NCBI RefSeq assembly: GCF_000189635.1
Contig: NW_002476341.1
Span: 114,895 to 178,894, forward strand
Length of the DNA: 64,000 bases
From: Tetrahymena thermophila SB210
Lineage: Eukaryota; Ciliophora; Oligohymenophorea; Hymenostomatida; Tetrahymenidae
Direction of reading: 5' to 3'
Below, in pieces: positions 1 through 64,000 of this stretch; positions within the stretch are counted from its first letter, which is position 1, and every line of letters begins with the position of its first letter. Made by a program: the position numbers and the translations under genes. The notes beneath the pieces are model-generated. The model was not told where the DNA came from. It was given only the letters and a program-made list of their open reading frames with translations, and searched no databases.

Positions 1-31
1 TATTCATTACATTAATTATAAATAAATTTCA

Positions 32-340
32 TCAATAATGATCTAAAATTTAATTTTAATGATTACCATTCAGCCCTACAATAACAATTTCAAAGATTAT
101 AAGTTGCTTAAAATGCGAGCAATTTGCATATTCAGTGTAACTATCAATTTTTGTAATAAAAACTATGAGAACAACGACAAAGAGTAAAAATCCCCATAAT
201 GACATCACCAAAAATGCAATTGGGGAAGAGTTAACCCAAAGAGGAGCTGATTAACCTCTAAATTCATCATTAGACTATCCAAAACCTTTATAAGTTTATT
301 TACCCCAATCCCACTTGAGAATTTTGCGGATTTGTTTCAT
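32..340 (-). CDS. Small single-span membrane protein, unknown function
   Basis: Under the ciliate code this frame is open for about 102 residues from an ATG at 340 to a TGA at 32-34. Codon use is noticeably less AT-rich than the flanks. The N-terminal third is hydrophilic and basic (MKQIRKILKWDWG...). It is followed by one strongly hydrophobic stretch of about 22 residues (around SPIAFLVMSLWGFLLFVVVL), which I read as a single transmembrane helix, and then a short polar tail. I do not recognise the family. The last 20 to 25 codons are more AT-rich, so an unrecognised intron or an earlier end is possible. It lies on the same strand as, and just downstream of, the M16C gene, but nothing links them functionally. 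Confidence 0.5.
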
Positions 341-651
341 TCAGGAAGTATTTTATTGTTTTTTTAATGCTAAAAATAAAAATGATTTGTTAATAAATAA
401 TTCTATCTAATTTTTGAATTCGTTTTGAAGCAACAAAAGGAGATTTTCTTTTCTTTTTTTGTATAAAAATTTTAATTATTAAGAAACGTAAGACAACTAA
501 ACTAAAAAGCATCAAACAAAAAATGATCAATTAAAGTTAGAAATATCATTTAACAACAAAATATTTTAATTAAATTAAATTGAAAACAAATATAAAATTT
601 TATACAAACTAAGAAATATATTGGAAATAATAATTAAATAATTAATTAATT
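341..651. other. AT-rich intergenic spacer
   Basis: About 310 bases between two minus-strand genes. It should hold the 3' end of the M16C transcript and the promoter of the small membrane protein. I see only A/T runs and no recognisable element. Confidence 0.5.
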
Positions 652-3600
652 TCACATAAACTCATTATAAACATATTATTGATTCTCGTTTTATCTATAT
701 GATTTAGGTGACACAGAAATACCATCAACAGCTTTTTCTATTTTCCAGCCTTTCGTTTAAAATAATTTAGAATTTAAATCAAAACAATTTATTTATTTTT
801 TAAAGATAATTTGAATGAAATAAAACAATTTATTATAATTAAAGATAATTTAAAACAATTTAATTAAAAAATAACAATTCAAAAATGCAAATAAACGAAT
901 AAAAATTAATGTAAATTTTACCTCTTGAAAGTAATTTTTTAAGATTGTGTGCTTGAGATCCAATAATAACTTGGCTTGATTGTTCTTTCTTAATGTTTTC
1001 AAGAAGAATCTCATTAGCAGTGTCAATTACTTTCTGTAAATATTAAAGTAATTAAAAAAAACATTTAAAATATAAATAATTTACTTATGAGTTGGCCGCT
1101 AAGAGAGCTTAACGATAATTTAATCTGAGTCTATCATTTAATCCATAAATAAACCACTTAATTCCTTTATTATAAGGCTCAATGTTTTTATCAATCTTGG
1201 AGAACAAACTGATTTTAGCTTCTTTCAATTCTCTTTCTCTAAATAAAAATAATTCATTAATTCATTCATAAAATTTTTAACAAGATTAAGTAAGATAAAT
1301 TTTTTTTACGTAAAGTCTTTATTTGTAATATATTGAATTGCTCTTTCGAATGTTTCATATCTTTAAACAGTGCTATGATCTCTATAAGAAAAGACTGAGA
1401 AACTACCATTCAAATCTATGTAACAGCCAGCATCAAAAACACCGTCAACACTTCTAATTTCTTCAAAATGAATACAATTTCTCATAATTTCACCTACTAA
1501 ATGCATAACAGGAGTCTTTCCATCAATAACTTCTGGCATTTTAAAAGATTCCACAATGTAATTAGTATTAATAGGCAAAGGAATGAATGATCTGTTGTAT
1601 TTCTCCTTGAATTCTTACATTTTTTCGCTCTCAATGATAATTGATTTATTGAAATCTTTAAAATTATCAAGTAAAAAACATTAAAAATCTGCTCAATTTA
1701 AAGATTAGAATGAAATTTATTAATAAATAAGCCATTTTTATACAATCAAAATAAAACAAAATTTACTTGGTTGATTGATTTTTATAGTGGATGATAGCAA
1801 TTCAATTCTTTTTTATAAGTTTTTGTAGTTCTTTTTTTAGCTGTGAATTAAAATGCTCATTCTGTTCTGTAAATTTAACAAATTATTTGATTTATTTATT
1901 TTTATTTTTTTGTTAGAAAATTATTTTACTTTATTAATCATTTTTTGGTAAATGCATTCTAAGTAATAAGAAATTTTTTCTAACTCTTGCTTTAGAGAAG
2001 TTGTTTTGAGGACTTCAATAGCCAAACTACAAATGTCTTACGTTTTTTTCATTTTATCATTTAAAAAGAGAGCCCTGCTTAGACCTGAATTAGCATGAGC
2101 GATTGCGATGTCCATAGGCTTTTCTCCAAGATTGTTGGCATAAATACCAGCATAATATTACAACAATTCAGAAATTCTTGATAGATTTTTTAAATTGGGA
2201 GCTTTTTTATATCAAATTATTAATAAAAACAATTTATTTTTCAAAATTAAATCTTTACTAGAAAGTAAATCATTCAAAAGACTAAAACTCTATTCAATAT
2301 ATTTATCAAGGTATCCCACAGTCATTACCAATACTTTTTTAATTTGATCTTTGCCCTTAACATCTCTTTTTATTTTATAAATTGTTTATATAAAATTTGC
2401 AATTTCTTAAATGAATTTTTAAAAGAAATATTTTATAAATCTTATTAAAATTATTTATTTATTTATTTATTTTAAGAATTTTGTTTTAGTACCTGAAGAT
2501 GTGAGACTCCATTTCGAATTTGGAAGTGTAGTTATCAATTAAAAAGTCCATTTAATTAGTTTGAAGTCCTTGTGAGCCTATGTGAGGGAAGACGATGCAA
2601 AAGAGCTCCAAAAAATGATGCAATTCAGGTTCTAAATCGGATATATCAAATTTAATTCTTACGTATGACATTCCATTTGTTTCTTAGTCAGTAAACCACA
2701 CGTTAATTCCGTTTATTACTTGTTCTTCATAGTCGAACTTTTCAACTAAAGGGACTATGTCAGTAGTGTTTAGTGATGGCAATATAGAAACATCTTGCAT
2801 TTTGCACATTTCAACAAAAACTTGCTCATTCTAATTTTAATAGTTTCATTTAGTAAAATTTATTTAAAAGGAAATCTTTACTTCTTTTTGCAAGAAATCA
2901 ATGTCTTGAATTGTCATACTTTCTTGCACTGATTTGAGGTATTCTGTTTCCTCTATTTTAACGTAATCAGTAAAAAGATTATCAGGAGTAACAATTGTTC
3001 TTATTCCATGATTGTTATTCAAGAAGTACTTCTTAACTAATTACTAAATGAGCCCTTCGTCAATTTTTCTGCGTAGTTTCTCAAAACTTTCTTCCATTTT
3101 CAAAACAACAGTCGGATCCTTATCATGTATAATAAATGGAATCATATTCTAAAGTAAATTCAGACCAAAATCAGCCTTACCCTCTTTAGCATTTACTTCC
3201 ATGTAATGAATAGCAAAATCAACCATTTAAACGCTATTTTATTATTTTCATTTAGAATTAAAATTATTTTTCCACTTTTTATCAATTTTTAAACTGAATT
3301 TTCACAAAATGAAATAAAATTAATTCATAAATTTTCAATGCTTATTTAAAAAAATAAAATTTTAGTTTTTACTCTAACCCGTTTTCAGAAATATCTTTCA
3401 AAATTTTCATGATTTTATCTCCCATTTGAATTAATTCAGATTTGTCATTGGAGACTTCTGCAAAGCCAAATGTAAAAGTAGCAATTCTATTTGTAATGTC
3501 GTATCCGTATCCAGGACAATATTTACTGGCTACTCCGCTTTGCAAGAATTCTTGGAAGAAAATGGACTAAGGCATTTCAAACAAACAGTAGCTTAATACA

Positions 3601-5007
3601 CTCAAAGCGAGAGTATCGAAGGGATTGTCTATAATATCATTGCACATAAAAGTAATACCAATCGATCCTTAACTATTTGAAGGACAAGTAATCTCATTAT
3701 CCTGAATATATTAAATCTACTCTGGCTATTTAAAAGTATGAACTATCTCTTTATACTCCTTTCCTTTCATCAAAACTTAATCAATAAACTCCAAGTGCTT
3801 TGTAAAATCCAAATCTCCATAAGAAAAGAAATTTGCATTGTTTGGACTGTAATACTTTTCATAATAATCAATCACTTCCTGATAAGATGCCTAAATTATT
3901 CCAATTATTTCTTATTCAAAATCAAACCAAAATTATTTCTTAAGAAAAACTAAAAATAAAATGAAAATTCTTCTCTCAAATTAAAATTTTATTTAATAAA
4001 ATAAAATATTTTTTCTAATTTTAGAATTAAAATTTTGTTACATTTCTGATTTGCTAAACTGTTCCACTGCCTAAATTTGAATGATGACTGCCTTTGTATA
4101 TCTTTTTTTAAATATTTGAGAGAAAAATGTGATCATGCATCTATTCATTATTGTACATTTCCTCGTAGGTCTTTCCTCTTAAAGAGATTGGAAGTTTTGG
4201 ATTATTTTCTTCATCGTATTCTAATCTAACTCCTTCTTGCAAAAAGTCTAATCTTCTATTCAGAGGATAGAATACACTTTAAATGTATACGCCTAACAGG
4301 TTATAAAAATCTTTCTCGTTTGTTGTAGAAAATGGAAAAACTGTAAATTCAGGGCCTGTCCAAGGCTCGCTAAATGTGTTCATTGACCTTTTTTCTGCCA
4401 TGTGTGAAAGAACTTCTTTAACAGGATACATTTCACTTCCAGACATCACCAATCTCTAAGTCATCAATGGAATTCCTATTTAAAAAAACACAAAAAATCA
4501 TCTAAAACAAATCTAAATTCTATTATAAAGTAAAATTAAATTCGCTTTTCTATCCATCTTCAATGCTAAACTCCTTCCTTAAAATAGATCTTCTATTTAA
4601 AGCATGCTTTTGCTCATTTTATCAACGAATTTATTCTAATTAAATCTTAATTACTACTTTCTACCTTTATCGTTTTCTGGAGGTGTTCTCAGAATAATCG
4701 CAAAAGAGTTATTCATATCGCATGAATCTAAATGAATATATCTAGCTTGAGTCACTTTGTGTCTCAAAGCATATACTCTAATGTTGAATTCCTTTAAAAA
4801 TGTTATTTCTTCTACATGGAAATTGTTAACAACTTGCCCCTTCTCGAGAGAATACTAAACTCTATGTTTTCCTCTAAAGAGCTTTTCAATAATCTCTGAG
4901 TCCTCAGGATTGAAAAATCTTGCTAACTCCGTGTTCCTGTAATTAGGAACAAAGCAAAATGATTTCCTAAACTATTTTATTTGCTATTTTACTACGCGCT
5001 TTAACAT
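652..5007 (-). CDS. M16C (presequence protease-like) protein lacking the zinc-binding HxxEH motif
   Basis: Multi-exon minus-strand gene of roughly 1,000 codons, from ATG 5007 to TGA 652-654. It can be followed along the presequence protease family (PreP/Cym1/PITRM1; M16C): N-terminal ARYIHL and RTPPENDKG, then YPVKEVL, FTVFPFSTTNEKDF, LDFLQEGVRLE, then the second-domain blocks, and near the C-terminus SVFSYRDHS and KEAKISLFSKID. PreP enzymes degrade targeting peptides inside mitochondria. The first 25 residues are basic and lack acids, compatible with mitochondrial import. The unusual point is the active site: where the family has GVPHILEHT, this protein reads GIPLMTQRL (4453-4475), so both zinc histidines and the catalytic glutamate are gone. 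The distal glutamate (YEEM for NEM) is kept. The GGAYG tyrosine block reads DGVFDAG. I infer a non-catalytic paralogue. Introns are clear at 4476-4664 and from 4041 downward; several 3' exons (1750-2470) are less certain. Confidence 0.85.
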
Positions 5008-5613
5008 ATTATTTGCTTTGGTTCCTATAAATATATTAATATCTAATTAATTAATAAATTTGCAATTTAATATCTTTTAATCAATCTTTATAATTAAAAC
5101 TTTGTAGAAATTTCTTCATTTTGAATAAGATACTAATTAACTAACTAAATAAATAGTATAGCAATCAATCAAAAATACAAATTAAAGATAATTAATTACA
5201 TTTATTTAATATGACCACAAATCTAGTAAAATAAATTGATATTTCATTTATTGTTTTTTATTTATTTATTTTCTATTTAATTGTGTTATTCTAACTTTAA
5301 ACTTTTCTTCATGCTTTTAGATATTATATTTTTCTTTTTAAATTCTATTTTATTATTTTTTAATTTTCATTCATATTTCTTTAAATTACAAAGAAATTAT
5401 AAATATGTTATTTAAGTTATTCTAAAATTTATTTACTATAATAAATTATTAGGATTGTGCTAAATTAAAAGATTTAATATTGGAATTTATAAAAATTTTT
5501 TCGATATTTAAAAAATTAAAGTAGAGTCAACTTTTTTGGAGTATCTTTAAAATTATTAAGGTATGTATTTCTTATTTTATTATTTTCTTAATATTTTTTT
5601 GATTTAGAGTTAG
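5008..5613. other. AT-rich spacer upstream of the M16C gene
   Basis: About 600 bases of almost pure A/T upstream of the M16C start codon. It presumably contains that gene's promoter. I see no open frame with gene-like composition. Confidence 0.5.
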
Positions 5614-6228
5614 TGTTTGGTTTTTAAGAAAAGCTTTTGCTCATTTTAATTGTTTGAAAAATATAAAATTTATGTGATGTTTAAATTTAGTTTGCTCATT
5701 TCTTTTATTAATTTGTTATTAGGATTTTTTTGACAAAATTAAATTTCATCAAAAAGCATATTAAAATTAGTTAAAAATATGCTTTTAAATAGATTTAAAG
5801 CTAGCTAATAGTTTAAAGATAAGATTAGAGTATTTCCAAAATATATGGTTTATCTTTTAAAATTAATCGATTTTAACAAAATTTTAAAAGAGATATCTCA
5901 TTGCATTAATAAAATAACTTTGTTTGGCTTTTAAGAATTGCTTTTGGTCATTTTAATTGTTTGAAAAATATAAAATTTATGAGATGTTTAAATTTAGTTT
6001 GCTAATTTCTTTTATTAATTTGTTATTAGGATTTTTTTGACAAAATTAAATTTCATCAAAAAATATGTTAAAAAAGTTAGAAATATGCTTTTAAATAGAT
6101 TTAAAGTTAGCTAATAGTTTAAGAATAAGATTATAGTATTTCCAAAAAGTATGGTTTATCTCTTAAAATTAATCGATTTTAACAAAATTTTAAAGGAGAT
6201 ATCTCATTTTGTTAATAAAATAACTAGT
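5614..6228. repeat. Direct tandem repeat, 2 x ~307 bp
   Basis: Two adjacent copies of a 307-bp unit, about 5614-5920 and 5921-6228. Both share TTTGGTTTTTAAGAA-like starts, the block TTTGACAAAATTAAATTTCAT, and ends around GAGATATCTCATT. The copies differ by scattered substitutions, so the duplication is not very recent. No coding frame is apparent. It sits just upstream of the LRR gene and may be part of its 5' region. Confidence 0.85.
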
Positions 6229-6410
6229 ATTTTTTAAATCGAATGAAATTATCTTATTAGAATTTAGACACTGGAATTCGATAACATCATTTAATAAATT
6301 TAGATTAATTTTGTTCTTTTGAATTTATTTTTTGATAGAATTAAAGCAATCGCCTTAAATTTTTATAATTAATTAACTTTTCATAAAATTTAATTTTCGA
6401 TTTTCAATAA

Positions 6411-9400
6411 ATGACTGAACTCATTTAAATTACAGACTTAGAACAAGTGATTTTTCATTATTAATTTTTGTTTATTAATTCCATTTTTTTAAATAAAAAG
6501 TTATTAAGCTCTGAAATATCATCTCGCACCACTCTTCTAATAAATCTTCAGTAAAAAAAATAAAATAATGTTTTCTTAACTAAATAAAGGCCTTTAATTA
6601 CAAAAATTTAAAAAAGTTAGAAAGAATTCTAAGTATTTTGATGACTTGATTGCTTTATTTATTAACAAATAACACATATTTATTTACTATGATATATTAA
6701 TTCATTAGATATTAATATTATCCTTAAGATTTACTTGTTTTATATTTACTTCTACTAACTTTTTCAAAACTAATTTCAATTATTTTTACAAAATGTAATA
6801 GTAATAAATAGATAGGAGAAAAGGGTTCTTCAGACTTGGGCATTGCTTTGGCAAAATCTAATAATCTTCTTAATTTAGTACTCCAACTGGCGTAATATTA
6901 TCTGTTTTATTTAATTATTTTTAATACGATTTAAAATAATTAATTATCAAAAAAAATAAATATGAAAAAAATGCAAGATTTTTCATTCTTTTCGTTTTAT
7001 TTGTAGATTAATTTTAATTATTTGCTTAACAAAATTAATAAATTTTTATTTTTTTCATTTTAATTATAAAATTTATACAAATTATAAAAAGAAATTCAAT
7101 TGGCGCTAATGGTGGATCAAGCTTAGGCTCTGCTTTAGCAAAATGTGTTAATCTTGAAACTTTGACATTAGATTTGAGGTAAACATTTTTAATTAGATTT
7201 ATTTCTATTAAAAACATGAAAAGATAGATAGATAGATAATATATTAAAAATATTTAGCTTTTTTTATTTTCAGAAGTGTAAAACTAGATTCTGTTGATTA
7301 ACATAGATTTATTTATAAAGATTTTTGTCTTTTTCTTCAGCATTTAATTTATATCTAAATTTTCTATACTATCTTCTTTTGGAATATTTTTTCTAAAGCT
7401 TTTTCAAATTAAACTTATTATTTTATCAGAAAAAATCAATTAGGTCCAAAAACTGTCTTAGACTTAGGCTCTGCTTTAGCAAAGTGCTCTAATCTTACAA
7501 TTTTGTCACTTGATCTCTCGTAAAAATATTTTCATTTATTTAATTATGTTTTTACAAAACAAAATCATAGAAAGTACTTAAAATACTAAGATGCTTTAAT
7601 TTATTTAAAGGACCAATAATTATTTCTAGAGCTTACTTTCATAAAACTTTGGAATTTATCCTATTTTTATTTTTTTATTATTAATTTTTTATAGCTTCTT
7701 TCTAATATAAAATATTAATAAATAAGAGAAAACAAAATAGTTGACAAGGGCTCATCTGACTTGGTTTCTGCTTTAACAAAGTGCTCAAATCTCTCAACTT
7801 TAGAACTCTATCTTGAGTAAATTCATTTTAATATTTTTATTTTCGAAAGAAAAAAGTTTTTAAAAGACTTTTTTATTTGATTGCTTATTATTTTTAAAAG
7901 TAATTAATATATAAATCTAGTAGTATCTTTTCATTTTAATTTAAATATTTTTATATTTTTTATTTCTTTAGTTTTTTCTTCATTTACTTCTAATTAATCT
8001 TTCATTAAAATGAAAAAATGTTTTCTTGTAATACAAAAAGGAGCAATAAAATTGGAGATAAGGGAAGTTCAGACATAGGCTAAAATATATCGAAATGCCA
8101 AAAGCTCTAAAATTTGAAGCTTGCTCTTTCGTAAAAATAATTTATAATCATTTAACAATTTCATTCACTGTAGAATACCCTTAAAGATGCAAAAAAAGTC
8201 GGATTTTTTTTATTTTCTCAAAAAATGATGTTTTTAAAAATATCGGTAATAACAAAAAAACTACAGAATTCACCGATAAATTATTATATCTTATGTTATA
8301 ATTGTTTTAAATATTTCAAAATTTTTGTGTTTGATTTTTTCTTATTTACATTTATAAATCTTTTTGTAATATTCGATATACATTCATTCAAAATTGTAAA
8401 AAGAGATAACAAAATTGGAGCTTCTGGAGCTTTAAATTTAGGTTCTGGTCTAGGAAAGTGCAAGAACCTGCAAATATTGACAATTGAAGTCAAGTAAAAA
8501 GAGTTTATTAACATTTATTTGTTTTATAAAAAATAAATTTGATAGTCAAAAAAACAAAAAAATGAAAGAAAAACCATTAAAAGATATTTTTCTTATTTCT
8601 TAAATTTCAACTTGTGCTTCCTTGACTATTTATTATTGTTTAACATTTTATTAAATTAGAATAATTATTTTTTACTTCTTGCTATTTTTATTAACTATTA
8701 CTAAAAATAATACTAAGAGGGAACAAATTCGGCGGATAGGGAGCATCAGATTTTGGAACTGGTTTAGCAAATTGCTCTAATCTGAAAACATTAACCCTCA
8801 ATCTGAGGTAGAATCAGTTTACTTGTTTCTAATAAATAATACTTTTTTTTTATTACTTCTAAATTTTATTCTATTTTAAGCTACTTTATTTAATCAAAAA
8901 GATATTTATTTTAATATTCTAATTTGAATTTACCTATTTATATTATCAAATTTTTCTTTTATTTTCAATTTTTTTGTTTGTTTTAACCAATGATATTTCT
9001 TAAAATATAAAAGAAAAAATAATATTGATGAAGATGGTTTATCAAACTTAGCTTCCAGTATAGGAATGTGTACTAATCTCACAATATTAACTCTCGATCT
9101 TTCGTAATTATAGATTATTTCTTTGATTTATTAATTTATGAAAACAAATAATTTAAAAATAAGAATAAAATATTCCTTATTACAAACCTTTTTCTACAAA
9201 TACTTTTGTTAGCTCATTTACTTGTTTTTATCCTTTAATTTTAAATTTTGATATTTTTTTTAGAATAAAATATTTTTTATTTATTTTAAATAATTAATTT
9301 TTTATTGAAAATAAGTGAGAATACTATTGGAGAAATTAAAAAATGCAATATAGGTTCTTCTTTAGCAAATTCTACTTAGCTCACAACAATAAAACTAGAC

Positions 9401-11908
9401 TTAAGGTAAAAATTGTTATTTACCTTTCTCTTTTATTAGTAAATTATCAATAGATCTATCTAGATAAGCAAAAAGAAAGAAATAAAGATATTAATTCCTT
9501 ATTTTCTAAACATTAAATTTGCTTTTCTAACTTAAAACTTTAATTTTTATTTTTTCTATTATAACTTACTAATTTGAAAAAAATTTAAAAGTAACAATTA
9601 AATTGGTGACAGTGGTGCCTCAAACTTAAGTTAAGGGTTAGGAAGGCTTACTAATTTACTAAATTTATAACTAGAACTTAAGTAATAATAATTATTTATT
9701 TAAAAATAAAATTACTCTTATTTATTTTAATTAGTAAATAAATATAAATAAAGGATTTAATTATTTATTTTAATAATTTTTTTGTGTGTTTTTTATTATT
9801 TTTTTAATTATTTTCCATAATTTTTAATTTAAACTTTACATTTTAATCCTCAACAATTATTTTTTCTATTTAGAAATATTTTTATATTTACAAACAATTC
9901 TTTAAAATATCAAAAGATCTAATAAAATTGGTGGCCAAGGATAATTAGATTTATGTTCTAATTTGTTACAAATTCCTAATCTCTTAAATCTGACCTTAAA
10001 CCTTGGGTAAAAATAATTTGTATTCTAAAATTTATACTTAAGTTATTAATTTGAATAAGCAAAAAGTAAGAAAAAATTCAAAATATTTTATCTTTTTTGC
10101 TTATTTAATATTATAAAAACTTTACTGGTTTATATTTTTTAGTTTTATATTAATTTCCATTAGCTTTATAGTTAATTTTTTAAACACTCTTTTAAAGAAT
10201 GATTTGTTTATTAAATGATATTTTATCTAAAATATAAAAAGGGAAAACGAATTTGGTAAATTAGATGTTTCGTGCTCAAGTTAAACTTTAACTTATTTGA
10301 GTAATCTTTTAGCTTTGCATTTAGTCCTTAAGTAAAAAATAATTATCTTAATCTGTTTCTTGTGGTTTATATTTTTTTTAAGCAAAAATTTTGATAATAA
10401 TAATATTATCTTGGTAAATACTTTAGCTATTTCATTATTTATAAAATCATCAAGTGCCTACTTTTTAATTTATTAATAGTTAGTTATTTTATCCTACTTT
10501 TCTATTAATTATTTACTTCATTTTTAAGTATTTTTTAATAAAAATTTCAAAATAAATTCATTTATTTTTTAAATCCATGTAAACTATTTTCTTACTATTA
10601 TTAAAAGAGGAAATGAAATTAATGATAAAAATATATCAGATATAGTTTAAACTTTAGCAAAATAAACTAATCTCTCAAATTTGTCTATTGATTTAGCGTA
10701 ATAATAATTTATTCAGAAGCTCTCTTGCTTTGAAATTAAATTTATTTATTTAGTTAATTTTTTAGCTTCTTAATTTATTATAATTTTCAATTTATTTTAT
10801 CACTTTATATTTGAAGTGGAAGGGGGTAAAATATTAAATAATACACTGAAATTTAAAAATTTACATGTCTTTCTTATTCATTTTTAATTTAATTTTAATA
10901 TTAATGTAATCAACTTCCACCCTTTAAATTTTTCCTTCATATATATCTTTAACTTTTTTACTGCATATTTTATAAAAAATAATAAAGCCTTAACTAAATT
11001 GGTGCATATGGTGTATAAAGCTTAATTTCTAGTTAATCATAATGTTCTAAACTCTAAACATTGACAATAGATCTTTCGTAAAATTTTTTCATTTATTAAT
11101 TTAATATATTTTTTTCACAATAATTTGGTTATTTTTACATATAAAATTTATTTTTATGTTTTAATTTATTAATTAATTATTTCTACTTTAAATTAAAGCT
11201 ATCATTATTAATTTTTATTTATATTCGTTTTTATATTAAATTTTATAATTAACATTATCCTTGAAAACAAAAGGCACAATTAAATTGAAGAATAGAGTGA
11301 ATTAGACTTAGATTTTAATATATCAAAGTGCAATAATCTCTCCAATTTAACAATTTATCTTCAGTAATAATTATTTATTTATTTATTTATTTACTTTTAT
11401 TGGATTTTATTTTATAAATTCCAATTGCAAAATTAACAAAAAGAAAGAATTTAAGAATATTTTATATGACAGATCCTCAAAGTATGGCTACTTAGATAAC
11501 TATAATAGATTTATCTTATTTTTTAGCTATAAATTTATACTTTAATTTCAAACTTATTATTTTTTCATTTTTATTTTTATCAAAATACTTTCACATATAA
11601 AAATTATTTCTAAAACTTCTAAATAAAAGCCATAGTTTTATTGGTGGAAGAAATGCAGAAAAAATAGTTAATAGTTTGGCAAAATGCTCTAGTCTCTCTT
11701 TTTTAACTCTCCACCTTTAGTAATATTTTCTAAATCTTTTATAATTGTTTGTTTTTGAAATAAAGACTTATCCTACTTGATAAAAATATTTAATACATTT
11801 ATTATAAAAAATAATTATAGTGGCAATGATATTATCACACCAAATAATTTAAGGACAAAAATGCTTAAAATGAGAAAATTAGTCGAATTGGTTTTTTATT
11901 TATGGTGA
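6411..11908 (+). CDS. Leucine-rich repeat protein, one repeat per exon, no kinase domain
   Basis: ATG 6411 opens a 140-nt first exon (MTELIQITDLEQ...) ending at 6550. It is followed by about 16 exons of close to 90 nt, each starting one base into a codon and ending two bases into one, so any exon can be lost or gained in frame. Each encodes one RNI-type leucine-rich repeat of the form NxIGxxGAxxLGxxLxKCxNLxxLxLxL. Exon starts lie near 6802, 7090, 7430, 7724, 8040, 8401, 8717, 9013, 9314, 9592, 9916, 10238, 10604, 10986, 11272 and 11628. The terminal exon (~11821) ends in MLKMRKLVELVFYLW and TGA 11906-11908. Introns (200-280 bp) are diverged from each other, so this array is old compared with the kinase-LRR arrays downstream. 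No kinase domain was found upstream. LRRs of this type bind proteins; the partner is unknown. Repeats 10-15 are weaker. Confidence 0.75.
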
Positions 11909-12499
11909 ATAACAATTTACTTAAATTAATGCTTTGTGCTAATAAATTTATGTATCAGTATTAATTAGCAAAATTAAACTTCAATATAAATATTAAAAAT
12001 GTATTTATTTATTTTTAATTTTTGTATATCCTCTAATTATTACAAAATAATTATTCAAATAAATATTTTAATTTTTATTTAATAATTAAATCTTTTTTTA
12101 ATTTTTTGTTACAAACTGATGATTTTTTCAATAATAATGGTTCAGTTTAAATTAAAAATAATAAAATAATAAACGAAAGTATTTATAAACAAAATTAATT
12201 ACTGAAGTACCTATAACCTCGCACCTTGCATTTCACAAAGAAAGAAAGAAAAATTTGAGGTTGCGAGAAAATTTTTTGATCCTATTTATTATGAACATTC
12301 AGATTTATTGACTTTATGCTGAATTTAAGATAAATTTTCAAAAAAAATATGAAATTTAAATAAATTTTGTCTTTAATATAAACAAATGTTAATATTAATT
12401 ATATAAATTATAATTAACTAAACTATTTTGTTGTTTTATTAAGATAAATTTTTCTTTCTTTCTTGGTTCTTTATTTCTTTTGAATTTGTATCTTTCTTA
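11909..12499. other. Spacer between convergent genes, with a GC-richer hairpin
   Basis: Space between the 3' end of the LRR gene and the 3' end of a minus-strand gene. Around 12218-12270 a short GC-richer patch pairs with itself (ACCTCGCACC against GGTTGCGAG, separated by a purine-rich AAAGAAAGAAAG loop). This could be a 3'-end structure shared by the convergent genes. The rest is A/T-rich with no supported coding. Confidence 0.35.
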
Positions 12500-13046
12500 T
12501 CTTAATATGATAATTATTAATGTAAGAAACTATTATAAATATTATGCTCTTACTTATTAAAACTCTAGTTATTTTTGCAGAATTTATCTTTTCTAAAATC
12601 TATTTCATATTAAAACAATAATCTTACATCAACTTCTTCTTGTCTTCCTTCACCTTCATTTGTAATATTAGAAACATCATCTTTTTCTTCAACTTGTAGA
12701 ACTTACACAATATTGTAAAACTGTTCACCTTTAATACTATAAATTATGTCTATATTTGATAATAACTTTTATATTTAATGAGGAACATCATAAATCGAAT
12801 CTTTATTTAAGTTTTCTATTATTTCTTTTTGTCATCATAATAAGAAAAACAATATTGCAAAGCTGCTCACTTTTAATACTATCAATAATGTCTATATTTG
12901 ATAATAACTTTTATATTTAATGAGGAACATCATAAGTCGAATCTTTATTTAAGTTTCCTATTATTTCTTTTTGTCATTATAATAAGAAAACTAGATTACA
13001 GATATCTCTATTTTTAGTAAGGCTTCTCACCCTCGAATTTACTCAT
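12500..13046 (-). CDS. Small unidentified gene or gene fragment with a duplicated exon
   Basis: An ATG at 13046 starts MSKFEGEKPYQKQRY, followed by a likely donor. Two tandem 142-bp units then encode nearly the same peptide in one frame, including YDVPHQIQKLLSNIDII, followed by an acidic tail (EEKDDVSNITNEGEG). Further lysine-rich coding-like sequence continues towards 12500. Codon use is gene-like, but I could not join all exons in one frame. Either a splice site escaped me or the duplication has broken the gene. No family recognised. The left boundary is approximate. Confidence 0.35.
12705..12990. repeat. Direct tandem repeat, 2 x 142 bp
   Basis: Units at about 12705-12846 and 12847-12990, each holding the word GTCTATATTTGATAATAAC and the word ATGAGGAACATCATAA. 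Identity is high, with a handful of substitutions. The unit overlaps coding-like sequence on the minus strand, so this is probably a duplicated exon plus a short intron. Confidence 0.85.
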
Positions 13047-13091
13047 TTCTAAAAATTTTTTGAATTTAAAAAATATGAAGTAAATTAGAAT

Positions 13092-13459
13092 ATGAGTGGA
13101 CGGCAGACATCAGAGATTACCTTAGCTAACTCATTTATAAAACTTAAAATAAAGATTATGAGTCCACAGAAAACTAAGGTAAAAATGGTTATCAGAACAC
13201 CAAAAAGACTATAAATAAAAAATTGTTTTCGTCCACTACTAATTTTAAAATTAATTTATGAAAAAAATTGTTCATAAAGCAAAGTTATCTTCAAAAGTTA
13301 AAAATATTTCATTAATCAAGCGATTTATTATATAGATTTGTTCTATTATATAGTAAGGTAAGAAAAGTAAAAGTAAGTATTAAATGATGAATTTTTAAAG
13401 ATTTATTCTATTAAAATTTATTATTACAGAAAATCCATATTTTTTAAAAGCTAATTGTG
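13092..13459 (+). pseudogene. MSGRQT reading frame at the duplication start, copy 1
   Basis: An open frame of about 120 codons under the ciliate code, starting MSGRQTSEITLANSF. Only the first ~29 codons are conserved with the second copy at 25172. After the AAG just before GTAAAA/GTAATA the two copies go out of frame with each other. Either the first 29 codons are a real exon with a donor there, or this is a relic carried along by the duplication. No function recognised. Confidence 0.25.
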
Positions 13460-15033
13460 ATGATTGCTATGTGTTTTAAAAAAATGATTTTTTAAATCCT
13501 TATTTCTGATTATTTTACATTTTTAAATCATTCAAATATGGATGGATATTAATAATATAAAATAAAATTAATTAAAAACTTATATTCTATAGATATGAGG
13601 TATTCAATTTTATTGAATATTTGAAATTTGTAAAAATTAATTATAATTCAGATATAAGTTATTATAAATAATCTTAAAGCTATGAAATATATATGATACT
13701 AGTGATAATTGATAAATAATATATCAAAATACTATTTTTAGTTTTGCTGATTAAAAATTGAAGATCTTAATTAATTAATTAATAGTATTCAACAGTATTT
13801 GTATTTAATAAAATGAAGATATATTTAATTTATTAATGAAATCTTGCCTTTTTGATTTGCAGATTTCTTAAGAAATCTGATTAATTATATTTTTAATTTA
13901 TAATAAATATAAATGATTACAATTCCACTACTTTATGATAGATACTTTCATTGTGTTAGCTTATAGTGATATACATACGCTAACCTATTATAATTATAAA
14001 AAAGAAAAAGAATAATATTATTCTTAATAAAAGCTTTCATATAATTTTATATTCGTAAATTTCCCAAAACCATAAACTTATCATCAAAATACATTTTTAA
14101 AAATGTTAATATTTGACGCCATTTTTCATTTAAAAAGTATTTTAAATAATTTTTCAGAGAGAAAAAATGTTCTAAACTTTAGAATAAAATATTTTTAAAA
14201 AATATATGCAAATATATAAAATATTTCTTATTATTATAGTCAATTTATAAACTATAGTGTAATGCATAATAAAAACAACATTATTAGCTCTTAATATATT
14301 ACCAAAATAAATAAATGGAAGATGATGAACATAATCAGTTTAATTTTAATAAAATAAATTAATTCTTATAGTATTTTAAAGGAAAATATTTATTTATGAG
14401 TTAAAAAATATTTTAAATAATGCAAGTATTTTTAATATCTAAATTATATTTTTATTTAAAATAGCGATTCATTCCATTTCCGCCATTTTTTATGGATTAT
14501 TTTTAGGCCATTTTGTGTGGCTAAATAAACTTGTTTGTATTTTAATATTTAATATTTTCTCATTATAATAAATGTATTTTCATAAATTATAATTTTTTTA
14601 TATTATGTAGAATTTTTTTAAAAATATTAACTACTTTTAACTATACGCTTGTTGATTATAAACGTATACCATATTGAATTTAATTCCTTTTGATTTAGAT
14701 ATATATTAAAGAACTTTTATTTATTTACTTACTTTATTTTCTTTTATTCAATTATAATAAAGATATAAGATATGGCAAGCTGATTTAATTTACTTTTTGG
14801 AAAAACGATGAGCTTAACTATTATTCGCAGATTTTAATAAATGAGATAAACAAGGTAGGTGTCAAAGTTAGTAGAATATTTGACTTTAAATACAGTGGAT
14901 TTATTTGAAATCTCTATAATATTAATTAAGAAAAGGTAATAACTATTATCAAAAACTATTAAAGTTCAGCAAAAAAACTACTAGCTAGTAAGCAAGCAAA
15001 AATCAACAGTCAACAACAAACCATTAAAGGAAA
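13460..15033. other. Upstream region of kinase-LRR copy 1
   Basis: About 1.5 kb without a supported gene. It is conserved with 25400-27095 despite its extreme AT content, so it was copied as part of the unit and probably includes the promoter and 5' leader. A slightly GC-richer strip at 14770-14890 (ATGGCAAGCTGATTTAATTTAC and following) is the best conserved part and may be transcribed leader. Confidence 0.4.
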
Positions 15034-18000
15034 ATGTAGCAAAGAATCGAGGAAATTGCAAAAAAGACCTAGGGTTGCAGTATCGATAATCAAAGAATCT
15101 TTATGTTCTTCTAACAGCTTAGGAAGTAGCAGAAACATTACAATGATTTTGAATATTTGGGAAATGGATCATTTGCTTTAGTAATCAAAGCTTTTAACAA
15201 GAATTCTCAAAGATAAGTTGCACTAAAAATTGTTCTATGCAACTAAAATGAACCTAGCGAGGAGGAGTCTGTTTTGAAGGAGTACAATTTACTTTTGAAG
15301 ATTAAGAATTGTCCATACCTTGTCGACGTCTACAATCATTTCTATGTCTATGAAGAAAAAATCATAATCGAAGATTCAGATGATGAAGAATAAATAGCTG
15401 AAAAACCTAAAAAGCAAAATGAAAAATTGAAGTCCTTCTTAGTCTTAGAACTCGAATTTTGCAAGAGTAAAGATTATTTTGCCATTTTATATTTAAATTT
15501 TAACAAAAAAGTAGATCCAAAAGCAGATTACTATGAATAATATCATTCAGTTTAAACGTATGATTAAATTTCAACTTTATGATAATAAACTCCATTTTAA
15601 GCGTACCAATTTAAAGGGATTAGAGTGTTTACCTAAATTTTAAAGGTACGCTCAAATATTCTGATGTTAAATGAAGACTTTATTGATAATTTTGATTATT
15701 AAGCATTTAGATAAATTCATCATAATAATCAAATTAATGAATAATGAATGAAAATAGAAAGGAAAGATGTTTTACTTTTTCTTGTTTTTCAAATCAACTA
15801 ATTTATATATTGATTGACTTTGATATCAAGATATTTTTCTTAAATCAATTAATTAACAAAATAAATGAATATACCTTATTCATTTATTTATTTCATCTCT
15901 TTAGTTATCATATATCATGAATGAATTTCATTCAAAAATAATATGAAAATTTAATAAGGTGATTCATTCATTTTTACATAAAATTTGCATCCTTCATTCC
16001 ACTTAATACTGACATATGTACTATCATTTCCTTTAACAGATATTTTATTTATTTTACTTAAGATTCATTCATTTTACAAAAATTTTATCATGGATCTTAT
16101 TTCATTCATTTTGATGAATTTTTTCTAACTAATTTTTGCAATAAAAATCTTAATTTATTTTGATGAATTTACTAAATATTTTTAAATTTTATTTTTATCA
16201 AACAAAACTATCAATATTGTCATCATACATCTAAATAAAGGATATTTTATTTAACATTATTTATATTTATATTTTTTATCATCCCTTTATATTTTTGATA
16301 TGCGCAAATATTTTTTAATTAATAATAAATAAATTTATGGCAAATATAATATTTATTCATTATTAATCATATAAAACAAAATAAATTGAATTTTATAATA
16401 AATTATTTAGATTATGCAATTACTAATTAACAAAATGAGAAATAAATAATAAATTTAAGCAATATTTAAAAGAATTATAACAATTAAATAAAATAAACAC
16501 CTTTTTATGTTTTTATTTAACAAGGAAGAGATAAAAATAAGAAAATTTACAATATTAAAGGCAAAACCCAAATAAAAATATTATTTTAAAAAGCTTTAAG
16601 ATAAGCTTGATTTTATTATTAAATATATAAAAATAGAACAAAATTTATCATTTTTTCTAAATATTTTTATATTTTAAAAATAAATATTTATAAATAATCA
16701 TATTATTTACATCCATTTTAAATTTAAATAGCAAATTTAGCAGATTACTTCAGATATTGTAGACATTAGAAATAATATCCTGATAAGTAAATGAAAGAAA
16801 TCCTAGCTATTCAAATTCTTGATGGAATATCCTTCCTCCATTAGAAATCGTTCCTACATCGAGATATCAAACCAAACAACATCCTTCTTTAGTTTGATAA
16901 CTAAAACAATCCGATTATCAAGATTTGTAAATATTTTTTATTTAAATTTACATATTTTAAAGAAGATACTCTACTCTTAATTAAAAAATTCAAAATAGAA
17001 ATAAATAATTTTTAATAATTTAAGATTTTATTGATTTTAATTAAAAATTATTAAATTTTAAACAAAAAAATTAAATAAAACATGAGGAAATGTAAATTTA
17101 TATTTCTATCTCTGAATAAAAATTTTAAATAAACTTTATCAATAGCTTATTTAAAGAAAGAAAAATTTAGAAATTTTCTTAAAAATAATATTTTTTCTCG
17201 ATTTTAGATCGAGAGTTAACAAAATCAATAATAATATTTCTTAAAATTTTATGATTTTATATTTGATTAAATAAAAAAGATTAGTTTTATTTAAATCTCC
17301 CTAAAATAATTTTTAATATGAAAGCTTGATTATTATAAGGTCTCTAACATTGCAAATATACTTTTTATTTTAAGAAATCAATAATATAAATCTTAATAAA
17401 ATAATATTTTATAGGTGATTTAGCTTTTGCTTCATTCATATCTCCAAGCCAATCATAGATCCACACTAAACAGGTAAGTTAATTCTTTAAGTTTTTTTAT
17501 AATCTAAAAGAAAAATATAAAAATTAGAAAGGAACTAGAGAATATATGCCTCCAGAATTATAGTCAGACATATGGAGAAAAGAAGTAAACTTTTTTTATT
17601 TTAATAGTGATTAAAAAAAACATTTTTAAAGAGTGACTTATTCTAAGTTGGGATAGTTCTATTAGAACTTGATAACATTGAAAAATTCGATTTCTTGAAG
17701 ACAACAGATGATGAAAGGTATGCTCTAAGAAATGGTTAAATATTCCCAACTTATTTTCTTGACAGAAAATCTAACATTTTCTAAATTGCTTAAACATTCT
17801 TGAATCCTAACTTTAAAGAACGTTAATCTGCATAAAAGTTTCTTGAATAGCTTCTATGGAAAGATCCTTAATATCAAAACATTGAATTGAGTTCTATCAT
17901 CATTATGGTAATAATTAATCTTATTTCATCACTTAGAAATTAAAAAAAGGAATGTTTTAAGATTTGAGACATTAAAAACTTGTTAATAAATAATTCATTT

Positions 18001-21000
18001 AAACTAATCTTCTAATTTTAAGTTTTTAAACAGTTTTATTAACTTTTAATTTAACTTCTTTTAATATTTAAATGGTATATTTAGCATTTTATAACTTAAA
18101 AAATAAATAAAAATTTATCAATTTTGTAATAATTTAAAATATTAATTTTAACTTATCAGCCATAATTAGGGAAGAAAGTACATGAAATACTAAATACTAA
18201 TTCTCAGTAAGCATAAGGTTTGAATGCAAGTTAAAATATTCAAGAATCTATGTTGAAAGTAATTAATTTGTTTCTCAAAAAATATAAATAATTGGTTCAA
18301 AATTTAATTGCTGAATTTCTTCAGAAGCTAAATTTTTTATCTATCATAAATCTAATTAGTTTCTTTAGATTATATAAATTTATCATTTTTAAAGAAATTA
18401 ATTAAAATATTACAAAATATATTTATCTATCTACCTATCTGCTTTAAAAATTATTAAGATTAAAGATTTAAATTTTATTTTAAAAAAAGTCTTAAATCAT
18501 GCACAAGGTAAGCTAGATCAATTAATAAAGTTAAATCAGTTAGATTCAAAATTCTGTTTAAGCCATGTCATTATCTTAGATTTATAATGTAGAAAATATT
18601 TTATAAATTTATGAATTATATTTTTATTGCTTTTTCAAAATTAGGATTAAATTTAGAGCTTGCTCAATGATTACTAAAACAAGATAAAAATTAAAAAAAT
18701 TTTTACAGAAGATGAATTGAAAAAAGCAATGCTCTAACTGTTTAACAAACAAAATTATAGTAAGAGCTTTTATCTTATTAGCCAAGGAGGGAAAGGACTT
18801 ATCATTGGTGCATATAATTTAAAAGATAAAAGAGATTGTGTACTTAAAATATAAAAAGTTTAATCAAAATCTCGTATTATAAAAGAAATCAGCATTCTTA
18901 AATGCTGTCAAATGCCTTTAATTGTAAAATTATATGATTTCTTTTATCTTAATGTTGTTTAAAAGGAGGATTTCGTAGTCTACGAGTTAGAAAAATGTGA
19001 TTGTAAATAAATAATTACTTTTTACTTTAATATAATAGGAAGAGTGTGGTCAAGATAGATTTTTTAAGGACCATGTTTTATAATTTTTTTTAATTAAGTT
19101 GATTGAAAAAAATTTATAATAATTGGTACTTTAAAAAATCTGTTTTGAACACACTTTTCCTATTGTATATTTTATTCTTAATTTTTGTTAAATTATATAT
19201 TTATTTATTGAATAGGTGACCTTAAGGCTTACTTAGAAAAAAAGTAAAATGATTAGCAATTCACTTAAGAAGTTAAAGAAGAAATTGCTATTTAAATGAT
19301 GGATTCTGTTAATTACATACATAAACATAATATCATCCACAGAGATATTAAGCCTTAAAATTTTTTAGTTTAAGAAAGCAATAGCTCTATCCCAGCAATC
19401 AAATTAAGTAATTATTCTCTTTATGCTATTAATTTGTCAATATTTTATTTAATTAAATTAAATTAATTTAATGTTATTTAAACATTTTAATAACTTAATT
19501 GTATTTTTATACATTTTAATTTGATTTTATCTATAATAAAATAATATTATTAATATATTTGTATTATTTAGCTTCATTTATCTTTTATTTTTATTCTTAG
19601 GTGACTTTGATGAAGCTGATTTTTTAAGATTAGATGAAGAGTATGGTTATGATTCTAATGGAAATTGGATTCTATAATAATATTTTGCACCTAATTGTGA
19701 TGGGGTAAATAAATAAAAATGAATTTAAAGTAAATTTTTATTATTTTGGTATAAGTGTGGAACATTTGGTTATTGGGCACCTGAGTAAATATATGAAAAG
19801 TAATCAACAATAGAAGTAAATTAATTAGATTAAAATTTTATTAGATTTGAATGAAATTTTTTTTATATTATTTAAAGTGTGATGTATTTAGTCTAGGAAT
19901 ATCTTTATCGTTGTTAGATAACTTTTAAAAATTATAACCAGTTTATCATTATGAATGTTTAAAAATTGGAAAATAATTTGTGGAACCTTTTGAACCTTAT
20001 AAGGGCTAACTAGATTTAATTAATAGACAAACTAAAATTTATTAGAAAGCAATTATGTACTCATTGGTTTATGATAAATACAAAAGAAAAGATTTGCCAT
20101 AAATTTTAGATAATTTCAAATAAAATTATTTTTCTAAAGAGATAAAATAAGTAAGAATAATCATTTTATGTTTTTCTAATTTTTTTAGAATATTTTAAAT
20201 TTTTTTAATTTAAGGCTATTATTTGACAGAAATAAGTTTATTTATTTATTTTTATTAAATTATTCGATTAGATTTCTTTAATTAATGATCATTAAATTGC
20301 TTAAATCAGTTTTAAGTAATTATATTAACTTTTTATTAATTATTAAATTTTTTTAAATTAAAATATTTGTGAAAATTGATTAGGCTTGTATTAAAATTAG
20401 TGCAAGACTTGTTTTTTAGTATTTCGATTTATATATGTTTTAATTTAATTTTTTCAAAAATAGAAAATTGTTTTTTAAAAATTTAAATTGTAATTAACTT
20501 TTGATTGTCAATAGTCAATGTGTTAATTTTTGATAATTCGATAAAATTTTCAAAACAAATTCAAAGAAACAAACAAACAAAAAAACATATTTTAATAATA
20601 TTTTTGAAGGGATAATAAGATTGGTGCAGAAGGAGCAAAACATATTGGAATGAGCTTAGAAAAGTGTCAAAATATCACTTCTTTGAATCTCAATCTATGG
20701 TAATTTTGTTAAATATTTATTTGATTAAGTTTGTTAGTTGAAGTTGTAAAATATGTAAGGCCGTAAAGAAGTAAATAAGTGATTAATTTGTTAAGCAAAA
20801 GATGCTTTTGATTATGAATGAATGAATGAATTCATTCAATCACTCATTTCTTCATTCAATCACTCATTTCTTCATTCAAATATCTTCTTTTTTTTTATTT
20901 AATTAATTACTTACATACTCATCCAGCTACTTATTTACTTACTTATTTTAATTTTCAATTTTATTATGATTTTCAAAACAAATTCAAAGAAACAAACAAA

Positions 21001-22573
21001 CAAAAAAACATATTTTAATAATATTTTTGAAGGGAAAATAGAATTGGTGCAGAAGGAGCAAAACATATTGGAATGAGCTTAGAAAAGTGTCAAAATATCA
21101 CTTCTTTGAATCTCAATGTTAGGTAATTTTGTTAAATATTTATTTGATTAAGTTTGTTAGTTGAAGTTTTAAAATATGTAAGGCCGTAAAGAAATAAATA
21201 AGTGATTAATTTGTTAAGCAAAAGATGCTTTTGATTATGAATGAATGAATTCATTCAATCACTCATTTCTTCATTCAAATATCTTCTTTTTTTTTATTTA
21301 ATTAATTACTTACATACTCATCCAGCTACTTATTTACTTACTTACTTATTTTAATTTTCAATTTTATTATGATTTTCAAAACAAATTCAAAGAAACAAAC
21401 AAACAAAAAAACATATTTTAATAATATTTTTGAAGGTACAATTACATTGGTGCAGAAGGAGCAAAACATATTGGAATGAGCTTAGAAAAGTGTCAAAATA
21501 TCACTTTTTTGAATCTCAATCTATGGTAATTTTGTTAAATATTTATTTGATTAAGTTTGTTAGTTGAAGTTGTAAAATATGTAAGGCCGTAAAGAAGTAA
21601 ATAAGTGATTAATTTGTTAAGCAAAAGATGCTTTTGATTATGAATGAATGAATGAATTCATTCAATCACTCATTTCTTCATTCAAATATCTTCTTTTTTT
21701 TTATTAAATTAATTACTTACATACTCATCCAGCTACTTATTTACTTACTTACTTACTTACTTATTTTAATTTTCAATTTTATTATGATTTTCAAAACAAA
21801 TTCAAAGAAACAAACAAACAAAAAAACATATTTTAATAATATTTTTGAAGGGAAAATAGAATTGGTGCAGAAGGAGCAAAACATATTGGAATGAGCTTAG
21901 AAAAGTGTCAAAATATCACTTCTTTGAATCTCAATCTATGGTAATTTTGTTAAATATTTATTTGATTAAGTTTGTTAGTTGAAGTTGTAAAATATGTAAG
22001 GCCGTAAAGAAATAAATAAGTGATTAATTTGTTAAGCAAAAGATGCTTTTGATTATGAATGAATTAATGAATTCATTCAATCACTCATTTCTTTATTCAA
22101 ATATCTTCTTTTTTTTTATTTAATTAATTACTTACATACTCATCCAGCTACTTATTTACTTACTTACTTACTTACTTACTTATTTTAATTTTCAATTTTA
22201 TTATGATTTTCAAAACAAATTCAAAGAAACAAACAAACAAAAAAACATATTTTAATAATATTTTTGAAGGTACAATTACATTGGTGCAGAAGGAGCAAAA
22301 CATATTGGAATGAGCTTAGAAAAGTGTCAAAATATCACTTCTTTGAATCTCAATCTATGGTAATTTTGTTAAATATTTATTTGATTAAGTTTGTTAGTTG
22401 AAGTTGTAAAATATGTAAGGCCGTAAAGAAGTAAATAAGTGATTAATTTGTAAAGCAAAAGATGCTTATGATTATGAATGAATGAATGAATTCATTCAAT
22501 CACTCATTTCTTCATTCAAATATCTTCTTTTTTTTTATTAAATTAATTACTTACATACTCATCCAGCTACTTA

Positions 22574-22621
<48 letters not shown>

Positions 22622-23419
22622 TTTTAATTTTCAATTTTATTATGATTTTCAAAACAAATTTAAAGAAACAAACAAACAAAAAAACATATTTTAATAATAT
22701 TTTTGAAGGTAAAATAACATTGGTGCAGAAGGAGCAAAACATATTGGAATGAGCTTAGAAAAGTGTCAAAATATCACTTCTTTGAATCTCAATGTTAGGT
22801 AATTTTGTTAAATATTTATTTGATTAAGTTTGTTAGTTGAAGTTGTAAAATATGTAAGGCCGTAATGAAGTAAATAAGTGATTAATTTGTTAAGCAAAAG
22901 ATGCTTTTGATTATGAATGAATGAATTCATTCAATCACTCATTTCTTCATTCAAATATCTTCTTTTTTTTTATTAAATTAATTACTTACATACTCATCCA
23001 GCTACTTATTTACTTAGTTACTTACTTATTTTAATTTTCAATTTTATTATGATTTTCAAAACAAATTCAAAGAAACAAACAAACAAAAAAACATATTTTA
23101 ATAATATTTTTGAAGGGGAAATGAAATTGGTGCAGAAGGAGCAAAACATATTGGAATGAGCTTAGAAAAGTGTCAAAATATCACTTCTTTGAATCTCAAT
23201 CTATGGTAATTTTGTTAAATATTTATTTGATTAAGTTTGTTAGTTGAAGTTGTAAAATATGTAAGGCCGTAAAGAAGTAAATAAGTGATTAATTTGTTAA
23301 GCAAAAGATGCTTTTGATTATGAATGAATGAATGAATTCATTCAATCACTCATTTCTTCATTCAAATATCTTCTTTTTTTTTATTAAATTAATTACTTAC
23401 ATACTCATCCAGCTACTTA

Positions 23420-23455
<36 letters not shown>

Positions 23456-24551
23456 TTTTAATTTTCAATTTTATTATGATTTTCAAAACAAATTCAAAGA
23501 AACAAACAAACAAAAAAACATATTTTAATAATATTTTTGAAGGGATAATAAGATTGGTGCAGAAGGAGCAAAACATATTGGAATGAGCTTAGAAAAGTGT
23601 CAAAATATCACTTCTTTGAATCTCAATCTATGGTAATTTTGTTAAATATTTATTTGATTAAGTTTGTTAGTTGAAGTTGTAAAATATGTAAGGCCGTAAA
23701 GAAGTAAATAAGTGATTAATTTGTTAAGCAAAAGATGCTTTTGATTATGAATGAATGAATGAATGAATTCATTCAATCACTCATTTCTTCATTCAAAACA
23801 TACTCATCCAGCTACTTATTAACTTACTTATTTTAATTTTCAATTTTATTATGATTTTCAAAACAAATTCAAAGAAACAAACAAACAAAAAAACATATTT
23901 TAATAATATTTTTGAAGGAATAATAAGATTGGTGCAGAAGGAGCAAAACATATTGGAATGAGCTTAGAAAAGTGTCAAAATATCACTTCTTTGAATCTCT
24001 ATCTATCGTAATTTTGTTAAATATTTATTTGATTAAGTTTGTTAGTTGAAGTTGTAAAATATGTAAGGCCGTAAAGAAGTAAATAAGTGATTAATTTGTA
24101 AAGCAAAAGATGCTTTTGATTATGAATGAATGAATGAATTCATTCAATCACTCATTTCTTCATTCAAATATCTTCTTTTTTTTTATTTAATTAATTACTT
24201 ACATACTCATCCAGCTACTTATTTACTTACTTACTTACTTATTTTAATTTTCAATTTTATTATGATTTTCAAAACAAATTCAAAGAAACAAACAAACAAA
24301 AAAACATATTTTAATAAAATTTTTAAAGCTACAATAACATTGGTGCAGAAGGAGCAAAACATATTGGAATGAGCTTAGAAAAGTGTCAAAATATCACTTC
24401 TTTGAATCTCAATATATCGTAATTTTGTTAAATATTTATTTGATTAAGTTTGTTAGTTGAAGTTGTAAAATATGTAAGGCCGTAAAGAAGTAAATAAGTG
24501 ATTAATTTGTTAAGCAAAAGATGCTTTTGATTATGAAAAAATAGGAAATGA
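15034..24551 (+). CDS. Dual protein kinase plus leucine-rich repeat protein, copy 1 (3' end truncated)
   Basis: Exon 1 (15034-15466) encodes a kinase N-lobe: glycine loop YLGNGSFALV, VALKIV lysine, hinge FLVLELEF. After a 1,265-bp intron come NLADYFRY and the catalytic loop HRDIKPNN (~16857), then DLA in place of DFG, and GTREYMPPE. A short linker leads to a second kinase: loop QGGKGLIIGA, CVLKIQ, IIHRDIKPQN (19336-19365), DFD in place of DFG, and GTFGYWAPE. Both kinases keep the ATP lysine and catalytic aspartate. The coding exons between the two kinases stay in frame, so I read one gene. Ten 90-nt LRR exons follow (20610-24418). The terminal exon found in copy 2 is missing. The frame ends either by retention of the last intron (TGA 24441) or by splicing to AG at 24544 and TGA 24549-24551. 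Likely a signalling kinase with a protein-binding LRR tail. No membrane span or signal peptide was seen. Confidence 0.8.
15467..16731 (+). other. Long first intron of kinase-LRR copy 1
   Basis: At 1,265 bp this intron is much longer than the others in the window. Donor GTAAAG follows ...LELEFCK; acceptor AAATAG precedes the exon starting NLADYF. Reading straight through the donor stays open for about 38 codons to TGA 15580-15582, and this is conserved in copy 2. The 3' part is rich in TTCATT words and otherwise featureless. Confidence 0.7.
19029..19172. repeat. Intronic inverted repeat, ~60-bp arms, copy 1
   Basis: The left arm begins ATATAATAGGAAGAGTGTGG and the right arm ends CACACTTTTCCTATTGTATA. 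Internal blocks such as AGATTTTTTAA are matched by TTAAAAAATCT. Only a few bases separate the arms. It fills most of the intron between the exons ending ELEKCD and starting DLKAYLEKK. It may be a small foldback (MITE-like) element or an intron hairpin that brings the splice sites together. Both copies of the gene carry it, so it predates the 12-kb duplication. Confidence 0.8.
20610..24535 (+). repeat. Array of ten near-identical LRR exon cassettes
   Basis: Ten 90-nt exons start at 20610, 21033, 21436, 21851, 22270, 22709, 23116, 23543, 23918 and 24329. The period is 375-439 bp. Each encodes xNxIGAEGAKHIGMSLEKC then QNITSLNLNL and one variable residue. Introns are almost identical between units, differing mainly in the number of GAAT and CTTA tetranucleotides. 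A palindrome (GAATGAATTCATTC) recurs in most introns; the ninth unit's preceding intron lacks the TCTTCTTTTTTT block. Variation lies mostly in the codons next to the exon borders. Confidence 0.95.
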
Positions 24552-25127
24552 AGTGCACGGCGTCAGATCAAAATTTTATTCCAAAAACCTTAAAATTTTT
24601 GAAAAATTGTAAAAAAGTAGAAAAGTAGAAAAGTAGAAAAGTTCCAATAAAAAATAATGGGATATATGGTATATATAATATGATTTTTTAAAAATTATTT
24701 TCAATTTGGAAAGTCTGATTAGATGAGTGTGATTATATGGATAATTGAGATAAAAAATATTTAATTTTTTTATTGTGAAATTAGTACGATTTTCCATATC
24801 TATATCTGTGACAAAATATCCCGGATGTTAAGTTCTCTATTGATAAATATAATAACATTTTTATCCTAAATTTGATGATATTATAAAATAGATTGATTGA
24901 TAATTCATTTTATTGTATTTTTTATTTTTTAAAAAGTCTGAAAACTTTTAAATGCGAAAATAATGTAAATCATCATTTTTATGTGAATAAAGATCAATCA
25001 ATTACCCAATTAATAACACTAAATTGCTTATGGAAATAAAAAATTTTATATGGATTAAAACAAAATATATAAAGAATTTATTAAAATAATATATTTATAA
25101 TCGAATATTATTAATATAAATAAAAAC
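24552..25127. other. Spacer between the two duplicated units
   Basis: About 575 bases unrelated to the repeat. It starts with a GC-richer strip (GAAGTGCACGGCGTCAGATC) and a short AAAGTAG tandem at 24612-24640, then A/T-rich sequence. No gene is supported. The join at 24535/24536 is where the LRR intron sequence stops abruptly. Confidence 0.6.
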
Positions 25128-25171
25128 ATTTCTAAAATTTTGAATTTAAAAAATAGGAAGTAAATTAGAAT

Positions 25172-25360
25172 ATGAGTGGAAGGCAGACATTAGAGGTTAC
25201 CTTAGCTAACTCATTTATAAAACTTAAAAGAAAAATTATGAATCCACAGATAACCAAGGTAATATGGCTATCAGAATACCAAAAAGACAAAAATAATAGA
25301 TTGTCCTCATCCTCTACTAGTTTTAAAATTAATTTATGGAAAATTTGTTCATTTATCTAA
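25172..25360 (+). pseudogene. MSGRQT reading frame at the duplication start, copy 2
   Basis: The first 29 codons match the frame at 13092 (MSGRQTLEVTLANSF). After a GTAATA that could be a donor, the frame differs from copy 1. The segment resembles a short exon or a relic. No function recognised. Confidence 0.25.
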
Positions 25361-27095
25361 TTTATCTTCGAAAATTAAAAATACTTCTTTAGTTAAATGA
25401 TTTATTTTATCAATTAGTTCTATTTTATATTAAGGTAACAAGAGTAGAAAGAAGTATTAAATAATACATTTTTAAAAGTTTATTCTATTAAAAATTTATT
25501 TATTATACAAAAAATCCGTATTTTTTATAAGTGATGCTTTTTGTGTTTAAAAAAAAATTAACTTTTAAGATTATTTTACATTTTTAAATGATTCAAATCT
25601 GGATGGATGTTAATAATATAAAATAAAATTAATAATAAACTTATATTTTATAAAAGCCAGGTCTTCAGATTTATTGAATATTTGAAAATTATTTAAAATT
25701 AATTATAATTCAGACATTAGTTATTATAAAAAATCTTAAATTTAGGAAATATATGCTTGCGATACTGGTAAAAGATGATAAATTGAAATCAAAACACTAT
25801 TTTTAGTTTTTCTGATTTAAAATTGAAGATCTTAATTAATAGTATTCAACAGTATTTGTATTTAATTAAATGAAGATATATTTAGTTTATTAATGAAATC
25901 TTGCCTTTTTAATTTACGAATTTTTTATGAAATCTGATCAATTATATTAATAAATTTATAATAAATATAAATTATTACAATTCCACTATTTTATGATGAT
26001 ACTTTCATTTTGTTAATTTATAGTGATATACATACTCTAACCTATTATAATTATAAACAACAAAAAGCAAGCATAGTATGATTCTTTATAAAAACTTTTA
26101 AAGAATTTAAATTATGTAAATTTCCCACAACCATAAACTTATCATCAAAATACATTTTTAAAAAGGTTCATATTTGACGCCATTTTTTTATTTAAATATA
26201 TTTTAAATAATTTTCCAGAGAGAAAAATATTCAAAGAATCAAATATTTTTAAGTATATAAAATGTAAAATATTTCTTAATTTTCATCTAATCAATTTATA
26301 AATTATAATGTAATGAGTAATAAAACAACATTTTTAGATCTTAATATATTAACCAAACAAAATAAATGGGAGGTGATAAATATAATCAGTTTAATTTTAA
26401 TAAAATAAAATAAATTAATTTTTTAAATATTTTAAAATCAAATAAATATTTTAGAGTTAAAAAATATTATGAATAATGCCCATATTTTTATAATTAAATT
26501 ATATTTTTATTTAAAATAGCAACTTATTGCATTTCCGCCATTTTTTCTTCATTGTATTTCCACAATTATTTGTGGCTAAATAGAATTGTTTGTAATTTAA
26601 TACTTTAGTTTTTTCTCATTAGAATAAATGTATTTTTCATAAATTATAATGTTTTTTAAATTACCTAGAATTTTTCTTAAAATATTTACTACTATTAAGC
26701 TATCTGCTGGCTATAAACGAATACCATATTGAATTTAATTACTTTTGATTTGGATATATAATAAAGAACTTTTTTTATTTACTTACTTAATTTTCTTTGT
26801 ATTTAATTATTAGAAAGGTTTAAGATATGGCAAGCTGATTTAATTTACTAATAGGAAAAATAATGAGCTTGACTACTATTTGCAGATTTTAATAAATGAG
26901 ATAAACAAGGAAGGTGTCAAAGTTAGTAGAATATTTGAGTTGAAATACAGTGGATTTTTTTGAAATATCTATAATATTAATTAAGAAAAGGTAATAACTA
27001 TTATCAAAAACTATTAAAGTTCAGCAAAAAACCACTAGCTAATAAGCAAACAAGTAAAAGTCAACAGTCACCAAACAACAAATCTTACAATGAAT
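25361..27095. other. Upstream region of kinase-LRR copy 2
   Basis: Counterpart of 13460-15033, A/T-rich with no supported gene. The strip around 26820-26940 matches the GC-richer strip of copy 1 at 14770-14890. Confidence 0.4.
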
Positions 27096-30000
27096 ATGTA
27101 ACAAAGAATCAAGGAAATAGCAAAAAAAACCTAGGGCTGCAGCATCGATAATCAAAGAATCTTTATGTTCTTCTAACAGCTTAGAAAATAGCAGAAACAT
27201 TACAATGATTTTGAATATTTGGGAAATGGATCATTCGCTTTAGTAATTAAAGCTATTAACAAGAATTCTCAAAAATAAGTTGCACTAAAAATTGTACTAT
27301 GCAACTAAAATGAATCTAACGAGGAAGAGTCTGCTTTGAAAGAGTACGATTTACTTAAGAAGATTAAGCATTGTCCATATCTTGTTGATGTTTACAATCA
27401 ATTCTATGTCTATGAAGAAGAAATCATTATTTAAGATTCAGATGATGAAGAGTAAATAGCTGAAAAACCTAAAAATCAAAATGAAAAATTGAAGTCCTTC
27501 TTAGTCTTAGAACTCGAATTTTGCAAGAGTAAAGATTATTAAACCATTTTATATTTAAATTTTAACAAAAAAGTAGATCAAAAAACAGATTACTATGAAT
27601 AATATCAATCAGTTTAAACGTATGATTAAATTTCAACTTTTTGATAATAAACGCCATTTTAAGCTTGTCAATTTAAAGGGTTTAGAGTGTTTAGCTTAGT
27701 TTTAATGCCCACACTCAAATATTTGGAAGTTAAATGAAGACATTATTGATAATTTTGATTATTGAGCATTAAGATAAAATCATAATAATAATCAAATTAA
27801 TGAACAATGAATGAAAATAGATAGGAAAGATGTTTTACTTTTTCTTGTTTTTCAAGTCAACTAATTAATATATTGAATGACTTTGATAATTAAAGATATT
27901 TTTATTAAATCAATTGATTAATAAAATAAATGAATATCCCAAACTCATTTATTTATTTCATCTCTTTAGTTATCATATAGCATGAATGAATTTCATTCAA
28001 ATATAAGAAGAAAATTTAATATGGTGATTCATTCATTTTTACATAAAATTTGCATCCTTCATTGCTTTTAACATATATTTTATTTACTTCCTTAAATTTC
28101 ATTAATTTTACAAAAATTGTATTATGGATCATTCATTATTTCATTCATTTTGATGAATTTTTTCTTACTAATTTTTGTGATGAAAATCTTCATTGATTTT
28201 TTATGAATTAATTTACTAACTATTTTTAGATTTCATATCTTTTTCTTATCAAACAAAACTATTAATATTGTCATCATACATCTGAATACAAGAGATATTT
28301 CTTAATACTATATTGATTTACATTTTTTATTACCCCTTTATATTTTATTAATATTGATAAGCGCAATTATTAACAATAAATAAATTTATGGCAAATATAA
28401 TCTTTATTCATTATTAATCATATTATACAAAACAAATTGAATATTAAACTAAAAAATTATTAATTTTATAATAAATTATTGAATAATTAAATTAATTTCA
28501 AATAAATTAATGAATCCAAAATATTATTAAATTAAAAATATAGATTATACAATTATAAATTAACAAAATGAAAAATAAATAAATAATAAACATAACCAAT
28601 AAACAAAAGAAATATAACCATTTAATAAAGTAGATATCTTTACATGTTTTTATTTAACAAGAAAAAGATAAAAATAAGAAAACTTTTTATAAAAATGGCA
28701 ATTTCCAAATAAAAATACAAAAAGTATTAAAATAGGCATTAATTTTTTGTTAAATATTTATAAAAAGGAGCAAAATTTATGATTTTTTCTAAAATATTCC
28801 TATTTTAAAAATATAAATATTTATAAATGATCATATTTTTTACATTTATTTTAAATTTAAATAGCAAATTTAGCAGACTACTTTAGATATTGTAGAGAAA
28901 AGAATCAATATCCTGATAAGAAAATGAAAGAAATCCTAACTATCCAAATTCTTGATGGAATATCCTTCCTCCATTAGAAATCGTTCCTACATCGAGATAT
29001 CAAACCAAACAACATCCTTCTTTAGTTTGATAACTAAAACAATCCGATTATCAAGATTTGTAAATATTTTTATTTAAATTTACATATTTCTAAATAAAAT
29101 AGAAATACTCTACTCTCAAGACAAAATTTCAAAATAAATCTTAGAAATTTTGAATAATTTTAGATTTTTTTGATTTTAATTAAAAATTAAATAAGGTTAA
29201 TAACTTTAAATTAATATTTTCATTTTTGATTAAAATTTAAAAATAAACTTTATCAATAACTTTTTAAAGAAAAAAATAATAACAATTTAGAAATTTTATT
29301 AAAAAATAATATTTTTTCTTAATTTTAGATGTAGTATAAGCAAATCAATAATTTTATGTCTTAAAATTTTATGATTATATTTGTTAAGATAACAAATATT
29401 AGTTTTAAATTTCATTAAAATATATTTTAAAATGAAAGCTTGATTATTATAATCTCTACACATACAAATAACTTTTAATTTTAAGAAATCAATAATAAAT
29501 CTATAAAAAAAAATAATATTTTTTAGGTGATTTAGGTTTTGCATCTTTCATATCTCCAAGCCAATCAAAGATCCACACTAAATAGGTAAATTAATTCTTT
29601 TAGTTTTTTTATAACCTAAAAGAATTATATAAAAATTAGAAAGGAACTAGGGAATATATGCCTCCAGAATCATAGTTAGACATTTGGAGAAGAGAAGTAA
29701 ACTTTTTGTTATTTTAATAAACATTAAATAAATCATTTTAAAGAGTGACCTATTCTAAGTTGGGATAGTTCTATTAGAACTAGATAACATTCAAAAGTTT
29801 GACTTCTTGAAGACTACAGATGATGAAAGGTACGTTCTAAGAAACGGTTAAATATTCCCAAATTAATCACTTGACAGAAAATCTAACATTTTCTAAATTG
29901 CTTAAACTTTCTTGAATCCTAACATTAAAGAACGTTAATCTGCATAAATGTTTCTTGAATGGCTTATATGGAAAGATCCGTAATATCAAAGTATTGAATT

Positions 30001-33000
30001 GAGTTCTATCATCATAATGGTAATAATTAATATTGTCTGACCACTTATAAATTAAAAAAAGATATGTTTTAAGATTTGAGACATTTTAAACTTTGTTGAT
30101 AAATAACTCATTTAAATTAATCTTCTAATTAAAAGTTTTAAAACAGTTTTATTAACTTTTAATTTAACTTCTTTTAACTTTGAAATGTGCTATATATATC
30201 ATTTTATAGCTTAAAAAACAATAAAATAAATATTTAATTAAAATTTATATTTTTCTTTTTCATTTAAATAAATTTTGATTGTAGTTTAAAAAAATATTGA
30301 AAATAATTTAAAAATTAATTTTAATTTATCAGCCATAATTAGGGAAGAAAGTACATGAAATACTAAACAGTAATCCTCAGTAGGAATAAGGTCTTAATGT
30401 AAGTTAAAAAATTTAAGAATCTATGTGGAAAGTAATTAATTTATTTCTCAAAAAATATTTGGTTCAAAATTTAATTGCAGAATTTTTTTAAAATCTAATT
30501 AAAATCCTTAAATAAAATAGATTTATCATTTTTAAAAGGTATTAATTAAAATATAATAGAATATATTTATTTATTTATCAATCGGCTTTAAAAAATTATT
30601 TTAATACTAAAATAAATTATTATTTGTTAAGAATATAAAATTTCAACAAATTATTAATCAGTTATTAAGTTATCTAAGATTTAAATTTTATTTTTAATAA
30701 AAGTCCTAAATCATGCACAAGGTAAGCTAGATCAATTAAAGCTAAAATTCTATTTAAGCCATGTCATAATCTTAGATTTATAAGGTAAAAAGCATTTTAT
30801 AAATTTATGGATTATATTTTTAATTGTTTTTTAAAAATTAGGTTTAAATTTAGAGCTTGCTAAATGACTACTAAAGCATGATAAAATATAGAATTTTTAC
30901 AGAAGATGAATTGAAAAAAGCAATGCTATTACTATTTAACAATACAAACTATAGTAAGAGCTTTAATCTGATCAACCAAGGAGGGAAAGGAGTTATTATA
31001 GGTGCATATAATTTGAAAGATAAAAGAGATTGTGTACTGAAAATATAAAAGGTTCAATCAAAATCTCGTATAATAAAAGAAATTAGCATTCTTAAATGCT
31101 GTCAAATGCCTTTAATTGTAAAATTATACAATTCATTTTATCTTGATGTTGCTAAAAAGGAGGATTTCGTAGTCTATGAGTTAGAAAAGTGTGATTGTAA
31201 ACCATTACTTTTTATTTTAATATAATAGGAAAAGTGTAGTTTAGACAGATTTTTTAAGTACAAATTTTTATAAATTTTTTTTAATCAAGTTGATAAAAAA
31301 TTTATAAAAATTGGTTCTTAAAAAATCTGTCAAGACTACACTTTTCCTATTATATATTTTATTCTTAATTTTTGTTAAATTAGAATATATTTATTATTTA
31401 TTTATTGAATAGGTGACCTTAAAGCTTACTTAGAAAAAAAGTAAAATGGTTAGCAATTATCTTAAGAAGTTAAAGAAGAAATTGCTATTTAAATGATGGA
31501 TTCTGTTAATTACATGCATAAACATAATATCATCCACAGAGATATTAAGCCTTAAAATTTTTTAGTTTAAGAAAGCAATAGCTCTATCCCAGCAATCAAA
31601 TTAAGTAATTATTCTCTTCATGTTGTTAATTTCTCAATATTTTATTCTAATCACATTAAATTAATTTAATGTTATTTAAACATTTTTTGACTAAATTTTA
31701 TTTTTATACATTTTAATTAGATTTTATCAATAATAAAAATAATTTTATTATTATATTTGAGTTTTATTTTTCTTTTATTTTTATTCTTAGGTGACTTTGA
31801 TGAAGCTGATTATTTAAGATTAGATTAAGATTTAGATTACGATCATTTCTTTAATACAGGAGATTGGACTGTAAAAGAATATTTTGCACCTAATTGTGAT
31901 GGGGTAAAAAATAAAATAAATTTTAAGTAAATATTTATTATTTTGTTATAAGTGTGGAACATTTGGTTATTGGGCACCTGAGTAAATATACTAAAAGTAA
32001 TCAACAATTGAAGTAAATAAATTAGATTAAAATTTGATTAGATTTGAATGAAATTTAATTTAAATTACTTTAGAGTGATGTATTTAGTCTAGGAATATCT
32101 TTATCTTTGTTAGATAACTTTTAAAAATTATAACCTTTATATCATTTTGAAAGTTTAAAAATTGGAAAATATTTTGCGGAAGCTTTTGAACCTTATAATG
32201 GCTAATTAGATTTAATTAATAGAAAAACTAAAATTTATTAGAAAGCAATTATGTACTCATTAGTTTATGATAAATACAAAAGAAAAGATTTATCATAAAT
32301 TTTAGATGATTTCAAATAAAATTATTTTTCTAAAGAGATAAAATAAGTAAAATAATAATCATTTTATGTTTTTCAAATTATTTTAGAATTTTTATTTTTC
32401 AATATTTCTAATTTAGTGCTATTATTTAACAAAAATAAGTTTATTTATTTATTTTTATTAAATAATTCGATTAGATTTCTTTAATAAATGATCATGAAAT
32501 TGCTTAAATTAGTATAAAGTAATTTTTATAACTTTGTATTATTTATTTAATTTTTTAAATTAATATATTTATGAAAGTTGATTATACTTGCCTTAAAATT
32601 AGTGTACGACTTATTTTTAAGCATTTTGTATTATATAAATTATAATTAAATTAAAAAAAAACTTTAAAATTGTTTTTTAACTATTTATATTGTAATTTAG
32701 TTATAATTGCTATTAATTTTTGATAATTTGATAAAAATTTCTAATCAAATTCAAACAAACAAAAAAACATATTTTAATAATATTTTTGAAGGGATAACAA
32801 CATTGGTGCAGAAGGAGCAAAACATATTGCAATGAGCTTAGAAAAGTGTCAAAATATCACTTCTTTGAATCTCAATCTTGAGTAATTTTGTTAAATATTT
32901 ATTTGATTAAGTTTGTTAGTTGAAGTTGTAAAATATGAAAGGAAGTAAAGAAGTAAATAAGTGGTTAATTTGTTAAGCAAAAGATGCTTTTGATTATGAA

Positions 33001-34700
33001 TGAATCAATTCATTCAATCACTCATTTCTTCATTCAAATATCTTCTTTTTTTTTATTTAATTATTTAATTAATTAATTACTTACATACATACTCATCCAG
33101 CTACTTATTTATTTTAATTTTCAATTTATTTTATTATGATTTTCAAAACAAATTCAAACAAACAAAAAAACATATTTTAATAATATTTTTGAAGGGGAAA
33201 TCAAATTGGTGCAGAAGGAGCAAAACATATTGCAATGAGCTTAGAAAAGTGTCAAAATATCACTTCTTTGAATCTCAATCTATGGTAATTTTGTTAAATA
33301 TTTATTTGATTAAGTTTGTTAGTTGAAGTTGTAAAATATGAAAGGAAGTAAAGAAGTAAATAAGTGGTTAATTTGTTAAGCAAAAGATGCTTTTGATTAT
33401 GAATGAATCAATTCATTCAATCACTCATTTCTTCATTCAAATATCTTCTTTTTTTTTATTTAATTATTTAATTAATTAATTACTTACATACATACTCATC
33501 CAGCTACTTATTTATTTTAATTTTCAATTTATTTTATTATGATTTTCAAAACAAATTAAAACAAACAAAAAAACATATTTTAATAATATTTTTGAAGGGA
33601 TAACAACATTGGTGCAGAAGGAGCAAAACATATTGCAATGAGCTTAGAAAAGTGTCAAAATATCACTTCTTTGAATCTCAATCTTAGGTAATTTTGTTAA
33701 ATATTTATTTGATTAAGTTTGTTAGTTGAAGTTGTAAAATATGAAAGGAAGTAAAGAAGTAAATAAGTGGTTAATTTGTTAAGCAAAAGATGCTTTTGAT
33801 TATGAATGAATCAATTCATTCAATCACTCATTTCTTCATTCAAATATCTTCTTTTTTTTTATTTAATTATTTAATTAATTAATTACTTACATACATACTC
33901 ATCCAGCTACTTACTTATTTTAATTTTCAATTTATTTTATTATGATTTTCAAAACAAATTCAAACAAACAAAAAAACATATTTTAATAATATTTTTGAAG
34001 GGGAAATGAAATTGGTGCATGGAAATGGAAATGGAAATACTCGCACATATAATTTTTTGAAATTGGTGCAGAAGGAGCAAAACATATTGGAATGAGCTTA
34101 GAAAAGTGTCAAAATATCACTTCTTTGAATCTCAATCTATGGTAATTTTGTTAAATATTTATTTGATTAAGTTTGTTAGTTGAAGTTGTAAAATATGAAA
34201 GGAAGTAAAGAAGTAAATAAGTGGTTAATTTGTTAAGCAAAAGATGCTTTTGATTATGAATGAATCAATTCATTCAATCACTCATTTCTTCATTCAAATA
34301 TCTTCTTTTTTTTTATTTAATTATTTAATTAATTAATTACTTACATACATACTCATCCAGCTACTTACTTATTTTAATTTTCAATTTATTTTATTATGAT
34401 TTTCAAAACAAATTCAAACAAACAAAAAAACATATTTTAATAATATTTTTGAAGGTACAACAACATTGGTGCAGAAGGAGCAAAACATATTGCAATGAGC
34501 TTAGAAAAGTGTCAAAATATCACTTTTTTCAATTTATATGTGAGGTAGGCTTTTTTTATATAAATATTATATTTTATTTAAGATTTTTTAATTTAAATTA
34601 TAAAAATAGAAAGGGAAACAATTTGAATGAAAAAGCATTTTTAGATTTAAACTAAATTTCTAATAAGCTTTATTAATTATAAAAACTATAGATTTAATGA
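27096..34700 (+). CDS. Dual protein kinase plus leucine-rich repeat protein, copy 2 (complete)
   Basis: Same order as copy 1. Kinase 1 has YLGNGSFALV, VALKIV, HRDIKPNN, DLGFASF and GTREYMPPE; here the DFG position is DLG, whereas copy 1 has DLA. The linker carries SQIMHKVSQINQ. Kinase 2 has QGGKGVIIGA, CVLKIQ, IIHRDIKPQN, DFD and GTFGYWAPE. Five LRR exons follow (32792, 33195, 33598, 34001, 34455), then a terminal exon (34610-34700) ending ...KLQIQ and TGA. An alternative start six bases upstream (27090) gives MNMQQ; I chose 27096 because it matches copy 1. The fourth LRR exon is 141 nt because of a 51-nt in-frame insertion. Four of the five repeats read HIAMSL where copy 1 reads HIGMSL. Probable role: signalling kinase with LRR-mediated recognition. 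That is inference from domains only. Confidence 0.85.
27529..28864 (+). other. Long first intron of kinase-LRR copy 2
   Basis: Counterpart of 15467-16731, about 1,336 bp. The read-through frame after the donor is again open for nearly the same number of codons and similar residues (NFNKKVDQKTDYYEQY), ending in TGA. Confidence 0.7.
31219..31358. repeat. Intronic inverted repeat, ~60-bp arms, copy 2
   Basis: Same position as 19029-19172. The arms run from ATATAATAGGAAAAGTGTAG to CTACACTTTTCCTATTATAT, with matching inner blocks ACAGATTTTTTAAG and CTTAAAAAATCTGT, and a further AATTTTTATAAATTTTTT pairing. The loop is about a dozen bases. Pairing is tighter than in copy 1. Confidence 0.85.
32792..34544 (+). 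repeat. Array of five LRR exon cassettes
   Basis: Units with period near 403 bp (454 after the inserted one). Introns are near-identical to each other but distinguishable from copy 1 (AAATATGAAAGGAAGTAAAG here against AAATATGTAAGGCCGTAAAG there). So each array has been homogenised within its own copy after the duplication. Confidence 0.9.
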
Positions 34701-37353
34701 ATATATTAAAATAAATATTTAACTTTTATGCTAACTAATTAATATGTTATTTAAAATTATTAAAAATTTGTGAAATAATTTTTTATAAAGAGTATTTATT
34801 GAAGAAAAAATAAATAAATTTGAACAATATAAAATATAAGATTGACATATTTAATTTTATATTATAATATTTATCAAATTTATTTGCTATTAATTTAATA
34901 TTTTAAAAATAATTAAAAATCGATTTAATTTAAATTGTAAAGTTTATATTAAACATTTATAAAAACTTGAAATACAATAAAAATATCAGCGAAAATAAAA
35001 ATAAATTTTATAATTATAAAAACTTTAAAATAATTTCTTAAGCAAGATGATAATATACTTTAGATTTTTTTATATTAAAAATACTAATACTTAAAGTGTT
35101 TTTTATATTCAAATCAGAGATGAACAAACATATTACTACCCGCTTATCAATATAGATACCCGTGAAATGCACTACATATCACAATTAAATTAAGGTTTTT
35201 TTATTTTTTCTATTTTTGAATCTGTATTTAAAAAATAAAAATGAAAGGTAAAGTCATACTTAAATAATTTAATATTTTGTTAATAATTATAAATTTTTGA
35301 ATAAAATATTTATTTTCTATATATAAAAAATATCAAGAAAAAGAAGAAGATTAAGATATAAATTAAAGAAGAAAAAGTATTGCTATTTGTAGCAAATTTT
35401 TTCTGAAGCTGAGAAGCTACATGTTAATATTAATTAAAAAATAAATTAATTAATTTTTAAATTTTATGTTATTTTATATTAATATATTTATTTATTATTT
35501 AATTTAAAATAAATAATTTTAATTTTATTTTATAACAATTAAATAATAAAATATAAATTTAATGTTAATTAATTTTATGTTGTTTTTCCTTTTCTTATTT
35601 TATTTAATTAATATTAATTAATTTATATATAAATAAATTGTGAAATCTATCATTATATTCATAATTATTTTTAAATTCATTTTTTGTTTATTTTTTTTAT
35701 CAACATTTTAACAAATTTCATTGATTAGATACTTACTCTGAAAACAGTTTCCTGTCTGTATTATGATTAATATTTATAAGTATTTTAAAATAAATTACAC
35801 AGAAAGACAAATGAAGAAATGTATTAATTTTCATAAAACGGAAGATTAAGATTTATCAAAATTATTTTACTTATTTTATTCAGGAATTGTTAAATTATTT
35901 AAAATGGAAATCTTTTGATTTTGAAAGGAATGGTCTGAGTTGAAAGACTATTAAAAAGAAAATTCCAAATTAAAATCTTTAGATTAGCAAATAAACAATA
36001 ATACCATTTTTATCTGCAGACAATTCTCAATCATTCAGAAGGATTTAAACAATTTCTTTTTTGAATCATGACATAATAATATCAATAAAATAAATTTAAA
36101 TGATGATAAGATTTTGTTGAGATAAGTAATTTTTGATTCATGGCATATTAATTATGAGATTTATGTATAAAAATCACAATAAAGTGCAAATCTCAAAAAA
36201 TTTCAAATCACAAATCTCTAATCTCAAAATATTTCCAAATTATACTTAGTTAGTTTTTATAAATAATAAAAAAAATTAAAAAGTAAGAAAAAAATTTATT
36301 AATCAATATTTAAAATACATAAAATATATAAATATATTGAGTATTTTCTTTTAATTAATTCAATTTTTTTTATTTCTTAAAATACTATTTTTAATTCCTA
36401 ATTAATTAGATTAATTATCTATCATTTTTTTTCACTTTCTTATCTATTTTCTATTATTTTTCTTTGTAGTTCTAAATAAAATACAGCATCTCCAAATTTA
36501 TATAAATAATTATTTTTTAAATAAAATAGAGAGAGTATCTTTAAATTAAAAATAAAATAAATAAATAAAAAATATTTTATTATTAATATTATTTTACATT
36601 TAGATAGGTATCGAAAAAATGAACAAACATCCTTCATTTTATTCAAAATATCTGCATCTATCCAGTATAAATATACTTATTATCTTTTTATTATTTTAAT
36701 ATTGCATATTGTTCACATTAGCATTTTTTAGGATTCCATCTATGAATCTTAAGATTTGAACTTTTTTAGATTTCCACTTTTTTTTGATTTTTATCAAAGC
36801 ATATCTCAATTATAAAGATTAAAATCTAATTAATAATAGCGATAAGATGTTTTATAAAAGTATTAATAACACCTGTAGCAGTAAGAAGCACTACTATAAC
36901 TATCACAAAAATTAACATAAAATTGAAAGAATCTCAACAAAATGCTTTTGAATCAATAAAAAAATAGTAATAGTCAAAAAAATGGAAGTATCGATTTATT
37001 TAAGAACTGGTATTATTTATTTTTATTACTGGCTTTACATCTTTCAATTTAATATTATTATATCAAAATTAATTATTAATTAAAATTTTTATTTACCTTA
37101 GATTTAATTCCAAATTTTTTTTTAAATTAGAAATAAATTAAACAATTAAATTTGTATTAGAAAATAAATATAAACAATAAAATTTTATTATTATTAGTTC
37201 CTTAAAAGCAAAAACCTTAATTTATTGTATTATTTATGCTTAATAAAATAGTTTATTCAAACACAAATTATAAATAAATGAATGAATGAATGAATAAACA
37301 CCAAAAACCGTAATACAAGGTGGCCATAAATTGTTAATTGACTGAAATTGTTA
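34701..37353. other. Region with scattered coding-like segments, no gene resolved
   Basis: Mostly A/T-rich, but four plus-strand segments have gene-like composition and likely splice borders. One lies at ~35113-35190 (TYYYPLINIDTREMHYISQL). A second is at ~35335-35420 (YQEKEEDQDINQRRKSIAI). A third is at ~35810-36080 (MKKCINFHKTEDQDLSKLF, then WSELKDYQKENSKLKSL after a possible 45-nt intron). A fourth is at ~36845-37010 (ESQQNAFESIKKQQQSKKW). They may be exons of one small gene or remains of a decayed one. I could not join them and recognise no family. 36150-36250 holds a cluster of CAAATCTC words. Confidence 0.3.
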
Positions 37354-38328
37354 TTTATTTATTTTATTTAGAATTTTTTAATTTGGTGAAAAAATTTAAA
37401 AAATAAAAATAGCTGTTTTTTATATAAATATTTCTATATTTGTTTGATAAATTTAAAATTAGATAAAAAGCAAAATAAATAAAAAATTTGTTCTAAAAAA
37501 TTTATAATTAGGCAACAAATAAAATAGAAATAAATTTAAAAAATGAATATGCGAAATGAAAATTTTTTATAAATGAATTTGAATTAGTTTGAAAAAAAGA
37601 TTGAAAAAACAAACAAAAAAGTTGATAATTAAATTAACTATGCAAACTAGCTAGCTATAAAACTTTTGGTTTATAAAATTTATTTATTTTATTTAGAATT
37701 TTTTAATTTGGTGAAAAAATTTAAAAAATAAAAATAGCTGTTTTTTATATAAATATTTCTATATTTGTTTGATAAATTTAATTTTAGATAAAAAGCAAAA
37801 TAAATAAAAATTTTGTTCTAAAAAATTGATAATTACACAACAAATAAAATAGAAATAAATTTAAAAAATGAATATGCGAAATGAAAATTTTTTATAAATG
37901 AATTTGAATTAGTTTGAAAAAAAGATTGAAAAAACAAACAAAAAAGTTGATAATTAAATTAACTATGCAAACTAGCTAGCTATAAAACTTTTGGTTTATA
38001 AAATTTATTTATTTTATTTAGAATTTTTTAATTTGGTGAAAAAATTTAAAAAATAAAAATAGCTGTTTTTTATATAAATATTTCTATATTTGTTTGATAA
38101 ATTTAATTTTAGATAAAAAGCAAAATAAATAAAAATTTTGTTCTAAAAAATTGATAATTACACAACAAATAAAATAGAAATAAATTTAAAAAATGAATAT
38201 GCGAAATGAAAATTTTTTATAAATGAATTTGAATTAGTTTGAAAAAAAGATTGAAAAAACAAACAAAAAATTTGATAATTAAATTAACTATGCTAACTAG
38301 CTAGCTATAAAACTTTTGGTTTATAAAG
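37354..38328. repeat. Tandem repeat, 3 x 325 bp
   Basis: Three head-to-tail copies with a period of exactly 325 bp (anchor ATTTAGAATTTTTTAATTTGG at about 37367, 37692 and 38017). Copies 2 and 3 are nearly identical and copy 1 slightly different. Each unit ends with ACTAGCTAGCTATAAAAC. No convincing coding frame. Confidence 0.9.
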
Positions 38329-38426
38329 AAGATAAATGATACGTTGAAAGTATATTAAATATAAGTAAAAGATTTATTAATTTAGAGAATGAGTTGAAAG
38401 AGTGAGCAAGCAGCGAGTTAGTTGCT

Positions 38427-40652
38427 TCAAATATGTGATAAAACTAAATTGGGATTTTCTTTGAATTCGTTTAATTTTTAATCTAAAATTTAATCAATTT
38501 TTCCTTCTAGTCTGAAAATTTCCCAATTTTTAATATTAATTTCTAGCATTTTATATCCTTGTTTAAGGTAGCAAATGTTTCTAAATTAATCCTTAGCTAG
38601 TTTTGCTTCTTGTAAATGGTATTTTCCATCTAGTTCAATGATAAGATTAAGTGAGGGAATAAATATATCGCAGTTTCTGTATCCAATAAACTTTTCTACT
38701 TCGTATTCAATTTCTTTCTAATTCATATACATCATTAAGTCTGAGTTGAACTCATTTGAGCTAGCATTTGTATCACTTTTTAAACTATTTTTTTTTTTAA
38801 TAAATATCAAATAAAAAAATTTTTAATTTCAATTTACAATAGCTTTTAATTTTATTAGACATTAGTTTCTACTAATTAGCAAAGTTTTTCATTTGATTTA
38901 TACAAAATTCCGTAGAGTCTTCTCATTAAAAGTTGAGTTTAAATATCAAGACTGTTGAGATCTTCAACAGTATTTAATTTTTAAGAAATAATTTCATTAA
39001 AACTCTAAAATAACTCAGTTTCTTTGAAAAGCTCAATATCTTAAATATCTTATTAGTATAAATATTATTTACTCCACAAATTTTATGTTTGTTTTTAAAT
39101 GTACAGCAACTGCTCGTTGTACATAAGCTATTTTAATAAATACAAATTAGAAATCTCTTAATAAAATTTTATATTTATTAAATAAATTTTATCAAATAAA
39201 ACAAAGTAAATTAATTCCTTTATCAAAATAAATATAATAAATTTTTACTTTTATTTAGAATTTTATGTTGTAATTGAATGCTTCTTAATAATATTCAGAA
39301 GATTTATCTTTGATGTTATTGCAAATATTTTAAAGCAATTTCTCTCCAAAATTTAAAACTGCAATGCTGTTGAAAAATAGAAGATGAGCCTTAAATGGAT
39401 TATTGTAAGGTACAACTTGAGCCAAATTGGTTTCTAATTTTTCAACTAATTCTAAATTCAAATCCTCTTAGTGATGCTTAATAACCTAAATAATTTATTT
39501 ACAAAAAAAATTCAGCTTTAAAAATAAGAAAAAAGATTCTTCTATATTATAATAAATTTTAAATAAATAAATGTATTTAAATCTATAATTAATTACTTAA
39601 ATCATTTGTAAGATAAATTTTGGTTTCTTAACTAAATTGTCTTAGGATTCATTGGTTTGTTTGCTTTCTTCTTCGTTGATCAATTCTAAAACGCGCTTTT
39701 AAAGAGCAACTGTAAATGACTTAAATGGGATATGACTCTTTGGACTGTGCTAGCTCAATTTATTGATTGACTCAGCCATGTCCAATATAAAATATGAACC
39801 TATATTCTGTATTTTTTCTTTTAAGATATCTGATATCTACTCATTTATATAATCCATATCTCTAAATGATAAATGTTGAAGAAGTTTAGGGAATTCTTTT
39901 ATGGTATAAACTGCTCTCCATGGTTTAATTAACTTAAATTCGCTGTCTGGTATGCTGAGAATGATCTATTTTATAAACAAAGCAAACTTCTGCTGTAAAC
40001 CTACTTAAATGATGTTAATCACAATGTCAAGTTTTTAGTTGGCCTACATTTTTAGAATCTATTCTTGCAGAAGACATTAAATACTGTACTAAATTAAGTC
40101 AGATAAATCATTTTCAGTCAAATCCATCAAAGTTCTCACTATTGATTTGTACTAATCGTTTTCTAAGAATGAACTCTAATAAAAGTGGTGAATGTGATAG
40201 CCTTATTCAATCTTTATGTTCATTTTAAGCATATATGCTATAAACATCAAGCAGTTTATTTTATAAACCTAATTAGAATTATAATCACTTGAGTGAAGTG
40301 CTATTAAGTTTTCTTAAAGCTTCTTGTTGTCTCTTTTGCGGTTACTTTCAGGTAACTTTTATTGTTGTCTTTCATTTTTATTCTCTGCTGAATTACCTGG
40401 AAAATGCTTTCTCTTGACAAAGGCTATTATGATATTCTTTTCTTGCTTAAATTTAAAATCGAATTCATTCTCCTTAATAAGACTATTTTTCATCTAACTC
40501 ATAAAATAGTTGTTCTTCTCATAATCCTACTTTTGGTTCTTCAAGTAATTGTAGCTAGCCAAATACGTAAGACTTTGACTGCCAGATTTTAAAACAGATT
40601 TGCATAATTTATGCTTGCTTTAGAGCAAATTATGTGCTAACTTTGACAACAT
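38427..40652 (-). CDS. RAP-domain protein, probably mitochondrial RNA-binding
   Basis: Multi-exon gene of roughly 600 codons from ATG 40652 to TGA 38427-38429. The C-terminal exon encodes a RAP domain: CDIFIPSLNLIIELDGKYHL, then DQFRNICYLKQGYKML and INIKNWEIF. This matches the family pattern (hydrophobic strand, I-E-x-D-G-x-x-H, R-N-x-x-L-K-x-x-G-Y, x-x-W). RAP proteins act in organellar RNA processing, stability and translation, usually with helical repeats upstream; the middle here is helix-rich and repeat-like. The first 43 residues (MLSKLAHNLLQSKHKLCKSV...) are basic and free of acids, as expected for a mitochondrial presequence. The individual RNA target cannot be told. Introns are evident near 38790, 39070-39250, and 39480-39600. 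Confidence 0.8.
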
Positions 40653-41229
40653 TCTAATTAATTATTTAAAATATCTTTAATTTTTTCTACTTAATTAATA
40701 AATTTGTTTGAAAATTGAAGTAAATGCAAATTGTTAATAAAATTGGATCAATCCGTTTAGATTAATTTTCATTCTATTAATTACAGAAACTCCTAGAAAA
40801 AAATAACCCTAAGAATGAACAATCAATCAATCATCATCAATATATCTAAATATTTTAGTCATTATTCATTATTTACCACTGGTAGAAATAACTAATTAAG
40901 TCTTTTATATAAATATTTATTAAGACTATTTATTATTTTTCTATTCTTAAATATTTATTTGTAATTATTTTTTTATTTTTAAATAAATTATCATTTTATT
41001 TTATAAAATCTAAATAAATTTCTTAAAAAATTATTTTTTAATTCTATTTAATTTTTATAAAGTATTTTTATTTTATTCTATTAATCTTATTTATTTATTT
41101 ATTATTTTAATGAATTTAAATCCAATACTAAATAAAATTAAAGTATTTATATTTAAACATAAATTTAATTTCATTTTTATTAAATATTTCATTCATTTTT
41201 ATCTTCTATCTAAAATTATTAAGATTATT
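40653..41229. other. AT-rich spacer upstream of the RAP gene
   Basis: Promoter side of the RAP gene. It grades into low-complexity A/T sequence from about 40900. Nothing recognisable apart from a short AATCAATCAATCATC run at 40819-40840. Confidence 0.5.
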
Positions 41230-41870
41230 TTTTTTATTATTTTTCTATTCTTACTTAAAAATCTATTTTTTATTTATTTATTTTAAAATAATAAAACCAA
41301 AATAAATTTCCTTATAAATTATTTATTTTATTTTTTTTTTATTATTTTTCTATTCTTACTTAAAAATCTATTTAATTATTTATTTATTTTAAAATAATAA
41401 AACCAAAATAAATTTCCTTATAAATTATTTATTTTATTTTTTTTTTATTATTTTTCTATTCTTACTTAAAAATCTATTTTTTATTTATTTATTTTAAAAT
41501 AATAAAACCAAAATAAATTTCCTTATAAATTATTTATTTTATTTTTTTTTTATTATTTTTCTATTCTTACTTAAAAATCTATTTAATTATTTATTTATTT
41601 TAAAATAATAAAACCAAAATAAATTTCCTTATAAATTATTTATTTTATTTTTTTTTTATTATTTTTCTATTCTTACTTAAAAATCTATTTAATTATTTAT
41701 TTATTTTAAAATAATAAAACCAAAATAAATTTCCTTATAAATTATTTATTTTATTTTTTTTTTATTATTTATCTATTCTTACTTAAAAATCTATTTAATT
41801 ATTTATTTATTTTAAAATAATAAAATTAAAGTAAATTTCCTTATAAATTATTTATTTTATTTTACAAAGT
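41230..41870. repeat. A/T satellite-like tandem repeat, ~6 x 106 bp
   Basis: Six units with a period of 105-106 bp, marked by AACCAAAATAAATTTCC at 41295, 41401, 41506, 41612 and 41718, and a variant near 41824. The units are almost identical. G and C make up only a few percent of the unit. Apparent reading frames here are composition artefacts. Confidence 0.9.
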
Positions 41871-43350
41871 ATTTTTATTTAATTCTATTAATCTTATTTA
41901 TTTATTATTTTAATGAATTTAAATCTAATACTAAATAGAATTAAAGTATTTATATTTAAACATAAATTTATTTTCATTTTTATTAAATATTTCATTCATT
42001 TTAATCTTTTATATAAAATTATTAAGATTATTTTTTTTATTATTTTTCTATTATTACTTAAAAATCTATTTATTTATTTTAAAACAATAAAAGCAAAATA
42101 AATTTCCTATTTATTTTATTTTATTTTTACAAATTATTTTTATTTAATTCTATTAATATTATTTATTTATTATTTTAATGAATTTAAATCTAATAATAAA
42201 TAAAATAAAAGTAATTATATTTAAAGATAAATTTTTACATATAAAATATTTATTTTTATTAAATATTTCATTTTAATCTTCTATTTAGAATTATGAAGGA
42301 TATTTTTTTATTTTTTTTCTATTCTTACTTAAAAATCTATTTAATTATTTATTTATTTTAAAATAATTTATTTATCGTTTATAAAACCATAATAAATTTA
42401 TTTTTAAATTATTTTTTTAATTTTATTTAATTTTTTTTATAAAGTATTTTTATTTTTTTTATCTTATTATTTTAATGAGTTTAAATGCAATACTAAAATT
42501 AAAGCATTTACATTTAATGATAAATTTTTACATATAAAATATTTATTTTTATTAAATATTTAATTTTAATATCCTATCTAAATAAATTTGTGGAGGTTAT
42601 TTTTATTACTATTTTTCTCTTCTTACTTAAAAATCTTTTAATTATTTTTTTATTTATTGATTTATATTAAAATAATTTATCATTTATAAAACCAAAATAA
42701 ATTTCTTTATAAATTATTTTTTTTATTTTATTAAATTTTCATAAAGTATTATTATTTTAATGAATTTAAATGCAATACTAAAATTAAAGTATTTATATTT
42801 AAAGATAAATATATTTTTATTAATCTTCTATCTTCATTTGTGAAGGTTATTTATTTTGTTTTGTTATTTTTTTAATTTATTTATTTTTAAATAATTTTGT
42901 CATTTGATTTTATTTAAAATTAAAATAAATATCTTATAAAATTATTTTTTGAAATGAAATTAAATAAACTTTTTAGAAAGATTTTATTATTTTAATGAAT
43001 TTAAATACAATAGTAAAATTAAATAAAGTATTTAAAGATAATGTTTTTATTTAGAAATATTATATTAATTTTAATTTTAATAAAAAATTGTGAAGGTTAT
43101 TTTGTTTTGTTATTTATCTATTATTTATTACTCAAAAATCTTTGTAATTAAATATTCATTTATTTTAAAGAGATTCATAATTTGATTTAATAAAATAATC
43201 TTTATTAACTTTTTACAAATATTTAATATTAATCTTATTATTTTTATGAATATAAATAAGTGAGTTATAAAATTAAAATTAAGATATTTATATTTAAAGA
43301 TACATTTGTTTTTCCAACTAAAATATTTTAAAAAATATTAATTTTTATTG
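41871..43350. repeat. Degenerate A/T tandem repeats
   Basis: A longer, older unit marked by TTTTAATGAATTTAAAT and AAAGTATTTATATTTAAA recurs near 41110, 41910, 42175, 42470, 42755, 42990 and 43240, at spacings of roughly 240-300 bp after the first. It looks like the decayed flank of the 106-bp array. Confidence 0.75.
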
Positions 43351-44353
43351 TATTTCTACTTTTTTTACAAATACCGTAATCCCTCGATAAGAGCGACGAG
43401 CCGAATGCCGAGGTAGTAAGTACACAAATCTTTAAGGAAATTTTTAGATTTTTAATGGATTTCACTTTCAATTCAATAATTTTTAAAAAAATTTAATAAA
43501 TAAAAAAACTATTATAACAATAGAAAAATTAATAATAAATTTTAAACTTAATTTATAAAATAATAAGAGAAGACTTTAAAGGCTAAATTAAAAAAATTAT
43601 TATTTATTAAAATTAATTAATATCTTTTGCATAAATTAAATCCTTGTTTCTCAGAGTTCGCTAGAATTTAAATCATGGAAATGGAAGCGCTATAAATAGT
43701 AAAAATAAATAAATAATGAATTAATCAGGTTTCAAATCAATAAACAAAACAAATCAAAAAGAAATCAATTATGATTTTGAGTGATAAATTTTATACTTTA
43801 ATACTGACTCTTTTTTTAATAATTGGTATGAAATATTTACTCAAACTATCTTTAGCCTATTTAAGAGTAAATTAAAAGAAATAAATTATAAAAAAATTGA
43901 TGTTTCCTTTAAATTAATTGTAAACCAAGGTTAGTTATATTAATATTACTTTATTTTAAAAATTTGTGGTAAAGAGCTATTTAAATCAATAAACAATACA
44001 AATCGAAAAAGATATTCATTAATTAATTATAATTTTGAGAGATAAATTTTATATTTAAATACTGACTGTTTTTTTAATGGTTTAAATTAAATATAAAAAA
44101 AATTGATATTTCCTTTGAAAAAATTGTAAATCAAGATTAGTTACATTCATACTACTTTATCTGATAAATAGCGAGATAAAGACCTATTTAAAATCAATAA
44201 ACAAAACTAATCAAAAAGAAATTAATTGAAATTTAGCATTTCTACAAAAGAATTCTCTGAAAAGTACTTCATTTTGTTTTAAAAAGCTAAAAGATTAAAT
44301 TAGTTAAGACCAGTAATTAGTTTTCATTGAGCTTATCAACATTTTTTACCAAA
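43351..44353. other. 5' region of REJ-family copy 1
   Basis: It contains a GC-richer strip at 43376-43430 with CCTCG/CGAGG inverted pairs, and two or three copies of a block with AAATCAATAAACAAAAC and GATAAATTTTATA (from 43732, 43980 and 44190). A related block precedes copy 3 (54240-54530), so this is probably the family's promoter/leader region. No gene supported. Confidence 0.5.
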
Positions 44354-47300
44354 ATGTTAATATTTTGTAAGGATTATCTTTCTTTTTATTTAACACATTC
44401 AATTAAAAATTTAATATAATTATTAATAGGTATTTTGCTCGCTTTAAGAATAGTCTAAGCATAGGATTGCTCATTCCTTCTCTCATAAATTTAACCAAGT
44501 ACTTAACCTTTAGGTAAATTTGAATTTCTAAAAATTATAAACATAACCATCAAAATTTAAATAAAACTAAGGCTACGAGTGCATAATGAGTTCATCTACA
44601 ACGTTCGATTCTAATTACGTTTAAAATAAAAATGCATTTACTTTAAGGTCAAATGATTAATAGAACAATTACGACATTGTATATTCTAATATTAGATAAC
44701 CTACATGTGCGAATCTTATTTAATCAAACTATCAAAAATTTAATGGAATAAACTTAGAGATTGATAGAGATAACAATGCTTAGTATATATAAAATATATA
44801 TATAAGCTTTGATTTATATAGCAACTAAATACCTTATTGGTTTTTAATTTATTCAGCTTGGAAAAAAGATGACTAATACACTTAGCTTTATAAATCTTAA
44901 GATTTTTCCTCAGCATAAAAGGATTAGTGTGGGTTATTCAAAATGAGTTTATTTGAAAATATGGATTTGACTTACAAACCAGTTAAATTTAGTTCAACTT
45001 CGATTAGTTTTAGTACCTTTGCTTAAAGCAGTAGCTATCTTTTAACTTAAATATCAAATTTGTAGGTTCTCTTTTACTATGAAGTAAATTTTAGTTATTT
45101 GTTTTACTTTCCAAACTATTTTTACTTTTACTCATTTTTTTTAACATAAATGCTAAAAAAGTTTCAGCTTATGATTTTATTCAGAACTTTATAAGTTAAT
45201 TTTTGTATTTTTTAAAATAAAATTAAGTTATTTTTATTGTAATTTTGAACAATTTAGTTTTATTTTTTAGCCATTTTAATAACCACAAAGTTATTTAATT
45301 ATAAATTGGAATATATGATTAAGTCTTTCGTTTTTAGATTTAATGATTTTGTTTTATATTATTTAATAGTGTCCAATTGGCTGCAAGGGTTCTTGTCCTT
45401 AAAGGAATTGCCAAGATTGCTAAAGTGGCTACAATCTTAAAAATGGAAAATGCGTATTATAATGCGCTTAAAGCTAATACATTTAATAAGATTAATCTTC
45501 TAAATAATCTTGCTTACCCTGCATTTCTAATTGCAATTAATGCGCTGATGGGAATACTTGTATAACTTGTGCTAATGGTTTTACCTACGCTTTCGTTAAC
45601 GGCTAAAATATGTGTTATCCATCGTGTAGCTAATCTAACCAGTATATTGATACAAAAGGTTAATGCTAAAATTGTATGTAATATTGCAGCAAATGCTCCT
45701 AAGCAAATAAATGTGACACTTGTTTATCAGGATTCACTTTGAGTGATTCATTCATTTGCTAATGTTAGGGTTTTATCAAGAATAATCAATGTACTCCTTG
45801 TACTCTTCCTTGCTAAACTTGTGGTGGTAGCTTAATTACAAGCTGCAAATCCTGTATAAATAATTACTACGCCGTTATAGATTATCAAAATTAGTCATAA
45901 TTTTAATGTCTTTAAATATGCCCAAATAATTATTAGCTAATCAATAATACTTGTAAAAAATGTATTTAGACTATTTACAACAGCTGTTTTAATTGCCCTA
46001 GTACTTGTAGATCTTGTTCTCCATCTTAGATTAACAAGTGTTAAGATTGTTATCCTGGAATGTAGCTTAATAGTAATGGTTTATGCGAGCCTTAGCCTTA
46101 ACCTGGACTATAAATAGATAGTAGAAATCTCAACTTTTATTATTGTAGCTATAATAATATAGCTGTTGTTTAGGCTAGTTTTTCAAACTCAAATCCAAGA
46201 TTAACTCTAGAATTCGGTATTAATTTAGTCCCTATAGCTGGACTTAATTGTAATTAAATATTTGACTCTGTTACGCTAAATCTACTAGGGTCTAGTACAT
46301 GCTCTATCAGCTCTTCATAAATCATCGTGACATTAAGTATATTTAATTAAAAAAACAATTTAATATTAATGTAACAAATTCTTAAAAATAGGTTAGGATG
46401 CTAATTTGATGGTTAACTAAGTTATAAGTATAACTACCGCTGCTTAGGTACTTTAATTCTAAGGATTTAGTTCAAAAATTGATACGATTTATTTGATTTC
46501 TTATGTTTAAGAACCAGTTACTCCTTAAGTGAATGTTCTATATAATTAAATAGTAAATTCTTGTGATGACATCTAATTCTAAATTTAAAAACCACAAAAT
46601 GATGCAGGAAGAGGTTTCTTAAGTTTATAATGGAAATTATCTAATTCATAAGCTTTTAATTAAGAAACTTTGTAGAATTTAAATGGTATTATAAATAGCG
46701 CAAATATACTTCAAAGTTTAACTTTGTTAATCCCAAAATACACTCTTCCCATAAATACAAGCATAACAATTTAGCTAACCTACACTCTGAAAGTCTATTA
46801 AAGCAACAATTTGTCTTTTACGACCAACAATTAATTAAAAAAACAAATTATTATAAGTCAGGTGTAAAATAAATATCCTCCAATATTTAGGTAAATAAAA
46901 GATAATTTTAAATATTTTAACAATAAAATCATTTTTTTATTTAAAATAAAAATTTGAATAAAATTGATAAATTAATTTAATTCTATTTCATTTAATTACT
47001 TCAAATAACTCATTTTTAAAAAATAATTTTTGAGCGAATAAATATTTACGATTTTTTTTTTAACTTTTTGTGTTAAATTAATTTTTTATCTTATTTATTT
47101 ATTTTATTAAATTAATAGGTATATGGACTTGTAAATCACATATTTCTTTACTAGCTAATAATGTGATTAGTAAGGAATTAAATTTTTTAAAGATTTATTT
47201 GATATCTAAATCACTTCGTCAGCTCTGCCTTCTATTAACAAAAGTTTAACTTAATTCGATGATCAATAAATATAATTATATATACAGCCTTATCTTATAC

Positions 47301-48041
47301 CTGTTGGTACAAATTTAGATATTAAGGTAGAATTTAGTTTTATTATATCATTAATTAATTATTAACTATTTAATATTTTTTAGGTTATTGTGTAAACTAG
47401 TAGCGATGCATCTATTAGCAATACAAATACTTTATCTATTCCTTATGCGCTATCAAAACTTTAGATTCTGATCTAAAATGGAGCTAATATGCTTGTTGAT
47501 TATAAAAACAATCTTACTCTTATTGGGTTCGCACGAGATTACGAAATTCAAGATCCTAACTCTCCACAAGGAATACAACTAAGTTGGCAATGCAAATCGT
47601 TGTAAGCATAAAATGGGGATGACTAATGTTACACTTATAAAAAGATAGTTTATGTACCATAAAATACTTAGAATATTACAATCGATGGTGGTACTTTCAA
47701 CCCTTATTAAACCCTCAGTTTCACTCTTTAAGGATCGAAAGGCTCTAGAAATACATAGTATAGCTCTTTACTTGTTTTCACCGAGATAGATCTTCCTCCT
47801 CTCTTAGTTACATTTAATGACCCAAAATAAATAGAACAAATTAACATAAACGAAGATATTTCTGCAACTCTTATATATGGCTCAAATGTACCTTCGGACA
47901 TTCTCACTTATGCTGGAGCAGTTCTATACAATAACAATGTTGTAGGAGTAATTAAATTTGATTACTATAAAGTTAAATTTAGAATTTGGGATTACATTTC
48001 TGACATAAAACCAGATAATCTAATTGTTTAAGTCAGATTTA
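44354..48041 (+). CDS. Large cysteine-rich/REJ surface protein, copy 1 (cut by assembly gap)
   Basis: Exon 1 (ATG 44354) is only 13 nt (MLIF plus one base). Splicing over GTAAGG...AATAG gives MLIFCILLALRIVQAQDC, a compact signal peptide. A ~200-residue unrecognised ectodomain part follows, then (from 45370) cysteine-rich furin-like repeats such as CPIGCKGSCPQRNCQDC and CISNCNQCADGNTCITC. A REJ-like region (47100-48041) follows, with SWQCKSL. The sequence runs into 100 Ns before the GPS and membrane part. REJ/polycystin-1-like proteins are large surface receptors or adhesion proteins; whether this one signals or adheres is not visible here. Confidence 0.8.
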
Positions 48042-48141
48042 NNNNNNNNNNNNNNNNNNNNNNNNNNNNNNNNNNNNNNNNNNNNNNNNNNNNNNNNNNN
48101 NNNNNNNNNNNNNNNNNNNNNNNNNNNNNNNNNNNNNNNNN
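48042..48141. other. Assembly gap (100 N)
   Basis: Exactly 100 Ns, a placeholder of unknown size. The left flank matches copy 2 at about 50830 (REJ region), and the right flank matches copy 1 at about 45495 (cysteine-rich region). By comparison with copy 3, the missing piece should be the 3' half of copy 1, an intergenic spacer of about 1 kb and the 5' exons of copy 2. Confidence 0.98.
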
Positions 48142-51100
48142 ATAAGATTAATCTTCTAAATAATCTTGCTTACCCTGCATTTCTAATTGCAATTAATGCG
48201 CTGATGGGAATACTTGTATAACTTGTGCTAATGGTTTTACCTACGCTTTCGTTAACGGCTAAAATATGTGTTATCCATCGTGCAGCTAATCTAACCAGTA
48301 TATTGATACAAAAGGTTAATGCTAAAATTGTATGTAATATTGCAGCAAATGCTCCTAAGCAAATAAATGTGATACTTGTTTATCAGGATTCACTTTGAGT
48401 GCTACATTGATTGTTAATGTTAAGGTTTTATCAACAATAATCAATGTACTCCTTGTACTCCTCCTTGCTAAACTTGTGGTGGTAGCTCAATTAAAAGTTG
48501 TAAATCTTGTATAAATAATTACTACCCAGTTATAGATTATTAAAATTAGTCATAATTTTATTGTCTTTAAATATGCCCAAATAATTATTAGCTAATAAAT
48601 AATACTTGTAAAAAATGTATTTAGACTATTTACAACAGCTGTTTTAATTGCCCTAGTACTTGTAGATCTTGTTCTCCATCTTAGATTAACAAGTGTTAAG
48701 ATTGTTATCCTGGAATGCAGCTTAATAGTAATGGTTTATGCGAGCCGTAACCTTAATCTGGACTATAAATAGATAGTAGAAATCTCAACTTTTATTACTA
48801 TAGCTATAATAATATAGCAGTTGTTTAGGCTACTTTTTCAAGCTCAAATCCAAGATTAACTCTAGAATTCGGTATTAATTTAGTTCCTATAGCTGGACTT
48901 AATTGTAATTAAATATTTGATTCTGTTACTCTAAATCTGCTAGGCTCTAGTACATGCTCTATCAGCTCTTCATAAATTATTGTGACATTAAGTATATTTA
49001 ATTAAACAAACCATTCAATATTAATGTAAGTAACAAATTCTTAAAAATAGGTTAGGATGCTAATTTGATGGTTAACTAAGTTATAAGTATAACTACCGTT
49101 GCTTAGGTACTTTAATTCTAAGGAGTCAATTAAAAAATTGATACGATTTATTTGATTTCTTATGTTTAAGAACCAGTTACTCCTTAAGTGAATGTTCTAT
49201 ATAATTAAATTGTAAATTCTTGTGAAGACATAAGTTTCTAAATTTAAAAACCACAAAATGATGCAGGAAGAGGTTTCTTAAGATTATAATGGATATTATC
49301 TAATTCATAAGCTTTTAATTAAGAAACTTTGTAGAATTTAAATGGTATTATAAATAGCGCAAATACACTTCAAAGTTTAACTTTGTTAATCCCAAAATAC
49401 ACTCTTCCCATAAATACAAGCATAACAATTTAGCTGACCTACACTCTGAAAGTCTATTAAAGCAACAATTTATCTTTTACGACCAACAACTAATTAAAAA
49501 AACAAATTATTATTAGTCAGGTTTAAAACAAATATCTTCCAATATTTAGGTAAATTAAAGCTAATTTTAAATATTTTAACAATAAAATCATTTTTTTATT
49601 TAAAATAAAAATTTGAATAAAATTGATAAATTAATTTAATTCTAATTTATTTAATTACTTCAAATAACTCATTTTTTAAAAATTATTTTTGAGAGAATTA
49701 ATATTTATGATTTTTTTAAAAAATATTGAATATAATTTTGCTTTAAATTACATAAAAATATTTTTTTTTTTCTTTACTTTCTACACCACCCTCCTTAACT
49801 TGAATTTTAATATTTAAAAAAATAAAAATAAATAAAAAGTTGAAAAATAAATAATATGAGTTAACTTTTTGTTAAATTAATTTTTTATCTTATTTATTTT
49901 ATTAAATTAATAGGTATATGGACTTGTAAATCACATATTTCTTTACTAGCTAATAATGTGATTAGTAAGGAATTAAACTTTTTTAAGATTTATATGATAT
50001 CTAAATCACTTCGTCAGCTCTGCCTTCTATTAACAAAAGTTTAACTTAATTCGATGATCAATAAATATAATTATATATACAGCCTTATCTTATACCTATT
50101 GGTACAAATTTAGATATTAAGGTAGAATTTAGTTTTATTATATTATTAATAATCAACTATTTAATATTTTTTAGGTTACTGTGTAAACTAGTAGCGATGC
50201 ATCTATTAGCAATACAAATACTTTATCTATTCCTTATGCGCTATCAAAACTTTAGATTCTGATTTAAAATGGAGCTAATATGCTTGTTGATTATAAAAAC
50301 AATGTTACTCTTATTGGGTTCGCACGAGACTACGAAATTCAAGATCCTAACTCTCCACAAGGAATACAACTAAGTTGGCAATGCAAATCGTTGTAAGCAT
50401 AAAATGGGGATGACTAATGTTACACTTATAAAAAGATAGTTTATGTGCCATAAAATACTTAGAATATTACAATCGATGGTGGTACTTTCAACCCTTATTA
50501 AACCCTCAGTTTCACTATTTAAGGATCGAAAGACTCTAGAACTTCTTAGAAAAGCTCGTTACTTATTTTCACAGAGATAGATCTTCCTCCTCTCTTAGTT
50601 GTATTTGATGACCCAAAATAAATAGAACAAATTAACATAAACGAAGATATTTCTGCAACTCTTATATATGGCTCAAATGTACCTTCGGACATTCTTACTT
50701 ATGCTGGAGCAGTTCTATACAATAACTATGTTGTAGGAGTAATTAAATTTGATTACTATAAAGTTAAATTTAGAATTTGGGATTATTTTTCGAACATAAA
50801 AACAGATAATCTAATTGTTCAAGTAAGATTTACTGTATATAATCCTGAGAATATAATGCCTAGTTTAAGTGTTACAAACTTTAATATAAACTTGCCTCCT
50901 TAAAAATGCGTTCTTTCTGTTACTCCTTTAAGTGGTCAGGCTTTAACGACCTAATTTACCATTCAATTTAATGGTTGCACAGCCATTAATAATCTTTTAA
51001 CTTACTAATTCTTCTATTATAACCAGACCTCTGATTTATAATAAGAAATCTAAATCCCTTAAAATATCCTAAGAAGATAATTAAAAGATCAGAATTCAGA

Positions 51101-53528
51101 ATCCAAAATTATTACCAATCTCCCATCTGGTAATATAGTAATTATGGGTCAAGCTATGGATTCTTACTTAGCTGTCTTTAATACTACCATATAAGTGAAC
51201 GTTTCTCCATTTTAGGAAAGTGAGTAGAAATTATTGAGTTTATTAGATTCAGCGCTTTAATAGAAAAGTACAAAAGTAAATTAAATAATTATCAATTTAT
51301 GCGTTTTTGGTGAAGAAATAGCAAAGGACACTCCTCTTTTCAATCTAGACTCAGTTAACATAAAAAAATCGCTATTAGTTTAGGCAATTATAAACTAATC
51401 AAATATGCTTTCAAGTAATTCTTTTCTGTCTACTTACGCAAATAAAATTGTAGCAGCTCTTCAAGGTTCCATAACTACTTAGCATTAAACATAAAGCTAG
51501 AGCGTCCTTAATTAAATTAGCACAATTTTGCAAAACTCACAGCAAAAAATTGTAAATTAAGATAAAAATAATAAATTATTTAATAATAACGACATAATTC
51601 TTTAGAATTTGGTTGATTGTTTTAAAATATTGAACTCAACTACCCAAAGCACATCGTAAATACTTTAGTAGCTTAGTAAGAATAATGGTAAAAGACTTTT
51701 AAGAAGCTAAGAAGGTTATTCAAATACTATAGACGCTTTAAGAGCCCTTTCTTCTCCTTCATCACAAATTTTGTTGCAACAACAAATGGATTTATCAGAC
51801 TAAATAGGAAATCTATTAAGCAACATTACCCTTCCCAACTAAGGAGACCTTTAATTACAAGGAAATTTAATCTCTATAAGCACAGAGTAAATAACATCTA
51901 AGAATCTTTAGAAATACATGTTCATTTAAACTTAGAATTAATAATAAAATGATTCAAATATTTATAATGTTGTCATGACAAGCTATTCTTCGAATCCATA
52001 TATTTAAACTGATGGCTTTTAGTAATATATAACTTAAATTTAAAATACGACTCCTGGTATATAAATTTCTATAAATCCTATGGTAAAACCGTTTATCTAA
52101 AATTTAAATAATGTTTCTAGTTAAGAGCTTAATAATTCTTTTACTCTTTAATTTTAGAATATAAAACCATCAAAATATAATTTAACTTGCTTATAGCAAT
52201 AATCTTAATCAAGCTGGAGTCATTAAGACTGTAATATGATTAAATCTACCCAAACTGGCTCATATACCTGCGTTTGTTAAAATCAAAAACCCACAACTAT
52301 TATAGAAGATTTATAAGATCTTCTTGATAATAAAAATTTAAAAACTGCATTTGGCTAATAAGGAATATAAAATATTTCTAATTTTACAACATTCTACGAA
52401 TATGCTGTATTTTGGATTCTTTGTTCAGTTACATTAATCTAAATAGGGCTCTGTATTTATGGTAATACACTAGATTCTAAGAATAAAATTGTATTTTTAG
52501 GATCTACATCAAAAATCAATCCAACATCTTTAGTAAAAATTGATAATTTTGAATAAAAAATTACAGATGAGTAATATCAAAGACAGCTACATTAATTAAA
52601 ATAAGAATCCGATAAATTATAATAAAAGGAATCGACTGTTTTTATAAGTAATTTGCCATAAAAATAATAATCTCAAAGAGGAACGCAATCAAATATAAAC
52701 ATAAAAAGACTTGATTATGATTAACAAGAAAGTAAATTATTTGTTTAATAATAAGAAAAAGAAATAAAATATGAAAAAGTTTAGAATATTTAATCTTTAT
52801 CTAATAACCATAGCATTTAAAGTATATATCTGAATTTAAAAGATAACAAATAGGAGTAAAAATTTGATTAATAGAACAACATTATTGAATAAGAGGATGT
52901 TAAAAAAACAAATAATATTGAAGATTAAAGTAAAGAATAATAAAATGATATAGTTAATACATTAAAAGGATAAAAAAATACTGAAAAATTAATGCAGACC
53001 TCATTGTTGAAAAAGCTATTAATTTTTCACAATTTTAGCAGTATTTTCTTTGTTTACAGTAATTAAGAATCTAGAGTACTAAGGTTTACCATTTTTTACA
53101 TAAGAGTAATTCACTCATTAAGTATATCAACGATATTTGATTAACAGTACAACGATGAGTAGATTTTTATAGTTTCATTTATTAACTCTGTTATTCTGAT
53201 AGCAAGTGTTACATTAATTAGATTTTTGTATAAATCTAGAAAAATATTTAAAATGATTGCTATTTTACTAATGATGGGTTTGCTTATCTTATATTATTAC
53301 ATCATTTTATCAATTGTTAGTGGTCAATCAAATGATTTCTCAAGTAAAAGGATATCATACTTTTTTATAATGTTTGGAGTAGATTTTTTCATCTTATCAA
53401 CATTAATCTCAATATTTAACATATTTGCCTTTGTTAAAATAGTTTAGGAAACAATCAAAAACTAATTTATATTAAAATTATTAAGTTTATTATAAATATA
53501 AGATATTTTAGAAAATTTAGCTTTGTGA
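48142..53528 (+). CDS. Cysteine-rich/REJ/GPS multi-span surface protein, copy 2 (5' end in gap, frameshifted)
   Basis: It begins inside the cysteine-rich region. Around 48400-48416, one base is missing relative to copies 1 and 3 (15 instead of 16 bases between GAGT and AATGTTA), which breaks the cysteine frame. Downstream everything is intact: the REJ-like region with SWQCKSL, then a GPS-like motif (~52187-52295) with the spacing C...SSW...DC...YTCVC. A first membrane span follows (FWILCSVTLIQIGLCIYG), then a long Q/K-rich cytoplasmic-type segment, then further spans (IRVIHSLSISTIF, INSVILIASVTLIRF, LLMMGLLILYYYIILSIV, FFIMFGVDFFILSTL). Stop TGA 53526-53528. The usual GPS cleavage tripeptide (H-L-T/S) is not present. 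Either a pseudogene or a base error beside the gap. Confidence 0.75.
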
Positions 53529-54652
53529 TTTTCTTAATAAAAGTTTTATTTTTGTTTGTCTTTATATTAGTTTTAGATATGAACATTTAATGTGTTAATT
53601 TTTGTAATACATCAATCATTTAATTTTATCAGTATTAAGTAAGGTAAAATATGTCTAAAATGCATAAATATATGATTTTAATTATTAATTATCAAGGTTT
53701 TGATAAATTATCTAAGTTTTTATGATTTTTAAAAATATTAAAAATAATTTTAAATTGTAAATTTGAGAGATTTTTATAGAATTTGATACAAAAGAAAAAT
53801 ATAATATTGCAAAATACCATTCAACTACATATATTTAATTAATTAATTAATTATTTAGCTAAACTAAGTAGAATTAATACAATTCAAAAAGTAATTAAAT
53901 AAATAAATAATAGAAAATAATATACTTGAATCCCGTGCATTTTTTACAAGCCCAGCTATTTAACACTCAATGAATAAAATTCAAATAATTTTTAAAAAAA
54001 AGAATAAATAAAAAACTATTATAAAAATAGATTAATAATTAATATAAAATTTTAAATATAATTTAAAAAATAATAAAAGGAACATTTTAATGGCTAAATT
54101 AAAAAAATTATTATTGATTATATTAATAAATTTGATATCCTATACATATAGTAAATTCTAGCATTTCAGGATTCGCTAGAATTCAATTCATGGAAATGAA
54201 AGCAATAGAAAATAGCAAAATTAAATAGTTTTCAGCTATTTCAAATCAATAAACAAAATAAATCAAAAGGAAATTAATTATTATTTTGAGAGATAAATTT
54301 TATACTTTAATAGTGAATCTTTTTTTAAAGATTACAATGAAACTCTTACTGAAATTCTCTTTATCCTATTTAAGAGTAAATTAAAAGAATCAAATTATAA
54401 AGAAAATTGATATTTCCTTTATATGAATTAAGGTTAGTTATATCCATATTACTTTATTTGATAAATAGAGATATAAAGAGCTATTTAAAATCAATAAACA
54501 AAACTAATCAAAAAGAAATTAATTGAAATTTAGCATTTTTACAAAACAATTATTTGAAAAATACTTCATTTTGTTTTAAAAAGCTAAAAGATTAAATTAG
54601 TAAAAACCAGTATTTAATTTTCATCAAATTTATTAACATTTTTTTACCAAAA
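53529..54652. other. Spacer between REJ-family copies 2 and 3
   Basis: The first ~250 bases match the sequence after copy 3 (61204-61450). The last ~500 match the upstream region of copy 1, including TTCGCTAGAATT at 54171 and the AATCAATAAACAAAA blocks. It therefore holds one gene's 3' end and the next gene's promoter. No extra gene seen. Confidence 0.6.
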
Positions 54653-57600
54653 ATGCTAATATTTTGTAAGGATTATCTTTATTTTTTTTTAACACATTCA
54701 ATTAAATATTTTATACAAATATTCATAGGCATTTTGCTCGCTTTAAGAATAGTCTAAGCATAAGATTGCTCATTCCTTCTCTCAAAGACTTAACCAACTA
54801 CTGTGCCTTTGGGTAAATTTGAATTTCTAAAAACTATAAAAATAAGCATTAAAACTTAAATAAAACTAAGCTTACGAGTGCATAATGAGCTCATCTACAA
54901 ATTTCGATTCTAATTACGTTTAAAATAAAAAAACATATAATTTAAGGTCATTTGACTAAGATAAAAATTTCGACATTGTATATTCTTATGTAAGATATCC
55001 TACATGTGCGGATCTTATTTAATCGCCGTATCTATAATTTAAAGGCTTAAACTTAGAGATTGATGGAGATAGCAAGGATTAGTATATATAAAATATATAT
55101 ATAAGCTATGATTTATATTGCGGCTAAAAACCTAATTAGTTTTAAATTTTTTCAGCTTGGAAACAAAATTAACAATACACTTATGTTTATAAATCTTAAG
55201 ACTTGTCCTCCATGGAAAAGGATTCTTGTGAGTCATTCAAAATAAGTTTATTTGAAAATATGGATTTAACTATCTTACCTCAGAAATTTAGTTCAGCTTC
55301 GATTAATTTTAATGCCTATGATTCAAATAATAAGATGCTTTATACTTAACTATCAAATTTGTAGGTTCTCTTTTATTATGAAGTAAATTTATTGGTTTGC
55401 TTCATTTTATTACTATTTTATACTCCTACTTATTTTTTTAAGATAAATGTTAACAAAGTTCCACCTTATAATTTTATTCAGAACTTTATAAGTTAGTTTT
55501 TGTATTTTTCAAAATAAAATTAAGTTATTTTTGTTGTAATTTTAAACAATTTAGTTTTATTTTTTATCCATTTTAATAGCTACAAAGTTATTTTATTTGA
55601 AATGTGAATATATGATTAAGTCTTTGGTTTTATATTATTTAATAGTGTCCAATTGGCTGCAAGGGTTCTTGTCCTTAAAGGAATTGCCAAGATTGCTAAA
55701 GCGGCTACAATCTTAAAAATGGAAAATGTGTATTATAATGCCCTTAAAGCTAATACGCTTAATAAGATTAATCTTCAAAGTAATCTTGCTTGCCCTGCAT
55801 TTCTAATTGCAATGAATGTGCTGATGGGAATACTTGTATAACTTGTGCTAATGGTTTTACCTACGCTTTCGTTAACGGCTAAAATATGTGTCATCCATCT
55901 TGTAGCTAATCTAACCAGTATATTGATACAACAGGTTAATGCTAAAATTGTATGTAATATTGCAGCAAATGCTCCTAAGCAAATAAATGTGACACTTGTT
56001 TATCAGGATTCACTTTGAGTGATTCATTCATTTGCTAATGTTAAGGTTTTTTCAACAGCAATAATCAATGTATTCCTTGTGCTCCTTCTTGCAAAACTTG
56101 TAGTGATAGCTCAATTACAAGTTGCAAATCATGTATAAATAATTACTATGCCGTTATAGATTATCAAAATTAGTCATTATTTTAATGTCTTTAAATATGC
56201 CCAAATAATTATTAGCTAATCAATAATACTTGTAAAAAATGTATTTAGACTATTTACAACAGCTGTTTTAATTGCCCTAGTACATGTAGATCTTGTTCTC
56301 CATCTTAGATTAACAAGTGTTAAGATTGTTATCCTGGGATGCATCTTAATAGTAATAGTTTATGCGAACCTTAGCCTTAACCTGGACTATAAATAGATAG
56401 TAGAAATCTCAACTTTTATTACTGTAGCTATAATAATGTAGCAGTTGTTTAGGCTAGTTTTTCAAACTCAAGCCCAAGATTAACTCTAGAATTTGGAATT
56501 AATTTAGTTTCAATAGCTGGATTTAATTGTAATTAAATATTTGACTCTGTTACGCTGAATCTCCTAGGCTCTAGTACATGCTCTATCAATTATTCATAAA
56601 TAATTGTGACATTAAGTATATTTAATTAAATAATTCATTAAATATTAATGTATCAAATTTTTAAAAATAGGTTAGGATGCTAATTTAATGGTTAACTAAA
56701 TTATAAGCATAACTACCACTGCTTAGGTACTTTAATTCTAAGGATTTAGTTCAAAAATTGATACGATTTATTTGATTTCTTATGTTTAAGAACCAGTTAC
56801 TCCTTAAGTGAATGTTCTATATAATTAAATAGTAAATTCTTGTGATGACATCTAATTCTAAATTTAAAAACCACAAAATGATGCAGGAAGAGGTTTCTTA
56901 AGTTTATAATGGATATTATCTAATTCATAAGCTTTTAATTAAGAAACTTTGTAGAATTTAAATGGTATTATAAATAGCGCAAATACACTTCAAAGTTTAA
57001 CTATACTAATCCCAAAATATACTCTTCCCATAAATACAAGTATAACAATTTAGCTGACCTACACTCTGAAAGTCTATTAAAGCAACAATTTGTCATTTAC
57101 TACCAATAATTAATTAAAAAAGCAAATTATTATAAGTCAAGTTTAAAATAAATATCCTCCAATATTTAGGTAAATTAAAGCTAATTTTAATTATTTTAAC
57201 AATAAAATTATTATTTAATGATTTAAAATAAAAATTTGAATAAAATTAATAAACTAATTTAATTCTAATTTATTTTATTTCACTTATTTCAAATTTCTCA
57301 TTTTTTAAAAATAATTTTTTAGCGAATAAATATTTATGATTTTTTTTAAAAATATTGAATATAATTTTGTTCTTTATTAAATTTTTTTAAAATAATTTTT
57401 TTTTTTTATTACATTCTACCCCACCCAACTTAACTTAAATTTTAATTTCTTTTAAAGAAATATTTAAAAATATTTTTAAAAGAAAAATAAATAAATAATA
57501 AGTAGAAAAATAATATCCAGTTAATTTTTTGTTAAATTAATTTTTTATCTTATTTATTTTATTAAATTAATAGGTATATGGACTTGTAAATCACATATTT

Positions 57601-60600
57601 TTTTACTATTTAATAATGTGACAAGTAAGGGATTCACTATTTATAAGATTTGTTTGATATCTAAATCACTTCATTAGCTCTGCCTTCTATTAGCAAAAGT
57701 TTAACTTAATTCGATGATCAATAAATATAATTATATATACAGCCTAATCTTATACCTGTTAGTACAAATTTAGATATCAAGGTAGAATTTAGTTTTATTA
57801 TATCATTAATTATTAAATATTTAATATTTTTTAGATTACTGTGTAAACTAGTAGCGATACATCTATTAGCAATACAAATACTTTATCTATTCCTTATACC
57901 CTATCAAAACTTTAGATTCTAATCTAAAATGGAGCTAATATGCTTGTTGATTATAAAATCAATCTTACTTTGATTGGATTTGCAAGAGATTACGAAATTT
58001 AAGATCCTAACTCTCCACAGGAAATACAACTAAGTTGGCAATGCAAATCGTTGTAAGTATAAAATGGGGATAACTAATGCTACACTTATTAAAACAAAGT
58101 TTATGTACCATAAAATACTTAGAATATTACAATAGATGGTGGTACTTTCAACCCTTATTAAACCCTCAGTTTCACTCTTTAAGGATCAAAAGGCTCTAGA
58201 ACTTCATAGTATAGCTCTTTACTTGTTTTCACCGAGATAGATCTTCCTCCTCTCTTAGTTATATTTGATGACCCAAAATAAATATAACAAATTAATATAA
58301 ACGAAGATATTTCTGCAACTCTTATATATGGCTCAAATGTACCTTCGGACATTCTCACTTATGCTGGAGCAGTTCTATACAATAACTATGTTGTAGGAGT
58401 AATTAAATTTGATTACTATAAAGTTAAATTTAGAATTTGGGATTATTTTTCGAACATAAAAGCAGATAATCTAATTGTTCAAGTTAGATTTACTGTATAC
58501 AATCCTGAGAATATAATGCCTAGCTTAAGTGTTACAAACTTTAATATAAACTTGCCTCCTTAAAAATGCGTTCTTTCTGTTACTCCTTCAAGTGGCCAGG
58601 CTTTAATGACCTAATTCACTATTCAATTTAATGGTTGCACAGCCATTAATAATCCTTTAACTTACTAGTTCTTCTATTATAACCAGACCTCTGATTTAAA
58701 ATAAGAAATCTAAATCCCTTAAAATATCCTAAGAAGATAATTAAAAGATCAGAATTTAGAATCCAAAATTACTACCAATCTCCCTTCAGGTAATATAGTA
58801 ATTATGGGTCAAGCTATGGATTCTTACTTAGCTGTCTTTAATACTACCATATAAGTGAATGTTTCTCCTTTCTAGGAAAGTGAGTAGAAATTATTGAGTT
58901 TATTAGATTCAGCGATTTAATAGAAAAGTACAAAAGTAAATTAAATAATTATCAATTTATGCGTTTTTGGTGAAGAAATAGCAAAGGACACTCCTCTTTT
59001 CAATCTAGACTCAGTTAACATTAAAAAATCCCTATTAGTTTAGGCAATTATAAACTAATCAAATATGCTTTCGAGTAATTCTTTTCTGTCTACATACGCA
59101 AATAAAATTATAGCAGCTCTTCAAGGTTCCATAACTACTAAATATTAAACATAAAGTTAGAGCGTCCTTAATTAAATTAGCACAATTTTGCAAAACTCAG
59201 AGCAAAAAATTGCAAATTAAGACAAAAATAATAAGTTATTTAATAATAATGACATTATTCTTTAGAATTTGGTAGATTGTTTTAAAATATTGAGCTCAAC
59301 TACCCAAAGCATATCATAAATGCTCTAGTAGCTTAGTAATAATAACGGTAAAAGACTTTTAAAAAGTGAAGATGATTATTTAAAATCTATAGACGCTTTA
59401 AGAGCACTTTCTTCTCCTTCATCTCAAACTTTATTGCAACAACAAATGGATTTATCAGACTAAATAGGAAATCTACTAAACAAGATTACCCTTCCCAACT
59501 AAGGAGAGCTTCAATTACAAGAATTACAAGGAAATTTAATCTCAATAAACACAGATTAAATAACATCTAAGAATCTTTAAAAATACATGTTCATTTAAAA
59601 CTAGCCATAATAATAGGATTCAAATATATTTAATGTTATCATGACAAGCTATTCTTCGAATCCTTTTATTCAAACTGATGGCTTTTAGTAATATATAACT
59701 TAACTTTAAAACACAACTCCTGACATATAAGTTTCTATAAATCCTGTCGTAAAACCGTATATCTAAAATTTAAATAATGCCTCTAGTTAAGAGCTTAATA
59801 ATTCATTTACTCTTTAATTTTAGAATATAAAACCATCAAAATATAATTTAACTTGCTTGTAGTAATAATCTTAATCAAACTGGACTCAATAAGACTGTAA
59901 ACTGATTGAATCTAGTAAAACTGGCTCCTTTACTTGTCTTTGTAAAAATCAAAAACCCACAACTATCGCAGAAGATTTATAAGATCTTCTTGATAATAAA
60001 AATTTAAAAACGGCATTTGGTTCATAGGGAATATAAAATATTTCTAATTTTACAACATTCTATGAGTATGCTGTATTTTGGATTCTTTCTTCAGTTACAT
60101 TAATATAAATAGGACTCTGCATTTATGGTAATACACTAGATTCTAAGAATAAAATTGCATTTGTAGGATCTATGACAAAAATAAATCCAATATCTTTAAC
60201 AAATTTTGATAATTTTGAATAAAAAATTACAGATGATTAATATCAAATACAACTACATTAATAAAAATAAGAATCTGATAAATTGTAATAAAAGGAATCG
60301 ACTGTTTTTATAAGTTACTTGCCATAAAAATAATAATCTTAAAGAGGAACGTAATCAAATATAAACCTAAAAAGACCTGATTATGATTAATAAGGAAGTA
60401 AATTATTTGTTTAATAATAAGAAAACGAAATAAAATATTAAAAAGTTTAGAATATTTAATCATTATCTGATAACCAAAGCATTTAAAGTATATATCTGAA
60501 TTCAAAAGATAACAAATAGGAATAAAAATTTGATTAGTAGAACAACATTATTGAATAGGAGAATGTTAAAAAAACAAATGATATTGAGGATAAAAATAAA

Positions 60601-61203
60601 TAAAGTAAAGAATAATAAAAAGATATCGTTAAAATATTAAAAGGATCAAAAAATACTCAAAAATTAATGCAGACCTCATTTTTGAAAAAAATACTAATTT
60701 TTCACAATTTTAGCAGTATTTTCTTTGTTTACAGTAATTAAGAATCTCGAATGCTAAGGTTTACAATTTTTTACTTAAGAGTAATACATTCATTAAGTAT
60801 ATCAACGATATTTGATTAGCAGTATAATGAAGAGTAGATTATTATAGTTTCACTTATTAACTCTTCTATTCTGATAGCAAGTGTTACTTTAATTAGATTT
60901 TTGTATAAATCTAGAAAAATATTTAAAATGATTGCTCTTTTGCTAATGATAGGTTTGCTTACATTATATTATTACATCATTTTATCAATTGTTAGTGGTC
61001 AATCAAATGATTTCTCAAATAAAAGGATATCTTACTTTTTTATAATATTTGGAGTAGATTTTTTCATCTTATCTACATTAGTCTCAATATTTAACATATT
61101 TGCCTTTGTTAAAATAGTTTAGGATGCAATCAAAAACTAATTTATATTAAAATTATTAAGTTTATTATAAATATAAGATATTTTAGAAAATTTAGCTTTG
61201 TGA
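54653..61203 (+). CDS. Cysteine-rich/REJ/GPS multi-span surface protein, copy 3 (complete)
   Basis: The only complete member, estimated at about 1,800 residues. A 13-nt first exon (ATG 54653, MLIF) splices to ILLALRIVQAQDC, a signal peptide. Order after that: N-terminal domain with YECIMSSSTNFDSNY; intron to about 55646; cysteine-rich furin-like repeats from CPIGCKGSCPQRNCQDC; REJ-like region; coiled, Q/N-rich stretch with LSSPSSQTLLQQQMDL; GPS-like motif near 59860-59970 (C...NW...DC...FTCLC); first span FWILSSVTLI; Q/K-rich segment; and four C-terminal hydrophobic stretches ending ...FAFVKIV and about 30 more residues to TGA 61201-61203. The architecture resembles polycystin-1/REJ proteins, but I saw no PLAT domain. 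Multiple tandem copies suggest a cell-surface family. Confidence 0.85.
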
Positions 61204-61454
61204 TTTTCTTAAATTTAATTTTTATTTTTATTTGTCTTTATATTAGCTTTAGATATGAAACATTTAATGTGTTAATTTTTGTAATACATCAATTATTTAA
61301 TTTCATCAGTATTAAGTAAGATAAAATACATCTAAAATGCATAAATATTTAGTCGTAATATTAATTATCAAGTTTTTTATAAATTATCTAAAATTTTATG
61401 ATTTTCAAAAATATTAAAAATAATTTTAATTAATGATAATATTAAAATATTGAT
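61204..61454. other. 3' flank of copy 3
   Basis: It matches the 3' flank of copy 2 (53529-53780) and then joins abruptly to GPS-region sequence of the next copy at about 61455-61470. No gene. Confidence 0.6.
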
Positions 61455-62975
61455 GAGATTTATGGATTTTATGAATCTAAATAAACGACTCCTGGTATAT
61501 AAATTTCTATAAATCCTGTGATAAAGCCCTCTATCTAAAATATAAACAATACCCCAAGTTAAGGGCTAAATAATTCTCTTACTCTTTAATTTTCGAATAT
61601 AAAACCATCAAAATATAATTTAACTTGCTTGTAACAATAATCTTAATCAAAATGGACTCAATAAGACTGTAAATTGGTTTAATCTACCAATAGTGGCTCA
61701 TATACATGTGTTTGCTAAAATCAAAAACCCACAACTATTACAGAAGATTTATAAGATCTTCTTGATAATAAAAATTTAAAAACTGCATTTGGCTCATAGG
61801 GAATAGAAAATATTTCTAATTTTACAACATTCTACGAGTATGCTGTATTTTGGATTCTTAGTTCAGTTACACTAATCCTAATTGGACTCTGCATTTATGG
61901 TAACACTATAGATTCTAAGAATAAAATTGAATTTGCAGGATCTATGACAAAAGTCAATCCAACATCTTTAGTAAATTCTGATAATTTTGAATAAAAAATT
62001 ACAGATGAGTAATATCAAATGAAACTAAATTAATAAAAATAAGAATCGGATAAATTATAATAAAAGAATTCCGTTGTTTTTATAAATTACTTGCAATAAA
62101 AATAATAAACTTAAAGAGTAACGCAATCAAATATAAACCTAAAAAGACCTGAAGATGATTATCAAGGAAGTAAATTATTTGTTTAATAATAATAAAGTGA
62201 TATAAACAACCAAAAAGTTTAGAATTTGTAGTCTTTATCTGATAACCAAAGCATTTAAAGTATAAATCTGAATTCAAAAGATAGTAAATAATAATACAAG
62301 TTAGATTAATAAAACAACATTATTGAATAGATGAACAATAAAAAAACAAATAATATTGAAGATTATAGCAAATAAAATAAAGAACAATAAGAAAGTATTG
62401 TTGATATATTACAAGGATCAAAAAACACTCAAAAATTAATGAAGACCTCTTTCTTGAAAAAGATATTAATTTTTCACAGCTTTAGTAGTATTTTCTTCGT
62501 TTACAGTAATTAAGAATCTAGAGCACTAAGACTTACCATTTTTTACATAAGAATAATCCACTCATTAAGCATATCAACGATATTTGATTAATAGTATAAT
62601 GAAGAATAGATTTTGCTAGTTTCACTTATTAACTCTGTTATCCTGATAGCAAGTGTTACATTAATTAGATTTTTGAATAAATCTAGAAAAATATTTAAAA
62701 CGGTTGCTTTTTTGCTAATGATAGGTTTGCTAATACTATACTATTATATCATTTTATCAATTGTTAGTGGCCAATCAGAGAATTTCTCAAATAAAAGGAT
62801 ATCCTCCTTTTTTATAATGTTTGGGGTAGATTTCTTGATCTTATAAACATTAGTCTCAATAATTAACATATTTGCCTTTGTTAAAATAGTTTAAAATGCG
62901 ATTTAAAATAAATTTATATTAAAATTATTAAGTTTATTATAAATACAAGATATTTTAGAAAATTTAACTTTGTGA
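61455..62975 (+). pseudogene. 5'-truncated REJ-family copy 4 (GPS to C-terminus)
   Basis: From about 61470 the sequence matches copy 2 from about 52040. It holds the region just before the GPS, the GPS cysteines and tryptophan (C...SKW...DC...YTCVC), the first span, the Q/K-rich segment and the C-terminal spans, ending TGA 62973-62975. The signal peptide, cysteine-rich and REJ parts are missing. No in-frame ATG lies between the upstream TGA and the matching part, yet about 500 codons remain free of TGA. Either recently formed and still uneroded, or used as an exon set of a fused gene. Confidence 0.75.
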
Positions 62976-64000
62976 TTTTCTAAATAAAAGCTTTATTTTT
63001 GTTTGTTTTTATGTTAGTTTTATTACTTAGCAAAAAGAATTGAAAATTTTTTTAGATAATTGAATTTGGTTTTGTAGAAGATTAATTAACAAATTCTATT
63101 AGATATAATAAATTTAGCTCTTTAAATTTTTAAATTGAAAAATAATATATTTTTATATACCATATATTTTTTAATATATTAAGGAGTTAGTGTTGAAAAA
63201 TACTTGAAAAAAATATGTATTAATTAATTAAACGATTTGCATTTTTCTAGAATATTTAGAGAACATTTTTTTATATAAAATAAGATAAGCATTTTAAAAT
63301 TTATAATTCCACATTAATAAAAAATTATAAAAATTCTTGATATGAAATAAGCTTTTTAAAGCCAAATTCAACATTAACAACTTTTAAATTGATTAATTTA
63401 CTCTAAATATTATTGAATAAAAAAATTAAATTTGTAAAATCTGAATGAATAAATGATAATTTAATAAACAATTATTTTATGATTTTTAAAAATATAAAAT
63501 GATAAAAATGATAATAAGATAAATTAAAAATTTGAGAAAAAAAAACAAAAATAAACATTATAAACAAAAAAGTTAAAATAAAAAGTAAAACTTGATTTCT
63601 CCCTGAGGTTTTATTTAAATCATGACATCTAATTAATCAAGATAAATAAAAAAGGATAAAAAATATGATTGAAACATAATATTTAAGATTAAAATAGAAC
63701 TGGCATATAAAGTTTGGTATTTATATAATTTAATAAGATGTAAAAAAACACTAAAAGTTTCAAATTGTTTGATCGTTTTTGGAGAAACCAGAGAGTTTGC
63801 TTAAGAGCATTTATTTTTTATTTTTTATAAATAATTTATTTACTTACAAAAATATGAATGATATTTATAAATATAAAATCAATAATAAAATCTATTTATA
63901 TTTATATTTTAGGTTTAAATTTTTTTCAAAATATTATATAATAAAATATATAATATTATTCAAACATTTTATATTTATTCATCCTTTTTTCATCAGTTCT
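62976..64000. other. AT-rich sequence to the window end
   Basis: The first ~60 bases continue the family's 3' flank. After that I see only A/T-rich sequence with two GC-richer scraps (63600-63640 and 63775-63815) and no supported gene, telomere repeat or RNA gene. Confidence 0.5.

Follow-up and report, generated by a model that had tools for sequence, protein, structure and literature searches.

The window, a 64,000-nucleotide stretch of the Tetrahymena thermophila SB210 genome, carries on its forward strand a set of kinase exons at 18729..20144 (pieces 18729-19004, 19212-19406, 19600-19713, 19759-19833 and 19878-20144) and, downstream of them, a tandem array of LRR exons at 20610-24418, together designated W1 here; the array probably belongs to an LRR-kinase gene of the ciliate (Tetrahymena) type. 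A Pfam scan of three upstream pieces matched PF00069 in two, at 2.3e-5 (under the curated cut-off) and 9.2e-13, and no Pfam family in the third. NACHT and NB-ARC, an NWD/HIC criterion, were absent from these three pieces, the 5' part of the gene being incompletely delimited. The kinase exons and the array appear to constitute one gene, of which two paralogues exist; for the linker exon between the kinase and unit 1, a three-paralogue alignment yielded ambiguous candidates only, and an exon 3' of unit 10 was looked for and none found. Scans of the window with Rfam (gathering threshold) and for tRNAs (bacterial code) returned no match.

The array comprises ten exons of 90 nt on the forward strand, each flanked by AG and GT: unit 1 (20610..20699; left edge D-N-K, right edge L-W), unit 2 (21033..21122; E-N-R, V-R), unit 3 (21436..21525; Y-N-Y, L-W), unit 4 (21851..21940; E-N-R, L-W), unit 5 (22270..22359; Y-N-Y, L-W), unit 6 (22709..22798; Q-N-N, V-R), unit 7 (23116..23205; G-N-E, L-W), unit 8 (23543..23632; D-N-K, L-W), unit 9 (23918..24007; N-N-K, codon 28 TAT, L-S) and unit 10 (24329..24418; Y-N-N, I followed by TC, giving S if the intron is read). 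Re-reading the units returned the residue pairs flanking the fixed N exactly as the first-pass annotation had given them. The ciliate code is required, codon 1 of unit 6 being TAA, read as Q. Codon 2 is AAT in 10/10 units, and codons 4-27 are the same throughout with the sole exception of a TCT to TTT change at codon 24 of unit 3. The introns are phase 2, the frame being restored from the last two bases of one exon and the first base of the next at 9/9 junctions, as read from the genomic sequence, and every unit is frame-neutral. They differ by a few SNPs (+137, +158, +162, +183, +199) and by tetranucleotide runs of variable length, so that the earlier description of units essentially invariant outside their edges holds for the core, where 1 of 75 sites varies, and less strictly for the introns.

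Arrays of 90-bp LRR exons in Tetrahymena have already been published as group III (Xiong 2019, PMC6564038), and W1 is like them in its exact 90-nt exons, phase-2 introns, tandem arrangement and nucleotide-level identity, kinase fusions also being reported there. The group is defined by at least three consecutive exons of exactly 90 nt, which all ten W1 exons are, and by nucleotide-level likeness of units including introns, which W1 shows; association with the REP retrotransposon / IES in the germline is a further mark of the group. Mean repeat identity in W1 is ~89% over 299 residues, above the NWD/HIC threshold (>85% over at least 100 residues), because summed heterozygosity amounts to ~3.2 of 30 positions.

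A paralogous set of kinase exons, W2, lies at 30923..32340 on the forward strand (region ~87% identical to W1) and is accompanied by an LRR array at 32792..34544 on the same strand, with exons at 32792, 33195, 33598 and 34455; a further copy, at 34052, is degenerate and has no acceptor AG. Codon 13 is GCA in four copies and GGA in the degenerate one. The kinase pieces are under purifying selection, with dN/dS of 0.18-0.26 (0.26 for W1 versus W2 over four pieces). Silent divergence between the W1 and W2 kinase pieces is 0.18 and the silent sites of the W1 core show zero differences, and array turnover therefore postdates the gene duplication. The strong conversion proposed earlier is indistinguishable from recent tandem expansion; we infer that either gene conversion or unequal crossing-over with recent tandem expansion would fit the turnover in W1. 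The recurrence of E-R and Y-Y, previously taken as reuse of a limited set of edge sequences, occurs in succession (units 2-3 and 4-5) and fits a two-unit duplication, though the right edges differ. Since units 2 and 4 alone carry A at intron +162, such a block duplication is the simpler account, and what survives of the reuse claim is that some left-edge sequences recur on other contigs.

A screen for exons with AG/GT flanks and 8/12 consensus residues, which degenerate copies such as 34052 escape, passed 282 exons, with 115 in young groups, 89 in old groups and 78 unclassed. Exons were assigned to groups, and these to the young or old class, by eye on core similarity, so that core diversity is lowered by construction, and loci within one group are not all independent. 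All comparisons come from one assembly. The edge/core split, edge recurrence, intron shoulder and N:S ratios refer to W1, GAD and/or CIN, array differentiation also included W2 and C49, and trees are compromised by recombination.

Variation in W1 is concentrated at the exon edges (12/15 edge sites variable versus 1/75 others, Fisher p = 2e-11), the edge sites, namely base 1, codons 1, 3, 28 and 29 and the last two bases, having been picked after the first-pass description. The same split gives 14/15 versus 32/75 in GAD (p = 2e-4) and 14/15 versus 40/75 in CIN (p = 0.003). Nucleotide diversity (pi) in W1 is 0.530 at codons 1 and 3, 0.003 in the core and 0.010/0.000 in the intron flanks, and the sampled flanks of units reading D-N-K, Y-N-Y and G-N-E are identical in all three; GAD-type arrays (47 exons, 11 loci) give 0.514, 0.030 and 0.053/0.088, respectively. 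Across the genome, codons 1 and 3 exceed both intron flanks in variability in 8/9 young groups. Support is good for diversification of particular positions within an otherwise uniform scaffold; the exception is C91b (9 exons), whose edge pi of 0.218 is lower than that of its introns (0.303, 0.385). Edge divergence has already reached ~0.33 while intron divergence is <0.5% (7 W1 pairs, 23 GAD pairs); CIN has no pairs with intron divergence <0.5%. A hitchhiking shoulder, as might be left by old retained alleles, was considered and rejected in GAD, where intron diversity drops toward the exon and splice constraints may mask a shoulder.

The earlier placement of variation at exon edges can be sharpened, as the pattern consists of positions 28, 30, 1 and 3 set between the more conserved 27, 29, 2 and 4. 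Averaged over the nine young groups, amino acid heterozygosity reaches 0.85 at position 30, 0.84 at position 1, 0.66 at position 3 and 0.62 at position 28, as against 0.11, 0.05, 0.07 and 0.21 at positions 2, 4, 27 and 29; position 29 is variable in W1 (0.51). On the usual LRR structure, positions 28, 30, 1 and 3 would face outward, and with that facing the variable codons track side chains that point alternately outward and inward along the LRR strand and loop, not distance from the splice site. With C91b left out, 75 distinct x28-x30-x1-x3 patches occur among 82 junctions, and the two half-faces that meet at a junction, right on one exon and left on its successor, are unassociated (W1 p 0.95, GAD p 0.36, CIN p 0.23).

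Replacement at these codons outpaces silent change in the core. Codon 1 nonsynonymous change per site exceeds core silent change per site by ~95-fold in W1 (the divisor being a floor of 0.5, as zero core silent changes were observed), ~22-fold in GAD and ~14-fold in CIN. Within codon 1 itself, N:S is 45.7 : 4.3 in GAD and 31.2 : 4.8 in CIN; synonymous steps are frequent too, and the within-codon ratio is therefore no proof of selection by itself. As to the NWD/HIC criterion of a few codons with excess replacement, the excess here is over the core silent rate, the face is assigned from the LRR pattern, and C49 and C91b deviate. Counting against the explanation favoured below, CIN is also variable at positions 6, 7, 9 and 15, its core dN/dS is 1.68, and its between-array differentiation of 0.12 at codons 1 and 3 is above the 0.05 seen in introns.

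Recent tandem turnover combined with diversifying selection on a presumed ligand face is, in our judgment, the probable and best explanation of the array. Each 90-nt exon would encode one interlocked, ribonuclease-inhibitor-like repeat of 30 residues. Unequal crossing-over and/or gene conversion, routes suggested by the pattern, would multiply and replace units, leaving introns and scaffold codons near-identical inside a young array, while positions 28, 30, 1 and 3, at the strand end and in the following loop, would evolve fast under diversifying selection and the Leu/Asn/Ile positions between them would stay nearly fixed. Each exon would bear two half-faces, and those that meet at a splice junction would form a composite x28-x30-x1-x3 patch. 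Near-identical exons with few differing outward residues are what is expected of a uniform array with a diversifying presumed contact surface. Position and architecture suggest a role in recognition, and the W1 product would probably act as a kinase for recognition or as an adaptor kinase, drawing ligand specificity from the series of patches. By singling out four positions per repeat, the pattern indicates where ligand would be bound and opens the recognition hypothesis to test.

An alternative that we consider unlikely is that old edge alleles are retained or exchanged between arrays, short tracts homogenizing introns and cores, with selection only stopping the loss of standing edge differences. 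As this would predict, intron divergence rises while edge divergence hardly does, 7/30 distinct GAD left-edge 9-mers are found at two or more loci (6 of these on different contigs), W1 and C49 have GGAAATGAA (G-N-E) in common, and W1 units 2 and 6 share the right edge GTTAG as well as their flanks. Codon 1 is associated with codon 3 in W1 (p 0.011) and GAD (p 0.005), with no association in CIN (p 0.50), and in C49 and W2 AAT accompanies G-N-x edges while most remaining edges have AAC, like 9-nt haplotypes. The codon 2 silent base differs in 48/78 pairs of C49 (13 exons), as against 46 and 47 for codons 1 and 3, which keeps this alternative live; in W2 (4 exons) it differs in 3/6 pairs. Against long retention, residue-identical pairs at codons 1 and 3 use different codons in 25/163 young cases versus 61/199 old ones (Fisher 8e-4), a young figure that duplicated units lower too; by group the counts are W1 0/11, W2 0/4, GAD 1/31, CIN 8/48, C91b 1/34 and C49 15/35, the last resembling old arrays. 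GAD left edges are unlinked to the flanking intron (upstream p 0.64, downstream p 0.58), and GAD units with the same edge have closer cores (p 0.0025).

Targeted or templated mutagenesis of exon ends by a lymphocyte-receptor-like system, possibly in nuclear development, would account for codons replaced at several bases while flanks are identical, for the raised synonymous steps inside codon 1 and for variation at the codon 2 silent base in C49 and W2. We hold it very improbable, since the alternation follows LRR side-chain facing and not splice-site distance, and the codon 2 third base is otherwise spared: third-base differences at codons 1/2/3/4 number 33/0/33/0 of 45 within-array pairs in W1, 45/5/47/0 of 82 in GAD and 67/0/7/0 of 95 in CIN, and codon 2 differs in 0/36 pairs of C91b. 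Free drift of exposed residues, the rest being constrained, is scarcely credible either. In its favour, old arrays are variable too at positions 1, 3 and 28. However, young arrays already match old ones at positions 1 and 3 (young/old variability ratio 0.94 and 0.98, computed on the 10 W/GAD/C49 arrays of four exons or more, CIN and C91b left out), whereas positions 11, 13, 14 and 23, at which old arrays are roughly equally free, have a ratio of 0.04-0.09 in the same young arrays, so that relaxed constraint alone fails; moreover, edges are saturated while introns and silent sites barely differ, and the predicted edge divergence no greater than that of introns is true in C91b alone of nine groups. 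The young/old comparison and saturation at near-zero intron divergence led us to reject simple drift at exposed sites except in C91b. Least credible of all is an artefact of collapsed or chimeric repeat units. Nine readable contig ends lie next to young arrays without a telomere-like repeat in the last 40 bases, and arrays therefore do break this assembly, but W1 is flanked by >20 kb of contig on both sides, the same pattern is found on many contigs, and mis-joins would not limit differences to particular codons. Beyond turnover and selection, one might speculate, as a long shot, that a dedicated process renews the ligand-face codons of a genome-wide LRR receptor repertoire, aimed at the codons of the strand end and tied either to the turnover of arrays or to somatic-nucleus development, in which case sibling lines may bear different recognition faces on one scaffold.

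Lamprey variable lymphocyte receptors are built of LRR modules with variable concave-face residues and are assembled somatically from germline cassettes; variable LRR modules are shared with the Tetrahymena array, and somatic cassette assembly is the lamprey feature. For 90-bp-exon LRR arrays, clonal expansion has been described along with ectopic recombination, and Ka/Ks taken over whole genes lies below 1 (median ~0.4 in the youngest LRR categories; Xiong 2019, PMC6564038). The main text of that paper contains none of the terms "positive selection", "hypervariable", "diversifying" or "variable position", and our literature search found no paper on outward-codon diversification in such arrays. 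Turnover and contact diversification in a unicellular grazer's LRR-kinases would add these to the arrays of fungal WD40/ANK/TPR proteins and PRDM9. In human PRDM9, tandem near-identical zinc fingers have hypervariable contact codons, with dN/dS of 9.9-13.9 at three positions (Oliver et al. 2009, PMC2779102); those are DNA-binding fingers of one gene, whereas the Tetrahymena units are LRRs of many genes, with introns between them. A study of fungal NLRs reported no LRR among them (Dyrka et al. 2014, PMC4986451), and the Podospora NWD proteins HET-D/HET-E carry WD40 repeats, a receptor architecture other than LRR with kinase. Concerted evolution of these repeats acts both inside a gene and across genes, and four codons diversify, paired around a constrained one (Paoletti et al. 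2007, PMC1805685). The Tetrahymena regime resembles this one as well as that of PRDM9, with 55 combinations among 69 repeats in the NWD proteins and 75 patches among 82 junctions in Tetrahymena.

Screening of the window and 26 fetched stretches of the same genome (101 Mb in 445 contigs; window GC low, at 13-29% per 2 kb) for 90-nt LRR exons passed 282 exons, the CIN family being wider than its scored set (40 of 1026 first-look candidates). In the ten-unit array W1 (window 20610-24418, + strand), where TAA opens unit 6 and the ciliate code is required, mean pairwise difference was 0.530 at codons 1 and 3, 0 at codon 2, 0.003 at codons 4-25 and 0.222 over codons 28-29 plus the last two bases, bearing out the variable edge codons on a near-invariant core described in the first-pass annotation. 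The intron flanks (40 bases each side) gave 0.010 upstream and 0.000 downstream, and codons 1 and 3 were more variable than both flanking-intron values in eight of nine young groups; in the exception, C91b, they reached 0.218 versus 0.303 and 0.385. The three zero-distance pairs in W1 all fall among units 20610, 21436 and 23116, which are identical over the 60 bases of upstream and 150 bases of downstream flank sampled but have edges reading D-N-K, Y-N-Y and G-N-E. Left edges differed in eight of nine zero-distance GAD pairs, the ninth (L016:8388/9229) having one in common. The CIN groups are variable at positions 6, 7, 9 and 15 as well.

Mean heterozygosity over the nine groups was 0.26, 0.07, 0.62 and 0.21 at positions 26 to 29, and 0.85, 0.84, 0.11, 0.66 and 0.05 at positions 30, 1, 2, 3 and 4. 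Residues of the LRR strand and loop (LxLxLxxNxI) face outward and inward in alternation, and the heterozygosity pattern, read from sequence, follows this predicted order. Codons at both exon ends do vary, as first proposed, but by predicted LRR facing rather than by exon edge, and the splice site happens to lie mid-face. The spliced W1 query matches LRR_6 in Pfam and, in PDB, ciliary LRR proteins, 5irm/5irl (which we take to be NOD2) and RanGAP.

W1 and W2 (window 32792-34544, + strand) lie in tandem as paralogues, C49 holds a third, and kinase exons lie upstream of all three. Because the W1 and W2 kinases differ at dS 0.18 (dN/dS 0.26; four of five pieces), W1 core silent sites show no variation, and codon 13 is array-specific (GGA in 10/10 W1 units, GCA in 4/5 W2 copies), each array was expanded or homogenised after the genes split. 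The fourth copy in W2 (window 34052-34141) is probably degenerate or a recombination scar: its acceptor AG is gone, its left edge is abnormal (reading FFE), and it carries GGA at codon 13, as in W1. Between-array differentiation was 0.46 for introns and 0.05 for codons 1 and 3 among W1, W2 and C49, 0.20 and 0.03 in GAD, and reversed in CIN (0.05 and 0.12). Sharing a left edge goes with greater similarity of the cores in GAD units, though not of the introns, hence reassortment of exons with introns has taken place.

Several counts favor selection on the variable codons. Third bases of codon 2 differed in 0/45 (W1), 5/82 (GAD), 0/95 (CIN) and 0/36 (C91b) pairs, as against 33, 45, 67 and 0 of these at codon 1 and 33, 47, 7 and 15 at codon 3. 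Young W, GAD and C49 arrays match old-array variability at positions 1 and 3 and come part of the way at 28; they match it at 27 and 29 too, where there is little variation. Nonsynonymous change at codon 1 exceeded core silent change 14-95 fold by parsimony, on trees affected by recombination, and synonymous steps inside codon 1 were raised too. Same-residue pairs used different codons in 25/163 cases in young arrays versus 61/199 in old ones, although duplicated units make same-codon pairs likelier. Counted against selection are C49, with codon-2 third bases differing in 48/78 pairs and different codons in 15/35 same-residue pairs, and in part W2 (3/6 at codon 2). Since C49 and W2 edges resemble 9-nt haplotypes and the edge GGAAATGAA is common to C49 and W1, some of the edge diversity may come from old alleles that paralogues retained or swapped. 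Left edges in C49 (L009 array, minus strand) form two haplotype classes, AAT-type (G-N-x) and AAC-type, unlike W1, whose codon 2 is always AAT.

The scaffold is homogeneous, codons 1 and 3 are saturated, and kinase exons stand upstream. Kinase and array would form one transcript, joined by a linker for which the candidates are ambiguous; unequal crossing-over or conversion is the presumed route, diversifying selection the likely cause of edge divergence, and ligand recognition the putative function. Skipping any unit is frame-neutral. In the 14 of 15 W1/W2 units that share a donor, a retained intron extends the product beyond the junction residue by one and the same heptapeptide, QFCQIFI, ending at TGA; the donor differs in the last W2 unit, where the frame stays open.

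Arrays of 90-bp LRR exons are themselves already known (Xiong et al. 2019, PMC6564038), and that paper describes 90-nt exons with phase-2 introns, as in W1. Together with the size and composition of the genome and its ciliate code, these features fit Tetrahymena, the probable genus. Homogeneous arrays with diversified codons are also known in Podospora WD40 repeats (PMC1805685) and PRDM9 (PMC2779102). A literature search over titles and abstract starts, covering few subscription papers, found no paper linking these arrays with this regime. Persi et al. 2016 (PMC5120217) reports that newly arisen protein repeats generally diverge at an accelerated rate, a trend of which the present arrays are an extreme instance.

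Nine contig ends adjoin young LRR arrays (starts of L011, L012, L016, L018, L019 and L021; ends of L013, L015 and L017). No telomere-like repeat occurs in the last 40 bases of any; the arrays thus break the assembly, and unit numbers there are lower bounds.

Window 6802-11719 holds a further LRR array, older and diverged, in which the exon screen passed 15 exons of 90 nt with scores of 8/12 or more; kinase-like matches lie downstream of it at 15115-15348 and 16728-16925. Elsewhere in the window lie long open frames with REJ domains at 46958-48982 (Pfam E 4e-16), 50058-53525 (7e-32) and 57718-61200 (1e-33), a Peptidase_M16_C open frame at 3285-4259 (minus strand; Pfam E 2e-15), and two tandem repeats at 98% match, one with three copies of a 325-bp unit (37353-38327) and one with six of a 106-bp unit (41228-41863).
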